From Ignavibacteria bacterium RIFCSPLOWO2_12_FULL_56_21 (GTDB lineage: Bacteria; Bacteroidota; Ignavibacteria; UBA10030), in assembly GCA_001802945.1 (NCBI GenBank), contig MHAK01000121.1, forward strand, positions 1-64,000: a stretch of DNA of 64,000 nucleotides, in the 5' to 3' direction. A program made the translations under genes and the position numbers. This document shows positions 1 to 64,000 of this stretch, one piece after another. Numbering within the stretch: the stretch's first letter is position 1; every line of letters begins with the position of its first letter. The notes under the pieces were generated by a model. It was not told where the DNA came from, did not search any database, and saw nothing but the letters and a program-made list of their open reading frames with translations.

Positions 1-51
1 CCTTAGTGGAATTCTTCTAAACAGAGCATATTCATCTAACAGGAGCCCTGA

Positions 52-1245
52 ATGAAGACCAAGACTGCCCCAATATTCCTCGCCTTTCTTTGCATGGGCT
101 TCGGCGATGTCGTCGGTCCGCTCGTCGGGCTTGCCAAAGAGACATTCCAACTTTCTTACACCATGGCCTTGCTCGTTCCGTTCGTCGGATTCATTATGTT
201 CGGCATTCTTTCGGTGCCGATCGGCCTCTATCAGGACAAAAAAGGGAAGAAGTTTATCCTCGTTCTCGGCCTCGTCGTTGCGCTCATCGGACTTCTCCTT
301 CCGATGGTCAACGGCATGTACGGTGCACACGTGGAATTCAATCCCGGCGAATATTCCAGCTTCTATGTTGTCCTTGCCTCGATCCTCCTGCTGTGCGCAG
401 GTGCCACGATCCTTCAGGTGGTCGGAAATCCCGTGATGAGGGACGTTTCTCCTGAAGGCGCATATTCCAAGAATCTCTCGTTGGCGCAATCGATCAAGGC
501 TGTCGGTTCATCCCTGGGATTTCTGGTCCCTCCGCTTGTCGCCATGTCGTTCGGGCTTGACTGGAGCATTTTGTTCCCTGTGTTTTCCGTATTGATCGCA
601 GCGACACTACTCCTCACGTTCCCTCTGCAGATCTCGGACGTCAAGGAACCAGGCGTACAAAGGGCAACGTTGAGGTCCTGTCTCTTGCTGCTCAAGAACG
701 GCTATGTTCTCATGATGGTGATGGCCATCTTCATCTACGTTGGTGCGGAGGTCTCCATGAGTTCCGGCGTTCCCATTCTGCTCCGAGAGAATTTCGGGAT
801 CACCGGGTTCAGCCTTTGGGTGAGCTGGGCGATCTTCTTTCTTCCCATTCTCTTGGGCAGGTTTGTCGGGTCGATCATCTTGGGCCGAATGTCCGCGAAG
901 AATTTCCTTGTCGTCACGGTGTTCGTGGCGATCGTAGGCGTTCTCGCAATGTTTTCGTCGAATGAGCTCCTGACGTACGCCGGCGTTGTGCTGGTCGGAC
1001 TGGGGTTTGCGAACATCTTCCCGCTCGTCTTCTCCATTACCATTGACCGTATGCCGGACCGGTCGAATGAGTTGTCCGGCCTGATGGTCACTGCCATCTC
1101 CGGCGGCGCCATCGTACCCCTCATCATGGGAAGCGTCGCGGATTCGGCCGGCGTCCTTGCCGGATTTGCCGTGCCGCTCCTGTGTCTTCTCTACATTTCT
1201 TTCGCCTCGTTCGCATCGAGGAAGACCGCAACAGTCACAGCATAA
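52..1245 (+). CDS. MFS sugar permease, FucP-like
   Basis: A 397-residue inner-membrane protein of the major facilitator superfamily with about 12 hydrophobic segments. The loop after the second segment (residues 58-67, GLYQDKKGKK) is the MFS motif-A position, and the overall pattern resembles the fucose/glucose/galactose:H+ symporter (FHS) branch. It would import a monosaccharide by proton symport. The start at 52 follows an AGGAG-type ribosome site. Only 13 bases separate it from the downstream ROK sugar kinase, so the pair probably forms an uptake-and-phosphorylation unit. The substrate cannot be read from sequence. The family call is firm; the sugar is inference. Confidence 0.85.
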   Translation: MKTKTAPIFLAFLCMGFGDVVGPLVGLAKETFQLSYTMALLVPFVGFIMFGILSVPIGLYQDKKGKKFILVLGLVVALIGLLLPMVNGMYGAHVEFNPGEYSSFYVVLASILLLCAGATILQVVGNPVMRDVSPEGAYSKNLSLAQSIKAVGSSLGFLVPPLVAMSFGLDWSILFPVFSVLIAATLLLTFPLQISDVKEPGVQRATLRSCLLLLKNGYVLMMVMAIFIYVGAEVSMSSGVPILLRENFGITGFSLWVSWAIFFLPILLGRFVGSIILGRMSAKNFLVVTVFVAIVGVLAMFSSNELLTYAGVVLVGLGFANIFPLVFSITIDRMPDRSNELSGLMVTAISGGAIVPLIMGSVADSAGVLAGFAVPLLCLLYISFASFASRKTATVTA

Positions 1246-1258
1246 GAACTGCGAGAAT

Positions 1259-2374
1259 ATGGCAATGGACTATCGATCGGATGCAAGGGTCGTCATGACG
1301 CTAGATGCGGGGGGCACGAACTCCGTGTTCTCCGCGTTCCAGGGGAATGAACAGGTTGTCGACGACATCACGTTGCCGACCCACGCGGACAACCTGGAGA
1401 AATGCCTGTCAACGCTCGTGGAAGGCTTCAAAAGCGTACAGGCGAAATTGAAAAGCGTGCCGGTGGCGATCAGCTTCGCCTTTCCGGGACCGGCGGACTA
1501 TCCGAAAGGAATCATCGGCGACCTGCCGAATCTTCCGGCATTTCGCGGCGGCGTAGCACTGGGTCCGATGCTCGAAGAGAAGTTCGGTCTCCCGGTGTTC
1601 ATCAACAACGACGGCGACCTGTATGCGTACGGCGAGGCGATCTCCGGGTACCTTCCGTATGTCAACGGTCTGCTGGAGAAATCCGGAAGTCCGAAGCGTT
1701 ACAAGAACCTTCTGGGGTTGACCTTGGGCACGGGATTCGGTGCGGGGATCGTGCGCGAGGGTAATCTGTTCCTCGGCGATAATTCGATCGCCGGCGAGAT
1801 CTGGCTTCTTCGCAACAAACTGGACCCGGCGACAAACATCGAAGAGCACGCCAGCATCCGGGCGGTGAGGCGGATCTATGCGCGGGAATGCGGCATGAAG
1901 CCGGACCAGGCTCCGTCGCCGAAGGACATTTACGAGATCGGCATGGGCAGAGTGAAGGGGAACAAGGAAGCGGCGGTGAAGGCATTCCGCGAAATGGCAG
2001 AAGCCGTCGGCGACGCCATATCGAACGCGATTACCTTGATCGACGGGATCGTCGTCATCGGCGGTGGATTGTCGGGCGCCTCCGACCTGTTTCTTCCACA
2101 CATAGTGAAGGAAATGAACGGATCGTACGTCAAGCCCGACGGCACGAGATTCCGCAGATTGGTGGCGAACGTCTATAACCTGGAGAATGACGGCGAACTG
2201 CAGAAATTCGTGAAGGGATCGACGAAGGAAATCATTATACCGGGGTCAAACAGGAAAGTGACCTACGACTCCGAGATGAGACTTGGAGTCGGCATTTCGA
2301 AGATCGGCACGAGCAAGGCGATCTCTCTGGGAGCGTATGCATTCGCGCTGACATCCATCGATCATCGTTCGTAA
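1259..2374 (+). CDS. ROK-family sugar kinase
   Basis: A cytosolic sugar kinase of about 371 residues. The N-terminal phosphate-binding stretch LDAGGTN, the NNDGDLYAYGEA segment with the expected catalytic Asp, and GTGFGAGIV identify the ROK (hexokinase-fold) family. There is no DNA-binding domain, so it is an enzyme rather than a repressor. The usual ROK zinc motif (CxCGxxGC) is absent; the GEI that normally precedes it is followed here by WLLRNKLDP. The frame stays open upstream to 1157 inside the permease gene, but the ATG at 1259 (or 1265) just after the permease stop is the sensible start. It presumably phosphorylates the sugar carried by the upstream permease; glucose, mannose or a related hexose are possible substrates. 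Confidence 0.8.
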   Translation: MAMDYRSDARVVMTLDAGGTNSVFSAFQGNEQVVDDITLPTHADNLEKCLSTLVEGFKSVQAKLKSVPVAISFAFPGPADYPKGIIGDLPNLPAFRGGVALGPMLEEKFGLPVFINNDGDLYAYGEAISGYLPYVNGLLEKSGSPKRYKNLLGLTLGTGFGAGIVREGNLFLGDNSIAGEIWLLRNKLDPATNIEEHASIRAVRRIYARECGMKPDQAPSPKDIYEIGMGRVKGNKEAAVKAFREMAEAVGDAISNAITLIDGIVVIGGGLSGASDLFLPHIVKEMNGSYVKPDGTRFRRLVANVYNLENDGELQKFVKGSTKEIIIPGSNRKVTYDSEMRLGVGISKIGTSKAISLGAYAFALTSIDHRS

Positions 2375-2462
2375 GAAGATCGTGCCGCCCAAAGTCACAT
2401 GACTCGCAAGAGGCTTTTGTGCATTTTGTGGGAGTAACGATTTCTACAATGCCGCCGCTGTC

Positions 2463-5159
2463 ATGACCTCTCTGCGCACGTGCCTCGCGCTACTGTTCCT
2501 GTTCTCATCGCACAACCTCTTTTCTCAGGGGGTCGTCTATCTCGTCCTCGGCTCGGACACCGCCATCTGGGAGTCGATGGATGTCAACAGATATTCCTGC
2601 ACCTATCAAATCTCGTTGTATACAGACCCCGCTCGCAACGCCACCCGGGTGATGGATCCGCTCTTCCGCCAATCGCTTCTGGATTCGTATGGAACTCCCG
2701 TGAAGCTGACCTGGTGGATGATGGCCGGAAACATCTTCCGCCATGCCACGAACACAAACGTCCCCCATCCCAACACGATGACGATGTACCTGATGAAGAA
2801 GTACCATGGCTCTTCCATCCAAACCTGGGGGGACGAGTTGACGCTGCATTACCACACTTTCGTGTGGACCGACTATGACGGCGACGGTAAGTACTATTGG
2901 AATCAGGCACGGTCGTTCAATGAATCATCCGATGATTTCGACGCCACGCTCGCGGCGGAATTGCTTGAAGAGGAGAATTTTCCCGTCTCCTTCCGCAGCG
3001 GATGGCATGCGATGGACAATTCCTGGCAGAAGCGACTCAACGAGTTGCTGCCGTACTCGCTTCACAATGACTGGCCGGCGAAACACACGGATCTCACAGA
3101 ACCACTCGACAACACGTACGACTGGTCGCGCGCTCCATCGACATTTGTCCCGTTCCGTCCGTCTTCCACCGACTACCAGGTCCCGGGGGACGGACCGGGC
3201 TGGAACGCGCGATCGAGATACATGTCGGCGGCCGACTCGGCATTCATGGACAAGATCTTCGCCGCGGCAGCCACGGGGAAAGACCAGATGGTCTGTCTCT
3301 GGGCCCATTTGCCCGAAACGGATTTCCTCGACAATGTGCGAAAGGTCGACGCATCCGCGCACAAAGCGGCGCCGCGGTATCCTGGAGTGAAGTTCCGATA
3401 TTGCACGGCGGTAGAAGCTATGCGGCTGTGGAGGGGGACTACCGACACGGTGCAGCCACAGATCAGCATGCAGGAGATCTCCGAAGGGACCGACGTTCGT
3501 TGGTCGATCACGAGTGACGAGCCGCTGTTTCAGACGGCTCCGTTCGTCGCCGTGAAGACCCGTTACGGCGAGTTTCTTGGTCTCCCCAGCGTCTCCGTTG
3601 GCGAACGATCGTGGGAAACCACAAAAGCCATTCCCCGCGTCGACCTTGTCAAGGCCGGTGTTGCCGGCACGGACACTTCCGGCAATCTCACAATGGAATT
3701 CCTCCGCTATCTTCCCGATGATATCTATATCGACGACGCCGGTGAAGGGTACTCCGAACCATCGGGGTCGTGGTCCGGGTCGACAAACGCATCATGGGGA
3801 ACATCGAGCCGTGTGGCGATGCTTGCTCCCCTCGACTCGGCAAAGGTAGTATGGACTACGTCCGTTCCGGCAACGTTGCTCTACCAGATCTTTGTCCAGA
3901 CACCGTCCCTCGCAACGCCGGCGCAACGCGTGGTATTCCGGGTCTTTGACGGGACTGCGAATGTAGCATCGCGAGAATACACGTCGGGCGTACCCGGTAA
4001 CCGGTGGGAATTGATCGGGACACATCCATTCTCTTCGGGCGCATCGCTTTCAGTTGAAATGACCGCGTACGGTTCCTCGCAGGCCGGAACTCAATCGGCT
4101 GCTGACGTGGTGCGTATCTCGGCCGCCGTGCGGGACAAATGGTTGACAATTCCGGAGATGGCCGACGTCGGCGAACTGATTGTCGGAGAAGAACGGACGG
4201 CCGAGCTCACCGTCCGAAATGACGGCATACAGCCGGTCGTGCTGACCGGTGCAACCTCTGTCCGGGGTAGCATCGAGGTCACAAGCGCTTTGCCATGTAC
4301 GGTACCTGCGATGAGTTCGACGGCTGTTGCATTTGTCGTCAAGTCGTCCGCTGCGGGGGCTGTAATGGACACGCTGGTGATCGCTTCCGATGACCCGCGC
4401 CATGCGACGGTGATGACGCGCATCGTGGGAAGTGTGCGAGAGTATTTTGCGCTGGTTGACGACCAGGATTCTTCATCGTATGTCGAGTCGGGCGCTTGGA
4501 ATTTCAGCAGCGGGAAGGCGTATGGTATGACGAGCCGGTACGCTGCTCCGGCTCCGGGCGTTTCGGCTGCATTCTGCGCCCGGCTCTTGAAGGGGGGTGT
4601 GTATGAAGTTTTCGAAATCGTCCCGACGACAGTAAACGCATCCGTGCGCGCCCGGTATGTTCTGTCGTTGGACGGGATTCCCGTGGACACGGCCTTCATC
4701 GATCAGAATTCGGGGAGCGGTACATGGGTCTCGCTCCTGGAACGTCAGGTGGCCTCCGGAAGCGAAGCCCGTATCGAGCTCACTGACGCCATGGAGCCGG
4801 TGGTGGCGGGAAAAGTATTGCGTGCGGATGCGGTCCGATTTCAGTGGGTCCGCGACGGTACAACGATCGTTCGTAACGACATTTCCGCAGGCGATATGGG
4901 ATTCGGTCTCAGTTCGAATTTCCCGAATCCGTTCAATCCGGAAACGCGGATCGCATTTCGTATTTCGCGTTTCGAATTTGTCCGGCTGTCAGTATACAAC
5001 CTCCTGGGGAATGAAGTCGCGAAATTGGTGGACCGTGAGATGCCGGCGGGGACATACACGCTCACCTGGAATGCGCAGGACATGCCCAGCGGCGTGTATT
5101 TTTTCCGATTGAACGCCGGCAAATTCTCAGAAACGAGAAGAATGTTGCTGATGAAATAG
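2463..5159 (+). CDS. Secreted T9SS-type protein with deacetylase-like N-terminal region
   Basis: An 898-residue exported protein with a short signal peptide (MTSLRTCLALLFLFSSHNLF). Residues about 25-330 look like a NodB-type polysaccharide deacetylase fold: GDELTLHYHTFVW could supply metal-binding histidines, followed by SFRSGWHAMD. Two golvesin-like beta domains lie near residues 420-555 and 665-795. Between them is a choice-of-anchor/HYDIN-like Ig domain starting WLTIPEMADVGELIVG. The C-terminus (FPNPFNPETRIAF to MLLMK) is a FlgD-like T9SS sorting domain. A gene convergent with it ends only 4 bases away. Export and domain organisation are well supported. Enzymatic activity and the carbohydrate substrate are inferred. 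Confidence 0.7.
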   Translation: MTSLRTCLALLFLFSSHNLFSQGVVYLVLGSDTAIWESMDVNRYSCTYQISLYTDPARNATRVMDPLFRQSLLDSYGTPVKLTWWMMAGNIFRHATNTNVPHPNTMTMYLMKKYHGSSIQTWGDELTLHYHTFVWTDYDGDGKYYWNQARSFNESSDDFDATLAAELLEEENFPVSFRSGWHAMDNSWQKRLNELLPYSLHNDWPAKHTDLTEPLDNTYDWSRAPSTFVPFRPSSTDYQVPGDGPGWNARSRYMSAADSAFMDKIFAAAATGKDQMVCLWAHLPETDFLDNVRKVDASAHKAAPRYPGVKFRYCTAVEAMRLWRGTTDTVQPQISMQEISEGTDVRWSITSDEPLFQTAPFVAVKTRYGEFLGLPSVSVGERSWETTKAIPRVDLVKAGVAGTDTSGNLTMEFLRYLPDDIYIDDAGEGYSEPSGSWSGSTNASWGTSSRVAMLAPLDSAKVVWTTSVPATLLYQIFVQTPSLATPAQRVVFRVFDGTANVASREYTSGVPGNRWELIGTHPFSSGASLSVEMTAYGSSQAGTQSAADVVRISAAVRDKWLTIPEMADVGELIVGEERTAELTVRNDGIQPVVLTGATSVRGSIEVTSALPCTVPAMSSTAVAFVVKSSAAGAVMDTLVIASDDPRHATVMTRIVGSVREYFALVDDQDSSSYVESGAWNFSSGKAYGMTSRYAAPAPGVSAAFCARLLKGGVYEVFEIVPTTVNASVRARYVLSLDGIPVDTAFIDQNSGSGTWVSLLERQVASGSEARIELTDAMEPVVAGKVLRADAVRFQWVRDGTTIVRNDISAGDMGFGLSSNFPNPFNPETRIAFRISRFEFVRLSVYNLLGNEVAKLVDREMPAGTYTLTWNAQDMPSGVYFFRLNAGKFSETRRMLLMK

Positions 5160-5163
5160 GAAG

Positions 5164-6006
5164 TTACGAGCGTGTAACAACTGGTTTCGCCCATTGACCA
5201 GTAAACCCGGCATCGAGCAAGATCTTTATGCCTTCCTCCACCTGAAGACCGACACTGTCGACTCCATGAGAATCATCTCCAGGGACGACGGAAATCCCGA
5301 GGTCAAGCGCTTGAAGGAGTATTGGGCGCGATATATATGGTTCAAGCGCCCCTTTCCTTAGCGCCGCAACGTTGAAATCAAGGATCAGCTCTAGTTCTTT
5401 GATCCTCTTGAGGTTGCGGCGAATCCGCCACTGAATTTCCGGTATGTCCCATCGCATCGCGTAGTCGGGGTCATGCATTCGTATAAGGTCAAAATGACCG
5501 ATAACTGAAGGTCGCAGCGCATTGATAAGTTCGAGTTGCTGGTCAAAGTATCTGCAATACAGTGCCTCGACGCTTCCGAGAGTTTCCACCGCCCGCCAAA
5601 AGAGTTCCGGCTTCCCGTCTATCAGAATATCGTCGACGTGATGCAAGGACCCGACGATATAGTCCGGCTCAAACTGATCGACCAGCCGATGGACAAGATC
5701 CGCGGAACCCGTATACCATTCGGTCTCAAAGCCAACAAAGATCTTTGAAGAAGCGTATTTCTCCCGAAGGCGTCTGCAAGTTTCGACGTATGTTGAGAAA
5801 CGATCGAAACTTTTCCTTGAATTCAGGCCGGTTTCGCGCTCTTCGATATACAAGAACGCATCATTGAGGGGAGGCATGTGCTCGGTAATACCCACCCAGC
5901 GGAAATTCCGCCGCACGTACGCCTGTATGATTGCTTCCAGTGTATCCTTTGCGTGGCTGCAGAACTCTCCGCTATGTCCGCCATGAACGGAGACAAGGTC
6001 CGGCAT
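5164..6006 (-). CDS. PHP-family phosphoesterase, histidinol-phosphatase-like
   Basis: A cytosolic metal-dependent hydrolase of about 280 residues. PHP-domain metal ligands are visible in order: VHGGHS (residues 7-12), GITEHMPP, GFETEW, GSLHHVDD, VIGHFDL and GDDSHG. The HGGH form of the first motif is typical of the HisJ/HisK-like branch. The frame is open to an ATG at 6048, but the ATG at 6006 has AAGGA five bases upstream and gives the normal PHP N-terminus MPDLVSVHGGHS, so I prefer it. No histidine biosynthesis gene is nearby, so the true substrate may be another phosphomonoester. It is divergent from the RpiR regulator at 6159 and may share its control region. Confidence 0.78.
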   Translation of the reverse strand: MPDLVSVHGGHSGEFCSHAKDTLEAIIQAYVRRNFRWVGITEHMPPLNDAFLYIEERETGLNSRKSFDRFSTYVETCRRLREKYASSKIFVGFETEWYTGSADLVHRLVDQFEPDYIVGSLHHVDDILIDGKPELFWRAVETLGSVEALYCRYFDQQLELINALRPSVIGHFDLIRMHDPDYAMRWDIPEIQWRIRRNLKRIKELELILDFNVAALRKGALEPYISRPILLQALDLGISVVPGDDSHGVDSVGLQVEEGIKILLDAGFTGQWAKPVVTRS

Positions 6007-6041
6007 TGGCGTCCTTGGCATTTGTTTTTCCGGTTTTGGGC

Positions 6042-6070
6042 TTGACATTCACTTTCAGATGTTGTAACAT
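6042..6070 (+). promoter_or_regulatory. Sigma70-like promoter of the RpiR gene
   Basis: TTGACA at 6042-6047 and TAACAT at 6065-6070 are separated by exactly 17 bases, pointing toward the RpiR-type regulator at 6159. Transcription would begin near 6077, at the left edge of the inverted repeats that follow. The spacing and hexamers are seen directly; use by this organism's housekeeping sigma factor is inferred. Confidence 0.6.
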
Positions 6071-6076
6071 TCGCCG

Positions 6077-6108
6077 TGTTGCAGACACAACATGTTATTG
6101 TGAACAAT
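6077..6108. promoter_or_regulatory. Inverted repeats, candidate operator for RpiR
   Basis: Two short perfect inverted repeats sit side by side in the divergent region: TGTTG (6077-6081) with CAACA (6088-6092), and ATTGT (6097-6101) with ACAAT (6104-6108). A further CAAC-AA-GTTG lies at 6122-6131. They overlap and follow the expected transcription start of the regulator gene, which suits an autoregulatory operator. No binding site is established for this protein. Confidence 0.4.
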
Positions 6109-6158
6109 GTAGTAAATACTCCAACAAGTTGTCAATGTGTTCCTGAACGCGTCGAGGT

Positions 6159-7013
6159 ATGCAAATCCGCATGAACAGCCCTCTGGACCTTATAAGCCTC
6201 CGGTACAATTCCTTGAGTCAGTCTGAACGGAAAGTGGCGGATTTTGTGCAGAAGAGTGCGGATGCTTTGGTGTTTCTTTCGATGCAGGCCCTGGCAGAGA
6301 AGTGCAAGACGAGTGACGCCACCGTTGTCCGTTTCTGCCGCACATTAGGCTATCTGGGGTATCAGGATTTCAAACGAGCTTTGGTTCCTGAGCTCCTGAG
6401 CCGCGGGTTTTCCCCCCTCAAAGGCAGCAATGGTCTCAAGGCCTCCGATAACATCAAAGAGACCTTTCGGACGAATGTGCAGCGCCAACTCGATGCGACT
6501 ATCCGGAATGGTGACCTCGTCTTGATCCGAAAGGCGGCGATTCGAGTGGCGAAAGCATCATCGATTGTCATTGTCGGCTTGGGCGGGTCTGCCGGCGTCG
6601 GGTACATCTTTAGCGACGCCCTGGGGAGTCTCGGAATTCAAAGCTTCTGTCTTCATGACCGTTCGCTTATCGAAAGCCAGGTGCCGATTTTGACAACAAG
6701 AGATTTGCTCATCGGTATTTCGCATTCCGGTGAGACCGATGAAACCGTTTTTGCCCTTCGCCGCGCCAGGCAAAACGGGGTCTTTACGATCAGCATCACC
6801 AATTTTCACCCATCGCCCCTCAGTAAAGAATCCGACATCGTCATCCACACCTCCCTCGCTGAAAACGTCATGGGCAGCTATTCCTGCCAGCCCAGAATCT
6901 CCCAATTGGCAATTCTCGAACTCCTCCTGTACGAAATAACGCTGGAAATGAAGAGCAACGGGTCGCACAGATCACTGAGAGAACCGTACGGTAGGAAACG
7001 CGCACATTCGTAG
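6159..7013 (+). CDS. RpiR/MurR-family transcriptional regulator
   Basis: A 284-residue regulator. Residues about 5-85 form the RpiR-type helix-turn-helix domain (LSQSERKVADFV, then LAEKCKTSDATVVRFCRTLGYLGYQDFK). Residues about 125-255 form a SIS sugar-isomerase domain with the phosphosugar-binding stretch GISHSGETDET. RpiR proteins sense phosphorylated sugars or related phosphate esters through the SIS domain and usually control neighbouring catabolic genes. The next genes run in the same direction toward a glycerol-3-phosphate operon, so a phospho-ligand from that pathway is a reasonable inducer. It has its own promoter and repeats immediately upstream. The ligand is not readable from sequence. 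Confidence 0.85.
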   Translation: MQIRMNSPLDLISLRYNSLSQSERKVADFVQKSADALVFLSMQALAEKCKTSDATVVRFCRTLGYLGYQDFKRALVPELLSRGFSPLKGSNGLKASDNIKETFRTNVQRQLDATIRNGDLVLIRKAAIRVAKASSIVIVGLGGSAGVGYIFSDALGSLGIQSFCLHDRSLIESQVPILTTRDLLIGISHSGETDETVFALRRARQNGVFTISITNFHPSPLSKESDIVIHTSLAENVMGSYSCQPRISQLAILELLLYEITLEMKSNGSHRSLREPYGRKRAHS

Positions 7014-7114
7014 CGAACCCGACGGTTCATCGAATTCCAGTTCCATAACCCGTGGTGTCATCCATCGGTTTCACTCTTTCCACTTCGTACCCATAGAAAG
7101 GAGGATTGCTAGCC

Positions 7115-9091
7115 ATGAAAAAAATGCTCATCGGCTTAGTGATTCTGCTGGTTGCTCTTCCGAACAATCTCCCGGCGAAGATCTTTGCATCCGGGATCAC
7201 TGTCGACTATAGCGGGTCATGGCCCGCCACGATCGGCTATTTCCTCAATGAGAATGCCACGTCAGTACAGGTGATCATTCGCGACTGGCCGGGACTGACG
7301 GTGAAGAAGACGATTTCGATCTCGTCCGGTGTGAACGGCGCTCTGCTTGGACCGAACGAAGTCTTGTGGGACGGGAGTTTTGACGGAGGCGGATCTGCCA
7401 CAACCGGGGTCTTCGTGATCGAGATCAATGCCGTCGACACGGTTGGCCATACCGGATGGCAGATCATTAGCTACAAGACGGGGCCCGACAGCTGGTTCTG
7501 GAGTCCGGCCGGTGTCGCAGTGAACAAGAGGGATTTCAGTCCCACGTTTGGCATGATCTACGTGGCAGAACGGACCGGGGGTACGTCGAGCAACCCCGGG
7601 GCGATGCTTACTCCTCGCGGAGTGTACATGTTTAATGCGTACGGTCAATACTACCAGGAAAGCCAGACGTTCGCATATGCCGCCGGTAATAGCGTGATTC
7701 CATGGAGTCTGCTTTCGGGCAACGAAGGCGCCCCATTCTCCATAGAGGTCGGCCCTGACAATCGGATCTACGCCGCGTCGGTGTCCAGCAATGCGAACAA
7801 CGGACTTGGCGGCGCTCCTCGACCCAACGGAGGCGTGGCCGTAGGCGACGCAGTGTGGTCGCAAGCGAGCGTCGACAGCGTCATTGGATTCTTCAATCTT
7901 TCAAATCATGGACCCATCTCCGACATCCTTGTTCGAGGTACTGGAGCGAGCCGCACGCTATACACTGTTGAGCAGAACGGCATAGCATTCGGTTCACAGG
8001 CCGACGGATTCTTCAACTTCAACAAGGACACGTCAGCCCGCGCCAGTTGGTCCGGCGATTTCGAGAAAGCACACATCAAGGCCTATACCATCGGCACGGC
8101 TTCGGGGACGTATTCGGGAGCAGGCGTGGAAGTACTTTCGAATACGCAAGTTCCGAAAGCCTTCCGTATAGAAATGGACTCCGAAGGAGCACTGTATGTC
8201 GTTCAGCAGGAGCTTGCCCCGTACGCCGTTAAGAACACAGTGTATGGCTTGTCGAAATGGACCGGCACCCCCGGTTCGATGGTAGAGGTTTGGCATACGC
8301 AATTCTCCGATGGTCCTCCGTACCGCAAGAGCTACAAACCATCGGTGGATTCGGTGACGTATAATCTGGACTCTCTTGCGCGCGCATCAAGTTTTGTTGG
8401 CGTCGGACTGGACGAAACGAACGGGATCGTCTATGTGGCCCGGAGAAATACGAATGGAAGGCCGCTGCACAATATTATCGGATACAGCATGACGACGGGC
8501 CAGTCCGTTCCATCATACAGTTTTGCCACGGGATACAGCATTGGCAATGCCGGCGACACGACCCTCGTTACCGGAGGCGGAGGCAATAACATCCGCGACG
8601 TCACGGTGGACGCGGCGGGAAACGTGGTGTGGGTCAATTCATCCAGCGAACAGATCGGAGTCCACAGTCCCCCGGCTGGTTCGAACAGTTTCCTGAGCCA
8701 CAGCGGATGGGCGATTGAAGTCGGAGTGGGCGTTATTGTCTCGCCTGCCGCACCTGCTACTTCTGTCAGCAACGACTCGCGCACGATACCGGATGGATAC
8801 GCTTTGGCACAAAATTATCCAAATCCATTCAACCCGGAAACGATGATCTCGTTCTCCGTGCCGACAACGTCTGAGGTCAGGATTGTCGTCGTGGACATGC
8901 TCGGACGCGAAGTGAAGCAGCTCGTCAACAGCGTACGGAATGCCGGCACCTACGAAGTGATGTGGAACGGAAAAGACGCGACCGGCAGAAGCGTTGCTTC
9001 CGGAGTGTATCTCTACAGACTAGCCGCCAGAGATCTCCGACAGGACGGCGCTTCATGGGTTTCAATGAAAAAGATGCTGCTTGTGAAGTGA
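7115..9091 (+). CDS. Secreted T9SS-type protein of unknown function
   Basis: A 658-residue exported protein. The start is the ATG at 7115, because AAAGGAGGA ends about 10 bases before it and the protein then begins with a textbook signal peptide (MKKMLIGLVILLVALPNNLPA). The frame also allows a TTG at 7106. A FlgD-like Ig region (VQVIIRDWPGLTVKKT, then EVLWDGSFDGGG) follows the signal. The middle holds repeated strands such as GPDNRIYAA and RDVTVDAAGNVVWVN that suggest a beta-propeller, although I cannot count blades reliably. The C-terminus (YPNPFNPETMISF to MKKMLLVK) is a T9SS sorting domain. No catalytic motif is recognised. It lies between the RpiR regulator and the TonB receptor, so it may be a surface part of the same uptake system. 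Confidence 0.7.
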   Translation: MKKMLIGLVILLVALPNNLPAKIFASGITVDYSGSWPATIGYFLNENATSVQVIIRDWPGLTVKKTISISSGVNGALLGPNEVLWDGSFDGGGSATTGVFVIEINAVDTVGHTGWQIISYKTGPDSWFWSPAGVAVNKRDFSPTFGMIYVAERTGGTSSNPGAMLTPRGVYMFNAYGQYYQESQTFAYAAGNSVIPWSLLSGNEGAPFSIEVGPDNRIYAASVSSNANNGLGGAPRPNGGVAVGDAVWSQASVDSVIGFFNLSNHGPISDILVRGTGASRTLYTVEQNGIAFGSQADGFFNFNKDTSARASWSGDFEKAHIKAYTIGTASGTYSGAGVEVLSNTQVPKAFRIEMDSEGALYVVQQELAPYAVKNTVYGLSKWTGTPGSMVEVWHTQFSDGPPYRKSYKPSVDSVTYNLDSLARASSFVGVGLDETNGIVYVARRNTNGRPLHNIIGYSMTTGQSVPSYSFATGYSIGNAGDTTLVTGGGGNNIRDVTVDAAGNVVWVNSSSEQIGVHSPPAGSNSFLSHSGWAIEVGVGVIVSPAAPATSVSNDSRTIPDGYALAQNYPNPFNPETMISFSVPTTSEVRIVVVDMLGREVKQLVNSVRNAGTYEVMWNGKDATGRSVASGVYLYRLAARDLRQDGASWVSMKKMLLVK

Positions 9092-9127
9092 GAGGTCGGC
9101 AGTGTGAGTCGTAGGTGAAATGGAAAT

Positions 9128-9228
9128 CGGGACCCGTCTCGACGACGATTGTGTTGCCAATACCGGTATGCTCATTTCCGCTCATTGGCCGCAGATCCGT
9201 CGTGTGTTATCAGGGCAGGCGGGTCCCG
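9128..9228. repeat. Two copies of a CGGGwCCCG palindrome
   Basis: CGGGACCCG at 9128-9136 and CGGGTCCCG at 9220-9228 are reverse complements of each other, and each is itself a 4+1+4 palindrome. They sit 92 bases apart in the 268-base gap before the TonB receptor gene. They could be paired operator sites, or arms of a long stem. Nothing else is recognisable in this gap. Confidence 0.35.
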
Positions 9229-9359
9229 ACAGGCGGTAAGCTGTTTCAGGCTTATGTACTTTCTTTACATTCCGGGCCTCCGTGCGGGCGCCTTCGTTGT
9301 TGAACATGTGGAACCCGTGCATGAGTCCGCAGTGAATATCCACGGAAATTCATGCTCGT

Positions 9360-12188
9360 ATGGAAACAACGGTGAATACTCGAATTGCGTTGCTGTGCAC
9401 CGTTCTTCTCTGTTTGTGTTCGAGTGTGCTCTTCTCTGGAACAACCGGGAAGATTGCAGGCAAGGTGCGGGATGCGTCGACCGGCCAACCGCTGCCGGGT
9501 GCGAATATCGTTCTCACGAATACGACTCTTGGCGCCTCATCGGACGGGGACGGCTATTATGTGATTCTGAACATACCGCCCGGTGAATACGTGATAGTTG
9601 TTTCGTCCGTCGGTTATGCCACGGTCCGTATAAAGGTGAAAGTGGTCGTCGATCTTACGACGACCCAGGATATCGCTCTCTCTGAGCAGGCAATCGTAAC
9701 CGATGCGGTCGTCATCACGGCTGAACGGACTATGATCCAGGTGGACAGGACGAACACGGCCGCTTCCATCGAGTCCGATCAGATAAAAGCGTACCCCGTT
9801 CAAGACATCGGGGAATTGGTTCAATTGCAGGCGGGCGTGGTTCGTGACGCGGATGGCGGGTTTCATATTCGCGGCGGACGCAATTATGAAATCACATACA
9901 TGATCGATGGTGTACCCGTCAGCGATCAATTCCTGCGGAAAGGTGGAAGTATCGTCGAGCTGGACAAGGGGAATATCGATTTCCTTCAGGTCATCAGCGG
10001 GACCTTCAACGCAGAATACGGTCAGTCTCAGTCGGGTATCATCAACATCGTCTCGGGCAGCCCGAAGCAGCACTATGCCGCTTCTGCGACGATGTACACG
10101 GGTAGTTACTACACCACGGGCAAGACATTCCTTGCTCTGAATTCGTTCCGCCCGTCGAATGAACGCAATATTGAGGGTTCATTGAGTGGTCCGGTTCCCG
10201 GCGTACCCTCCCTCGGGCTGTACGCGTTCGCCAGATTCAATAAGGACAATGGTTTTCTTTTCGGTCAACGGTTGACCGTTCCACAGGATGCTTTTCCGGT
10301 CGCGGCGTACCGCGAATGGTTTCAAAGAGAATTTTCCAACACTTCAGCGGCGATCAACAATGCAATTCCTATCCCCGATTCACTTTTGACCGGAGACCGG
10401 GCATTCGTTCCCATGAATGGCAGGGAAAAGATCTCCTTCAATGCCAAACTCTCCTACCAGCTATCGCAGGACATTCGGACGACGTACAGTATTTTCACAG
10501 AGGATGAAAAGGGAAGCGAGTACGATGACAGGTATCGGTACAATCCGGATGGTCTTCCGAACGTGCGTCACGAATCATTCACTCATATCCTCAATCTGAA
10601 CCATGTCCTGGCCGACAATCTCTTTTACGTCGTCAACGTTTCATACTTGAAGCGGATAAGCGATCGTTATCTGCATGAGAATGTCATCGATTCCCGGTAC
10701 GAAACCGTGTCCCCCGAAGTCGGTCGGTTTGCCATTGGAGGTACGGTGCTTGGTAAGCTCTTCTTTAGAACGGAGAAACTGCTGACGAAGGCCGACCTTA
10801 CATGGCAGATGAACGCACACAACATGATCAAGTTCGGCGTTGAAGCGGCGCAACACAGGCTTCGCTACCATGAGATCATGCCCGAGATCGTCGAACAAAA
10901 ACTCCCTCCACCTCCCGTCGGGCTTTCATTCGCCGAGTATCTTGCAATTTCCCGTCAACGCCAGAACACGCTTGTCCTGCCGACCCTCACATCGTCCGGC
11001 GAGACCGGTTACAACGATCAGTTCTACGATCACCAGCCCATTGAAATGGCCCTCTATGCGCAGGACAAGGTGGAACTTGACGAACTGATCATAAATTTCG
11101 GGGCACGCTTTGAATATTTTGACCCGGACCATGTTGTTCTGGAAAAACCCGAAGTGTCGCCGGCTGCCGGAAGCGTGAGTTTGCTGAGTGCTTCACCGGC
11201 GCGCCGTTCAAAGCCGACATTTCAGCTGAGCCCGCGCTTGGGTGTTGCTTTTCCGATCTCCGACCAGGGAGTGATCCACGTATCATACGGACATTTTCGA
11301 AAACTGCCGCCGTTTGAATACATGTATCAAAATTCGCAATTCAAGGTCGCAGGCAGCAACGACTCTCGGTACACCGTCGGGAATGCCGAGCTGAAACCGC
11401 AAACGACGTCGACCTACGAGTTGGGGCTCCAGCAGCAGGTATCCGAAGACTTCGGGGTCGATGCAACATTGTTTTATTCGGACTTTCGGAATTTGCTCGG
11501 TCTCGAAATCGTCCGCCAATTGGGCAACGTGTCGAGCTATCTGAAGCGCGTCAACCGAGATTACGGCAACAACTGGGGTTTCACCCTCGCCGTGAAAAAG
11601 CGTCCATCCGGTCTGGTGTCTGCGACCCTGGATTATACGATGATGGTCGGGAATGGCAACGAGTCCGACCCGAACAACATTGCCATTGCCCGTGGCGCCA
11701 CGTCGGGCGGATTTATCCGCGAGTCGGAAAAACAAGTCATTCCCCTGGATTGGGACCAGCGACATTCCTTCAACGGTACGCTTACGCTCAGCGAACCCGC
11801 AGACTGGACCGTGAGCTGTATCGGCCGCTTCGCCACCGGCCAGCCCTATACGCCCCAACCGATTCTACTCGATGTGAATACCAAGTTCAAGAATACCGAG
11901 AGGAAGCCGTTGCAATGGTCGGTCGATATCAACGCCAGCAAGTCCCTTCAGCTGTTCGGGATTGCGACAGTGCTGTTTGTTCGAGTGTTCAATGTGTTTG
12001 ATGTCGTGAACGAAACAAGCGTACATCCCGAGACCGGGCAGGCGGGAAACGATTATCGGTTTCCGTCGGTGGTCGAATATGAACAGACTCAACTCGTTGG
12101 GCTCTTTACGTTGCGCGACATCGACCTTCATCAGGATTGGTACGCCCCGCCCAGGCGAATTCAACTCGGCGTCACTTTCAACTACTAG
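9360..12188 (+). CDS. TonB-dependent outer-membrane receptor
   Basis: A 942-residue outer-membrane receptor. A signal peptide (residues about 8-27) is followed by a carboxypeptidase-like regulatory domain (about 29-110, GKIAGKVRDASTGQPLPGANI to IALSEQ). Next is a plug with the IRGGRNYEITYMIDGVPVSD segment (about 170-190), then a beta-barrel ending in the aromatic terminus VTFNY. It would carry a bound ligand across the outer membrane using TonB energy. No SusD-type lipoprotein is adjacent. Only 14 bases separate it from the next gene, and the run continues into glpK and glpT, so its cargo may be glycerophosphate-related. The family is certain; the ligand is inference. Confidence 0.88.
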   Translation: METTVNTRIALLCTVLLCLCSSVLFSGTTGKIAGKVRDASTGQPLPGANIVLTNTTLGASSDGDGYYVILNIPPGEYVIVVSSVGYATVRIKVKVVVDLTTTQDIALSEQAIVTDAVVITAERTMIQVDRTNTAASIESDQIKAYPVQDIGELVQLQAGVVRDADGGFHIRGGRNYEITYMIDGVPVSDQFLRKGGSIVELDKGNIDFLQVISGTFNAEYGQSQSGIINIVSGSPKQHYAASATMYTGSYYTTGKTFLALNSFRPSNERNIEGSLSGPVPGVPSLGLYAFARFNKDNGFLFGQRLTVPQDAFPVAAYREWFQREFSNTSAAINNAIPIPDSLLTGDRAFVPMNGREKISFNAKLSYQLSQDIRTTYSIFTEDEKGSEYDDRYRYNPDGLPNVRHESFTHILNLNHVLADNLFYVVNVSYLKRISDRYLHENVIDSRYETVSPEVGRFAIGGTVLGKLFFRTEKLLTKADLTWQMNAHNMIKFGVEAAQHRLRYHEIMPEIVEQKLPPPPVGLSFAEYLAISRQRQNTLVLPTLTSSGETGYNDQFYDHQPIEMALYAQDKVELDELIINFGARFEYFDPDHVVLEKPEVSPAAGSVSLLSASPARRSKPTFQLSPRLGVAFPISDQGVIHVSYGHFRKLPPFEYMYQNSQFKVAGSNDSRYTVGNAELKPQTTSTYELGLQQQVSEDFGVDATLFYSDFRNLLGLEIVRQLGNVSSYLKRVNRDYGNNWGFTLAVKKRPSGLVSATLDYTMMVGNGNESDPNNIAIARGATSGGFIRESEKQVIPLDWDQRHSFNGTLTLSEPADWTVSCIGRFATGQPYTPQPILLDVNTKFKNTERKPLQWSVDINASKSLQLFGIATVLFVRVFNVFDVVNETSVHPETGQAGNDYRFPSVVEYEQTQLVGLFTLRDIDLHQDWYAPPRRIQLGVTFNY

Positions 12189-12202
12189 CCGGACGCATAG
12201 AG

Positions 12203-15200
12203 ATGATCGGTACTCGAAAGTCAGTTCGATGGTTCATCTTTCTCGTTCTGTGTGGTTGGGCGACGCATGAGCTCACGGCGCAGCCGTTTCCCCATCCATT
12301 GAACCGCGCCGGCATTCATACCGGTAATCTTGTCCGGAGTGCGTTTTCGAACTTCGGGAATCTCGGAAGCCGGTCGTTGGTGGAAGCACGAATGGAATGG
12401 CCCATTGGCAGCGGCGTCTTGTACGGTTTCGAGTATATCTACTGGGTGGCGTCTGAAGTCGTTCTGGACAACGGCGACACAGTTCACATCATCAGCGACC
12501 GGTATAGCGGAGGACGGGCCGATGTGCCGCCCAGCAGAGATCACAACTGGGGATGGGAACCGAAGGAAGGATACTTCAACGACAACGGCAACACGCGCGG
12601 GATCGATGAAGATGTCAACGGAAACGGGATTCTCGATGACGGCGAAGATGTGAATGGCAACGGAAAGCTTGACCGGATCCTCTACAATGTCGTGAATTAC
12701 CCGGCGATGAGTCACTTGCCGGAGACATGGCCGTACGATTGGCCCATCGGGAGTCATCCGGGTCAACCCGGAGACCGTCGCAACAGGTGGAACGGGCTCT
12801 TTGGCGCCTATCCGCGTGCTGACCAGGAAAGCTACTACGTCATGGACGACCGAAGCAACGACGAATTCCCTTATTACCCGTTCCCGGGCGATACGCTGTC
12901 GTACCTTCAGGGGAGCCGCCGTGGCGCCGGCCTTGAAGTCGATGTGTGGGGAATGCAATGGTCCAGTCCGCTTGCAGAAGACATCTGGATCAATATTTAC
13001 GAGGTTCGCAACATAAGTCCGGTGGAGTTGAAGCGTAATATCGTTGGCATGTTTGTGGACGCCGACGTCGCAAACACCTCCGCCAACGACGCATCTTCTT
13101 TTGATACGTTCGATGATATCACATATCAATGGGATGTCACGGGCGCAAACCTGCAAGGGAAGAAGTCCGGGTATTTCGGCTTTGCATTCCTGCAAAGCCC
13201 GGGAAACGGGACAGACGGAATCGATAACGACGAAGACGGCATCATCGATGAAACGCAGTTCGACGGAGTTGACAACGACAATGATTGGAAATCATACATC
13301 GACGTCAACGGTAACAGTCGGCACGATTTTGAGGATCTGAACAGAAACGGACTCCTGGATCCCGGCGAAGACGCGGACAGTAGCGGAACGCTCGATACAG
13401 AACCTGCACGGGACGACGTCGGATCCGACGGTGTAGGCCCTTTCGACGACGGCTGGACCGTTTCCGATCAAGGCGAGGGGGACGGCGTCCCTACGGTCGG
13501 CGAGCCGAATTTTGAAGGAACGGACAACGACGAGATCGATCAGATCGGGCTAACAAGTTACTACGCGGGCTCCGTGGAACCTCCGGTCGATGACGAAGAT
13601 TATTGGTCGACAAAGGTCTCTCCAGGAATATTTACGCCTGCATCTCAAGCGCCGGATATCGGATTTTCCTACGGAACGGGATTTTTCAAGCTGCCGGCGT
13701 TGCCGAATCCTCCGCCTCCCCGAGCTCAAATTCCGTTTGAACGCTTTGCGATCGCATGTCTGTTCGGCAATGATTTTCCGGACATCCTCAGGAATAAACG
13801 CATCATGCAGAGGATCTACGATGCGGATTTCAGCTTTTCCAAGCCTCCGCTGAAGCCAATCCTGACGGCGATCCCGGGGAACCGAAAAGTATTTTTGATG
13901 TGGGACGATCAGGCGGAAAGCTCGCGCGACCCTGTGTACGGTCAGGATTTCGAAATGTACAAGGTATATCGCTCGACGGATCCGTATTTCTCCGACATCA
14001 AGACGATCACCGATGCGTTTGGAAACGCCGTCCTGTGGAAATCTCTCGTCCAATTCGACAAGAAGGACGGACTTACGGGACCTCACTCTGTTCCGCTCGG
14101 AGGGGTCGGCGCAGTATATGACATGGGGACCGACTCAGGCCTGCGTCATTCGTTCGTCGACACTACCGTCGAGAATGGCAGAACATATTATTATGCGGTG
14201 GTGTCTGTGGACAAGGGATTTGACCTAGATTTTTATCAAAGGGGTCTGGTCGAGGATAGCACTCTCGGCGAAGCTGAACGCACTGCCCCAACCGAATCCG
14301 GAAAGACCATCGAAGTCGACTTTCTTGGAAATGTGATTTCGAAAGACAGAAATGTCGCGGTCGTGACTCCGCGGGAGCCCGCTGCGGGATATCGGTCGGC
14401 GGAGATCTTCTCTCGTCCCGCCCATGTTGAGGGAACCGCGACGGGATCCGTTGATCTCATGCTCCTGGACCCAGCAGCCGTGCGGGACCGCTCGTACAGG
14501 TTGACGTTCACTGAGCGGGACAGCGTTTTTCGTCAGACACTAGGCTTCGCTTTGGTTGATGCAGCGACGGCGGAGTCCCTACTGGTAGTCGATACTGTCG
14601 ACTTCGAAAGTGAGGAGTTGGAAAAGAAAGTTGTCGACGGATTCAAGCTCTATTTCGCAAACGATTCCCGGGTCGAAATCTCGGGATTTGCTTGGTCGGG
14701 GGCCTCATCGGGGAATAACCTGGCGCCAAAGATCAGCGTCGCCACAACCAACGGCCCCTCGCGCATCGATACGATCCGTTTCCCTGTCGATTTCGAGATT
14801 CGAATGACGCAGGGTCTCTCCGCACGGTCATATGGAACAGTGACGCACAGGGATTCCGTCTATTTTAACATCTGGAATCTGAACGACAATCGTCCTATCG
14901 ATTTCGAGTTCATCGAACCCATCGGAGCGAAGGATAGCACGATCAGCGTAGGAGATGAGCTCGTTCTCATTCTCGAACGTGCGAGTCCGACCAGCAACAT
15001 CATTCGAAAGACTTCGTGGAGGCTAAAATTCGACACCGTTACGGGAACGCCGTACACGCTGCCGAGTCCGGGACATGTCTTGCGTGTTACGACGACAAAA
15101 CCGTTCGCGTCAAAGGATGCGTTTGAATTCTCAATGAGGGCTTCGACGTATTCCGAGAGTCGTGCAAAAGAAATGTTGGCGAAAGTGTATGTTGTGCCCG

Positions 15201-15493
15201 ATCCGTACGTCGCAGTCAACTCGCTTGAACCCAAACGCCCCACCGGCTTCACGGGGCGCTACGAACGGCGGGTCGAATTTGTCAATCTTCCCAGAAGGTG
15301 CACGATCATGATTCTGGCCGTCAACGGCACGCTGATCAAGACTTTGGAGCATTCGGCCGATAGCGACAACGGAAGAGAGGCTTGGGATCTGACAACGAAG
15401 GACGGTTTGGAAGCATCCTTTGGGGTCTATTTCTTCCACGTTAGTGCACCCGGCATCGGGGAAAAAGTTGGTCGATTTGCTCTGATCAAATAA
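12203..15493 (+). CDS. Large exported protein with Asp-rich calcium-binding-type repeats
   Basis: A 1096-residue exported protein; the ATG at 12203 gives a signal peptide (RKSVRWFIFLVLCGWATHELTAQ). Two Asp/Asn-rich blocks stand out: residues about 128-158 (IDEDVNGNGILDDGEDVNGNG) and about 333-450 (IDNDEDGIIDE, YIDVNGNSRHDFEDLNRNGLLD). These resemble thrombospondin type-3 or dockerin-like calcium loops. The central part (about 560-720) contains a fibronectin-III-like stretch (PGNRKVFLMWDDQAESS to GRTYYYAVVSVD). The end (NGREAWDLTTKDGLEASFGVYFFHV) is a FlgD-like domain, a divergent T9SS signal. It lies between the TonB receptor and the PorV-like gene. Export is well supported; the role, perhaps a surface binding or scaffold protein, is unknown. 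Confidence 0.7.
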   Translation: MIGTRKSVRWFIFLVLCGWATHELTAQPFPHPLNRAGIHTGNLVRSAFSNFGNLGSRSLVEARMEWPIGSGVLYGFEYIYWVASEVVLDNGDTVHIISDRYSGGRADVPPSRDHNWGWEPKEGYFNDNGNTRGIDEDVNGNGILDDGEDVNGNGKLDRILYNVVNYPAMSHLPETWPYDWPIGSHPGQPGDRRNRWNGLFGAYPRADQESYYVMDDRSNDEFPYYPFPGDTLSYLQGSRRGAGLEVDVWGMQWSSPLAEDIWINIYEVRNISPVELKRNIVGMFVDADVANTSANDASSFDTFDDITYQWDVTGANLQGKKSGYFGFAFLQSPGNGTDGIDNDEDGIIDETQFDGVDNDNDWKSYIDVNGNSRHDFEDLNRNGLLDPGEDADSSGTLDTEPARDDVGSDGVGPFDDGWTVSDQGEGDGVPTVGEPNFEGTDNDEIDQIGLTSYYAGSVEPPVDDEDYWSTKVSPGIFTPASQAPDIGFSYGTGFFKLPALPNPPPPRAQIPFERFAIACLFGNDFPDILRNKRIMQRIYDADFSFSKPPLKPILTAIPGNRKVFLMWDDQAESSRDPVYGQDFEMYKVYRSTDPYFSDIKTITDAFGNAVLWKSLVQFDKKDGLTGPHSVPLGGVGAVYDMGTDSGLRHSFVDTTVENGRTYYYAVVSVDKGFDLDFYQRGLVEDSTLGEAERTAPTESGKTIEVDFLGNVISKDRNVAVVTPREPAAGYRSAEIFSRPAHVEGTATGSVDLMLLDPAAVRDRSYRLTFTERDSVFRQTLGFALVDAATAESLLVVDTVDFESEELEKKVVDGFKLYFANDSRVEISGFAWSGASSGNNLAPKISVATTNGPSRIDTIRFPVDFEIRMTQGLSARSYGTVTHRDSVYFNIWNLNDNRPIDFEFIEPIGAKDSTISVGDELVLILERASPTSNIIRKTSWRLKFDTVTGTPYTLPSPGHVLRVTTTKPFASKDAFEFSMRASTYSESRAKEMLAKVYVVPDPYVAVNSLEPKRPTGFTGRYERRVEFVNLPRRCTIMILAVNGTLIKTLEHSADSDNGREAWDLTTKDGLEASFGVYFFHVSAPGIGEKVGRFALIK

Positions 15494-15529
15494 GAGAATC
15501 GGTAATCCTGCGGAATACGGACGACACAA

Positions 15530-16606
15530 ATGCAGAAACTATTCATGCCGGCTCAACTCAGGTACTGGTCAATGGTCAACGCAGCAGCGCTGATGTACCT
15601 AGTCCAGCCCTCACTTTTGGCTCAAAAAAGTGACGGCCAGCCGGTCGTTCAATCGGTCTCCAACGTCGGAACCAATGCGGCCGCGTTCCTCCAGATCGGC
15701 ATCGGAGCTCGCGCGTCGGCAATGGGGGGAGCGTATGTGGCTTTGGCGGACGATGGAACGGCAATGTATTGGAATCCGGCGGGGATTAGCCGACTCGGGA
15801 AGGTCGAAGCAGTCTTCACATATTCTGACTGGCTGGTTGACACACGTCACGCATATGCCGGGATTGTTTTTCCCCTTGGAACGGTCGCGTCGATCGGAGC
15901 GCACTTTACATCCTTCGGCATGCCGGAGCAACCTGTACGAACGATTGGGCAGGAAGAAGGGACCGGCGAAACGTATTCGGCAGGCGACTTGGCGCTGGGC
16001 GTAACGTTCGCGTACAATTTCACTGACCGCTTCAGCATCGGTTTCGGGGCGAAGTATATTAATCAACGGATATGGCATACTTCGGCTCACGGCTTTGCAC
16101 TCGATATCGGAGCGCTATATCGCACGCAGTGGGAAGGACTGAACATGGGGTTCAGTCTGACGAATTTCGGGACGAATATGCAGTTATCCGGCAGGGATCT
16201 GTTGAACGCTGTGGACCCTGACAAGAACAATTCCGGAGTGGAAAACATCAATGTGAACTATTCGACGAGCGAATTCCCTCTTCCCCTTGTTTTTCGGTTT
16301 GGCGTGTCACAACACGTTGATATCATGACCGATGATCAGCGTCTCACCGTTTCTGCGGACGTGCTTCATCCAAGCAACAATGTGGAGAGTATCAACGTCG
16401 GGATGGAATTTGCGTTGTATAAGACGATCGACTTCCGCGCCGGATACGAATCGCTCTTTGATCAGGACAGGATAAACGGTCTGACGCTCGGATTTGGCGT
16501 CCATACCGCCCTGTTCTCAGGACTTGCAACGTACTTCGACTATGCCTACGCAGATTGGGGAGTATTCAACTCCGTTCAAAGGTTGTCCCTGCGGATGACA
16601 TTCTAA
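15530..16606 (+). CDS. PorV/PorQ-like outer-membrane beta-barrel protein
   Basis: A 358-residue protein with a signal peptide and the PorV/UPF0164 signature: TNAAAFLQIGIGARASAMGGAYVALADDGTAMYWNPAGISRL near residues 47-90, then alternating amphipathic strands to a terminal aromatic (LSLRMTF). PorV is a FadL-like barrel that acts as a shuttle in type IX secretion, carrying cargo from the translocon to the surface. Many genomes hold several paralogues next to their cargo. Here it directly follows a large protein with a FlgD-like C-terminus, which fits a dedicated cargo partner. The family call is strong. Whether this copy works in T9SS or in solute uptake is open. Confidence 0.8.
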   Translation: MQKLFMPAQLRYWSMVNAAALMYLVQPSLLAQKSDGQPVVQSVSNVGTNAAAFLQIGIGARASAMGGAYVALADDGTAMYWNPAGISRLGKVEAVFTYSDWLVDTRHAYAGIVFPLGTVASIGAHFTSFGMPEQPVRTIGQEEGTGETYSAGDLALGVTFAYNFTDRFSIGFGAKYINQRIWHTSAHGFALDIGALYRTQWEGLNMGFSLTNFGTNMQLSGRDLLNAVDPDKNNSGVENINVNYSTSEFPLPLVFRFGVSQHVDIMTDDQRLTVSADVLHPSNNVESINVGMEFALYKTIDFRAGYESLFDQDRINGLTLGFGVHTALFSGLATYFDYAYADWGVFNSVQRLSLRMTF

Positions 16607-16702
16607 ATTTTCCTACAGCGTGAGTTTCCGAAAGCGACCCTCGGGATTGACCTCGTCTCTTGCCGCTTCCACCGGCCTCTCGGTCGTCATACATGGTCTT
16701 CC

Positions 16703-18241
16703 ATGAAGACGAAGCAGTGCATTCTCGCGATTGACCAGGGCACAACCTTCACCAAGACGTATCTCTTCGACCGGAATTTGAACGTTGTCGCCGGGAACAC
16801 CGGCAGTCACACGCAGATTCGTCCACATGCAGGTTGGGTGGAACACGACGCTCGGGAGATTCTCGGAACCACGATTGCATCGATACGCGCGACACTGAGG
16901 TCGGCCGGTGTACGAGCGTCCGAGATTGCTGCGGTTGGCATCGCGAACCAGGGCGAAACTGTCGTGGCATGGGACGCGTCGACCGGTGCTCCGTTGTATC
17001 ATGCGATCGTTTGGCAAGACCGCAGAACGGAGAAGATGTGCGAAGTCCTCCGCGGCGATCCTTCCTTCGCGCGAAACGTTCGGAACAGGACGGGTCTGCA
17101 CATTGACCCATATTTTTCTGCCACGAAGGTTGCGTGGCTGTCGAAACATGTCCTTGCCATACGTCGCGCGGCGTCGCGGAAGAGACTCATGGTGGGAACG
17201 ATGGATTCGTGGCTTATCTGGAATCTGTCGGGCAGGAAATCGTTTGTCACCGACCCTTCTACTGCGTCGCGTACATTGCTCTTTAACATAAGGACCCTCC
17301 GTTGGGATGTCGGACTTCTCAAGCGTTTCGGCGTTGACCGGAGTTCACTCCCCGATGTACTGCCTTCTCAGGGAGTCTGTGGGACTATAGCATCTTCAGT
17401 CTTGGGGGCTGAGGTTCCCATTGCAGCATTGCTGTGCGATCAGCAGGCGGCATTGCTGGGGCACGGATGCTTGAAAGCCGGACAAGCCAAATGCACGTAT
17501 GGAACCGGGGCTTTTTTCCTGCTGAATCTGGGCAATACAGGCGTCCAATTGGCCGAAGGACTCCTGACGTCCATCGCTTGGTCGATGGAGAAAAACACGC
17601 ACTACGTCTTTGATGGCGGCGTGTATTCGGCGGGAAGCGCTGTGGACTGGCTGAAAAACGGGCTCGGAATCATCGCGACGGCCTCCGAGACACAAGACCT
17701 TGCGACCTCCGTCGATTCTGCGGGAGGCGTCATATTCGTTCCTGCATTGCACGGTCTGGCTTCGCCGTACTGGAATTCATCCGTTCGAGCCTGTTTTCTG
17801 GGTCTCAACGCGCGTACCACTCGGGCCCATCTTGCACGGGCGGTGTTGGAGGGTATCGCGTATCGCATTCGGGATATCTGTGAGACGATGAATTCCGGGT
17901 GGTCACGAAAGATCGAATCGCTCAGTGTCGACGGTGGACTGACCCGGAATACGTTCCTTATGCAGTTCCAGTCGGATATCCTCGGGATTCCCATTCGTGT
18001 CCCTCACATGTCTGAGTCGACGTCCTTGGGTGTGGCCTATCTTGCGGGCTTGGCCGTCGGTTTTTTCAAGGGCGAAGAGGTCTTGCACAGGAAGAACAGG
18101 GCCGGGAGAGTTTTTCTGCCGCGATTGACGAGGGCCGAGCGTGACCGCATGTACGGTGATTGGAAACGTGCCGTTCGCGCTGCCGAAATATTCGCTCGAC
18201 GTGATGGGTCACGACCGCGAGACAACCGGAATTCGCGCTGA
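16703..18241 (+). CDS. glpK: Glycerol kinase
   Basis: A 512-residue FGGY-family kinase, the usual length for GlpK. It phosphorylates glycerol to sn-glycerol-3-phosphate in the cytosol. Motifs in order: LAIDQGTTFTKT (phosphate loop, residues 8-19), GWVEHDAREI, WQDRRTE, CDQQAALLGHGC, KCTYGTGAFFLLN, and GGLTRNTFLMQFQSDILG in the C-terminal ATP-binding half. These follow glycerol kinase more closely than other FGGY sugar kinases. The next gene starts 11 bases later and encodes a GlpT-like antiporter, and a GlpA-like dehydrogenase follows, which supports the assignment. The C-terminal tail after residue 490 is short, Arg-rich and unremarkable. Confidence 0.88.
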   Translation: MKTKQCILAIDQGTTFTKTYLFDRNLNVVAGNTGSHTQIRPHAGWVEHDAREILGTTIASIRATLRSAGVRASEIAAVGIANQGETVVAWDASTGAPLYHAIVWQDRRTEKMCEVLRGDPSFARNVRNRTGLHIDPYFSATKVAWLSKHVLAIRRAASRKRLMVGTMDSWLIWNLSGRKSFVTDPSTASRTLLFNIRTLRWDVGLLKRFGVDRSSLPDVLPSQGVCGTIASSVLGAEVPIAALLCDQQAALLGHGCLKAGQAKCTYGTGAFFLLNLGNTGVQLAEGLLTSIAWSMEKNTHYVFDGGVYSAGSAVDWLKNGLGIIATASETQDLATSVDSAGGVIFVPALHGLASPYWNSSVRACFLGLNARTTRAHLARAVLEGIAYRIRDICETMNSGWSRKIESLSVDGGLTRNTFLMQFQSDILGIPIRVPHMSESTSLGVAYLAGLAVGFFKGEEVLHRKNRAGRVFLPRLTRAERDRMYGDWKRAVRAAEIFARRDGSRPRDNRNSR

Positions 18242-18252
18242 CCGGAGAAATC

Positions 18253-19563
18253 ATGAACTTCATTGCACCGTCTGCCTCACCTGCATTTGACACGCGCCTG
18301 CATGCAGCTTTCCTCCATTGGCGTTACCGGATCTTTGGAGTTATGTGGCTGCTCTACGCCGGGTATTATCTCTGCAGAAAGAATTATTCCGTTGCACAAC
18401 CCGTCTTCATGGAAGAATTCGGTTGGAGTGGTCAGGATGTCGGGGTCATCATATCTTCGTATCTGACGATGTACGCTCTTGGCCAATTCATCTCCGGTCC
18501 CTTGGGTGACCGCTTTGGAGCGCGAAGGATCATCACCGTCGGTCTCCTGCTCAGTGTTGCAGCAAACCTCTTGTTCCCGTTTTCGTCGTCAATTCTCTCC
18601 ATGGCCGTGATGATGGGAGTCAATGGGATAGCGCAATCCACAGGATGGCCGAACAGTATGAAGACGATGTCCAACTGGTTTTCTTTGAACGAGCGCGGCA
18701 GAATGATGGCATGGTGGGGAACGAATTATCAGGTAGGTGATCTCGTCGCGACGGGATTTGCGGCATTTCTTATCGGATCGGCATCGTGGCGGGAAGCGTT
18801 CTGGATTCCTGCAATTGGTTTGGGAATCGTCGGCGGGGTATTTCTGTGGGGTCAGCGAAACCGTCCAGAGGACGTCGGCCTGCCGGGCATAGCTGAATAT
18901 TCGGAGAACGCTCCCACAGTTGAAAGAGGGGATCGACTTGCAGTCGCCGAGACGCCGCATTCTGTAAAGGAAATCGTGGTGGAAGTGTTGCGCAACAAGT
19001 TCATCTGGAACTTGGGCCTGTCCTACTTCTTCCTCAAACTTGTCCGATATACGTTCTTGTTCTGGCTCAGTACGTACCTCGTACAGGTTATCGGATTTCA
19101 GCCGGACAGCGCAGGGTATATGAGCTCCATATATCCATTCGCGGGCTTCCTGGGGACGGTGGCCGCGGGTTATGCGTCCGACAAGTTCTTTTCCGCACGC
19201 CGGGCTCCTGTCAGTGTCATCATGCTGGCGTCCTTGGCGGCTTCGATCTATGGCTACAGCCTGTATGCCGGCCATGCGATCCTGGGTCCGGTGTTCTTGG
19301 GCGTCATTGGTTTCAGCACGTTTGGACCGGATACGCTTATCTCTGCAACTGCAGCGATGGATTTTGGTGCGCGAAGGGGCTCGTCATCGGCCGCCGGATT
19401 CATCAATGGGATCGGTTCCATTGGCGCCGCACTGAGCGGCGTTCTCATTGCCTGGATTTCCAGTGAGTTAGGTTGGAGTGCCGTCTTTCATTTTCTGATG
19501 GCAATCACGGCGGCGTGCCTTGTTCTTCAGACTTTCATGTGGAATGCAAAAGGGACGAATTAA
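18253..19563 (+). CDS. glpT: Organophosphate:phosphate antiporter, GlpT-like
   Basis: A 436-residue MFS protein with about 12 transmembrane segments. The N-terminal stretch RKNYSVAQPVFMEEFGWSGQDVGVI and the motif-A loop GPLGDRFGARRI are characteristic of the organophosphate:Pi antiporter family (GlpT, UhpT, UhpC). Placed 11 bases after glpK and before a GlpA-like dehydrogenase, it most likely imports glycerol-3-phosphate in exchange for phosphate. A good ribosome site (GGAGAAATC) precedes the ATG. UhpC-type sensing or hexose-phosphate transport cannot be excluded, since the substrate-defining residues are not certain by eye. Confidence 0.82.
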   Translation: MNFIAPSASPAFDTRLHAAFLHWRYRIFGVMWLLYAGYYLCRKNYSVAQPVFMEEFGWSGQDVGVIISSYLTMYALGQFISGPLGDRFGARRIITVGLLLSVAANLLFPFSSSILSMAVMMGVNGIAQSTGWPNSMKTMSNWFSLNERGRMMAWWGTNYQVGDLVATGFAAFLIGSASWREAFWIPAIGLGIVGGVFLWGQRNRPEDVGLPGIAEYSENAPTVERGDRLAVAETPHSVKEIVVEVLRNKFIWNLGLSYFFLKLVRYTFLFWLSTYLVQVIGFQPDSAGYMSSIYPFAGFLGTVAAGYASDKFFSARRAPVSVIMLASLAASIYGYSLYAGHAILGPVFLGVIGFSTFGPDTLISATAAMDFGARRGSSSAAGFINGIGSIGAALSGVLIAWISSELGWSAVFHFLMAITAACLVLQTFMWNAKGTN

Positions 19564-19590
19564 CGTCACATCAGCAAAGGACGAACTATC

Positions 19591-20688
19591 ATGAAAACAG
19601 TCATGCGATGGATTTCCTTCATTCTTTTCGTGATATCAGCTGTCGCACCAGGGCAACGGAAGACTGAGAATGTCTTTTTGATCACGGTGGACGGACTCCG
19701 GTGGAACGAAGTCTTCGCCGGTGCGGACCGCCGATTGATGAGCAAAGACTGGGGGGGTGTCAAAGACTCCGTTGTGCTTTCAGCAAAATTCTGGAGGGAC
19801 TCGGAAAAAGATCGTCGCTTGGCGCTCATGCCATTCTTGTGGACGACGCTCGTTCACGAAGGAGTGGTGTATGGGAATCGGACCATTGGAAGCAAGGCTT
19901 CTGTCGCAAACGCAATTCATATATCGTATCCAGGTTATGCGGAGATCCTTACGGGGCGCGCCCAACCGGAGATAGCTTCCAACGAGAAAAAGCAGATCCC
20001 GGCGACAACGATCCTGGAATTTCTCAAGAATGAACTCCACTTGGGGGATAAGCAGGTTGCCGCATTTACGTCCTGGGACCTGTATCCCTATGCCGTGAGC
20101 CGTGTGCCTGGGGCGATCTACTGTAACGCGGGGTATGCGTCCGTCGTGGACGGAGAACTAACTGCGCGGCAATCATTTCTCAACGTGCTGCAGGATGAAG
20201 TTCCCCAGGCATGGAGGACGGTTCGATTCGATGCGTTCACTTTTTATCACGGCATGGAATTCATCAAGAAACATAAGCCGAAAGTGTTCTACTTTGCGTT
20301 CGGTGAAACGGATGACTGGTCGCACGACAGGCGGTACGACCATGTTCTCGAAGCTGCATTTCGCGTCGACAAGTATCTCAAGGAACTTTGGGAGTTTGCC
20401 GCATCCGACCCACAGTATGCGGGGAAGACTACGTTTATCCTTTCTTCCGATCACGGTCGCGGTTCCAGCGCCACCAAGGATTGGGCCGACCACGGCGCAG
20501 AAATCGCCGGGTCGGACGAGATATGGATGGCGGTGTTTGGCCCCGATACTCCCAAGGAAGGGGAAGCGGCGAACATGCCACAGGCGTACGCAATGAACAT
20601 TGCAGCGACGATGGCAAAACTCTTGGGACAAGATTTCCGGAAATCCGAACCGGAGTGCGGTGCACCGCTTCCAAAGGCATTGTACTGA
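19591..20688 (+). CDS. Exported AlkP-superfamily hydrolase, phosphodiesterase-like
   Basis: A 365-residue protein with a signal peptide (about residues 5-21), so it acts in the periplasm or outside the cell. The alkaline-phosphatase fold is shown by the first metal motif ITVDGLRWNE (Asp34), a candidate nucleophile Ser112 in ISYPGYAEILTG, FGETDDWSHDRRYDH, and SSDHGRG with WADHGAEI for the second metal site. The pattern matches phosphodiesterase/nucleotide pyrophosphatase-type members. Between glpT and the GlpA-like gene, it could release glycerol-3-phosphate from a glycerophosphodiester for GlpT to import. That substrate is inference; a sulfatase-like or phosphomonoesterase activity is also possible. 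Confidence 0.75.
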   Translation: MKTVMRWISFILFVISAVAPGQRKTENVFLITVDGLRWNEVFAGADRRLMSKDWGGVKDSVVLSAKFWRDSEKDRRLALMPFLWTTLVHEGVVYGNRTIGSKASVANAIHISYPGYAEILTGRAQPEIASNEKKQIPATTILEFLKNELHLGDKQVAAFTSWDLYPYAVSRVPGAIYCNAGYASVVDGELTARQSFLNVLQDEVPQAWRTVRFDAFTFYHGMEFIKKHKPKVFYFAFGETDDWSHDRRYDHVLEAAFRVDKYLKELWEFAASDPQYAGKTTFILSSDHGRGSSATKDWADHGAEIAGSDEIWMAVFGPDTPKEGEAANMPQAYAMNIAATMAKLLGQDFRKSEPECGAPLPKALY

Positions 20689-20726
20689 CATGATGAGGGC
20701 ACGTCACTTCCCTAGATGATGACCGC

Positions 20727-22127
20727 ATGACCGACCAGTCGCTCAGGTCCGACGATGATGCCGCGATGCGGCGATTCAGTTATACCCAGCAACTCAAACG
20801 TTCACTCCATTTGTTTGGCTCGTTCGCAGTTGCATTCAGTTTTATTTCGATCACGACTGGCATTTTTACCAACTATGGCTTCGTGCTCTCCACCGCGGGG
20901 CCGGCAGGTATCTGGACCTGGCCGCTCGTTGCCGTCGGTCAAACTCTTGTTGCGATTGTGTTTGCCGAACTGGCTGTGAAGATTCCTGTCGCCGGGTATT
21001 CTTATCAATGGTTGCGGAGGATGAACGCGCCCAGGATGGGGTGGTTTCTGGGTTGGATTTCGTTCTCCTTCCTTGTGCTCGTGGTTCCGGCAGTTGATTT
21101 CGGACTTGCACCGCTGGTGGCTGAACTCCTGGGAATGAAGGTCACACCGTCCACTCTCACGAGAATCGTTCTGTCCGTGCTGGCGCTGCAGGCCACCATA
21201 AACATCATTGGCGTAAAACTCGCCGCCCGGATCAATAACGCCGCCGTGTTCACGGAAGCCATCGGCATTCTGGGCCTTACGATCTTTCTGTTCGTGCATG
21301 CATTTTCCAACCCTCAGTTGAAGTTCGATATCCTCGTGGACACAACGACGGCCGCAGTCGCGAGCGAGTCGTATATGATACCTTTCATACTCTCATCACT
21401 CATGGGTGCGTTCACACTTGTCGGCTTTGAAGCAGCGGCGAACTTGTCGGAAGAGACGGTGAACGCCGGCCATGTCGTTCCCCGTGCTATTATTCTCTCA
21501 GTGATCTTGAGCGGATTTTTTGGAACTTTGTTTCTGATTGCAGCTACGCTCTCGATATCGAGCGCATCGCTCGTTGTGAACATGGAGAATCCGTTAACGT
21601 TCATTATTCAAGAAAGTCTGGGACCCGTCATCGGGACGTTGTTCATCATACTCGTGATTATTTCGATCTTTGCCTGCGGTTTGGTGATCACTGCCTCGGG
21701 AGCCCGCCTGGTCTTCGCGATGGCTCGGGACGGTCAATTCTTCTTCAACGATCGCTTCAAACAAGTGTCCTCGCGTCATCAATCGCCGGTCGCTGCGACG
21801 CTCTTGGTGTTTGTCCTTGGGGCCGTCGTGGCCGTTTTCTCACGATCGCTGACGCTGCTGGTGGGTGCGACGTCCGTCTTGCCAGCGGTGATATACCTGA
21901 TCACCATCGTTACATATGTTCGTCGGAGACACAAATTGTCCGGACAATACGGAGCGTTCACGATGGGGAAATGGGCCGTTCCCATATTTGTCCTTTCCAT
22001 CGGCTGGCTTGTGCTTGAACTCGCCGTACTTACTGTCCCCCGGGAATTTCACGCGGTAACGTACACGGCTGGAGCGATCATGGCTGTTGGCGCGATCCTT
22101 CAAGTCCTGTTCTTCAGCAAAGCGTGA
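20727..22127 (+). CDS. APC-family permease, amino acid/choline transporter type
   Basis: A 466-residue inner-membrane protein with about 12 hydrophobic segments. The beginning (QLKRSLHLFGSFAVAFSFISITTGIF, then GPAGIWTWPLVAVGQTLVA and VAGYSYQW) resembles the amino acid/choline transporter subgroup of the APC superfamily. Such proteins carry amino acids, GABA, choline or ethanolamine. It lies between the exported AlkP-fold hydrolase and the GlpA-like dehydrogenase, with 38 and 25 base gaps, so it is almost certainly cotranscribed. If the hydrolase splits glycerophosphocholine or glycerophosphoethanolamine, this permease could take up the released amine. The family is firm and the substrate hypothetical. 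Confidence 0.8.
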   Translation: MTDQSLRSDDDAAMRRFSYTQQLKRSLHLFGSFAVAFSFISITTGIFTNYGFVLSTAGPAGIWTWPLVAVGQTLVAIVFAELAVKIPVAGYSYQWLRRMNAPRMGWFLGWISFSFLVLVVPAVDFGLAPLVAELLGMKVTPSTLTRIVLSVLALQATINIIGVKLAARINNAAVFTEAIGILGLTIFLFVHAFSNPQLKFDILVDTTTAAVASESYMIPFILSSLMGAFTLVGFEAAANLSEETVNAGHVVPRAIILSVILSGFFGTLFLIAATLSISSASLVVNMENPLTFIIQESLGPVIGTLFIILVIISIFACGLVITASGARLVFAMARDGQFFFNDRFKQVSSRHQSPVAATLLVFVLGAVVAVFSRSLTLLVGATSVLPAVIYLITIVTYVRRRHKLSGQYGAFTMGKWAVPIFVLSIGWLVLELAVLTVPREFHAVTYTAGAIMAVGAILQVLFFSKA

Positions 22128-22152
22128 AGTCGAACGGAAGTGCAGTGTACAC

Positions 22153-23577
22153 ATGAACGCCAAACAATATGATATCGTAGTTGTCGGAGCAGGAGTCGTC
22201 GGATGTGCGATAGCATTTGAGCTTTCGAGGTTCAATCTCCGGGTTGCCCTCCTGGATTCACGCAGCGACGTAGGGTCCGTTACGAGCAAGGCGAACAGCG
22301 CCATTCTGCATACGGGGTTTGATGCCACATCGGATACGATCGAATCTGCGCTCGTCCGTAAAGGATATCAGCGCTTTCATCACTGGTCGTCCATCCTCGG
22401 CCTTCCCATCGAGAAAGTGGGAGGATTGTTGATCGCCTGGGATGAGGAGCAACTAGTGTCGCTGCCGGGTATTGTTGAGAAGGCGAAGAAGAACGGCGTG
22501 ACGGACCTGACGGTGGAATCTCCGGAGTCTGTCTATGCGCTTGAACCGCAACTCTCCCCCGGAGCCCTAGGCGGGATACGTATCCCGGGCGAATCGATCA
22601 CGTGTACGTTCACGGCACCGCTAGCTTTTGCGACGACTGCCGTAAGAAACGGAGTTGAATGGCTCAAAGGGACTCACGTTCACCGTGTCCACAAAATGGA
22701 CACAAGGCATCAATTGCAGACATCCAGGGGAATTGTGGATTGTCGCATTCTTATCAACGCCGCCGGACTTTTCAGCGACGAGATAGACAGGATGCTCGGT
22801 TTTGACCGGTTCACTGTATCACCTCGTAAGGGTGAATTTGTGGTTTTTGACAAACGGGCGCGCTCACTCCTTTCGCACATCATCCTCCCCGTTCCTACAA
22901 AAAAGACCAAAGGAGTGCTGATTGCCCCCACCGTGTATGGCAATGTTCTGCTGGGCCCTACAGCGGACAATATTCAGGACAAATCCGATTCCTCCACGAC
23001 GGTGGAAGGTCTCTCCAATCTGATGTCAAAGGGTACTCGCTTGATGCCGGCGTTGTTGAAAATGCCGATCACAACAACATATGCGGGACTGCGTGCTGCG
23101 ACGGAAAACAGCGATTACCAGTTGTTCTTCGAACCGCAGGCTTCGTATATCTGCGTCGGCGGCGTGCGATCTACCGGCATGTCATCATCATTGGGTATCG
23201 CCGAGGCTGTACGTGAACGGCTTCCCGATTTCGGCATCACACTCGAGCCAAAACCCGGTTGGATCGCGCATCGCATGTCAAACATTGCCGAGAGCTTTGA
23301 GCGACCCAGCCAATCATCGGAAAGGATCGGGCTTCATCCGGAATATGGACGGATTGTCTGTCACTGTGAACAGGTAAGTTTGCGAGAGATTAAGCAAGCA
23401 TGCAGCGGTCCTCTCCCGGCCACAAATTTGGATGGTATACGCCGGCGGACCAGGGCGATGCTCGGACGATGTCAGGGATTCTACTGCATGGCGAATATCG
23501 TCGACATTTGTTCGAACAATTTGGAGATGAGTGCCGAATCGCTTCTCGGGATGGCAGATCCGAAGGAGAAAGCATGA
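22153..23577 (+). CDS. FAD-dependent glycerol-3-phosphate dehydrogenase-like protein, GlpA type
   Basis: A 474-residue flavoprotein. The start at 22153 gives an immediate dinucleotide fold (DIVVVGAGVVGCAIAFELS, residues about 7-25), followed by a DAO-type FAD domain. The C-terminus carries a BFD-like iron-sulfur domain: VCHCEQVS near residue 410 and GRCQGFYC near residue 450 provide four cysteines for a [2Fe-2S] cluster. This is the layout of anaerobic-type GlpA and related two-subunit dehydrogenases. It should oxidise glycerol-3-phosphate to dihydroxyacetone phosphate, passing electrons to the next gene's product. Its stop overlaps the next start (ATGA), indicating coupled translation of the two subunits. 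A 2-hydroxyacid substrate is possible but less likely next to glpK and glpT. Confidence 0.8.
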   Translation: MNAKQYDIVVVGAGVVGCAIAFELSRFNLRVALLDSRSDVGSVTSKANSAILHTGFDATSDTIESALVRKGYQRFHHWSSILGLPIEKVGGLLIAWDEEQLVSLPGIVEKAKKNGVTDLTVESPESVYALEPQLSPGALGGIRIPGESITCTFTAPLAFATTAVRNGVEWLKGTHVHRVHKMDTRHQLQTSRGIVDCRILINAAGLFSDEIDRMLGFDRFTVSPRKGEFVVFDKRARSLLSHIILPVPTKKTKGVLIAPTVYGNVLLGPTADNIQDKSDSSTTVEGLSNLMSKGTRLMPALLKMPITTTYAGLRAATENSDYQLFFEPQASYICVGGVRSTGMSSSLGIAEAVRERLPDFGITLEPKPGWIAHRMSNIAESFERPSQSSERIGLHPEYGRIVCHCEQVSLREIKQACSGPLPATNLDGIRRRTRAMLGRCQGFYCMANIVDICSNNLEMSAESLLGMADPKEKA

Positions 23578-24839
23578 GCTCGGCAACTCACTGGGATATC
23601 ATTGTGGTGGGGGGCGGTCCCGCAGGTCTTTCTGCGGCTATGGTTGCGGCAAAAAGGCCCGGGACAAGGGTTCTAGTGTTTGAGCGGGAAGAGGCAGCCG
23701 GCGGCATTCCTCGTCACTGCGACCACACCGGATGGGGATTGCGCGACCTTCGATGGAGCTATTCCGGCCCTTCGTATGCACGGAGACTCACGAAACTTGC
23801 GGTCGACGCGGGTGTTCACATACTCACGGACACTACCGTCAGGAAAGTCGAATCGTCGGGCGAAGATCGAATTGTCCACACGGTGAGTCCCCGGGGCATT
23901 CAATCTTACACGGCTTCTGCAGTGATCCTGGCAACAGGATGCAGGGAATCGACGCGTCATTCCCTTCTGCTCCCGGGCAAGCGTCCCCTCGGCGTTTTCA
24001 ACACAGGTACTTTACAACAGTTCGTACACCTGAAACGTATTGTCCCGGGGACTGTTGCGGTTGTGTTTGGAAGCGAACATGTCGCCTTTTCTGCTGTTAT
24101 GACTTTGAACAAGGCCGGCATGAAAATCGCCGCGATGGTTGAGCCAGACGGATATCCGCACAGTTTCTTACCCGTGTCATGGTCGTTCGAACGTTGGTAT
24201 GGTTTTCGGCTGTTGTTAAACTGCAGGATCGTCAACATACACGGCAACCATCGACTGACAGGCATCACGGTCGAGGACACCACCACGAATCGGAGAACGG
24301 ACTTGGCCTGCGATACGCTCATCGTGTCAGGCGCGTTCAAGCCGGAGATCACTCTCGCTGTAGAATCGAATCTGCCCATCGACCCGGCGGCAGATTCCGT
24401 TCTCGCGGATTCTTTCCTCCACACGGAGCGCAAAGGCATTTTTGCTTGCGGAAACGTTCTGCACGGTGCAGAAACTGGTGATATTGCCGCGCTTGAAGGA
24501 CGCTGGGCAGGAGTCCAGGCCGGTAGGTATCTTGACAATCGCTTGTCGGAACCAAGAAGGGTTCGTATCGAATGCGCTGCCCCCATCGCGTGGATTTCGC
24601 CCGGAAACGTGATCGCCCCCATACTGGACATTCCGTCATTCCTTTACACAATGCGCGTGACGCGGCGTATCAGAAATGCGACGGTCGTTGCGCGTTTTGG
24701 CGGTGAAACAGTGTGGAAAAAGCGATATGGAACACTGACTCCTCACCGACGGATCGCTGTTCCAGTCCATACCTGGACCCTGGGGGCTGATCCGGGACGG
24801 AATGATATGATTCGATTGTCAATAGAGGAGGCGGCGTGA
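23574..24839 (+). CDS. FAD/NAD(P)-binding oxidoreductase, GlpB-like partner
   Basis: A 421-residue flavoprotein of the pyridine nucleotide-disulfide oxidoreductase group. It opens with DIIVVGGGPAGLSAAMVAA and FEREEAAGGIPRHCDHTGWG. A central second nucleotide-binding region follows (VAVVFGSEHVAFSAVMTLN), then GIFACGNVLHG near residue 310. Proteins of this type pair with GlpA-like subunits and BFD iron-sulfur domains in non-enteric glycerol-3-phosphate dehydrogenases. The ATG at 23574 overlaps the upstream stop by four bases. The third partner often seen in such sets, a small Cys-rich DUF1667 protein, is not present here; the next gene is a chaperone. The electron acceptor is unknown. Confidence 0.75.
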   Translation: MSSATHWDIIVVGGGPAGLSAAMVAAKRPGTRVLVFEREEAAGGIPRHCDHTGWGLRDLRWSYSGPSYARRLTKLAVDAGVHILTDTTVRKVESSGEDRIVHTVSPRGIQSYTASAVILATGCRESTRHSLLLPGKRPLGVFNTGTLQQFVHLKRIVPGTVAVVFGSEHVAFSAVMTLNKAGMKIAAMVEPDGYPHSFLPVSWSFERWYGFRLLLNCRIVNIHGNHRLTGITVEDTTTNRRTDLACDTLIVSGAFKPEITLAVESNLPIDPAADSVLADSFLHTERKGIFACGNVLHGAETGDIAALEGRWAGVQAGRYLDNRLSEPRRVRIECAAPIAWISPGNVIAPILDIPSFLYTMRVTRRIRNATVVARFGGETVWKKRYGTLTPHRRIAVPVHTWTLGADPGRNDMIRLSIEEAA

Positions 24840-26668
24840 CGAAGGCGTCGTTTTTGTGGATTGCGGGCATTGCTGTGATCTCGGTGAAGCTCGACGCACA
24901 GCAAAATGGCACGATGGACACGCTGGCGGTCGTCGGCCCGACAGTGATCACTGTCTACGACCTCCTGGAACGAATCGAATTAATGCCATGGAAGGACAAA
25001 GATGCCGATCAGGGACCCCAAAGGGGACTGGCATCACTCGTCGCAGAAAAGCTCCTCTCGTTGGGGGCGCGGGAATCGAATATCGTGCTCGAGCCCGCAA
25101 TTCAGGCCTCGCTCAGAACGATCGAACGATTGGCGGTTCGCGACGAATTGTACAGGCAGGAGGTTTCTACAAAGGTCCGACTGACTCATGCTGAGATCGC
25201 CGACGGTATGCGCAAACTGATGCGTAGCCTTGATCTTCGCATTTTGCATGTCGCCTCGAAGGAAGACGGCGATTCGTTGCACAGAACTTTGGAAGAAAGT
25301 CCGAATCCTGACAGCACGTTGCAGGAAGTCGCTCCAATGCTCGTGACGTCACAATCGTCGGTGCAAGCAAGTTTTGGGGAGTTGGATTCCGATATTGAAA
25401 ACGCAGCCTACAAGCTTCGGGAATTGCATTCTTCTTCACCAGTGCGGACGCCGGATTCCGGTTGGGCGGTGATGTACCTTCGGTCGGCAACACCTGGATC
25501 GGTGAAAGCCTCTCTGCCAGTGTCCGACCGTAAACAACGGGTGGAACGAGTGCTCCGGCAGCAAAAAGAAAACCAGATCCTCAAGATATACATGGGAAAC
25601 GTGCTGAGTGCGCACACGGGTCGCGTCGACACCTCCCTCTTCAACCTGGTGGCCGCATCGATGCGTCAGATATTGGCGAGCTCATCCAAGGGAACGCGGT
25701 CGAAGAAACCGATCGAACTCTCCGCGGAAAACATCGATTCGACAAGGTCCGCGTTGGAACATGACCTTGGAAGAACGCTCGTGTACATCGGGGAGGAGAA
25801 GATGAGCGTCGAAGATGCGCTCGAAGAGTTTCGTTACCATTCATTAAAATTCTCGACGCTCGAAAGATCCGCGTTCAGAAAACAACTCAACGCGGCACTT
25901 CGTATGGTGGTCGGGGCCGATATTATGACGCGTGAAGCTTACCGGAAGAATCTTCAACAGTCGCAAAGAGTCCGGCACGATGTGAACATGTGGCACGATT
26001 GGCTGCTCGCGCGGAGCCTCTTACGCCGTTTGACGGACTCCGTCAGGGTATCCGAAGATCAGGTCGCAGAGTACCTGAGCCGCAACGGAGGCAATGCAGC
26101 ACTGCAGTACGAGGTCAACGTGCGTGAAGTCCTTCTTTCTGATCCCGGCGATGCCGCCGACGTTCTTCACGATCTTCGCGGTGGGGCTCTTCTTGAAGAT
26201 CTTGCACGCGAACGATCACTCCGGAAAGCATGGGCAATACAAGACGGAGAATCCGGTTTTTTTCGGGTGTACGATCGGCCGAAGATCGGGTTTGCCGCAT
26301 TAGTGTCGGATGAGGGGAGTATTGTCGGTCCGCTCAGTCTTCCCGAAGGCTATTCTGTATTTCGTGTCATCGGGAAACGAAAAGAACGGCCCGGAGTGGA
26401 AGATGTTTCTGATTTTCTTGAGCGTACGAAAAGGTCGTTAACATCTGCGTTGCGAAAGAGCATCATTGAACGAACCGTGACCGACCTTTCCTTGCGGCAC
26501 GGAGTCACATTCCAGCACAAAAGTCTCGCAAAAGTCAAAGTTTCCACAACTTCCATGGTAACGCAACGATCCATCGGTTTTGGCGGTACCATCCAGGCAG
26601 CGCCTATTTTAGCCCCAATGTGGGAATGGGCACGTGAAACAGAAAAGCAAACCTCGATCGTGCCGTAA
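24836..26668 (+). CDS. SurA/PpiC-like periplasmic peptidyl-prolyl isomerase
   Basis: A 610-residue protein with a signal peptide (FLWIAGIAVISVKLDAQ) and SurA_N-like helices. Near residues 420-515 is a rotamase-like region (YEVNVREVLLSDP, ESGFFRVYDRPKIGFAALV, VGPLSLPEGYSVFRV) matching PpiC parvulin strands. It would help fold or deliver outer-membrane barrels in the periplasm. The GTG start at 24836 overlaps the upstream stop (GTGA) and has AGAGGAGG just before it, so translation is coupled to the flavoprotein gene. A chaperone at the end of a catabolic operon that begins with outer-membrane proteins may be dedicated to those barrels; that link is inference. Confidence 0.72.
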   Translation: MTKASFLWIAGIAVISVKLDAQQNGTMDTLAVVGPTVITVYDLLERIELMPWKDKDADQGPQRGLASLVAEKLLSLGARESNIVLEPAIQASLRTIERLAVRDELYRQEVSTKVRLTHAEIADGMRKLMRSLDLRILHVASKEDGDSLHRTLEESPNPDSTLQEVAPMLVTSQSSVQASFGELDSDIENAAYKLRELHSSSPVRTPDSGWAVMYLRSATPGSVKASLPVSDRKQRVERVLRQQKENQILKIYMGNVLSAHTGRVDTSLFNLVAASMRQILASSSKGTRSKKPIELSAENIDSTRSALEHDLGRTLVYIGEEKMSVEDALEEFRYHSLKFSTLERSAFRKQLNAALRMVVGADIMTREAYRKNLQQSQRVRHDVNMWHDWLLARSLLRRLTDSVRVSEDQVAEYLSRNGGNAALQYEVNVREVLLSDPGDAADVLHDLRGGALLEDLARERSLRKAWAIQDGESGFFRVYDRPKIGFAALVSDEGSIVGPLSLPEGYSVFRVIGKRKERPGVEDVSDFLERTKRSLTSALRKSIIERTVTDLSLRHGVTFQHKSLAKVKVSTTSMVTQRSIGFGGTIQAAPILAPMWEWARETEKQTSIVP

Positions 26669-26868
26669 GTTGTTCAGCTGCCGCGCAGTGGAATCACAAG
26701 CCGACAAAGCTCCCTCGCCCTTCGCCCACAATTCCTCCGTTTCCTTCGTTTTCTTCCCGTCGCTTTCTTGACAATCCTCGAGTGAATTCAGAACTTGAAC
26801 GCTACCTGAGAACACCACCGTCTCTCGACCGCAGATTCCTGAACACAATACATTGAGGACGATCTACG

Positions 26869-28278
26869 ATGAGCACCCACCGGACTGAAAAGGATTCCAT
26901 GGGAGAAGTCATGGTCCCGGAGACAGCATACTGGGGCGCCCAGACGCAGAGGGCCATCGACAACTTTCCCGTGAGCGGAATAACGTTTGCCGTTCCCTTC
27001 ATCCAATCCTTGGCAATGATCAAGAAGGCTTGCGCGGGCGTACACCGCGACCTTGGATTGCTTGACCCAAAGATTGCAGACGCTATCGAACATGTGTGCG
27101 AAGAGATCATCGAAGGACAGCACTATGATCAGTTTCCTTTGGACATTTTCCAGACGGGCTCGGGAACATCGACGAACATGAACATGAACGAGGTCGTCGC
27201 GACCCGGGCGAATGAGATCCTCAGCGGCTCAAAGAAGACGAGTTCTCCGGTGCATCCGAATGACCATGTCAACAGAGGACAGTCGTCAAACGACGTCATT
27301 CCTGCCGCCATCCACGTCTCAGCCGCGCTCCAGACGAAGGAGACATTTCTGCCAGCGTTGGAAGCGCTCCACAAGGCAATCGTCGACAAACAGAGATCTT
27401 TCAGGAACGTCGTAAAGACGGGTCGGACGCATCTCATGGACGCCATGCCACTGACTCTCGAACAGGAAATGTCAGGGTGGGCTTCGCAAGTTGCGCACGC
27501 AAAGGAACGGATCGAGAGCGCACTTCCGGGCCTCCTGGAACTTGCAGTGGGGGGAACGGCGGTTGGAACGGGAGTGAATTCGCCCGAAGGATTCGGTGGG
27601 CGTGTAGCGGACAAACTCTCAAAACTGACGGGAACGCATTTTCGTGAAGCGGCGAACCACTTTGAGGCCCAAAGTTCGCAGGACGCCGTCGCGTCGCTCT
27701 CGGGTCAACTGAAATCCTACGCTTCCGTTCTTATTAAGATCTGCAATGACCTTCGATGGATGAACAGCGGTCCGAACTCCGGACTCGGTGAGATTCGCGT
27801 GCCGTCACTCCAACCCGGGTCGTCGATCATGCCCGGAAAGGTCAACCCGGTGATCCCCGAAGCGGCAAGGATGGCGGCCGTGCAGGTCATCGGAAACGAC
27901 GCCGTCATCTCGCTTTCCAACGCAATGGGTGAGTTTCAACTGAATGTGATGCTGCCGGTGATCGCACACAATGTGCTTCAGTCCATTCGCCTACTCGCGA
28001 ACGTCTCCCGCCTGCTCGCCGAGAAAACGATCACAGGTTTCGAGGTGGACGAACAACGGATTGCAGAGCTTCTGGAACGAAATCCCATCCTCGCGACGGT
28101 TCTCAATCCCATCATCGGCTATGACAAGGCAGCTGAGGTAGCAAAGAAGGCAATGAGAGAAAAGAAGACGATCCGCGAAGTGGTGGTGGAAATGGGATAC
28201 CTTACCGCACGTCAGGCGGAGGACATACTCGATCCAAAGAAGATGACCAATCCCGACGCCGCCAAGGAGGGAAGGTAG
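26869..28278 (+). CDS. fumC: Class II fumarate hydratase
   Basis: A 469-residue cytosolic enzyme of the TCA cycle that interconverts fumarate and L-malate. Length and sequence fit FumC. MGEVMVPETAYWGAQTQRAI opens the protein, TGSGTSTNMNMNEVVATRANE and HPNDHVNRGQSSNDVIP form the active-site regions, and GSSIMPGKVNP (residues 317-327) is the superfamily signature loop. Aspartate ammonia-lyase is the closest alternative, but the N-terminal WGAQTQRAI and overall length favour fumarase. The start has GAGGA about ten bases upstream. The preceding 200-base gap contains TTGACA at 26768-26773 but no convincing partner hexamer. Confidence 0.93.
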   Translation: MSTHRTEKDSMGEVMVPETAYWGAQTQRAIDNFPVSGITFAVPFIQSLAMIKKACAGVHRDLGLLDPKIADAIEHVCEEIIEGQHYDQFPLDIFQTGSGTSTNMNMNEVVATRANEILSGSKKTSSPVHPNDHVNRGQSSNDVIPAAIHVSAALQTKETFLPALEALHKAIVDKQRSFRNVVKTGRTHLMDAMPLTLEQEMSGWASQVAHAKERIESALPGLLELAVGGTAVGTGVNSPEGFGGRVADKLSKLTGTHFREAANHFEAQSSQDAVASLSGQLKSYASVLIKICNDLRWMNSGPNSGLGEIRVPSLQPGSSIMPGKVNPVIPEAARMAAVQVIGNDAVISLSNAMGEFQLNVMLPVIAHNVLQSIRLLANVSRLLAEKTITGFEVDEQRIAELLERNPILATVLNPIIGYDKAAEVAKKAMREKKTIREVVVEMGYLTARQAEDILDPKKMTNPDAAKEGR

Positions 28279-28280
28279 CA

Positions 28281-28823
28281 TTGCAGGTGAGGTCCTTGCT
28301 GTTGCCGGTGTGCTTGTGCTGTGTCGGTGTGTCGTGCGATCAAGGCGAGCCGCCGCCGAGCATGATCGTACCCGGCGCGTTCAGTTCCGACCATGAGGTG
28401 TTAGCTTTTCTCACGCTCGAAGATCCATACCCACAGTACACGTTGTTCCCGCACGCCGATTCCGTAGTCGTTGGGTCGCTCAATGGTTCGAGCGCCCACA
28501 GGCCTGCCGTTCGGGTCACGCTGAACTCTAGAGCTGCCTCAAGCCTTGTCGATGGCCGATTTCCTGCCGGGGGGTCGTTCCGTGACAGCTCTGTCGTTTT
28601 CAAAGAGATACGGGATGGGGGATCGACACCGATATTCGCCGTTGCCCTGAAGCAACGGGGGAATCCACTCGCACAAAATGGATGGCTCTGGGCGGAGTAC
28701 TTTCCGGATGGTACAACGGCATATTCCATTCAGAAGAAAGGCGCCGGATGCATAGGTTGTCATTCGTTGGAACAAGGTTCGCAGCACGACTTCATTCGAA
28801 CGTTTGAACGACAAGCACCTTGA
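28281..28823 (+). CDS. Cytochrome P460-like c-heme protein, probable lipoprotein
   Basis: A 180-residue exported protein. The TTG at 28281 is three bases after the fumC stop and ten bases after GGAGG, so TTG is a likely real start; GTG at 28287 is the alternative. The N-terminus is hydrophobic and ends in VGVSCD, a weak lipobox at Cys19. The only CxxCH is CIGCH at residues 157-161, preceded by LWAEYFPDGTTAYSIQKKGAG, and the arrangement (WxWAEY, then CIGCH near the end) resembles cytochrome P460 domains, which carry one covalent heme. P460 enzymes oxidise hydroxylamine or ammonia-related compounds; related proteins may be NO-linked. Activity here is unknown. Confidence 0.62.
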   Translation: MQVRSLLLPVCLCCVGVSCDQGEPPPSMIVPGAFSSDHEVLAFLTLEDPYPQYTLFPHADSVVVGSLNGSSAHRPAVRVTLNSRAASSLVDGRFPAGGSFRDSSVVFKEIRDGGSTPIFAVALKQRGNPLAQNGWLWAEYFPDGTTAYSIQKKGAGCIGCHSLEQGSQHDFIRTFERQAP

Positions 28824-28886
28824 AAAGGCGTATGTCGACAATCGACAATAGAAAACGGCAGCTCAGGCCACCGCTGGGGAACAGAT

Positions 28887-29279
28887 ATGAAGCAAGTACA
28901 TTCACATGAGCCCTCACAGAAGGATGCCGCAGTGTCCTTCCTGCAATTCGTAGTTCAAGGGAATATCCGTGAAGCGTATGCGAAGTTTGTAGACCCGGAC
29001 ATGCATCACCATAACCCGGCCTTTGCCGGCGACGCTGCGAGCCTGGAAAAAGCGATGGAACAAAATCATGCGCAATTCCCCCACAAACTTCTCGATGTCA
29101 AGCGGGTGCTCGAAGACGGAAACCTGGTGGCGGTCCACTCGCTCATTCGGCTGCAATCGGGCACGCCAGGTGTAGCCGCCGTCCACATCTTTCGCTTTCA
29201 CGCCGGTCGTATTGTCGAAATGTGGGATGTCGGACAGCCTGTGCCGGAGACAAGCCCCAACGTGAATGGGATGTTTTGA
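28887..29279 (+). CDS. SnoaL-like / NTF2-fold protein
   Basis: A 130-residue cytosolic protein of the SnoaL-like NTF2 superfamily. Typical features are AVSFLQFVVQGNIREAYAKFVDPDMHHHNPAFAG near the N-terminus and VAAVHIFRFHAGRIVEMWDVGQPVPE near the end. SnoaL-like proteins include polyketide cyclases and many small enzymes or stress proteins of unknown substrate. The consecutive His-rich segment DMHHHNP is common in the group. It lies between the P460-like gene and a hemerythrin-like gene. The fold is well supported; no function can be assigned. Confidence 0.75.
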   Translation: MKQVHSHEPSQKDAAVSFLQFVVQGNIREAYAKFVDPDMHHHNPAFAGDAASLEKAMEQNHAQFPHKLLDVKRVLEDGNLVAVHSLIRLQSGTPGVAAVHIFRFHAGRIVEMWDVGQPVPETSPNVNGMF

Positions 29280-29308
29280 GGAGGAAACAGGAGCAAGGAA
29301 AAAGTTTA

Positions 29309-29328
29309 CCCCGAGCGAAGTCGAGGGG
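29309..29328. repeat. Short hairpin of a widespread extragenic repeat type
   Basis: The sequence CCCCGAGCGAAGTCGAGGGG folds as a short stem (CCC-CGA with TCG-GGG and one bulged A) around a GCGAAG loop. Motifs of this GAGCGAAGTCGAG type occur as repetitive extragenic elements in several bacterial phyla. Only one copy was noticed in this window, within the 182-base gap between the SnoaL-like and hemerythrin-like genes. Confidence 0.4.
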
Positions 29329-29461
29329 GAAAAAGGAGAGAAGAGCGAGGAAGGGACTTGGAATTCCTGATTGTGCGAATATGGGATCAGGGAATTGAAC
29401 ATCGCTGTGCCCGTGGGTATATTACACGGCCACGATCATGTTTGGATGATTTTCGATTTCC

Positions 29462-29989
29462 ATGAACGGAGAACTGTATTCGTATTTTTTTGGCGATCAT
29501 CGCCGGTTGGAACAGCTGCTCGACGAGGCGGAGAAAAGCGATCCCATAAACGGGACGCACTACGCTGAATTCCGCAAAGGTCTTCTGCGGCACATCGGAC
29601 TGGAGGAGAAAGTCCTTCTTCCTGCCCTCTTGCCGCGGCTGCCTTCCGGAATGCAACCAGTCGTCGATCAGATTCGTCGTGACCACGCGGCGATCGGGGC
29701 ATTGATGGTGCCGCCGCCGACCAGACGGATTATCGGTGCGCTCCGACATATTCTCAACAAGCACAATCTTCTGGAAGAAACCGAGCGAGGACTGTACGAC
29801 GCCTGTGAATCACTTCCGGCAAATGAAGTGGAAGCGATCGTCCGGAAAGCGCGCGAAGCGCCCCAGGTCAAAGTCATGCCCCACAATTCGAGCCCGAATG
29901 CTCTGGACGCAACTGCGCGGGCATTGCAGCGAGCGGGCTATGATGCAGAAGCACTGCTTGGTGTACGTCCGCGCACGATGGAAAGCTGA
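29462..29989 (+). CDS. Hemerythrin-like domain protein
   Basis: A 175-residue cytosolic protein. A four-helix hemerythrin/HHE domain fills residues about 5-115 with the expected di-iron ligands: His13 (FGDHRRLEQLL), His44 and Glu48 (LLRHIGLEEKVLLPAL), His75 (IRRDHAAIG), and His101 with Glu105 (LNKHNLLEETE). Such proteins bind oxygen or NO, or act in iron and nitrosative-stress handling. The remaining 60 residues have no recognised domain. No clear ribosome site precedes the ATG. The neighbourhood of a P460-like heme protein suggests a redox or NO-related theme, which is inference. Confidence 0.82.
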   Translation: MNGELYSYFFGDHRRLEQLLDEAEKSDPINGTHYAEFRKGLLRHIGLEEKVLLPALLPRLPSGMQPVVDQIRRDHAAIGALMVPPPTRRIIGALRHILNKHNLLEETERGLYDACESLPANEVEAIVRKAREAPQVKVMPHNSSPNALDATARALQRAGYDAEALLGVRPRTMES

Positions 29990-30034
29990 ACTCACGTCTA
30001 TTCGATACTATCACCCCATCACGCAGGAGCACAC

Positions 30035-30487
30035 ATGAACGCCGGTTCGAAAACACTTCTCGATACCACCATTAAAGAATGGGCAAAGTTCGCCGCAGAC
30101 CGCGACAAGATGACCGCCGCGGCCGCAGAAGTGGCTGCGGCAGCGAAGAAGGTCATTCAAGAAGACCTTGCGTACCTAAAAACGCAGAATATCGACGTTG
30201 AATGCGACAATCCGGATGCGCTCAAGGTCCTCGGTGGAGTCATCCATATCGACCCTATCGTCGATGCAGTGTTCCCAAATGTAAAATCAAGCGTCGTCCT
30301 CAAATGCGGGGAAGCGAACAGAGCCATCCTGATCAATCCGAATATGTCGATCTCTGCCGGCGGAGTGGTGATGTCATTCGAGCAGTTGCGCAAAGCCATT
30401 CCGGACCCGTTTGCGACGAACGCCGCCGACTTTGTCCGGGATGCTTTCTTGTTTGTTGCGCGTTCAGGCAAGGACGCGGCAAAATAA
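30035..30487 (+). CDS. Conserved-looking protein of unknown function
   Basis: A 150-residue soluble protein I do not recognise. The first 50 residues are Ala/Lys-rich and helical (DKMTAAAAEVAAAAKKVIQEDLAYL), possibly a coiled coil. The rest (residues 55-140) alternates hydrophobic strands and turns, with GGVIHIDPIVDAVFPNVKSSVVLKCG and ISAGGVVMSFEQLRKAIPDPF. There is no signal peptide. An excellent AGGAG site lies seven bases before the ATG, and base composition matches its neighbours, so it is very likely a real gene. It follows the hemerythrin-like gene by 45 bases and precedes an AlkP-fold gene. Confidence 0.7.
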   Translation: MNAGSKTLLDTTIKEWAKFAADRDKMTAAAAEVAAAAKKVIQEDLAYLKTQNIDVECDNPDALKVLGGVIHIDPIVDAVFPNVKSSVVLKCGEANRAILINPNMSISAGGVVMSFEQLRKAIPDPFATNAADFVRDAFLFVARSGKDAAK

Positions 30488-30568
30488 AATCGACTGGGGC
30501 GCCGTTCATAATTCACATCGGTATTGCATGTGCATTTCGTCCGTACAAACAACAGAAAGGACGAAGAC

Positions 30569-31651
30569 ATGGCGAACCTTCACAGTGCTCTAGCGGAGGA
30601 AGCAAAAAGCGAAGCACGCGCCAAGACCGCTTTCGTCCTTGCCACATTCTACGTGAGCCTTGCGGCGGGTAGCTGTCTGCGGGCGCAGCCTACCGTCGTC
30701 CTGTTTGTCGTTGACGGACTACAGAATGACGCCGCACAAATTGCGGCGGCCAACGGCGCCACACACCTGAAGTTCTTCCTCCATCACGGAGTGCGCGTCG
30801 AGGAAGCGTTGTGCACAAGCCCTTCTGCCGTCGTCATCCTCCCGGATTCTTCCCGCCCTTGGGGAACTGCCGCTCCGCCCAACGTCGCAATGCATACCGG
30901 TACGCACGTGTTCGAGTCGCGTGCGATCGACGATGTGTTCCTTGCCGCGCGCAGGTCCGGCATCCGCTCTGTCTTCGCCGGAAGCGCCGATAACTACAAC
31001 GTCTTTACGAGCGCCGACTTCCATCATGCGCGAAGCTACACGGACTCATTCTGCGTCGCATTTGCGGTCGAACATCTCGTTCGCGACACGGTGCGCCTTT
31101 TCTCGATTCACCTGCAGGAATTGCGGCGTGCCTGGAAGGGACCGGCCGGCAAGGTCGATCCGTTATCGTCCTACCAACAATCTCTTCTCCACGCAGACCG
31201 TCAGCTTGGAAGACTTATTGATGCCGTCAAGTCGGCCGGCCGCTGGGAAAGCACGTACGTCGTTATCGCCTCGGACCACGGTATGGGTACGACAGAACGA
31301 AGCGATCATCCGGCTTCCGAGCCTACATCATGGAGGTCATTCATGTGCTTCTACGGCCCGGGGATCCGACAAGGGGCCACGATTCCGTACGCCGAAACCC
31401 CGGACATCGCCGTTTTCATTGCATACGTCTTGAATATCGGTCGACTCCGAGGACATGCCGATACTGTTGTCACCAAAGCACCGAAGGGCGTCACAGGAAC
31501 GCTGCTGTCCGATCTGTTTGAACATGGACCGCGCGAGATTACTCATCCACTGCTCGTTCGGAGGTACCTGGAAAAGAATCGCTGGGCACCGGAAGATCGA
31601 TTTTCCGATTACAGGTCCGGTATGTTAGAATTGTTGGGGGAATCACATTGA
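30569..31651 (+). CDS. Exported AlkP-superfamily protein with unusual nucleophile region
   Basis: A 360-residue protein with a hydrophobic export segment at residues about 20-38. The ATG at 30569 is preceded by AAAGGA and is preferred over the open-frame ATG at 30524. The first metal motif VVDGLQ (Asp49), VIASDHGMGTTERSDH, and the overall order identify the phosphodiesterase/nucleotide pyrophosphatase-like AlkP group. In that group a Thr or Ser normally stands two residues before a conserved PN; here the matching position is Ala102 (GTAAPPNVAMHTG) with Thr100 nearby. The protein may use a shifted nucleophile or be inactive. A bidirectional terminator follows. Confidence 0.7.
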   Translation: MANLHSALAEEAKSEARAKTAFVLATFYVSLAAGSCLRAQPTVVLFVVDGLQNDAAQIAAANGATHLKFFLHHGVRVEEALCTSPSAVVILPDSSRPWGTAAPPNVAMHTGTHVFESRAIDDVFLAARRSGIRSVFAGSADNYNVFTSADFHHARSYTDSFCVAFAVEHLVRDTVRLFSIHLQELRRAWKGPAGKVDPLSSYQQSLLHADRQLGRLIDAVKSAGRWESTYVVIASDHGMGTTERSDHPASEPTSWRSFMCFYGPGIRQGATIPYAETPDIAVFIAYVLNIGRLRGHADTVVTKAPKGVTGTLLSDLFEHGPREITHPLLVRRYLEKNRWAPEDRFSDYRSGMLELLGESH

Positions 31652-31667
31652 AGCAGGCTTCAAAAAG

Positions 31668-31693
31668 AAGGCAGCCTTTCAGCTGCCTTTTCT
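31668..31693. terminator. Bidirectional intrinsic terminator
   Basis: AAGGCAGC (31668-31675) pairs perfectly with GCTGCCTT (31682-31689) around a six-base loop. It is flanked by an A-rich stretch on the left and T-rich bases on the right. It sits between the convergent AlkP-fold gene (+) and the small exported protein gene (-), and can serve both. Confidence 0.8.
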
Positions 31694-31723
31694 GTTGTAC
31701 CGCCCCTCGATCGTCGGGAGAAT

Positions 31724-32266
31724 TCATTTCTCGGGCTTGAAGATGGCGTAGCCGAACATGAAGGAAAGCCGATTGCCGTCCGGATTCGTTGCCAGCACGA
31801 GGTTGAGCGGAATACTGACGCCGCCGTAGTTGATCGATTTTCCCACTGCGAGCACCAGCGCGGTCTTCACACCCTGGTCCGTGATAACAGTGTTCGGTCC
31901 CATTCCGAATTCCCATCCACTCGGGAATCGGATTCCCATCGCCAATGTGCCGCTCGGAATGAGCGTGCCGTATTCCACGCCACCCACAAGGGGAATGCCC
32001 TCTATGACGAACGACGGACCTTCGCCGTCCGGTACCACTTGGTACTCGAAATGCCAGCCGAATTGGCTGATCAATGAGCCGATGCGCCGATCCCTCAGTT
32101 CCTTGGTCAGCGTGCTCTGACCGAGGACATACGTCGCGCCCAGTCGCGGGCCGTCGAGACTCCGGCGTGAGAAATTGATCTGGGGCAAGTCGTACGATTG
32201 CGCGGAGGTAGGAGTTGCCCAGCCGGCGAGCGCAATGAGTGCACATAACAGCGTGAAGCGTTTCAT
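31724..32266 (-). CDS. Small exported, probably outer-membrane protein
   Basis: A 180-residue protein with a clear signal peptide (MKRFTLLCALIALAGWATPTSA). The mature part is rich in Gly and alternating strands (FVIEGIPLVGGVEYGTLIPSG, TLAMGIRFPSGWEFGMGP, GVSIPLNLVLATN) and ends LSFMFGYAIFKPEK, which suits a small beta-barrel. No enzymatic motif is visible. It is the last of a group of four minus-strand envelope genes and ends at a bidirectional terminator. The start is the ATG at 32266, preceded by a strong AGGAGG site. Homologues of this kind are usually annotated as hypothetical. Confidence 0.7.
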   Translation of the reverse strand: MKRFTLLCALIALAGWATPTSAQSYDLPQINFSRRSLDGPRLGATYVLGQSTLTKELRDRRIGSLISQFGWHFEYQVVPDGEGPSFVIEGIPLVGGVEYGTLIPSGTLAMGIRFPSGWEFGMGPNTVITDQGVKTALVLAVGKSINYGGVSIPLNLVLATNPDGNRLSFMFGYAIFKPEK

Positions 32267-32311
32267 GATGACCTCCTGTGGATGTGAGATGGAACGTTGA
32301 TTGACAAGCCT

Positions 32312-33037
32312 TCAGAATACGTGACGCAACGATGCAAAAACTATCACATCAACGGCGAATCCGCCGAGAGCCCACCACCACGAGTTATTCGGATCATTCT
32401 CGGCGCGTATGGCAACGATGTCGGTGCTTCTAATGAATTCGTTTGGACGGAAGCTGTCTTCGAGTGCGGCCGACCTTGGCTGGACTGATTTACGGACGAT
32501 GATGCCGTTCCGTGCCGGCATCAGACGCTTTTCGACAATGGATCTAAGCTCTTCGGCAGTCCAGACCCGGCCATTCACCGTGCGGATTCCGTCGAGCCGA
32601 TGCCACGCGATGTGGACCGGTCCGCGGAAGGATTGAAACTGCAGCCAGATTCCATCTTTAGAGTATCCAGCAAATTGAACGTCGGCAAAAGTCCGGGAGT
32701 CGACAACGACGCGGACCGTGTCAAGCGTCAACGGGGGATTCGGTCCATTTTGGGCGGCGCAGGATGCCAGGAGATTCGCCCGATTTGTCGCAGCATCCTC
32801 GAGAACGCTCCGGACGACGACCAGGGATCGTGTACGGCCGGCGTTATCGGTTATCTCCACTCCCAGGCCGGGGCGAAGGGTCTGGAAGGCTTCCCTTGAC
32901 ACAGTCACTGTGTCGGGGGCGGTGGTATCAATCAGCGATCCGACGCCGAACCCGGCGAGAGCACAGCCGCCGAAAAACAGAACAACGACTAGAGAAATCG
33001 TTGCGCCGCAGAGGGATCGATTCACGGAGATGTTCAT
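32312..33037 (-). CDS. Lipoprotein of unknown function
   Basis: A 241-residue lipoprotein: a signal segment (ISLVVVLFFGGC) ends in the lipobox FGGC at Cys25. The start is set by the ribosome site: AAGGA lies nine bases before the ATG at 33037 but directly abuts the ATG at 33046, so 33037 is correct. The frame extends open to 33073. The mature part begins with a short glycine-rich segment, then a soluble domain (TVTVSREAFQTLRPGLGVEITDNAG to HIAWHRLDGIRTVNGRVWTAEE) containing SH3-like beta strands. A hydrophobic stretch lies near the C-terminus (WWWALGGFAVDVIVFASL). No function is recognised. Confidence 0.7.
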   Translation of the reverse strand: MNISVNRSLCGATISLVVVLFFGGCALAGFGVGSLIDTTAPDTVTVSREAFQTLRPGLGVEITDNAGRTRSLVVVRSVLEDAATNRANLLASCAAQNGPNPPLTLDTVRVVVDSRTFADVQFAGYSKDGIWLQFQSFRGPVHIAWHRLDGIRTVNGRVWTAEELRSIVEKRLMPARNGIIVRKSVQPRSAALEDSFRPNEFIRSTDIVAIRAENDPNNSWWWALGGFAVDVIVFASLRHVF

Positions 33038-33350
33038 GATGTACATTCCTTGTTCACGTTCTGAACGCAACATACCAGCCGCATGGTTCTGTTATGTCAG
33101 GGGGATGTCAAGAAGTCTTCAAATTACTCCGGTGCGTGGCTTTTGGTCCAACGATGACATAATGTGTTGCGGGGGATTCAATCGCTGTTGGGCTGCCGAC
33201 AGCGAATGAAACATGAGGGTGTCGTACGAAACCGTGGATGCCGGCGGCGCTCAAGCAAACAAAAAGCCCGGCGTGCATGCCGGGCTTGAACAAACAACGA
33301 AGGATAGGGGATTGTGCGCCGCGTCGTCTGAAAAGAGGCTTGGCCTTCGT
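33038..33350. other. Intergenic region holding only a terminator
   Basis: About 310 bases between two minus-strand lipoprotein genes. Apart from the hairpin at 33264-33287 and the ribosome site of the downstream gene near its right-hand end, I see no gene, RNA or convincing promoter pair here. Confidence 0.5.
33258..33287 (-). terminator. Intrinsic terminator of the coiled-coil lipoprotein gene
   Basis: Read on the minus strand, AAGCCCGGC pairs with GCCGGGCTT (arms 33279-33287 and 33264-33272) around a six-base loop, followed by a T tract (the A run at 33261-33265). It lies 64 bases beyond the stop of the gene at 33351 and points the right way. Confidence 0.85.
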
Positions 33351-34226
33351 TCAATCGACGACGATGACCAAATACCTGTCCTGCCAGAACTTGTCGGGGC
33401 GGGTGATCATCAGATCTTCCGATGCGTCGCTATTGTGTGCGAGGGAGAAGAATTCCTCGCTCCGCCGTGGAATGATCTCTTTGACCTTTCCTTCCACCCG
33501 AATGGACTGATTGCTCGTAACGTCAAACGGCCTGAAATGAGAGGGGTCGACTCCGCTCGAAAGTATTGTCGTGCTCCCGAGCATTCCCCAAAGGATACCC
33601 CCTTCGTCCGAAATGATCCCCCTTTCCTCCAGTTCCTTTTCCTTACCGATGATGTAGTAGACGGTGTTCATCAGGTGTTTTTGCCCCTCGATCACTTCTT
33701 CCTTCTGAAGAATGACGCGCTGGTTCTCGGCGACGGTGTTTTCAAGCCCCTTGACCGATGCCTCGAGAACGGCGATGGATCTTTCCCGTTGATTGAGAGT
33801 TTCCTGCAGGTTCCGCACCATCTCATCGAGACTCGTGTACTTGACTTCCGACTCGTTGAGTTTCTTCTGAAGTCCGGCAAGTCTTCGGCGGTTGTCCTTC
33901 AGATTCACATGGATCGCGGCGATTTGTTCCAATACTGCCTTGCGGACTTCCTCACTCGTCTTCGGACCCGCATTTTCGGCATCGAGGGTCTTCCTGATCA
34001 GCTTCGACTCCTTGGATTTCGCCATTTCCAGGTCGGAGTACACTTTGCTGACAGCCCCCATGATTTCATCGATGTACTTGTCCCTGGATGCGATCTCCTG
34101 CTGGAGAGTTGAACTCTCGGTATGTATGCGGGATATCTCACCCTGCAGCTCTTCAGTCTTGTCCTTCTCACACCCTCCGACGATAAAAGCCGCGCCGAAA
34201 AGTATCGCGAATAGTGACGTCTTCAT
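33351..34226 (-). CDS. Coiled-coil lipoprotein
   Basis: A 291-residue lipoprotein with signal MKTSLFAILFGAAFIVGGC and lipobox Cys19. Residues about 22-190 are almost continuous charged heptads (EELQGEISRIHTESSTLQQEI, then NESEVKYTSLDEMVRNLQETL and LEASVKGLENTVAENQR), so a long coiled coil projects from the membrane. A small C-terminal globular domain (residues about 200-291) contains ILWGMLGSTTILSSGVDPSHF and IRVEGKVKEIIPRRSEEF. Similar architectures are seen in envelope spacer and scaffold proteins, but I cannot name a family. An opposite-strand open frame covers the same bases but lacks export or domain signals, so the minus strand is the coding one. Confidence 0.78.
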   Translation of the reverse strand: MKTSLFAILFGAAFIVGGCEKDKTEELQGEISRIHTESSTLQQEIASRDKYIDEIMGAVSKVYSDLEMAKSKESKLIRKTLDAENAGPKTSEEVRKAVLEQIAAIHVNLKDNRRRLAGLQKKLNESEVKYTSLDEMVRNLQETLNQRERSIAVLEASVKGLENTVAENQRVILQKEEVIEGQKHLMNTVYYIIGKEKELEERGIISDEGGILWGMLGSTTILSSGVDPSHFRPFDVTSNQSIRVEGKVKEIIPRRSEEFFSLAHNSDASEDLMITRPDKFWQDRYLVIVVD

Positions 34227-34404
34227 AAAAACTCCCTCCGAATTGGATTATGGGAAGAAATGTTACACTCGACGATGCATGAGCGTACTCAAGGGGAACA
34301 TCAGGAAGGACACGAAGTTCCCTATCGGAGGAAAGAGAGAGACAGAAGAAGATGAAACGTAGTTAATCGAACATCCAATCATTCCCACCTCAACCACCCC
34401 AATG

Positions 34405-35010
34405 CTAGAACTCCCCAAACCGAAATGTCATCACTGCACTACCGCCGCTCAATGAAGCGTTCGACGTCGTCGGGGTAGTCACGCCGTTCACGTATCTGTA
34501 CGCCACACCGGCTGACAAGCGAAAGAATTCGGTGACATTCAAGTGTGCCTCGACCGCCGGCTCGAGGACAAACACTTCGTCCATGGGATGATCGTAGTTG
34601 GACCCGCGCGGATCGTCGACTGACGCTTGATAACCGACACCGCCGCCGCCGATAAGAAGCATCACCGATACATGGATGAGACGGTCCCAATCATGGACAT
34701 ACTCCATTTCCACTCCGCCGTATCCAAAGGCCAGTCGACGGTCCCCGTATACACTCGGCACTCTCGCGTCCACATTCGTTACGAGACCGTACCCTCCGCC
34801 GCCGAGAATGAATGAATGGTTGATGATCCAGCCGCCGCGTCCGCCGACGAACAGGGCGGGTGAGCCGTTGACCGTCGAGGCCTTCAGGACCGGTCCGCCG
34901 AAGCCGCCATGGACCACTTCCCCGGCGAAAAGCGTTTCCGCTTCCTGACCTGTCGCGACCACTGTCATGGCCGCAAGACTGCCAATAATGAGAATTATTC
35001 GTTTGATCAT
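34405..35010 (-). CDS. Exported beta-barrel-like protein
   Basis: A 201-residue protein with a signal peptide (MIKRIILIIGSLAAMTVVATGQ). The ATG at 35010 has GGGAG eight bases upstream, so it is preferred over the open-frame start at 35052. The mature chain is Gly-rich with short amphipathic strands (GGRGGWIINHSFILGGGGYGLV, GYGGVEMEYVHDW, VSVMLLIGGGGVGYQ, FRLSAGVAYRYVNGV) and ends MTFRFGEF, as expected for a small outer-membrane barrel. It is the first gene of the minus-strand envelope group. The 178-base gap to the next minus-strand gene holds no recognisable feature. Function unknown. Confidence 0.72.
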   Translation of the reverse strand: MIKRIILIIGSLAAMTVVATGQEAETLFAGEVVHGGFGGPVLKASTVNGSPALFVGGRGGWIINHSFILGGGGYGLVTNVDARVPSVYGDRRLAFGYGGVEMEYVHDWDRLIHVSVMLLIGGGGVGYQASVDDPRGSNYDHPMDEVFVLEPAVEAHLNVTEFFRLSAGVAYRYVNGVTTPTTSNASLSGGSAVMTFRFGEF

Positions 35011-35273
35011 TGCTGTGCTCCCAATGCGTGTAAGGTCGGACGCATACTGCAATCTCGGTATCAGTGATGAGAAACGATTCCCACTTGTGCGGAAAAACAG
35101 TCATGAAGCTCGGATTTTGGCCCAAGTGCCCTGTCATGGCCATCTTGCACAATACATATGCCAGGCACAATTTCGCGGGTGTGGCACACCAACCGCACCG
35201 TTCCTGCCATTCATTTTCTCCTCCAATTTGTGCATTATACTCATTCTACCACTTACCACAAAGGACCACCTCC

Positions 35274-35837
35274 GTGTTCACATTCCTCTTCCTCGGTGTC
35301 GTCGTCCTCCTCGTCGGATGGGCCATCGCAAAGTACAATTCCCTCATTACCCTCAGGAACCAGACTGCCAATGGGTGGAAGCAGATCGACGTTCAGCTCA
35401 AACGACGCCACGACCTGATCCCCAACCTGATCAATACCGTGAAAGGCCAGATGCAGTTCGAGCAAGACACGCTCGAAAAAGTCATTCAGGCACGGAATGC
35501 CGCGACGACTGCAACCGGCGTGGCCGATGCTGCTGCCAAGGAAAACGTCCTCACGGGGGCGTTGTCTAAACTGTTCGCGCTCGTTGAGAACTACCCGAAC
35601 CTGAAGTCGAATGAGAACGTCAAGCAACTGCAGGAAGAGCTCACGAGCACGGAGAACAAGATTTCCTTCTCGCGGCAATTCTATAATGACATTGCCACGA
35701 GGTTCAACATAGCACAGCAGACTTTCCCCGGCAACCTCATCGCCGGCATGTTCAAGTTCGTCACGGCGGAATTGTTCGAGATCAGCGATGCGGCGGAGCG
35801 GGCGGTGCCCACTGTGGACCTCAATTTGAAGAGATAG
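35274..35837 (+). CDS. lemA: LemA family membrane protein
   Basis: A 187-residue protein with one N-terminal transmembrane helix (VFTFLFLGVVVLLVGWAIA) and the LemA signature YNSLITLRNQTANGWKQIDVQLKRRHDLIPNL. Helical segments fill the rest, including LSKLFALVENYPNLKSNENVKQLQEEL. The start is GTG at 35274, eight bases after AAGGA; the ATG at 35064 that opens the frame is too far upstream. LemA proteins are membrane-anchored helical bundles of unclear role, commonly encoded beside M48 proteases, as here with an 10-base gap. A TATACT hexamer at 35236-35241 may be part of the promoter, but its -35 partner is weak. Confidence 0.9.
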   Translation: MFTFLFLGVVVLLVGWAIAKYNSLITLRNQTANGWKQIDVQLKRRHDLIPNLINTVKGQMQFEQDTLEKVIQARNAATTATGVADAAAKENVLTGALSKLFALVENYPNLKSNENVKQLQEELTSTENKISFSRQFYNDIATRFNIAQQTFPGNLIAGMFKFVTAELFEISDAAERAVPTVDLNLKR

Positions 35838-35847
35838 AAGTCCTCGC

Positions 35848-36846
35848 ATGGCAACAAGCACGGCATCGAACATCTACGACCAGCAGGCGCGGAACCGGCG
35901 TCTGACGATCGTTGTCATCGCAAGTTTCATCCTCTTCCTTACATTCCTCGGCTTCGGGCTCGACGCGTTTGTCCTCGGAACGATCGGCGAAGACCTCTTT
36001 GTGCCCATCGGTACGTTCGCGGGTGTGGTCGTCGGATGCGTGTCGGCCTTCGCGAGCGCTCGTGGCGGTGTGGAAACGATCCTGTCCTCGACGGGTGCCA
36101 CTCCTGTCGACCCGAACAATCCCGCCCACCGGCAGCTCTTGAACGTCGTGGACGAAATGCGGATCGCTTCGGGATTGCCTATGCCCCGTGTGGTGATCGT
36201 TCCGGACGCCGACCCGAACGCATTCGCAACCGGCATGCATCCGGAGAAGAGCGTCGTGGCTGTCACGGAGGGACTTCTTACAACTCTCAATCGAGAGGAG
36301 CTGCAGGGTGTCGTTGCGCACGAAATGAGTCATATCCGGAATTTCGACATCCGCCTAATGACGGTGGTTGCCGCGCTCGTGGGGTCTGTGCTCATCATCT
36401 CCGACACTGCGACCCGGTCGATGAGGTTTGGCGGTGTCCGGTCGGGTGGCGGCAAGAAAGGACGGGGTGGGGGCGGAGGCATTCTGTTTGTCGTGTGGAT
36501 CGTCGCCATCATTCTGGCGCCGTTGGTCGGACGCATGCTCGCGATGATGGTGTCGAGGCGCAGGGAATACCTCGCGGACGCATCCGCTGCGGAACTGACG
36601 CGCAATCCCCTTGGACTGGCGAGCGCCCTCGCTAAGCTTGAGCATGCGGTTGAGCCGACTCAGACCATTCGGAAAGGGTCTGCCCATCTCTGCATCGTGG
36701 ACCCGCTTGGAAGGAAAGTCAATGCGCGGGAGGGTATGTCCGCCGACCTCTTTGGTACGCATCCGCCCATTGAACGAAGAATTGCGGAATTGAAGGCAAT
36801 GGCCTATTTGTACGAAGGTGGCAAAGTTGAGAGAAGCCCGGCATAA
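35848..36846 (+). CDS. htpX: M48 family zinc metalloprotease, HtpX-like
   Basis: A 332-residue integral-membrane protease. Two N-terminal hydrophobic segments (residues about 20-40 and 50-70) precede the catalytic HEMSH at 158-162, followed by two more hydrophobic segments and the downstream metal-ligand region RRREYLADASAAEL. HtpX-type proteases degrade misfolded membrane proteins with the active site facing the cytosol. A Gly/Lys-rich insertion (SGGGKKGRGGGGG) lies between the HEMSH region and the next membrane segment. It is coupled to lemA just upstream, a common pairing. Its stop lies four bases before the GH29 gene start. Confidence 0.9.
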   Translation: MATSTASNIYDQQARNRRLTIVVIASFILFLTFLGFGLDAFVLGTIGEDLFVPIGTFAGVVVGCVSAFASARGGVETILSSTGATPVDPNNPAHRQLLNVVDEMRIASGLPMPRVVIVPDADPNAFATGMHPEKSVVAVTEGLLTTLNREELQGVVAHEMSHIRNFDIRLMTVVAALVGSVLIISDTATRSMRFGGVRSGGGKKGRGGGGGILFVVWIVAIILAPLVGRMLAMMVSRRREYLADASAAELTRNPLGLASALAKLEHAVEPTQTIRKGSAHLCIVDPLGRKVNAREGMSADLFGTHPPIERRIAELKAMAYLYEGGKVERSPA

Positions 36847-36850
36847 AGCA

Positions 36851-38326
36851 ATGGATGTCCGCAGAGCATGTGTTCAGGGGCTGCGCGTTTTGGGTATCGC
36901 CGCCATGTTTGTGACGCAGAGCTTAGCTCAGGTATCACGCAACGCACTCCCTCCGAAACCACTGCTACCCATCCCGACGGAGCGCCACATGGCGTGGCAC
37001 GACATGGAGCGGAATGCGTTCGTACATTTTACGGTGAACACGTTCACGGGCAAAGAATGGGGGAACGGTGATGAGAGTCCGACGCAGTTCGACCCCACGA
37101 AGCTTGATGCAGACCAGTGGGCGCGTGTATTTCGGGAAGCAGGATTCAAAGGCGTCATTCTCACCTGCAAGCACCATGACGGCTTTTGTCTCTGGCCAAG
37201 CGAATTTACGGATCATTCTGTTGCACAGAGTCCGTTTCGGGAGGGCCGGGGCGACGTTGTGCGCGAGGTTGCGGACGCGTGTCGGCGTGCAGGATTGAAA
37301 TTCGGGATCTATCTTTCTCCCTGGGACCGTAATCACGCCGCGTACGGCACTCCGAAGTATATCACGTACTACAGGGATCAACTCAAAGAACTTTGCGCAA
37401 ACTACGGTCCGGTATTCGAAATGTGGTTCGATGGCGCGAACGGAGGGAGCGGATACTACGGAGGCTCTCGGGAAACACGGCGCATTGATGGAGCGGTCTA
37501 TTATGACTGGCCGACCACACTCACCGTGGTCCGTTCTCTGCAGCCGGAGATTGTTTTCTTTAGCGATGCCGGTCCCGACGTCCGGTGGTGCGGGAATGAA
37601 CAGGCGATAGCAGGGGAGACAAATTGGTGCACGTTCAACACCGACACGATCTACGCCGGGAAGTCGGGCATCGAGGCGCTCCTGAATGCCGGGGTTGAGG
37701 ACGGAACGAAATGGGTCCCCGCGGAGGCAAATACTTCCATTCGGCCGGGATGGTTCTATCACGCGGAAGAGGACTCGCTCGTTAAGACTCCGGGGGAATT
37801 GTTCGAAGTGTATCTCAATTCAGTGGGACGTGGTTCGACTCTGCTTCTCAATGTCCCGCCCGATCGCAGTGGACGGATCAGCGAACACGATGTTCAGGCA
37901 CTGCTGGGCTGGCAAAAGCTGATTGAACGCGAATTCCGAGTCGACCTGGCCCGTGGAATGCCGGCTTCGTCGAGTTCGTACCGTGCGTCGTCGGCATTGT
38001 ATGCGCCTGAAAATGTGACGGACGGGAACGCAGAGAGCTATTGGACAACCGACGATTCTGTAACGACGGGGAGCATTGAGATCATCTTTGCGCAACCGCT
38101 TGCCGTCAAGTACATAGTTGTAAAGGAATACATACGACTCGGCCAGCGAATACGTTCGTTCACAGTGGAAGCGAGTATGGACGGCCGCTGGATCCCTGTC
38201 GGAGCTGGCACCACTGTGGGTTATAAAAGGATCCTGAAGGTGGATATGGTAGCAGCAGACCGCATCCGTGTGAATATCGGTGACGCAAAGGCTTGTCCGA
38301 TAGTCTCAGAGATCGAGCTCTACTAG
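36851..38326 (+). CDS. Alpha-L-fucosidase, GH29
   Basis: A 491-residue exported glycoside hydrolase. The ATG at 36851 gives a signal peptide (GLRVLGIAAMFVTQSLAQ); the frame continues upstream into htpX. GH29 features: KHHDGFCLWPSEFTDHSV (residues 107-124), LSPWDRN, and the nucleophile Asp194 in FEMWFDGANGG. The C-terminal 110 residues form a F5/8 type C (discoidin) carbohydrate-binding domain (APENVTDGNAESYWTTDD to CPIVSEIELY). It would release terminal L-fucose from glycans outside the cytosol. No fucose catabolic gene is adjacent, though a FucP-like permease opens the window. Family assignment is firm. Confidence 0.88.
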   Translation: MDVRRACVQGLRVLGIAAMFVTQSLAQVSRNALPPKPLLPIPTERHMAWHDMERNAFVHFTVNTFTGKEWGNGDESPTQFDPTKLDADQWARVFREAGFKGVILTCKHHDGFCLWPSEFTDHSVAQSPFREGRGDVVREVADACRRAGLKFGIYLSPWDRNHAAYGTPKYITYYRDQLKELCANYGPVFEMWFDGANGGSGYYGGSRETRRIDGAVYYDWPTTLTVVRSLQPEIVFFSDAGPDVRWCGNEQAIAGETNWCTFNTDTIYAGKSGIEALLNAGVEDGTKWVPAEANTSIRPGWFYHAEEDSLVKTPGELFEVYLNSVGRGSTLLLNVPPDRSGRISEHDVQALLGWQKLIEREFRVDLARGMPASSSSYRASSALYAPENVTDGNAESYWTTDDSVTTGSIEIIFAQPLAVKYIVVKEYIRLGQRIRSFTVEASMDGRWIPVGAGTTVGYKRILKVDMVAADRIRVNIGDAKACPIVSEIELY

Positions 38327-38375
38327 GCCGGAAGTTCTGCATCTTATGTCGCAGCTCATTCGCAGGAGCACAACC

Positions 38376-40886
38376 ATGAGCCCCGCCACGACGTCCAAAC
38401 CCCGCCGATCACGTGCCGCGGTGCCGCGCGATGACGTGCGGACAGGATTCTCCACGAAGGCGATCGAACAAGACATTAAGGACAATCTCTACCTCATTCA
38501 GGGCCGCGTACCCCGAACGGCTACCCGCAATGACTGGTACATGGCGGTCGCGTATACCGTGCGTGACAGGATCCTTCACCGTTGGATGCAGACGATCGAA
38601 GCGTACATCAGCAACAAGGAGAAATCCGTCAGCTATTTGTCGGCGGAGTTTCTTATGGGGCCGCAGCTAGGGTGCAACATGGTCAACCTCGGCATTGTCG
38701 ACCAGGTGCGGTCGGCAGTGGCGAACCTCGGTCAGGATCTCGGCCTGATCCTCGACCAAGAAGAGGAGCCGGGGCTGGGCAACGGCGGACTCGGCAGATT
38801 GGCGGCGTGTTTCCTTGATTCTCTCGCTTCGCTCGAGATTCTTGGCGTGGGGTACGGCATTCGGTACGAATTTGGCATCTTCGACCAGGCGATCCGTGAC
38901 GGGTGGCAGGTGGAGTTGTCGGATAAATGGATGCATCTCGGGTATCCATGGGAAGTGCCGCGCCCGGAGATCGCATTCACCGTATGCTTCGGCGGCCATA
39001 CTGAACACGGCCAGGATGAGGCAGGACGCCACATGGTGACGTGGATGCCCGAACGAACGATTCGGGGCGTCGCCTGCGACATACCCATACCGGGTTACAA
39101 AGTGAATACGGTAAACCTCCTCAGGTTATGGAAGGCCGAGGCCACAGATTCGTTCAACTTTCAGGCATTTAATGCAGGGGACTACTGGCGTGCGGTTGAG
39201 GAAAAGGTCGGTTCGGAGAATATTACGAAGGTCTTGTATCCGAACGACGAAGCGATTCGGGGCAAGCGCCTACGGCTTGAACAGCAGTATTTCTTCGTCG
39301 CATGCTCTCTGCGCGATATGATTAGAGTTCACGAACTTCGCGGCAATGACATCCGGACATTTCATACACGGTATGCAATCCAATTGAACGACACGCATCC
39401 GTCGATCGCCGTTGCTGAGCTCATGCGGCTGCTTGTGGATGAGCACCGTCTCGACTGGGAAACTGCGTGGGAGATCACGCAGAAGACGTTTGCCTATACA
39501 AATCATACACTGCTGCCGGAAGCGCTCGAAAAATGGTCTCTACCGCTGTTTGCCGACCTCTTACCCCGCCATTTGGAGATCATTTACGAGATCAACCGGC
39601 GATTTCTTGACGTCGTGCACGCGACAGGCGTATTTGACGAAGCGGCTATTGCACGCCTATCGATCATCGATGAAACGGGGGAGAAGTACGTTCGCATGGC
39701 CAATTTGGCAACGATCGGATGCCATGCGGTGAACGGCGTGGCGGCCCTCCATACTGCTCTCCTCAAACGGGATGTTCTTGGAGATTTTCATCGTCTGGTA
39801 CCCGACCGGTTCTTCAATGTCACGAACGGCGTCACGCCCCGTCGCTGGGTAGTGTTCAGCAATCCTGCGCTCGCGGACCTGATCACGTCAAAGATCGGAG
39901 ACCGATGGGTAAGTCACATGGAAGAGGAATTGCCGCGCCTGGAGGATTTTGCTGAAGCGGCGGGATTTCAGGACTCATGGCGTTCGATCAAGGAGGGAAA
40001 CAAGGTCCGCCTCGCAGCGATCATACGCGAAAGGACGGGGATTGCCGTAGATCCCCATTCCCTGTTCGACATTCAGGTAAAGCGTATCCACGAGTATAAG
40101 AGGCAGCACCTGAACGTGCTGCACGTGATCACAAGGTATTTGCGTATCAAACGGGATCCGGGGGCGGATGTCGTGTCCCGGACGATAATCTTCGGAGGAA
40201 AGTCGGCCCCCGGATACTACATGGCGAAGCTCATCATCAAGTTGATCAACAGCGTGGCAGAGGTAGTGAACAACGACCAGGACGTCGCAGGACGGTTGAA
40301 AGTGGTCTTTGTGCCCGACTTCAACGTCAAAAACGCCCACGCTATCTATCCGGCGGCGGACCTGTCGGAACAGATCTCGACTGCGGGAAAGGAGGCATCC
40401 GGCACAGGCAATATGAAATTCTCCATGAACGGAGCCCTCACGATCGGCACGCTCGATGGTGCAAATGTCGAAATCCGGGAATCGGTTGGGGCGGACAACT
40501 TCTTTTTGTTTGGATTGACGGACGATCAAGTGCTCGATCACAAGCGGAAAGGGTATGTGCCTCGTCAATTCGTGGAAGCGAATCAGGAATTGCGTAGTGT
40601 GCTGGACATGATTCACCGCGGGGATTTTTCGGAGCGGGACCACGGACTTTTCCGTCCGCTTGTGGATGCGCTTACGGAGCGGGACGACTACATGCTCCTG
40701 GCCGATTATGCATCGTATGTAGCGTGCCAGGACCGCGTCGATGCGGCGTATCGCGATCAAAAGAACTGGACGAAAATGTCCATCCTGAATGTTGCGCGCA
40801 TCGGCAAGTTCTCGTCGGACCGGTCGATCAGGGAATATGCCGAGAAGATCTGGGGTGTCAAGCCGGTTCGGATCAATTTGGAGTGA
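38376..40886 (+). CDS. glgP: Glycogen/maltodextrin phosphorylase
   Basis: An 836-residue cytosolic enzyme of glycosyltransferase family 35. It removes glucose-1-phosphate from the ends of glycogen or maltodextrin. Evidence includes the N-terminal SVSYLSAEFLMGPQLGCNMVNL, the catalytic FNVTNGVTPRRW and RIHEYKRQHLN stretches, and the pyridoxal-phosphate site EASGTGNMKFSMNGALTIGT with Lys681. The ATG at 38376 has CAGGAG seven bases before it, so it is preferred over the in-frame ATG at 38346. The length matches classical bacterial GlgP (about 800-850). A strong terminator follows at 40937. Confidence 0.95.
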   Translation: MSPATTSKPRRSRAAVPRDDVRTGFSTKAIEQDIKDNLYLIQGRVPRTATRNDWYMAVAYTVRDRILHRWMQTIEAYISNKEKSVSYLSAEFLMGPQLGCNMVNLGIVDQVRSAVANLGQDLGLILDQEEEPGLGNGGLGRLAACFLDSLASLEILGVGYGIRYEFGIFDQAIRDGWQVELSDKWMHLGYPWEVPRPEIAFTVCFGGHTEHGQDEAGRHMVTWMPERTIRGVACDIPIPGYKVNTVNLLRLWKAEATDSFNFQAFNAGDYWRAVEEKVGSENITKVLYPNDEAIRGKRLRLEQQYFFVACSLRDMIRVHELRGNDIRTFHTRYAIQLNDTHPSIAVAELMRLLVDEHRLDWETAWEITQKTFAYTNHTLLPEALEKWSLPLFADLLPRHLEIIYEINRRFLDVVHATGVFDEAAIARLSIIDETGEKYVRMANLATIGCHAVNGVAALHTALLKRDVLGDFHRLVPDRFFNVTNGVTPRRWVVFSNPALADLITSKIGDRWVSHMEEELPRLEDFAEAAGFQDSWRSIKEGNKVRLAAIIRERTGIAVDPHSLFDIQVKRIHEYKRQHLNVLHVITRYLRIKRDPGADVVSRTIIFGGKSAPGYYMAKLIIKLINSVAEVVNNDQDVAGRLKVVFVPDFNVKNAHAIYPAADLSEQISTAGKEASGTGNMKFSMNGALTIGTLDGANVEIRESVGADNFFLFGLTDDQVLDHKRKGYVPRQFVEANQELRSVLDMIHRGDFSERDHGLFRPLVDALTERDDYMLLADYASYVACQDRVDAAYRDQKNWTKMSILNVARIGKFSSDRSIREYAEKIWGVKPVRINLE

Positions 40887-40936
40887 TCGGTCATGTTGGG
40901 CACGTAACCGGCGATCTGCATGCAACAGACAACGGC

Positions 40937-40964
40937 AAAGGCGCTCTCTTGGGCGCCTTTTTTT
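40937..40964 (+). terminator. Intrinsic terminator after glgP
   Basis: AAAGGCGC (40937-40944) pairs with GCGCCTTT (40953-40960) around an eight-base loop and is followed by further T residues. It lies 50 bases past the glgP stop. Confidence 0.88.
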
Positions 40965-41106
40965 ATGTGTTAAATGTTGGAATGTTAGTTCAATGGCATG
41001 ACTTCTGTTCAACATTGTTCACTTGATTCGGGACCAAATTTCTCCATATTCTGTCGCCCGATGAGAATTTTTTTTGTCAGCCCAATCACGTGGAGGAGCA
41101 GAGAAC

Positions 41107-42870
41107 ATGACGACGATCGATTGGATAGTCATCGCCCTGTATTTTGGCGGATTGCTTGGGCTCGCATGGTGGGTCATCAAGCGAGGGAAAGAAACGGCGG
41201 ATGACTATTTTCTCGCCGGCAGAAACCTGGGCTGGTGGGTCGTCGGAGCATCGATCTTTGCCTCGAATATCGGTTCAGAACACCTGGTCGGATTGGCCGG
41301 CGCAGGGGCGACGAGTGGAGTTGCGCTCGCACACTACGAGCTCCACGCATGGTGCCTCCTGGTTCTTGGTTGGGTGCTTATCCCGTTCTACCTGCGGTCA
41401 AAGGTATTCACCATGCCTGAGTTTCTGGAAAAACGATTCTCCGCGACCGCTCGATGGGTCCTGTCGTTAATCTCACTCGTGGCATACGTTCTGACGAAGA
41501 TCGCAGTCGGCATCTTCGCCGGCGGTGTTGTTTTTGGCGCACTCCTGCCCGAGATGCAACTGCAGATCGGCGGCGTCACCTTCGACAGCTTCTGGATCGG
41601 GTCCGTTGCGGTTGTTCTGCTCACCGGATTGTATACCATCCTGGGCGGAATGCGCGCAGTCGCATATACCGAAGCCGTGCAGACATTCATACTTATTCTC
41701 GGTTCTCTTCTGCTCACATTCTTCGGTCTTTCAAAGCTGGGAGGTTGGAATGAATTCCGCGCAGCGCTGGACCCCGAGATGTTCAACCTCTGGAAGCCTC
41801 TCATCCCAACGGGAATGGAAGGTACGTGGTCTCCGGTCATTGAACCGGGCCGGATCGCGTGGTACTTCAACGGCAACTATCCTTGGCTCGGAATGCTGTT
41901 ATGCGCGCCGATCATCGGATTGTGGTACTGGACGACCGATCAATACATCGTCCAGCGCGCGCTCGGTGCACCGAGTGAACGGGAGGCCCGGCGCGGAACG
42001 ATCTTCGCTGCATTCCTGAAGTTGTTCCCGGTCTTCATTTTTATCATTCCCGGAATGATCTGGCTTGCCCTGGCGAAAACGGGGACGATCCCTGAATTTG
42101 TCGCCGGACTCGACGCCAACGGTAATGCCCTGCCGGATGCGTCACAGTCGTCGTTCGCTCTCATGGTCCAATATGTCATGCCCCCGGGTCTGCGCGGCTT
42201 GGTCGTGGCGGGATTGCTCGCCGCGCTCATGAGTTCCCTCGCCGGAGCCTTCAATGCTTGTTCGACGCTCTTTACGATCGATTTCTATCAGAAGCTGCGC
42301 CCCAATGCGACGCAGGCCCAGCTCGTTTGGATCGGACGAATTGCAACCACCATCATGGTCCTGATCGGCCTGATGTGGATCCCGGTCATCCGGGGAGGAC
42401 GAGGTTTGTACGATTACCTGCAGGGTGTGCAAGGATATCTGGCTCCACCGATCTTCGTCGTCTTCTTTTTCGGCGTCTTTATGAAACGATTGAATGCCAA
42501 GGGCTGCCTTTCGGCCCTCACGGTCGGCTTTGCCCTCGGCGTCTTTCGGCTGATCGTCGACACTCCCGTTTCCCTCAAACTTGAGGGGTTCGAAAACGGA
42601 TATGCGCCGGGTTCGCTATTCTGGATCGTCAACAACACCTATTTTCAATACTACAGTCTGTTCATTTTCCTCGTCTCAGTCATAGTCATGATCGTCGTCA
42701 GTTATATGTCTGGGAAACCTTCCGAGGACCAGATCCGCAATCTCACGTTCGCAACGGTGACGACGGAACATCGTCAGGAATCATACGCCAGCTGGAACAT
42801 TTGGGACGTTGTCAATTCCGGCGTAGTTCTGACCCTGATCCTCATCGCTTACGTCTATTTCACCGGATGA
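41107..42870 (+). CDS. Sodium/sugar symporter, SSS family
   Basis: A 587-residue inner-membrane protein with about 14 hydrophobic segments, in line with SGLT-type sodium:solute symporters. Family segments include ADDYFLAGRNLGWWVVGASIFASNIGSEHLVGLAGAGA (residues about 30-68), YTILGGMRAVAYTEAVQ, and LVVAGLLAALMSSLAGAFNACSTLFTIDFYQKL near residue 370. The ATG at 41107 is 10 bases after GGAGG. A xylulokinase gene follows after 24 bases, so a pentose, probably xylose, is the likely substrate. A possible promoter (TTGATT 41023-41028, TATTCT 41047-41052, 18-base spacer) precedes it. Confidence 0.88.
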   Translation: MTTIDWIVIALYFGGLLGLAWWVIKRGKETADDYFLAGRNLGWWVVGASIFASNIGSEHLVGLAGAGATSGVALAHYELHAWCLLVLGWVLIPFYLRSKVFTMPEFLEKRFSATARWVLSLISLVAYVLTKIAVGIFAGGVVFGALLPEMQLQIGGVTFDSFWIGSVAVVLLTGLYTILGGMRAVAYTEAVQTFILILGSLLLTFFGLSKLGGWNEFRAALDPEMFNLWKPLIPTGMEGTWSPVIEPGRIAWYFNGNYPWLGMLLCAPIIGLWYWTTDQYIVQRALGAPSEREARRGTIFAAFLKLFPVFIFIIPGMIWLALAKTGTIPEFVAGLDANGNALPDASQSSFALMVQYVMPPGLRGLVVAGLLAALMSSLAGAFNACSTLFTIDFYQKLRPNATQAQLVWIGRIATTIMVLIGLMWIPVIRGGRGLYDYLQGVQGYLAPPIFVVFFFGVFMKRLNAKGCLSALTVGFALGVFRLIVDTPVSLKLEGFENGYAPGSLFWIVNNTYFQYYSLFIFLVSVIVMIVVSYMSGKPSEDQIRNLTFATVTTEHRQESYASWNIWDVVNSGVVLTLILIAYVYFTG

Positions 42871-42894
42871 CGGACCGTAAAAAAGGCGCCCCTC

Positions 42895-44394
42895 ATGCTG
42901 TCGCTCGGCTTCGATCTCGGAAGTTCCTTCGTCAAGGGCACGGTCCTCGACGTCGCCACCGGCGCGGTTGCAGCGTCCGCCTCCTATCCGAAGGAAGAAA
43001 TGACGATCAATGCGCCCCAACCGGGTTGGGCCGAACAGGACCCCGATTACTGGTGGGAGTGTCTCACGTACGTGACGAGAGACTTACTCTCGAACAGGGG
43101 GGTGCGGAGCCGGGATGTCGGAGCCATCGGCATTTCCTATCAGATGCATGGGCTCGTCGTTACGGATGCCGCCGGCAAGCCTCTGCGGCCGTCGATCATA
43201 TGGTGCGACAGCCGTGCGGTCAGCATCGGCAACAAAGCCTTTCGTGATCTCGGAGAAGAGTATTGTCTTGCCACAATGCTGAATTCTCCGGGCAATTTTA
43301 CCGCCTCAAAATTGCGCTGGGTGCGCGAGCATGAACCCGAAGTATTTCGACGGATCTCTCACGTGTTGTTGCCCGGCGACTATATTGCCTTCAGAATGAC
43401 TGGCAATGCGACCACGACGATCACCGGGCTATCAGAAGGCATCTTCTGGGATTTTCGATCAGGTTCAACTGCGAAACGACTTCTGGAGCACTATGAGATC
43501 GATCCTGCGGTACTGGGCCGCGTAGTGCCGACACTGGGCGAACAAGGGCGTTTGACGCGCGCCGCGGCGGAAGCGCTCGGACTCCAGGAGGGTACTCCGG
43601 TGGCCTACCGTGCCGGCGATCAACCGAACAATGCGCTGTCGCTTAATGTGCTGGAGCCCGGTGAAGTTGCTGCGACAGCAGGAACATCCGGAGTTGTCAA
43701 TGGAGTAACTGACCGGACGAATGCGGATCCATACTCCCGTGTCAACCTCTTCGCACATGTGAATCATGCGACGACTCGTCCGCGACTTGGTATGCTGTTG
43801 TGCGTGAACGGGACCGGAATACTGTACTCATGGTTGCGGCGCGTGGTGGGAGGGTCGATGGGATATACTGAGCTCACTACAGAAGCGGCCGGCGCTGCCG
43901 TGGGTTCCGAGGGAATCGTAGTGCTTCCGTTCGGGAACGGAGCCGAACGAATGCTTGAGAACAAAGAGGTCGGTGCGCGGTTCCTGGGCGTCGATCTTGT
44001 CCGCCACTCACGCGGACATCTCATTCGCGCCGCTCAGGAAGGGATCGCCTTTTCACTTCACTACGGCATGAGGATCATGCGTTCGATGGGAATGGCGGCA
44101 GGTGTCGTCCGGGCGGGCCGTGCGAACCTGTTTCTCAGCCCGATATTCCGTGAGACGCTCGCCAATGTTTCGGGAGCAAGAATCGAACTCTATGATACGG
44201 ACGGTTCTGTAGGTGCGGCGCGGGGAGCGGCGGTAGGAGTTGGCGCCTATGCGGACCTTCGCGACGCCTTCCGCTCGTTGAAGATGCTCGAAGCAGTTGA
44301 TCCTCAGCCGTCTGAGATCGCCGCGACGGCGGAGGCGTACGCGGCGTGGGAGCGGGAATTAGAACGCGTCGGCGTTACGCACACAACCTCGTAA
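42895..44394 (+). CDS. xylB: Xylulokinase
   Basis: A 499-residue FGGY-family kinase that converts D-xylulose to D-xylulose-5-phosphate in the cytosol. Visible motifs are the N-terminal LGFDLGSSFVKGTVLD, GISYQMHGLVV with SIIWCDSRAV, and the stretch AGDQPNNALSLNVLEPGEVAATAGTSG typical of Bacteroidota xylulokinases. It lies 24 bases after the sodium/sugar symporter and convergent to a GH3 beta-xylosidase, which together support xylose use. No xylose isomerase gene is in the window. Other FGGY substrates are less likely given these motifs. Confidence 0.88.
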   Translation: MLSLGFDLGSSFVKGTVLDVATGAVAASASYPKEEMTINAPQPGWAEQDPDYWWECLTYVTRDLLSNRGVRSRDVGAIGISYQMHGLVVTDAAGKPLRPSIIWCDSRAVSIGNKAFRDLGEEYCLATMLNSPGNFTASKLRWVREHEPEVFRRISHVLLPGDYIAFRMTGNATTTITGLSEGIFWDFRSGSTAKRLLEHYEIDPAVLGRVVPTLGEQGRLTRAAAEALGLQEGTPVAYRAGDQPNNALSLNVLEPGEVAATAGTSGVVNGVTDRTNADPYSRVNLFAHVNHATTRPRLGMLLCVNGTGILYSWLRRVVGGSMGYTELTTEAAGAAVGSEGIVVLPFGNGAERMLENKEVGARFLGVDLVRHSRGHLIRAAQEGIAFSLHYGMRIMRSMGMAAGVVRAGRANLFLSPIFRETLANVSGARIELYDTDGSVGAARGAAVGVGAYADLRDAFRSLKMLEAVDPQPSEIAATAEAYAAWERELERVGVTHTTS

Positions 44395-44445
44395 TTGACA
44401 CTCCGATCTTTGCATTTTTCGGAAGGCCCTTCGGTTTAATTCGGG

Positions 44446-47121
44446 TTAATTCTCCATCTCTCCGACGAGTTTCGTCTCTCCCGTCAACCGGAATCGTCCG
44501 GAAACAACCCCCGTTGTCTTCGCATCCCCCCAACCTTTCATGCCGGGTTGCTTTCCTCCAACGGAAACGGTGAATTCGCCCGGTCCCACACTCCGTTTCA
44601 TATCCTTATCGATCACCGACAATTGACGCGGTGTGACCGTAAAACGCACTGTCTTCGTTTCACCAGACTTGAGATGGACGACGTGAAATCCTGCGAGTGA
44701 ACGGATGGGCACGGGTACGGATGCGCCCACATTCGAAATATAAACCTGAGCCACCTCGTCCCCTCCGTACTTTCCTGTATTCTGAATATCAACCGAGACC
44801 TCCACATCACGTCCCGTTGCGATCGTTCTGGCAACGCGAAGATTTGTGTACGTAAACGTCGTATAACTGAGTCCGTGGCCGAACGGAAACAGCGGATCGC
44901 CTTCAAAGTATCGATATGTTCTTCCGCGCATCGAGTATTCAGAGAAGGGAGGAAGTTGGTCGACCGACCCATAAAAAGTTACCGGAAGGCGGCCCGAAGG
45001 ATTCCAATCCCCGAACACCACATCGGCAATCGCCGGACCCGCCGCCTGTCCGGGATACCATGCCTCTACCACGGCCGGGACGTGCTCGGCAGCCCATGCA
45101 ATTGACAACGCACTTCCATTCAGTAGCACAAGGACGACCGGTTTTCCGACGGCAACGACTTCTTTGAGGAGTTCCTCCTGTGCGGAGGGCAATCCGATGT
45201 CAACCCTGTCTCCTCCATGAAATCCGGGAACCTGCACGGGCATTTCCTCCCCCTCGAGTCGGGGAGAGAGTCCGAGCATCATGATGGTGGCATCAGCTTC
45301 CCGGGCGGCCGCCATCGCCTTCTCTTTTTGCAGCGCGTCGGGAACTTGCCAAACAAGCTCAACCACGGCATCGGCGCGCCGGTCTTGGAATTCCACGACG
45401 ATCATGCAAGGGGTACGAGCCTGAAGGGTTACATACTTCCATTGAGTGAGGACGACATGCCTGTCGTTCACTTCTATGACGACGGAGTCGTCCAGGACAA
45501 TCCGGCAGCGGCCGATGGCTCGGGCCCCCAACGCGTACCGTCCGGACACAGGAGGAGCGAGTACTCCGGTCCACCGGACCGAGAAGCTGTCGGCTTGCAC
45601 AGGGCCCGCCGGGGAACCTTCCCACCAATTGAAGCCGATCGTGGAATCGACTCGAGATATGCGCGCCGGTGCGGTGAATGAGTAGTTGTCGAAATACTCT
45701 CCGCGCAGTCCGTTCGTCTCGAGCGTTGACGTCGTGAACAGCGCCGACGCGGGGATCGTCGTGAGAGATGGGGTGTTCTCTGCAACATCGCAACCGGGCG
45801 CGTACATCACGCGCGTTGCAGGAGAGACCTTTCGCCGGATGCCGGCCAGGGGAGTCACAGGATCGGTGGGGGTTCCGTTGTAGTTCCCGAGAAGTGTCTC
45901 AACGTCGTCGGCGTTTGGACCGATAACGGCGATTGCGCGCAAAGACTTGGAGAGCGGAAGGAGGCCGCGGTCGTTCTTCAGCAGTACGATGGATCTTCGT
46001 GCCGCGTCGAGGGCGAGCGCCCGATGGGCCCTGCTGTCATTGACGTCCGCCGGGATGTTCGCATAGGCAACGCGCTCAGGAGGGTCGAACATTCCGAGCT
46101 GAAATCTTGTGCGGAAAAGTCGCTTGACCGAGATATCGACGGATGTATCATCCACGAGTCCGTTGCGTACCGCGACGCCTAGACTGTCGTATGTCACGCC
46201 GCAATTAAGGTCCGTGCCGGCCCGGAGGGCCATCGCAGCCGCGGCAGGAGCGGAAGGCACGACCTTGTGTGTCGAGTAGAAATCCATTATCGCCCAGCAA
46301 TCGGAGACGACATACCCGTCGAAGCCCCATTCATTCCGCAGGATCTTGACGAGGAGCTCATCGCTGGCACAACATGGAAGTCCGCGGAATCTGTTGTACG
46401 CGCACATGACGGATTGTGCGTGTCCTTCGATGATCGACATGCGAAATGCCGGAAGATACGTTTCGCGAAGGTCTCGCTCGTCGACGGCCGCATCGAACAC
46501 GTGACGGTCGGGCTCAGGCCCGCTGTGGACGGCAAAGTGTTTGGGCGTCGCGACCGTCTTGAGGTACTTCGGATCATTCCCCTGTAGTCCTTTGACAAAG
46601 GAAACCGCCAATCGTCCCGCAAGGAATGGGTCCTCTCCATACGTCTCCATGCCCCGGCCCCATCGGGGATCGCGAAAGATGTTGATGTTGGGAGACCAAA
46701 ATGTGAGGCCCTCATAGATTCCGCGGCGTCCTTGTCGTACGGATGCGTGATGTTTCGCCCGGGCCTCGTCGGAAATGACGGTGGCCACTTTGTAGATCAG
46801 ACTCGTATCCCACGTGGCCGCTAGACCAATGGCCTGCGGAAACACTGTCGCACGTCCCGCCCGGGCCACGCCATGCAGCCCTTCGTTCCACCAATTGTAT
46901 GCCGGGATCCCGAGCCTTTCGATAGCGGGGGCGTTGTAGAGCATTTGTCCGGTTTTTTCCTGAAGATTCATGCGGGACACGAGGTCGTCCACGCGCGCTG
47001 AGAGGGGCATGTCCGGATCCCGAAACGGAAAACGTTTCGTTTCGGTGTTCTGCGCACTCAACGGCATTGCGGTTGAGAAGGCCAGAATGGAAAAGGTCAG
47101 CATAGAGCGCATAGGTTTCAC
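44446..47121 (-). CDS. GH3 beta-xylosidase-type glycoside hydrolase with PA14 domain
   Basis: An exported glycoside hydrolase of about 891 residues. A GTG at 47121, seven bases after AGGGA, gives a signal peptide (KPMRSMLTFSILAFSTAMPLSAQ); the ATG at 47112 is the alternative. The GH3 N-terminal domain shows RDPRWGRGMETYGEDP, TPKHFAVHSGPEPDRH and the nucleophile Asp274 in YVVSDCWAI, a form closer to beta-xylosidases than to beta-glucosidases. A PA14 domain (residues about 485-610, GLRGEYFDNYSF to ELVWQVPD) is inserted in the second domain, and a fibronectin-III-like domain ends the chain. It likely trims xylooligosaccharides for the adjacent symporter and kinase. The 51-base gap to xylB has no clear terminator. 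Confidence 0.85.
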   Translation of the reverse strand: MKPMRSMLTFSILAFSTAMPLSAQNTETKRFPFRDPDMPLSARVDDLVSRMNLQEKTGQMLYNAPAIERLGIPAYNWWNEGLHGVARAGRATVFPQAIGLAATWDTSLIYKVATVISDEARAKHHASVRQGRRGIYEGLTFWSPNINIFRDPRWGRGMETYGEDPFLAGRLAVSFVKGLQGNDPKYLKTVATPKHFAVHSGPEPDRHVFDAAVDERDLRETYLPAFRMSIIEGHAQSVMCAYNRFRGLPCCASDELLVKILRNEWGFDGYVVSDCWAIMDFYSTHKVVPSAPAAAAMALRAGTDLNCGVTYDSLGVAVRNGLVDDTSVDISVKRLFRTRFQLGMFDPPERVAYANIPADVNDSRAHRALALDAARRSIVLLKNDRGLLPLSKSLRAIAVIGPNADDVETLLGNYNGTPTDPVTPLAGIRRKVSPATRVMYAPGCDVAENTPSLTTIPASALFTTSTLETNGLRGEYFDNYSFTAPARISRVDSTIGFNWWEGSPAGPVQADSFSVRWTGVLAPPVSGRYALGARAIGRCRIVLDDSVVIEVNDRHVVLTQWKYVTLQARTPCMIVVEFQDRRADAVVELVWQVPDALQKEKAMAAAREADATIMMLGLSPRLEGEEMPVQVPGFHGGDRVDIGLPSAQEELLKEVVAVGKPVVLVLLNGSALSIAWAAEHVPAVVEAWYPGQAAGPAIADVVFGDWNPSGRLPVTFYGSVDQLPPFSEYSMRGRTYRYFEGDPLFPFGHGLSYTTFTYTNLRVARTIATGRDVEVSVDIQNTGKYGGDEVAQVYISNVGASVPVPIRSLAGFHVVHLKSGETKTVRFTVTPRQLSVIDKDMKRSVGPGEFTVSVGGKQPGMKGWGDAKTTGVVSGRFRLTGETKLVGEMEN

Positions 47122-47185
47122 GTGGATGTCCCTGATGACTAATGTATACCCTGGTGTTAACAAAACTTCTCCGGAAATTCTACCC

Positions 47186-47845
47186 ATGTCACTCCTTCGT
47201 GCTCTCCTCTGGACAGTCCTGTTTGCCGTGGCATTTGCCTGGGTAGAAGCGTCTGTCGTCGTATATTTGCGGGACATTTACTATCCCCAGGGATTCTCGT
47301 TCCCCCTTCAATCCCTGTCTGTTTCCAGAGTTCCGATTGAACTCGTCCGTGAGTGTTCGACTCTCGTAATGCTTGCGGCAATCGGTATTCTCGCCGGAAC
47401 AACAAGGTGGCAGAGGTTTGCGTACTTCGCTGTGGCGTTCGGCGTGTGGGACATCTTCTTTTATGTGTGGTTGAAAGTGGCGCTGGATTGGCCTGCTTCG
47501 GTGTTTGACTGGGACATCCTCTTTCTCTTACCGCTTCCGTGGATTGGACCCGTTCTCGCCCCGGTGCTCGTTTCCCTGGGCCTCATTTTCGCAGGCCTGC
47601 TGATACTTCGCCAGGAGCGTGTCATGCCATTCCGTCCGACCGGCCCTGCCTGGATCCTCGGTTCTGCGGGAAGCGTGATCGTCCTGTGGACGTTCATGCA
47701 CGACACAGATGCGACGCTGCACGGATCAATGCCGGCCGCGTATCCCTTTGAGGTCTTCTCCGCAGGCCTGGCATGTTATGCGGCGGCACTGTGGGTTTCG
47801 ATGAAGGGCGCACATAGAAGAATAACGAATGGAAACCCGAAGTAG
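47186..47845 (+). CDS. Integral membrane protein of unknown function
   Basis: A 219-residue protein with about six or seven hydrophobic helices (LLRALLWTVLFAVAFAWVEASVVV, LVMLAAIGILAG, FAYFAVAFGVWDIFFYVW, DILFLLPLPWIGPVLAPVLVSLGLIFAGLLIL, AWILGSAGSVIVLWTFM). The ATG at 47186 is used because upstream codons overlap the divergent GH3 gene region and lack membrane features. Charged pairs in the second loop (LRDIYYPQGFSFPL) and the WDIFFYVWLK segment may be conserved, but no family is recognised. It is divergent from the GH3 gene with about 64 bases between starts. Confidence 0.7.
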   Translation: MSLLRALLWTVLFAVAFAWVEASVVVYLRDIYYPQGFSFPLQSLSVSRVPIELVRECSTLVMLAAIGILAGTTRWQRFAYFAVAFGVWDIFFYVWLKVALDWPASVFDWDILFLLPLPWIGPVLAPVLVSLGLIFAGLLILRQERVMPFRPTGPAWILGSAGSVIVLWTFMHDTDATLHGSMPAAYPFEVFSAGLACYAAALWVSMKGAHRRITNGNPK

Positions 47846-47871
47846 TCGGGGAAGAAATTTACTAAAGCCTA

Positions 47872-47899
47872 TTGACAAATTCACCGAAATCATTATCTT
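47872..47899 (+). promoter_or_regulatory. Possible sigma70-like promoter
   Basis: TTGACA (47872-47877) and TATCTT (47894-47899) are separated by 16 bases in an AT-richer stretch, directed toward a small membrane ORF and gltB. The first hexamer is ideal and the second is only fair. Confidence 0.4.
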
Positions 47900-47924
47900 A
47901 ACTGACAGTAAATGCCTTATAAAT

Positions 47925-48068
47925 ATGGAATTCAGGACAGATATTCTTTCCAAAGCATCGCATGGTTCCCGCCCGGGATCAACCGTTGCTGTGCGTCCTG
48001 ATTTCCTGCTGACCCTCATTCTGGTTCTGGCGAACCTGCTGGTTCTCGGGCTGATTATTATCGGCTAA
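47925..48068 (+). CDS. Possible small tail-anchored membrane protein
   Basis: An open frame for 47 residues starting 26 bases after a promoter-like pair. The first half is polar and basic, and the second half is one strongly hydrophobic helix (PDFLLTLILVLANLLVLGLII). No clear ribosome site precedes the ATG, and the ORF is short enough to be chance. It occupies most of the 349-base gap before gltB. The rest of that gap holds a 9-base inverted repeat, GCCAGAGGC (48073-48081) and GCCTCTGGC (48136-48144), of unknown meaning. Confidence 0.3.
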   Translation: MEFRTDILSKASHGSRPGSTVAVRPDFLLTLILVLANLLVLGLIIIG

Positions 48069-48194
48069 CGAAGCCAGAGGCCAGCCAAGCACACCCCACA
48101 TACACTCCTCACGTATCCAAGGTCACGCAAGGTTCGCCTCTGGCGAAGCCGTAGACGTGTGTTGTGCGGTTCATGACCTTCGAGGAGCAAGCAC

Positions 48195-51100
48195 ATGAAT
48201 GACCGATTTCCGCTCTACGATTCCCGCTTTGAGCATGATGCGTGTGGGACGGGCTTTGTCGCGAAGATCTCCGGTGCAAAGAGCCACGACATTATCCGGA
48301 AAGCGATCACATCCGTCTGCAATCTGACACATCGGGGGGCGGTGGCGGCCGACACGCAAACCGGCGACGGTGCGGGCATTCTTTCGCAACTGCCGGTCTC
48401 TTTCTTTTTGAAGCAAGTTCCCGAACTTGTTGCGCGTCTCGAGGCTGAGGATGAACTGGGTGTCGGCATGTTCTTCATGCCGGGCGCAGATGAAGACGCC
48501 AGATCCCTATGCAGGGCGCTTGTAGAACATGTCACGTCCAGCCAGGGACTTGGATTATTGGGATGGCGGCGTGTGCCTGTGGATACGTCGGTCCTCGGTG
48601 AAAGCGCTGCTTTGACGGCCCCCCTCATCGAGCAGGTCTTTGTCAGAAGGCCGCGCCATATCAGTCCGACGTCGTTCGAACGTACATTGTACGCCTGCCG
48701 CAAAGAAATCGAAAAGCATATGCTGAAAACGGAAGTGCGCAGCTTCTATGTCTGCTCCTTCTCCGGCCGCACCATCATCTACAAGGGGTTGATGATCGCC
48801 ACGGCCCTCGACACATTCTTTCCCGACCTGAAGGACGAGATGTTCACGTCGGCCTTCGCCGTGTACCACCAGCGTTACAGCACAAATACGTTCCCTACCT
48901 GGGGTCTGGCCCAACCTTTCCGCATGCTAGCGCACAACGGGGAGATCAATACAATCCAGGGGAACAGGGTGTGGACGAGGGCGCGTGAAATGGAAATAGC
49001 ATCTGACGCGTGGGGGGAACACACGAAAGTCCTGCAACCGATCCTTCAGCCGGGCGGAAGTGATTCCGCGCATCTTGACAATGCTCTTGAACTTCTCTCC
49101 CTTTCGGGCCGCAACGTACTTCACGCAATGATGATGCTCGTCCCCGAGGCATGGCGCGCTCGAACCGACATTAGCCAAAGCGTCATGGATTTCTACGATT
49201 ATAACGAAGGTTTCAGTGAACCGTGGGACGGTCCGGCCGCGCTGTCGTTCAGCGATGGAGCGATCGTCGGAGCGGTCCTCGACCGCAACGGCCTTCGCCC
49301 TGTGCGCTACAAGATCACGTCGGATGGTTTGATCGCCCTGGGGTCGGAGGTCGGAGCGCTCGAGCTCAAGGATGAGTTTGTCGTAGAGCGGGGACGGCTT
49401 GAGCCCGGCCAAATGATCGCGGTCGATACGGCTCGCGGTGTGCTATTGCGTGACCTCGACATCAAGGAGGAAATGGCGTCGCATAAACCGTACTCTGCAT
49501 GGCTCCGCAATCTCAAACGTATGCCCGTGCTGACAGTCTCGGACGGAGTAGACGATGCGACATCGAACCCGAAGCGCGCGCCGGCAGAATTGGCGGCCGA
49601 AAGGACGCGCCTTCAGCTGTGCTTCGGCTACAGCGCTGAAGAACTCGCGCTTTTCTTCAAACCGATGGCGGCGGGCGACAAAGTCCCCGTCGGTTCCATG
49701 GGCGACGACGCCTCGCTGGCCATCCTGTCCAGATTTCCCAAGCTACTGCCGTCATATTTCCGGCAGCAATTCGCGCAAGTCACAAATCCGCCGATCGACC
49801 CTCTGCGAGAACGCCTTGTCATGTCGCTGACCAGTAAGCTCGGTTATCGGCGCAACTGGCTTGGAGAATCGCCGGAACACGCGAAGCTGGTGGAGCTGCA
49901 GAGCCCGTTTATCTTTGCTGAAGACCTCCAGCACTTGCGGTCGATTGACGATTCTGCGTTCAGGGCCGTAACGCTTCAAGCTCTTTTCCCTGTGTGCGAA
50001 GGGGAAGAAGGACTTGAACCGGTTCTCTCCGATCTTTGCCTTCGCGCGGAACGGGCGGCTGATGAGGGCATGTATCTTGTGATCCTCAGCGACCGCGGAG
50101 TGTGCGAGGATCTCGCTCCCGTTCCGATCCTCCTCGCCATAGGTGCGGTCCAGAATCATCTGCTCCGTGTAGGGAAGCGGCTGAAGCTCAGCGTCGTGGC
50201 GGAGACGGGCGAGCCGAGAGATGTCCATCATTTTGCGACGCTCATCGGTTACGGCGCGAACGCTGTCCATCCCTATCTTGCCATCGACACTGTACGGGCC
50301 ATGGCAAGCTCCGGAGAACTTGGATCGATCTCGAGCGGCGAGGCATGCAGGAATTTTCGGAAATCCGTCGACAGCGGCATTCTCAAAGTCATGTCGAAGA
50401 TGGGTATTTCACTGTTGGGTTCGTACAGAGGGTCGCAGAATTTCGAGGCCGTCGGAATCTCTTCAGACGTTGTCGAGCGTTACTTTACGGGGACTCCAAC
50501 GCGCATCGAGGGTTTGGGTCTTCGCGATATCGCCCGTGAGGCTCTTGCGCGCCACGAGCGCGCATTCGGCGGTGCAGTCCTCGGGCTCGTTGATGAAGGA
50601 CAGTATCGCTTCCGCAAGAATGGCGAACGCCGGGCGTGGTCGCCGGAAGCACTCCGCTCGATGCAGAGCCTGCGGACCTCGGGACAACGGGAGGAATATG
50701 AGCACTTCAAAAAAGCTGTCAGCGATACTGCGCCGATCGGCATCAAAGACCTCCTTACGTTCAAAAAGCTCAACAATCCGATCCCCTTGGACGACGTCGA
50801 GGAGGCCGAAGAGATCCGCCGGAGATTTACGACTGCCGCTATGTCGCTTGGGGCGCTTTCACCCGAAACACATGAGACCATAGCTGTCGCTATGAACCGC
50901 ATCGGCGGCAAGAGCAACAGCGGCGAAGGAGGCGAAGACCCGCGGCGATACGGCACGCTCTCGAATGGAGACTCAGCCAACAGCGCAATCAAACAAGTCG
51001 CTTCCGCGCGATTCGGCGTCACGGCGGAATATTTGGCGAATGCGAAGGAACTGGAGATCAAGATGGCGCAGGGTTCTAAGCCCGGAGAAGGGGGACAGAT

Positions 51101-52718
51101 ACCGGCGGAAAAGGTTACGGCGCTGATTGCCCGACTGCGGAAGGCCGTGCCGGGGATATCGCTGATCTCTCCGCCGCCGCATCACGACATTTACAGTATT
51201 GAAGACCTCGCACAACTGATCTACGACTTGAAGCAAGTCAATCCGCGGGCGCGGGTGTGTGTGAAGCTCGTTTCCGAAGCGGGTGTGGGAACGATCGCCG
51301 CAGGAGTGGCCAAAGCCTATGCGGACGTCATTCTCATCAGCGGGCACGACGGCGGTACCGGCGCTTCGCCGTTAAGCTCGATCAAAAATGCCGGCTCTCC
51401 ATGGGAACTCGGACTGGCCGAAGCTCAGCAAGTGCTCGTCATGAACGGCCTGCGAGAGCGTGTCATGCTGCGTGTCGACGGCGGCCTCAAGACCGGTCGA
51501 GACATCGTGATAGCGGCCATGTTGGGTGCGGAAGAATTCAATTTCGGCACTGCGGCGCTGATCGCCCTGGGGTGCCGGTATGTTCGGCAGTGTCATCTCA
51601 ACACATGTCCAGTGGGCATTGCGACGCAGGACGAGCGCCTGCGGTCAAAATTTGAGGGGAAACCGGAAATGCTTATCAACTATCTGACTGCCGTGGCGGA
51701 GGACGTTCGGCAGACTCTTGCCGACCTCGGATTCCGGTCGCTGCATGAAGTTGTTGGCCGCACCGATCTCCTGAAGCAGCGCACGATCACCGACCATCCG
51801 AAGGCCAACACCGTGGATCTGGGAGGGATTCTGGCGCGTCGCGACTACGCGCATGAGCAACGCTTCCGGGTCTGGCATCGGAATGACCGCCCCGACCGTC
51901 CCCTGGATATTACGATTCTGCACGATGTTCAGGAGGCCATTCGAGAGAAACGGCATGTGGTCAGGAAATATCGCATACGCAACATCAACCGATCGGTCAG
52001 TTCGCGTCTTTCGGGTGAGATCGCATTTCTTTATGGGGATCGCGGCTTGCCGCCAAAGACAATCGAACTGTGCTTTGAGGGAAGCGCCGGGCAAAGCTTC
52101 GGGGCATTCCTGGTCGAGGGAGTTTCCTTGACATTGGTGGGAGAGGCGAACGATTATGTGGGGAAGGGAATGAGCGGAGGCGAGATCGCAGTCATGACTT
52201 CCGGCACACGGGCCCACGGATCGAGCGAGGTCATCATGGGAAATACCGTTCTATACGGCGCGACAGGCGGCGCATTGTTCGCCTGCGGACGGGCAGGGGA
52301 ACGCTTTGCCGTTCGGAACAGCGGCGCTCTGGCTGTGGTGGAAGGCATCGGTAATCACGGGTGCGAATATATGACGCAAGGAACCGTTGTCATACTTGGA
52401 TCCACCGGGCGCAATTTTGGAGCAGGGATGACGGGTGGCACAGCGTACGTGCTCGACAGCGCGGGCGATTTTGGCCAGAGGATCAATCCGGAGCTTGTCG
52501 AGATCGTAGATCTGGACGAAACCGAAGATGGGGTGCTGCTTCGATCAATTCTCTACCGGCACCTCGTAGCAACCAACAGCGCTGTTGCGCAGCACATCCT
52601 CACGAATTGGAACGAGCACGGGCCAAAGTTTCGAAAAGTGCAGCCAAAATCGCGTGCTGTCGTTCCGCTGGCTGAAACGCTTCGCGGACAGGAAAAGCTA
52701 GTCTCTCCCGCAGCCTGA
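48195..52718 (+). CDS. gltB: Glutamate synthase large (alpha) subunit
   Basis: A 1507-residue cytosolic enzyme that transfers the glutamine amide to 2-oxoglutarate, giving glutamate. The first 16 residues are a short propeptide before Cys17 (HDACGTGFVAK), the expected N-terminal nucleophile of the class II glutaminase domain (about 17-420). The FMN-binding synthase domain (about 830-1190) contains GEGGEDPRRYGTL and SGHDGGTGASPL. The [3Fe-4S] ligands are Cys1127, Cys1133 and Cys1138 in the C-x5-C-x4-C pattern. The C-terminal GXGXG beta-helix domain follows (about 1250-1490). A good CGAGGAG site precedes the ATG. The small subunit gene gltD is not adjacent, so it must be elsewhere, or electrons come from another donor. 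Confidence 0.96.
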   Translation: MNDRFPLYDSRFEHDACGTGFVAKISGAKSHDIIRKAITSVCNLTHRGAVAADTQTGDGAGILSQLPVSFFLKQVPELVARLEAEDELGVGMFFMPGADEDARSLCRALVEHVTSSQGLGLLGWRRVPVDTSVLGESAALTAPLIEQVFVRRPRHISPTSFERTLYACRKEIEKHMLKTEVRSFYVCSFSGRTIIYKGLMIATALDTFFPDLKDEMFTSAFAVYHQRYSTNTFPTWGLAQPFRMLAHNGEINTIQGNRVWTRAREMEIASDAWGEHTKVLQPILQPGGSDSAHLDNALELLSLSGRNVLHAMMMLVPEAWRARTDISQSVMDFYDYNEGFSEPWDGPAALSFSDGAIVGAVLDRNGLRPVRYKITSDGLIALGSEVGALELKDEFVVERGRLEPGQMIAVDTARGVLLRDLDIKEEMASHKPYSAWLRNLKRMPVLTVSDGVDDATSNPKRAPAELAAERTRLQLCFGYSAEELALFFKPMAAGDKVPVGSMGDDASLAILSRFPKLLPSYFRQQFAQVTNPPIDPLRERLVMSLTSKLGYRRNWLGESPEHAKLVELQSPFIFAEDLQHLRSIDDSAFRAVTLQALFPVCEGEEGLEPVLSDLCLRAERAADEGMYLVILSDRGVCEDLAPVPILLAIGAVQNHLLRVGKRLKLSVVAETGEPRDVHHFATLIGYGANAVHPYLAIDTVRAMASSGELGSISSGEACRNFRKSVDSGILKVMSKMGISLLGSYRGSQNFEAVGISSDVVERYFTGTPTRIEGLGLRDIAREALARHERAFGGAVLGLVDEGQYRFRKNGERRAWSPEALRSMQSLRTSGQREEYEHFKKAVSDTAPIGIKDLLTFKKLNNPIPLDDVEEAEEIRRRFTTAAMSLGALSPETHETIAVAMNRIGGKSNSGEGGEDPRRYGTLSNGDSANSAIKQVASARFGVTAEYLANAKELEIKMAQGSKPGEGGQIPAEKVTALIARLRKAVPGISLISPPPHHDIYSIEDLAQLIYDLKQVNPRARVCVKLVSEAGVGTIAAGVAKAYADVILISGHDGGTGASPLSSIKNAGSPWELGLAEAQQVLVMNGLRERVMLRVDGGLKTGRDIVIAAMLGAEEFNFGTAALIALGCRYVRQCHLNTCPVGIATQDERLRSKFEGKPEMLINYLTAVAEDVRQTLADLGFRSLHEVVGRTDLLKQRTITDHPKANTVDLGGILARRDYAHEQRFRVWHRNDRPDRPLDITILHDVQEAIREKRHVVRKYRIRNINRSVSSRLSGEIAFLYGDRGLPPKTIELCFEGSAGQSFGAFLVEGVSLTLVGEANDYVGKGMSGGEIAVMTSGTRAHGSSEVIMGNTVLYGATGGALFACGRAGERFAVRNSGALAVVEGIGNHGCEYMTQGTVVILGSTGRNFGAGMTGGTAYVLDSAGDFGQRINPELVEIVDLDETEDGVLLRSILYRHLVATNSAVAQHILTNWNEHGPKFRKVQPKSRAVVPLAETLRGQEKLVSPAA

Positions 52719-52900
52719 CACTACGCCCCTTGTTTTCCACGACACAGGGCATTTCGGCTCATGTTGTGCAGGGGAACCGAGAGTTTCGCCAGGCTTCAGA
52801 GGGGTTGCAAAGTTAGAGGGGTTCGTTGGAACGCTTTGCTTGGCAAGCTTCCCATATTTGACAATTCCGGAAAAATTAATTCACGACATCAAGATTTAAC

Positions 52901-52929
52901 TTGACAAGCACGATTTCGTACATTAGAAT
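52901..52929 (+). promoter_or_regulatory. Strong sigma70-like promoter of the ROK regulator gene
   Basis: TTGACA (52901-52906) and TAGAAT (52924-52929) are separated by exactly 17 bases. Transcription would start near 52936, inside the palindrome that follows. Confidence 0.78.
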
Positions 52930-52933
52930 TGTA

Positions 52934-52960
52934 TAATTAGTTTGTCAAACAAACTAATTA
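52934..52960. promoter_or_regulatory. Perfect palindromic operator, XylR/ROK type
   Basis: TAATTAGTTTG (52934-52944) and CAAACTAATTA (52950-52960) are perfect 11-base reverse complements around a five-base spacer. The core half-site TTAGTTTG is the same as that of the xylose operators bound by XylR, a ROK repressor of Bacillus (established knowledge). It covers the expected transcription start, so binding would block the promoter. The likely binder is the ROK protein encoded immediately downstream. Confidence 0.78.
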
Positions 52961-53051
52961 GTAATCGTCATTCTTTCTCGAAATTACATACATCGAAGTC
53001 ATGAATTAGTTGTTTTACAAGATTAATCAATAAGTGCGGAGTGAATTCACC

Positions 53052-54263
53052 GTGAAGAAATACAAGCATGAACGCATTACGCGGATCAATTCTCGCGTCG
53101 GCAGGGATATCAATCGCTCCATCATTTTGAACACTGTTCGGCGCAGTCAACCGATCTCACGGACGCAGATCTCCGACCTCACCGGATTGAACAAAAGCTC
53201 TGTGTCCAGCATTGTGGCGAGCCTGATCGAAGAAGATCTCCTCGTCGAAGCAACCGACCGGAGCGGCAGTGTCGGACGCAACCCGGTCAATCTCAGTGTC
53301 CGCCAGGGAAAACACTACGTCGGCGCAATCGCATTCGATGCGCCCCGCACTTTGGTGGCCGCAATCGACATCGACGGAACGGTCAAGGCTCAGGAGGAGG
53401 TCCGAACGGATGTGACCGCACCCGAAGCCCTCGTCGCGAAGTGTCTTTCGCGTCTTGACGGCATTCGGTCCCGTCTCGGTCCGCACCGATTCCACGGCAT
53501 CGGCGCTACCGTTGCAGGCATCGTCGATGCGTCGCAATCTCATGTGATTCATGCGGCGAACCTCGGCTGGAACCATGTCGACCTCGGCGCCGTGATTCGC
53601 GAACGGGCACCCGACCTGGAAATGATCAATGTGGAAAACGACGCCAAGGCCTCGGCCCTTGCCGAGCTGCTCCTCGGACAACATCGTCTGACCTCCACGA
53701 ATCTTGTCTTTCTTTCCCTTGGCGCCGGCATTGGCGCAGGGATCGCAGTCAACGGCCGCATTCTCAGCGGCAGCGCGCATGCCGCGGGTGAGATCGGTCA
53801 TATGACGGTGGTAGACGGCGGTGAGCCGTGTCCGTGTGGAAACACCGGCTGTTGGGAGCTCTTCGCCTCCGAACGGGCGCCGGTGCGATGGTATCTCGCG
53901 GCAAAGAAATCCGCCGTCGAGTCGCATGGGTCGACGACTCTGGCGGACGTCATCGCGGCTGCACGCGCCGGAGACACGGATGCGATCGCGTCGCTCAGGC
54001 AATGGGGTCAACACGTCGGCGTCGGCATCGGCAACGTGATCTGCATGTTCGACCCCGAAGTCGTCATTGTCGGCGGATCGATCACACAGGTCTGGGACCT
54101 GGTCCAGGGGAGCGTGCAAGAGGAAGCTCACGGTCACGGCGATTTCTCGCGACAACGGACTTCAAAGATCCTGCCGACATCGCTCCTCAGCACTCCGGCT
54201 CTTCTTGGAGCAGCGGCGCTCTGTATTCGACGAATCTTTGCCGACTTCAGCATTACGCTGTGA
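53052..54263 (+). CDS. ROK-family transcriptional repressor
   Basis: A 403-residue regulator. Residues about 10-75 form a winged helix (INRSIILNTVRRSQPISRTQISDLTGLNKSSVSSIVASLIEEDL). The rest is a ROK sugar-binding domain with ENDAKASALAELLLG, LGAGIGAGI and the full zinc motif CPCGNTGC near residue 260. GTG at 53052 is chosen because GGAG lies ten bases upstream; GTG at 53034 is the open-frame alternative. It is preceded by a strong promoter and a perfect palindrome, and the TonB receptor starts four bases after its stop, so it probably represses itself and the following chitin genes. The operator resembles XylR sites, but the gene context points to GlcNAc or chitobiose. Confidence 0.88.
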   Translation: MKKYKHERITRINSRVGRDINRSIILNTVRRSQPISRTQISDLTGLNKSSVSSIVASLIEEDLLVEATDRSGSVGRNPVNLSVRQGKHYVGAIAFDAPRTLVAAIDIDGTVKAQEEVRTDVTAPEALVAKCLSRLDGIRSRLGPHRFHGIGATVAGIVDASQSHVIHAANLGWNHVDLGAVIRERAPDLEMINVENDAKASALAELLLGQHRLTSTNLVFLSLGAGIGAGIAVNGRILSGSAHAAGEIGHMTVVDGGEPCPCGNTGCWELFASERAPVRWYLAAKKSAVESHGSTTLADVIAAARAGDTDAIASLRQWGQHVGVGIGNVICMFDPEVVIVGGSITQVWDLVQGSVQEEAHGHGDFSRQRTSKILPTSLLSTPALLGAAALCIRRIFADFSITL

Positions 54264-54267
54264 AATA

Positions 54268-57200
54268 ATGACCAGCCCGGACATCGCGCCACTCATGGAC
54301 AAGTCCCGGATAATGAAATCTGGGCCACGAGGCGCACTCACCGTCTTTTGCGCAGTTGTTGCAATGTCCGCGCAGGCGACCGGTGCTGACCTGCCCGGCG
54401 GAACGTTGTTGTCGAGGGCCGGCGGTTCCGTAGAAGGAATTGTGCGGGATGCCGCGACGCACGAGACGCTTCCGTATGCGAGCGTTGTTCTCGCCGGCAC
54501 AAGCTTTGGCGCAGCCTGTGACGCAGAAGGGAAATATGCCATCCGCAACATTCCGGCGGGCACGTACCAACTGCGTGCATCGTACGTCGGATATCGGCCG
54601 CTGGAGGTGACGATTGATGTGGTCGATGCGGAGAACGCGCGCCGTGACCTGGACCTCGTTTCTGTTGGATTAGAGGGACAGGAAGTTATCGTCACTGGTC
54701 AGGCCAGAGGACAAAAGCACGCGATCAATGAACAGCTCGCGTCGCCACGGATCATGAATGCAGTCTCTTCTTCCCGCATCAAAGAAATGCCGGACGCGAA
54801 CGCGGCAGAATCAGTGGGGCGGCTGCCGGGCGTCTCGATCATTCGCAATGCGGGGGAAGGCACGCAGATCGTCGTTCGTGGTCTCCAACCGAAATACAAC
54901 GCGATTTTGGTCGATGGTGTGCGCCTGGCATCATCGGGGGCCGACGATCGCGGCGCTGACCTGAGCATGATATCGTCGCAGATGCTCGACGGAATTGAAG
55001 TGACAAAAGCGGTGACGCCCGATCAGGATCCCGACGTGCTGGGTGGAACCGTCAATTTCAAGTTGCGGGAGGCGGGGAGGGGAGAGGAAGGATTCCGGCT
55101 GGGCGTAACGTCGCAGGGCGCCTACAACGGTCTTGAGAACGCACCCAACAAATTTAACAATTTCAAGACTATCGCACTGGCCGAAGGGAGATTTCTGGAC
55201 GAGAGTTTCGGAGTGTTTGCGCAGGCGGACATCGAACGCCGCAACCTCACATCAAATGACCTCGGGGCTGCATATACAAATCTCGGTAGCGAGATCCCGA
55301 AATACATCACTCAATCGTTGAACCTCAATCATATACCGCGGGACCGCAGGCGTGTCAACGGAACGGTCGTGATGGATTATCAGCATACGGATGGAAAAGT
55401 GACGCTCTCCAATTTTGGCAGTACCGGCGTCACGGACATCGAAAACCGGGGTGAATCCTACGACGTGGCGAACAACCTCCACAGATATTCCCTTCGGCAT
55501 GAGCGCAGCACATTGAACATCATCACGAATTCATTCGGATTGGAGCATCGTCTGTACGATGTCACGGCGAATCTGAAACTGTCGCATACATACTCGGAGA
55601 CCAAGAATCCCAACGATTGGACGGTGGGCTTTCAGCAGGGTTCTGCGGGACTCGATGCGTTCGTGAATGCTCCGGACATCGATCCCCGGGAGGTGCCGAA
55701 AGCGGCGAATAACGACACGAACGCGACGTATCTCGGGTCCATCGTCACAAACAGCAGTTTCTCTCGTGAGCGCGCGCTGACGGTTTCGCTCGACCTCGAA
55801 ACGAGCGTCAACCTGGCGGAAATCCTAAGCGTCACCTTCAAAACGGGCGGGAAATATCGGCGTCAGACCCGTTCGTACATGTACGACCAGTCCGGCGGCC
55901 AAGGGCTGGGGCTTCAGAGCGCCGTGTTTGTCGACAGTCTGATTGCCTCGCATTTTTCCTCTACTGCGCAGTACGCGAACACCACGAGCATACCGATCGT
56001 CCCGTTCATGGATCCGGCTTTTCAGTATGGCAAGTTCTTGGGTGGCGACTATCCCATGTTCCTTCCCCTCAATTTCGCCATGCTTGCAGAGATGGTGTCC
56101 TACATAAAGAGCCGGTCGGCGCTGCTGGCGCAGCGCGGTGATGTCGCATATTTTCACGACCAGTTCAATTCCACGTCACGGAATTTCTCAGGGAGCGAAG
56201 GCCAGAGCGCGTTCTATATCATGGCGACAATGAACGTGGGGTCCGACCTGACGATCATTCCGGGAGTACGGTATCAACGGCTCTTCACGGCATATACCGC
56301 ACCACGTGGCATTCAAAATACGTCATCCGCACTCGGCGGCACGTATTTTCACTACGATACGACGCTTTCGGTGGGGCACGACTTCTGGCTGCCTGCGTTC
56401 GTCCTGAAATACAAACCGTTCACATGGTGTGACGCCCGTTTTTCGTTCACAAATACCATCGCGTATCCCGATTATCGAGCGATCGTTCCGAGGATCGACA
56501 TTGCCATCGGCGGTGCGATCGCCTGGAACAATTACCAACTCACACCATCGCGGTCGCGCAACTACGACGCATATCTCTCCTTTTATGACAATACCATCGG
56601 TCTTTTTACTGCGGGCGCGTTTCTCAAGCAGATCGACGACCTCATTTATGGCTGGAATTTCTTCGTGACGGGGGCGGATGCACTTCAGTATTACCCGCCC
56701 GGCCTCGCCGCGGGAACGCCCACCGGGGTGTACAATGTCTCGACGTACGTCAATAATCCCTATCGGGTCGACAACTGGGGCATCGAACTCGATTGGCAGA
56801 CACATTTCTGGTATCTCCCCTCGCCGCTAAACGGGCTTGTCCTCAATGTGAATTTCACGCACATCTTTTCCCGTGCAGAATATCCCTATACCGATCGTGT
56901 TCGGGTCGGCCGGACGTTTGTGTACGTCGACACTTCGTTCGTCGACCGGCTCCTTTCACAGCCCGATAATATTGTGAATCTCTCCGTCGGCTATGACTAC
57001 GGCGGATTCTCGCTTCGAGTATCGATGCTTCATCAGGCGGATGTTTTCACGCAGGTCAATTACTGGCCGCAGCTACGGAGTTCCACGGATAAGTATACAC
57101 GATGGGACATGTCCGTCAAACAGGACCTGCCGTGGTTCGGGCTGCAGCTTTTCGGCGACGTGAATAACTTAAATAACGTGAACGACATCAGTCTCCTCCA

Positions 57201-57276
57201 TGCGCCGACGAACGTTCCGCGTTCGCGTCAATCGTACGGCTTGACCGCGGACTTCGGCGTGAGGGTTGTGTGGTAA
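54268..57276 (+). CDS. TonB-dependent receptor of the oligosaccharide-uptake type
   Basis: A 1002-residue outer-membrane receptor. ATG 54268 lies four bases after the repressor stop; an in-frame ATG at 54313 would give a cleaner signal peptide (MKSGPRGALTVFCAVVAMSAQA). A carboxypeptidase-like domain follows (GSVEGIVRDAATHETLPYASV to DLVSVG). The plug has PDANAAESVGRLPGVSIIRNAGEG, VVRGLQPKYNAILVDGVRL and KAVTPDQDPDVLGGTVNF, the pattern of the Caulobacter/Xanthomonas receptors that import oligosaccharides and usually act without a SusD partner. The beta-barrel ends ADFGVRVVW. No susD-like gene is nearby. With GH18 and chitobiose phosphorylase downstream, chitooligosaccharides are the expected cargo. 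Confidence 0.88.
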   Translation: MTSPDIAPLMDKSRIMKSGPRGALTVFCAVVAMSAQATGADLPGGTLLSRAGGSVEGIVRDAATHETLPYASVVLAGTSFGAACDAEGKYAIRNIPAGTYQLRASYVGYRPLEVTIDVVDAENARRDLDLVSVGLEGQEVIVTGQARGQKHAINEQLASPRIMNAVSSSRIKEMPDANAAESVGRLPGVSIIRNAGEGTQIVVRGLQPKYNAILVDGVRLASSGADDRGADLSMISSQMLDGIEVTKAVTPDQDPDVLGGTVNFKLREAGRGEEGFRLGVTSQGAYNGLENAPNKFNNFKTIALAEGRFLDESFGVFAQADIERRNLTSNDLGAAYTNLGSEIPKYITQSLNLNHIPRDRRRVNGTVVMDYQHTDGKVTLSNFGSTGVTDIENRGESYDVANNLHRYSLRHERSTLNIITNSFGLEHRLYDVTANLKLSHTYSETKNPNDWTVGFQQGSAGLDAFVNAPDIDPREVPKAANNDTNATYLGSIVTNSSFSRERALTVSLDLETSVNLAEILSVTFKTGGKYRRQTRSYMYDQSGGQGLGLQSAVFVDSLIASHFSSTAQYANTTSIPIVPFMDPAFQYGKFLGGDYPMFLPLNFAMLAEMVSYIKSRSALLAQRGDVAYFHDQFNSTSRNFSGSEGQSAFYIMATMNVGSDLTIIPGVRYQRLFTAYTAPRGIQNTSSALGGTYFHYDTTLSVGHDFWLPAFVLKYKPFTWCDARFSFTNTIAYPDYRAIVPRIDIAIGGAIAWNNYQLTPSRSRNYDAYLSFYDNTIGLFTAGAFLKQIDDLIYGWNFFVTGADALQYYPPGLAAGTPTGVYNVSTYVNNPYRVDNWGIELDWQTHFWYLPSPLNGLVLNVNFTHIFSRAEYPYTDRVRVGRTFVYVDTSFVDRLLSQPDNIVNLSVGYDYGGFSLRVSMLHQADVFTQVNYWPQLRSSTDKYTRWDMSVKQDLPWFGLQLFGDVNNLNNVNDISLLHAPTNVPRSRQSYGLTADFGVRVVW

Positions 57277-57439
57277 CGGTGGAAGGACGTCAAGTGTACG
57301 CATCACAGAAGCAGCTTGTGAACATGCCAACACTCACACAGGATCCAGGGGGAGAGGAGGTGACATCACGAATTTGTTTTTATCAGAGGTACCACAGCAA
57401 CATGCATCATTCATCCATTCCTTTTTCGGGAGGCGAATT

Positions 57440-59185
57440 ATGAAACAGTCAGTTACCGCAACTGTATGCGTTGCGGTCGCAGCGCTTTTGTTGCTTCCAG
57501 GCGCGACCTTCGCACAAACCCTCGCGGTCTATGCGAACGGGCCGACGCTGGACCAGGTGATCATTGGCGATACACTCGCCAATGGAACCAGGGCGCACAA
57601 CGTATACCAGCTCGTGTCGCGCGACACGACATACCTGTTCGATGCGACCATCACGCTGAGGTCAAATGTGTCGATCATCGGCGTGGCGGACCCGTCGACG
57701 GGACGACTGCCCTGCATTCAACCCGATGTCCTGGGTGACAATTCCATCCCCGGCGTCTTGTTCACGCTCACGGGGTCAGGCACAGAGTATTCGTTCAAGA
57801 ACCTCTATCTCCTCGGCATTTCCATCGACAACACGCCGAATTACGGATCCGGACAGGCAATCCAGGTGACCGGCGACAACATTCGGCTGGCCGTAGACAA
57901 CTGCGTATTCGAACAATGGTCGCAATTCGCCATCGGCTACGCCGGCAATTGGGACAAATTCTTCATCACAAACTGCAAATTCCGCAACATGACGACGCAG
58001 CCGAACCAGTGGTACGTGGGCGAACTTCTGCGGAATGAAAACTATGCCGGTGCTTTCAAGACCGACTCCATTGTCATACGCTACAATACGATGCTCTGCG
58101 TCAGCGGATATGCAACGGCCGCGACAGGCGGGATCGTGAACTACTATGAATTCTCGCACAACAACGTGGTCTACACGTTCAAGAATCCGTTCTTCCTGGA
58201 CAGAATGACAAACGCCAAGTTTAACAACAACCTCTTCTACGGCGCGTACGCAGGCGGACAGACCAAAGCGGAATTCGCTGGGTGGGATTCCTTCACCCCG
58301 AACACCGGACCGTCGATCATCACGATGGGACCCCTGGATTCCACGACGGCGGCGATCCTGCTGGGCCATGCTTCCACGGGTGCCGGCGATCCGGCAGCCG
58401 AGGCTCTCAGGAATGTCGAAGTGAAGAACAACGTCTATTTCTGGCCATCCGGACTCACGTCATTCTGGACGGCTTGGAACGACACCGCACACATCGATTC
58501 GGTCTACACGCCGACATGGATGAATGCTCCCACCGCCAACATGTTCGCGACCAGCGCACAATGGCCCGGTTTCGTGGATCTGGGCAATCTGAACGTCGAC
58601 CCCGGTTTTGGAGCTTCCATCCCGGGAGCTTTGAATGCCGGCACAGCCAACGCCAACGGTGTCGGACTGCTGAACTGGTTCACGGCGGTCCGAACGGGCA
58701 CAGGGGTGACGGAAACGTACGGATACAAGATCACACAGGTTGGGACAGCGGAAAACTGGACCCCCATCTGGCCTCTTCCGGAAACGCAGGATATGAAGTA
58801 CACGAACGCCTCCCTGCTGACCGGCGGCACCGACGGACGTCCTATCGGCGATCCATATTGGTTCAACGGACCTAACGGCGGCCCAACGGGCGTCGAACTT
58901 CCGACCGATGCAGTCCCCGGCACGTTCGCGTTGTTAGCGGCATATCCGAATCCGTTCAACCCTGCCACGCATCTCAGCTATTCGCTCCCTGCGACCGGCA
59001 GCGTCAACCTGAAGGTCTACAACATCCTCGGTCAGGTCGTCGCAACGCTGGTCAACGGTGAGATCCAATCGGCTGGCACACATGCGGTCGTGGTAGACAT
59101 GGCCGGAAGGAGCTCGGGCCTCTACATAGCCGTGCTCGAGCAGGGAAACAGTCGCGCCATGCAGAAACTGGTGTTCGTGAAGTGA
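57440..59185 (+). CDS. Secreted beta-helix protein with T9SS sorting domain
   Basis: A 581-residue exported protein. The ATG at 57440 follows CGGGAGG and starts a clear signal peptide (MKQSVTATVCVAVAALLLLPGATFAQ). Residues about 60-340 show repeated short strands and Asn-rich turns (FKNLYLLGISIDN, IRLAVDNCVFEQWS, FFITNCKFRNM, VEVKNNVYFW) typical of a right-handed parallel beta-helix, the fold of many polysaccharide lyases and binding proteins. The end, YPNPFNPATHLSY to MQKLVFVK, is a T9SS signal. No catalytic residues of a known lyase are evident. In the chitin locus it may bind the polymer or glycans associated with it. The 163-base gap upstream shows nothing else. Confidence 0.75.
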   Translation: MKQSVTATVCVAVAALLLLPGATFAQTLAVYANGPTLDQVIIGDTLANGTRAHNVYQLVSRDTTYLFDATITLRSNVSIIGVADPSTGRLPCIQPDVLGDNSIPGVLFTLTGSGTEYSFKNLYLLGISIDNTPNYGSGQAIQVTGDNIRLAVDNCVFEQWSQFAIGYAGNWDKFFITNCKFRNMTTQPNQWYVGELLRNENYAGAFKTDSIVIRYNTMLCVSGYATAATGGIVNYYEFSHNNVVYTFKNPFFLDRMTNAKFNNNLFYGAYAGGQTKAEFAGWDSFTPNTGPSIITMGPLDSTTAAILLGHASTGAGDPAAEALRNVEVKNNVYFWPSGLTSFWTAWNDTAHIDSVYTPTWMNAPTANMFATSAQWPGFVDLGNLNVDPGFGASIPGALNAGTANANGVGLLNWFTAVRTGTGVTETYGYKITQVGTAENWTPIWPLPETQDMKYTNASLLTGGTDGRPIGDPYWFNGPNGGPTGVELPTDAVPGTFALLAAYPNPFNPATHLSYSLPATGSVNLKVYNILGQVVATLVNGEIQSAGTHAVVVDMAGRSSGLYIAVLEQGNSRAMQKLVFVK

Positions 59186-59390
59186 TCAACCGGGAACCCT
59201 GGGAGAATGCGGCAGCCGTCTGCACCTCCCCGTGTTCTCTGCAACACCGCCCGTCGTTCGCCTGCGCGGAACGCCCTTTGCGCAGGCGGGCACGGGTGCA
59301 TCTCTACAGCCGCATCTTGGCTCTCCTTCTCTGGAGAAGCTTTCCCTGGTCATACGCCTGCAGGGCCTCACACCAACGCCTCCGAACCCG

Positions 59391-60671
59391 ATGACTGCGA
59401 CGCCGCCACGCACTTCGCATCCCTCACTGTGGGTGCCGTCGTTGTATTTTGCCGAAGGGCTCCCGTTCGTGGCGATCGCAACGGTCTCGGTACTCATGTA
59501 CAAAGACCTCGGGATCTCCGACGCCGAAATCGCCTTTTATACGACTCTCGTTACCTGGCCGTGGACATTGAAGCCGTTATGGGGACCGCTCCTCGAAATG
59601 TTCAAAACGAAGCGGTATTTCGTCATCGCGACCCAATTCGCCGGCGCCGCAGCGTTTGGCCTTATCGCATTCTCGCTTCCGCTCGAGGGTTTCTTCCCGT
59701 ATACGCTGGCTTTGTTGGCGATCCTTGCCTTTAACTCGGCTACGCATGACATCGCCGCCGACGGCGTATATGTGAATGTACTCTCGGAGCCCGAGCAAGC
59801 GCGATTCGTGGGGTGGCAGGGGGCGTGCTACAACATCGCCAAGATCACGGCTCAGGGAGCGCTCGTGTATCTCGCCGGTTCGCTCCAACACGACTATGGG
59901 GTACTTCATGCGTGGATGATCGTCATGGCTGTCTTCGGCGTTGTCATGTTTCTGCTCGCCCTGTGGCACGCACGATTTCTTCCGTCTGGAGGCGCAGCAA
60001 CCCGTGTCTCCACGGCGGGTGAGGCGCTCAGCACATTTCGCGACGTTGTCCGGACATTTGTTCAGAAGAAGTTCATTTGGTGGGGAATCGCGTTCATCGT
60101 GCTCTACAGGTTCGCCGAGGGGCAAGCGATCAAGATCGTCCCTTTGTTCTTTCGGGCGGCGCGCGAGTCGGGAGGTCTCGGACTTTCGACTGCGGAGATC
60201 GGCGTCATATACGGAACATTTGGAGCGGGGGCGTTCATCCTGGGTTCCATACTGGCCGGGTACTTTACTGCGCGGCGCGGCCTTCGCCGATCGCTTTTCG
60301 TGCTCTGTTGTTTCTTCAATATCCCGTTCGCCGCATATGCCTTCCTGGCCGCCATGCAGCCGGAAAGCTACATCGTCATTAGCGCCGCCGTCGTATTCGA
60401 ATACTTCGGATACGGTTTTGGGTTTGTCGGGCTGATCCTCTACATGATGCAGCAGATCGCGCCCGGCCCGTACAAAATGGCTCATTACGCATTCGCCACG
60501 GGCGTCATGTACCTGGGATTCATGATTCCCTCGATGCTGAGCGGCTTCATCAGCGATTTTCTCGGCTACCGCATCTTCTTCCTTTGGGTTATGATCGCTA
60601 CGATCCCTTCATTCCTCGTCGCCTGGTATGTGCCTTTCAAACAGTCCGAGAACGCCGAGGTGGCAGCATGA
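59391..60671 (+). CDS. AmpG-like MFS permease (PAT family)
   Basis: A 426-residue inner-membrane transporter with about 12 helices. The N-terminal pattern LYFAEGLPFVAIATVSVLMYKDLGISDAEIAFYTTLVTWPWTLKPLWGPLLE matches AmpG and its relatives, which import GlcNAc-containing muropeptide disaccharides by proton symport. The ATG at 59391 is used; the open frame extends upstream to 59232 without membrane character, and the 205-base gap before it holds nothing recognisable. The chitinase gene overlaps its stop (ATGA). Sitting between a chitinase and a TonB receptor, it is a good candidate for the importer of chitobiose or related GlcNAc disaccharides. Confidence 0.8.
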   Translation: MTATPPRTSHPSLWVPSLYFAEGLPFVAIATVSVLMYKDLGISDAEIAFYTTLVTWPWTLKPLWGPLLEMFKTKRYFVIATQFAGAAAFGLIAFSLPLEGFFPYTLALLAILAFNSATHDIAADGVYVNVLSEPEQARFVGWQGACYNIAKITAQGALVYLAGSLQHDYGVLHAWMIVMAVFGVVMFLLALWHARFLPSGGAATRVSTAGEALSTFRDVVRTFVQKKFIWWGIAFIVLYRFAEGQAIKIVPLFFRAARESGGLGLSTAEIGVIYGTFGAGAFILGSILAGYFTARRGLRRSLFVLCCFFNIPFAAYAFLAAMQPESYIVISAAVVFEYFGYGFGFVGLILYMMQQIAPGPYKMAHYAFATGVMYLGFMIPSMLSGFISDFLGYRIFFLWVMIATIPSFLVAWYVPFKQSENAEVAA

Positions 60672-61888
60672 AGGTGTTCAGCTCAACGGGTTTCCGAACA
60701 GTCGTGCAACGAATGCGCTTCCTGTATCTTGGTCTCTTGATCTTCGGGTCGCTGCAGGGACAGGGAAGGGAAGTCATCGGCTACTATCCTTCGTGGAAAT
60801 GGCGGTCCGGCAATGCATGGTTGTCGCCGGAAAACATACCCTACGAAAAGCTCACGATGATCAATTACGCCTTCTTCTCTCCGGCGCCCGACGGCAACCT
60901 GACAGGCGTCGATACCGTCGGAGATGCGATTATCCTACGGGGAGAAGCGGTCGGTGGACCCATTCCGAGGGCAAAGTCTAAAGGTCTTATCGAATACGCA
61001 CACTCCTTCAGCGTCAGAGTCGTTCTCTCCATCGGCGGATGGGGAGATTCCGGCAATTTTTCAGCAGTGGCTTCGAGTGAAGCGGGACGACGCGCGTTCG
61101 CCCGATCCTGCGTTGACGCGATCAGAAGATTCAAATTCGACGGCATCGACGTTGATTGGGAATATCCGACGTATGCTCCGCACAATGGAAAGCCGGAGGA
61201 CACGGAGAATTGTCTGAGGTTATTCCGGACTCTCCGTGATAGTCTGGATGCGTACGAGGACCGCGTCGGAAGGCCTATTCTCCTGACCGCTGCGATTCCC
61301 GCGACCGACATGCATGCGTCCGGGTTCAACATGCCGGCGCTGGCTCCTCTCCTGGACTACGTCAACGTCATGACATACGATTTCTATGGATCGTTGGACC
61401 CGATCAGCGGTCACAATGCCGCGTTATTCGGAACGTGCGGGGGCGACAGCACCAGGAGTGTCGATGCTTCGTTGAGATTGTTTACGGAACACTACGGCAT
61501 TCCGGCGTCCAAAATCACCTTGGGCATCCCGTTCTACGGCAAGACCTTCGCGATCTGCGGTGGTCCGTGCTCGCCATACGGCCGGGCCGATTCGGCGACG
61601 TCTTCCGTGAGGTCAATTGAGTATGCTGCCATCGATGGTACCATGCGTGGATTCTTACGCTCGTGGGACAATGTCGCACAGGTGCCGTTTGCCGTCGACA
61701 CGACGCGCAATATATTTCTCACCTATGACGACGAATATTCCGTCGCATTGAAAGCGGAGTATGTGATCAACCACGGGGTGGCTGGCGTGATCATTTGGGA
61801 GATCACCGGCGACCAGCTTGGGCAAGGAAAAAGTCCTCTGCTCGACGCGCTCGCCTCCCGGCTCCTGAGGGCGAGGACGCCAAAGTAA
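60668..61888 (+). CDS. GH18 chitinase
   Basis: A 406-residue exported glycoside hydrolase. Signal peptide residues about 15-32 (RMRFLYLGLLIFGSLQGQG). The GH18 barrel begins EVIGYYPSWKW; SIGGWGDSGNF (residues 121-131) is the strand-3 motif; and the catalytic DGIDVDWE is at 158-165 with Glu165 as the acid. MTYDFYG (near 234) supplies the substrate-assisting Tyr region, and VIIWEITGD closes the barrel. It hydrolyses chitin or chitooligosaccharides to GlcNAc disaccharides. Its start overlaps the AmpG-like gene stop by four bases, so the two are co-translated. No carbohydrate-binding module is visible. Confidence 0.92.
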   Translation: MKVFSSTGFRTVVQRMRFLYLGLLIFGSLQGQGREVIGYYPSWKWRSGNAWLSPENIPYEKLTMINYAFFSPAPDGNLTGVDTVGDAIILRGEAVGGPIPRAKSKGLIEYAHSFSVRVVLSIGGWGDSGNFSAVASSEAGRRAFARSCVDAIRRFKFDGIDVDWEYPTYAPHNGKPEDTENCLRLFRTLRDSLDAYEDRVGRPILLTAAIPATDMHASGFNMPALAPLLDYVNVMTYDFYGSLDPISGHNAALFGTCGGDSTRSVDASLRLFTEHYGIPASKITLGIPFYGKTFAICGGPCSPYGRADSATSSVRSIEYAAIDGTMRGFLRSWDNVAQVPFAVDTTRNIFLTYDDEYSVALKAEYVINHGVAGVIIWEITGDQLGQGKSPLLDALASRLLRARTPK

Positions 61889-61928
61889 GTCATGTACACT
61901 CGACGCCCGATCTAACAACGAAGGACCT

Positions 61929-64000
61929 ATGCGGTACGGTTATTTCGACGAGACACGAAACGAGTATGTCATAGAACGTCCCGATGTTCCAGTTTCCTGG
62001 ACGAATTATCTGGGGGTGAGGAACCTTTGCACGGTCATTTCCCACAACGCGGGGGGATACACGTTCTACAAGAATGCCGAACATCACCGAATAACGAGAT
62101 TCCGTCAGAACGGAGTTCCGCTCGATCGGCCGGGCCATTACGTGTATGTCCGTGACGACGAAACGGGAGAATTCTGGTCAGTGTCCTGGCAACCGGTTGG
62201 CAAGGACCTCGCAAAAGCCTCGTATGAATGTCGGCACGGCCTTTCCTATACGTCGTTCCGGTGCAATTATCGAGGGCTTGATGCTGAACAGGTCATGTTT
62301 ATTCCCATCGATGATGATGTCGAATTGTGGGATGTCCGGCTCAGGAATACCGGTGACCGACCGCGAAAGATCAGCATCTTCGCCTACGTTGAATTCTCGT
62401 TTCATCACATCGAGATCGACAATCAGAATCTACAAATGTCCCTGTATGCCGCCGGAACGAATTATGCGGACGGGATCATCGAATACGACTTCTTTTATGA
62501 GCCGTGGATGTATCACTATTTTACCGCGAACGTCGACCCTGACGGCTACGACTGCGTTCGCGATCGATTCCTCGGCGCCTACCGCACGGAAACCAACCCG
62601 ATCAATGTTGAGCGAGGACAGTGTCAGAACAGCTGCGAACTTGGCGGAAATCATTGCGGCGCTTTGCAGAAATCGATAACCCTTCAGCCTGGTGAAAGCT
62701 CTCGGATCGCCTTCATGCTTGGCGTCGGTTCCCGAGCAGAAGCACTCAGGATACGGAACACGTATTCCAACGGCCGCGCCGTCGACCGGGCCTTTACCGC
62801 CTTGGCGGAATACTGGCGAAAGAAACGGTCCGTCTTCCGATGCTCGACGCCGCATCCAGGCATGAACACGATGGTGAATACCTGGACCTTGTTTCAGGCG
62901 GAAACGTGCATCGTGTGGTCGCGGTTTGCATCGTTCATTGAGGTTGGCGGAAGGACGGGTTTGGGCTACCGCGACACGTCACAGGACATCATGGCTGTCG
63001 TCCACTCAAGCCCAGACGCGTGCCGGTTGCGCATCATCGAGTTGTTGCACGGGCAAGTAAGCTCTGGATACGGTCTGCATTTGTTCGACCCCGACGTTTT
63101 TCGGCCGCAGAAGGACAGGCTTCCTGGCGTGAAGCTTCCGACCGTCGTGCCGACGCCGAACGCATCCGACATTATTCACGGGCTTGAAGACGTCTGTTCC
63201 GACGATGCGTTGTGGATCGTCGGATCGATCTGTGAGTATGTGAAGGAGACGGGCGATCTGGCATTCTTCGACCTTTCCGTGCCGTTTGCGGACACCGGCG
63301 AGGGAACCGTCTACGAGCACATGAAACGGTCGCTCGATTTCACCGCCGAACACACCGGCACAAGCGGTATCTGCAAGGGTCTCCGGGCCGACTGGAATGA
63401 TTGTTTGAATCTCGGCGGGGGAGAAAGCGCCATGGTCTCGTTCATGCATCACTGGGCGCTGCGGGCGTTCGTCGAGGCTGCGACGGAACTGGGCAGGTCG
63501 GACGACGCGAATGCGTACGACGCCATGGCCGATCGCGTACGCGATGCATGTGAAAAGGAATTGTGGGATGGCGGATGGTATATCCGTGGTGTGACGCGCA
63601 ACGGGCTCAGGATCGGCTCACATCGCAATGAAGAAGGAAAGATCTTTCTTGAAAGCAATAGCTGGGCTGTCATGAGTGAAGTCGCATCCCGTGAACGGGG
63701 CGTACAATGCATGGATGCGGTAGGGAAGTTCTTGTCGTCTCCCTACGGGCTGCATCTCGTCTGGCCGTCGTTCACAGCACCGAACGACGATATAGGATAT
63801 GTTACACGAGTCTATCCGGGCATCAAGGAAAACGGCGCGATCTTCAGTCATCCGAATCCGTGGGCCATGATAGCCGAATGCAAGCTGGGACGCGGCGATA
63901 AAGCGATGAGTATCTATGATGCGCTCTTGCCGTATCATCACAACGACCGAATCGAAGTGCGTGAGGCGGAGCCCTACTCGTATTGTCAGTTCATCATGGG
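61929..64000 (+). CDS. chbP: N,N'-diacetylchitobiose phosphorylase, GH94 (cut by window end)
   Basis: The first about 690 residues of a cytosolic phosphorylase; the frame is open to the last base, so the C-terminus (perhaps 100 or more residues) lies outside. The sequence follows chitobiose phosphorylase closely: MRYGYFDETRNEYVIERPDVPVSWTNYLG opening split by VISHNAGGY, WTLFQAETCIVWSRFASF, GGRTGLGYRDTSQD, and ADWNDCLNLGGGES, where Asp488 corresponds to the catalytic Asp of the Vibrio enzyme. It converts (GlcNAc)2 plus phosphate to GlcNAc-1-phosphate and GlcNAc, saving one ATP. It follows the GH18 gene by 40 bases. The close match to ChbP rather than cellobiose phosphorylase supports the substrate. 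Confidence 0.9.
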   Translation, partial: MRYGYFDETRNEYVIERPDVPVSWTNYLGVRNLCTVISHNAGGYTFYKNAEHHRITRFRQNGVPLDRPGHYVYVRDDETGEFWSVSWQPVGKDLAKASYECRHGLSYTSFRCNYRGLDAEQVMFIPIDDDVELWDVRLRNTGDRPRKISIFAYVEFSFHHIEIDNQNLQMSLYAAGTNYADGIIEYDFFYEPWMYHYFTANVDPDGYDCVRDRFLGAYRTETNPINVERGQCQNSCELGGNHCGALQKSITLQPGESSRIAFMLGVGSRAEALRIRNTYSNGRAVDRAFTALAEYWRKKRSVFRCSTPHPGMNTMVNTWTLFQAETCIVWSRFASFIEVGGRTGLGYRDTSQDIMAVVHSSPDACRLRIIELLHGQVSSGYGLHLFDPDVFRPQKDRLPGVKLPTVVPTPNASDIIHGLEDVCSDDALWIVGSICEYVKETGDLAFFDLSVPFADTGEGTVYEHMKRSLDFTAEHTGTSGICKGLRADWNDCLNLGGGESAMVSFMHHWALRAFVEAATELGRSDDANAYDAMADRVRDACEKELWDGGWYIRGVTRNGLRIGSHRNEEGKIFLESNSWAVMSEVASRERGVQCMDAVGKFLSSPYGLHLVWPSFTAPNDDIGYVTRVYPGIKENGAIFSHPNPWAMIAECKLGRGDKAMSIYDALLPYHHNDRIEVREAEPYSYCQFIM

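Follow-up and report, generated by a model that had tools for sequence, protein, structure and literature searches.

A perfect palindrome carrying the half-sites of Bacillus XylR operators lies at a promoter ahead of chitin-related genes in Ignavibacteria bacterium RIFCSPLOWO2_12_FULL_56_21. This raises the question of which regulator would read the site, and whether xylose or chitin use would be controlled from it. Our analysis indicates that the palindrome, here called O1, is very probably the operator of the adjacent ROK protein, which would act as an autorepressor of the chitin operon and be relieved by a chitin sugar. The window referred to throughout is the whole stretch of 64,000 nucleotides that was analysed, and the argument draws on the following features.

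41074 to 47277: xylose-type module (SSF transporter, XylB-like kinase, GH3 beta-xylosidase)
52901 to 52929, plus strand: promoter TTGACA-17-TAGAAT, 11 of 12 matches, best in the region
52934 to 52960, no strand: O1, 27-bp perfect palindrome over the predicted +1, with the core TTAGTT-N9-AACTAA at 52937-52957
53006 to 53026, plus strand: O2, weaker putative second site with the sequence TTAGTT-N9-GATTAA, which agrees with the core at 10 of 12 bases and lies 46 bp ahead of the start codon
53052 to 54263, plus strand: ROK-family regulator gene (PF00480, 1.9e-50; N-terminal winged-helix matches), GTG start
54268 to 57276, plus strand: TonB-dependent receptor with CarboxypepD_reg-like and Plug domains; its ortholog follows the ROK gene in relatives
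57434 to 59185, plus strand: beta-helix-like protein with T9SS sorting tail, kept in the operon of relatives
59391 to 60671, plus strand: AmpG-like MFS transporter, 63-67% identical in the operon of relatives
60668 to 61888, plus strand: GH18 chitinase (PF00704, 1.6e-67)
61929 to 64000, plus strand: GH94 chitobiose phosphorylase, continuing to contig position 64325; best PDB match 1v7v

O1 (TAATTAGTTTGTCAAACAAACTAATTA) consists of perfect 12-bp arms around a 3-bp centre (TAATTAGTTTGT / CAA / ACAAACTAATTA). The preliminary description had placed the 27-base palindrome at these positions and had recognised the perfection of its arms, but had made them one base too short. O1 is the sole perfect inverted repeat in the 64-kb window with arms of at least 10 bp and a loop of at most 10, and 3000 simulated versions of the 333-bp intergenic region produced no arms of 12. 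Because an arm of 12 appeared somewhere in the 64 kb in 2 of 12 whole-window simulations, the significance of O1 comes from its position and conservation and not from its length alone. With regard to position, the hexamers TTGACA (52901-52906) and TAGAAT (52924-52929), separated by a 17-bp spacer, form the best promoter match within 52600-62100. O1 begins 4 bp past the -10 hexamer and therefore covers the predicted +1, as had been claimed for it, and its 3′ end lies 91 bp ahead of the ROK GTG. TTGACA is found unaltered in 16 of 24 homologue loci, in each case with TANNNT after a 17-bp spacing and with the operator 4-13 bp beyond.

The gene behind O1 encodes a protein with a ROK domain (172.5 bits, cut-off 22.9) and an N-terminal winged helix-turn-helix, which is matched by HTH_IclR at 22.5 bits (cut-off 22) and by MarR_2 at 25.9 bits, just below the cut-off of 27. 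Its start at 53052 was picked by alignment to orthologs, with 53034 as the alternative, and the protein can be aligned with ROK regulators in the PDB from residue 13 on. The ROK zinc motif CxCGxxGCxE and the ExGH motif appear as CPCGNTGCWE and EIGH, with a core that is invariant in orthologs. A second ROK-domain protein is encoded at 1157-2374, near the start of the window.

The gene set headed by the ROK gene is a predicted chitin/chitobiose operon. Its GH18 chitinase and GH94 chitobiose phosphorylase agree with the chitin-related genes described earlier downstream of the palindrome, and in the PDB the GH94 enzyme matches the chitobiose phosphorylase 1v7v at 1165 bits, the next entry scoring 545. 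In four relatives (G018, G004, G045 and G040) the ROK ortholog is followed by this set in a largely unchanged order, with one member missing in some, and other relatives carry parts of it downstream of the ROK ortholog. The orthologs in G004 and G018 are among the closest, and both genomes belong to the family of the window genome. The beta-helix-like protein with the T9SS tail is 45-74% identical in the chitin operons of several relatives. A ROK-family sugar kinase gene lies directly 3′ of the regulator at five loci (L040:6018-7211, L042:8247-9260, L043:9326-10345, L051:7493-8497 and L052:5159-6181); the window operon is without this kinase gene that several relatives carry. Of 98 genomes of the order, 16 have a close ortholog of the regulator, and the sole other genome of the same genus examined has none; this patchy distribution suggests loss or transfer of the chitin operon.

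O1 is conserved together with the regulator gene. Phylogenetic footprinting covered 24 ROK homologues of the host's class, including that of the window, to which the others are 38-66% identical. In 20 of the 24, the 200 bp upstream contain the core TTWGTT-N9-AACWAA with no more than one mismatch, against 0.7 expected from shuffled sequence, and four homologues are without it at that threshold. The most frequent spacing of half-sites is N9, and N5, N13 and N17 are enriched as well, in steps of four, because the half-sites recur every 4 bp. In the first ten ortholog genomes, the 25-bp pattern (at most three mismatches) was found solely before the ROK gene, in 7 of 10, indicating that the site accompanies the regulator and acts on a single operon. 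Between convergent genes in G036 there is another perfect core (C73:17048), which was taken as chance or a terminator hairpin, and perfect cores in G009 (C7 and C15), fewer than in the reversed-pattern control, were taken as chance. In a homologue from another family of the class (L163), TTAGTTTGTTTGGGCAACCAACAAA, which is near the 25-bp operator of Bacillus xylR, lies about 148 bp before the ROK start.

The half-sites TTAGTTTG and CAAACTAA are common to O1 and the Bacillus XylR operators, whereas the spacing of the whole site is not. An operator of 25 bp is found in the majority of orthologs and in true Bacillus xylR genes, and it can be read as two 21-bp N9 cores shifted by 4 bp, as in TTAGTTTGTTTAAACAACAAACTAA from G031 and TTAGTTTGTTGCCCAAACAAACTAA from Bacillus spizizenii (genes identified by NCBIfam), where both cores are without mismatch. 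O1 has one perfect 21-bp core, and the registers 4 bp to either side carry only cores with two and three mismatches. The predicted window operator is thus a single-core variant and not the Bacillus operator itself, so that the earlier equation of TTAGTTTG with the XylR half-site stands for the half-site and fails for the site as a whole (21 bp here, 25 bp there). Given that its core spacing is unlike that of most orthologs, its binding mode could differ. Single-core sites are also present in L052, L057, L161/L162 and L164. The two-core reading of the 25-bp XylR operator agrees with the title of a paper by Dahl et al. In addition, the core given as GTTT-N7-AAAC in PMC9104551 agrees with the N9 two-core reading. 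The Paenibacillus polymyxa XylR site tested by EMSA in that study, ACTTAGTTTAAGCAATAGACAAAGT, holds one core, TTAGTT-N9-GACAAA, in a 21-bp register as read in the present analysis, and in this it resembles the window. Unlike O1, it is an imperfect palindrome and belongs to a xylose operon.

A start-codon-proximal N9 core with no more than one mismatch recurs in 6 of the first 10 orthologs (G031, G018, G045, G027, G009 and G040) and was found again in L156, L157, L159 and L163. Over ten loci the summed mismatches of this site fall below every one of 2000 shuffles. The corresponding O2 in the window has two core mismatches and, taken alone, a shuffle P of about 0.05; the candidacy of this copy rests mainly on its conserved position. 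Looping between O1 and O2 was considered by helical phasing, and as the core distances range from 69 to 97 bp with no constant phase, it is not claimed.

Bacillus XylR resembles the window regulator in being a ROK protein with an operator near the promoter and a nearly identical recognition helix (TGLNKS-S/T-VSS), which reads TGLNKSSVSS in the window protein and TGLNKSTVSS in Bacillus. The two differ in the rest of the system. Bacillus XylR has a 25-bp tandem operator and xylA/xylB neighbours, while the window has a 21-bp single core, chitin genes and a different sugar-site motif (ENDAKASA, as opposed to ENEANAGA in XylR). Compared with L066, a Bacillus XylR beside xylA/xylB, the window protein is 58% identical in the HTH and 27% in the sensor domain. 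The true xylR loci L066 and L054 adjoin xylose isomerase and xylulokinase genes (xylA and xylB), in place of which the window has the chitin operon. In a quick tree, the window protein falls into an Ignavibacteria-centred clade with support of 99, apart from Firmicutes XylR. Outside this clade and its near relatives, most best matches among the matches listed are Firmicutes ROK proteins, in a scan that was seeded with two sensor-domain motifs and may miss closer relatives elsewhere.

One proposal of the preliminary description was that the regulator links xylan and chitin genes, and a regulator that coordinates the use of both, or responds to xylose, would accord with the XylR-type half-sites in O1 and with the xylose-type module upstream. 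This module ends at 47277, about 5.7 kb from the palindrome (5.8 kb had been given), with another ORF and gltB between. However, no core with at most two mismatches was found in the module. In addition, no second copy of O1 at up to three mismatches is present in the 3.36-Mb genome, which is 95% complete. Elsewhere in that genome there are five one-mismatch core matches, fewer than the 18 for a reversed-pattern control. The relatives share the operator and the chitin genes, the neighbouring genes that were examined around their operons include none for xylose use, and the window sensor motif is unlike that of XylR. We therefore regard a role in xylose use as highly improbable, and the proposed link between xylan and chitin genes is not borne out. 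The ROK protein would accordingly be a local regulator of one chitin operon. The genome scan, which had been suggested as a way to find copies before unrelated genes, returned none and leaves the operator reading in place.

Other explanations concern what happens at O1 itself. ROK proteins can activate as well, as some regulators of the family do, and the adjacent protein might accordingly activate rather than repress the chitin operon; O1, however, lies over +1 right after a near-consensus -10, and similarly close in relatives, which fits blocking of RNA polymerase, and activation is unlikely. The genome encodes four ROK-domain proteins, from which it might be supposed that another regulator, for example another of these, binds O1. 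Yet the site is linked to this ROK gene and its orthologs across families and is found nowhere else in the genome, making a different binding protein very unlikely. There is hardly any room for O1 as an RNA hairpin, a terminator or a chance repeat. Although any transcribed palindrome can fold into a hairpin, the leader folds no better than shuffled sequence (z 0.04); the stem is AT-rich, has no T tract and is not listed as terminator-like; a chance repeat is at odds with the intergenic simulations above; and what orthologs conserve is the half-site sequence with its 4-bp register, not merely self-complementarity.

An operator read by the adjacent ROK repressor is thus the preferred explanation, and by analogy, the ROK protein most likely represses its own operon at +1 until chitobiose or GlcNAc relieves the block. 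We infer binding, repression rather than activation, the nature of the inducer and the part played by O2, as follows. Without inducer, a ROK dimer would sit on TTAGTT-N9-AACTAA across the transcription start and block RNA polymerase, and O2 near the start codon would probably strengthen repression. As chitin is degraded, chitobiose or GlcNAc would be bound by the ROK domain and the repressor released; either sugar may be the inducer, as both fit the sequence equally. With the repressor off, the operon of ROK regulator, TonB receptor, T9SS protein, MFS transporter, GH18 and GH94 would be expressed. The regulator would then be a local autoregulator whose DNA-reading part is of XylR type and whose sensor and targets are those of chitin use. 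E. coli NagC, which senses amino-sugar metabolism, and Mlc share the ROK family and fold; against their NCBIfam equivalogs, the window protein scores 153 against 650 and 131 against 530, far under the cut-offs. A likeness in function is offered by Thermotoga maritima ChiR, described in PMC3750489 as a ROK regulator that controls a chitobiose operon from one site and is released by chitobiose. The T. maritima operon comprises an ABC transporter, a chitobiose hydrolase and nagAB, whereas the window operon has TonB, MFS and GH94 phosphorolysis.

The reading first given to this locus, a ROK operator with XylR-type half-sites at a promoter before chitin genes, is upheld here and extended by its conservation in orthologs. 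The accompanying idea that the ROK site was kept while the inducer changed is favoured by the conserved HTH, the diverged sensor, the chitin operon and the half-site shared with xylR. Since every step follows established ROK biology, the result is only moderately surprising. Both the ladder of half-sites (N5, N9, N13 and N17) and the occurrence of single-core operators are relevant to the architecture of the 25-bp XylR operator. It is possible, and we suggest it tentatively, that a distinct ROK clade of Ignavibacteria and relatives senses a chitin sugar and yet has kept XylR DNA specificity across phylum-level distance, and that its operators switch between tandem and single-core forms, retuning how many dimers bind and how tight repression is. 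The locus would be a clear example of a repressor that has kept its DNA-reading half across phyla while its sugar-sensing half and its targets changed, and it offers a chitin regulator of one operon that lends itself to testing, in a class where experiments on regulation are few.
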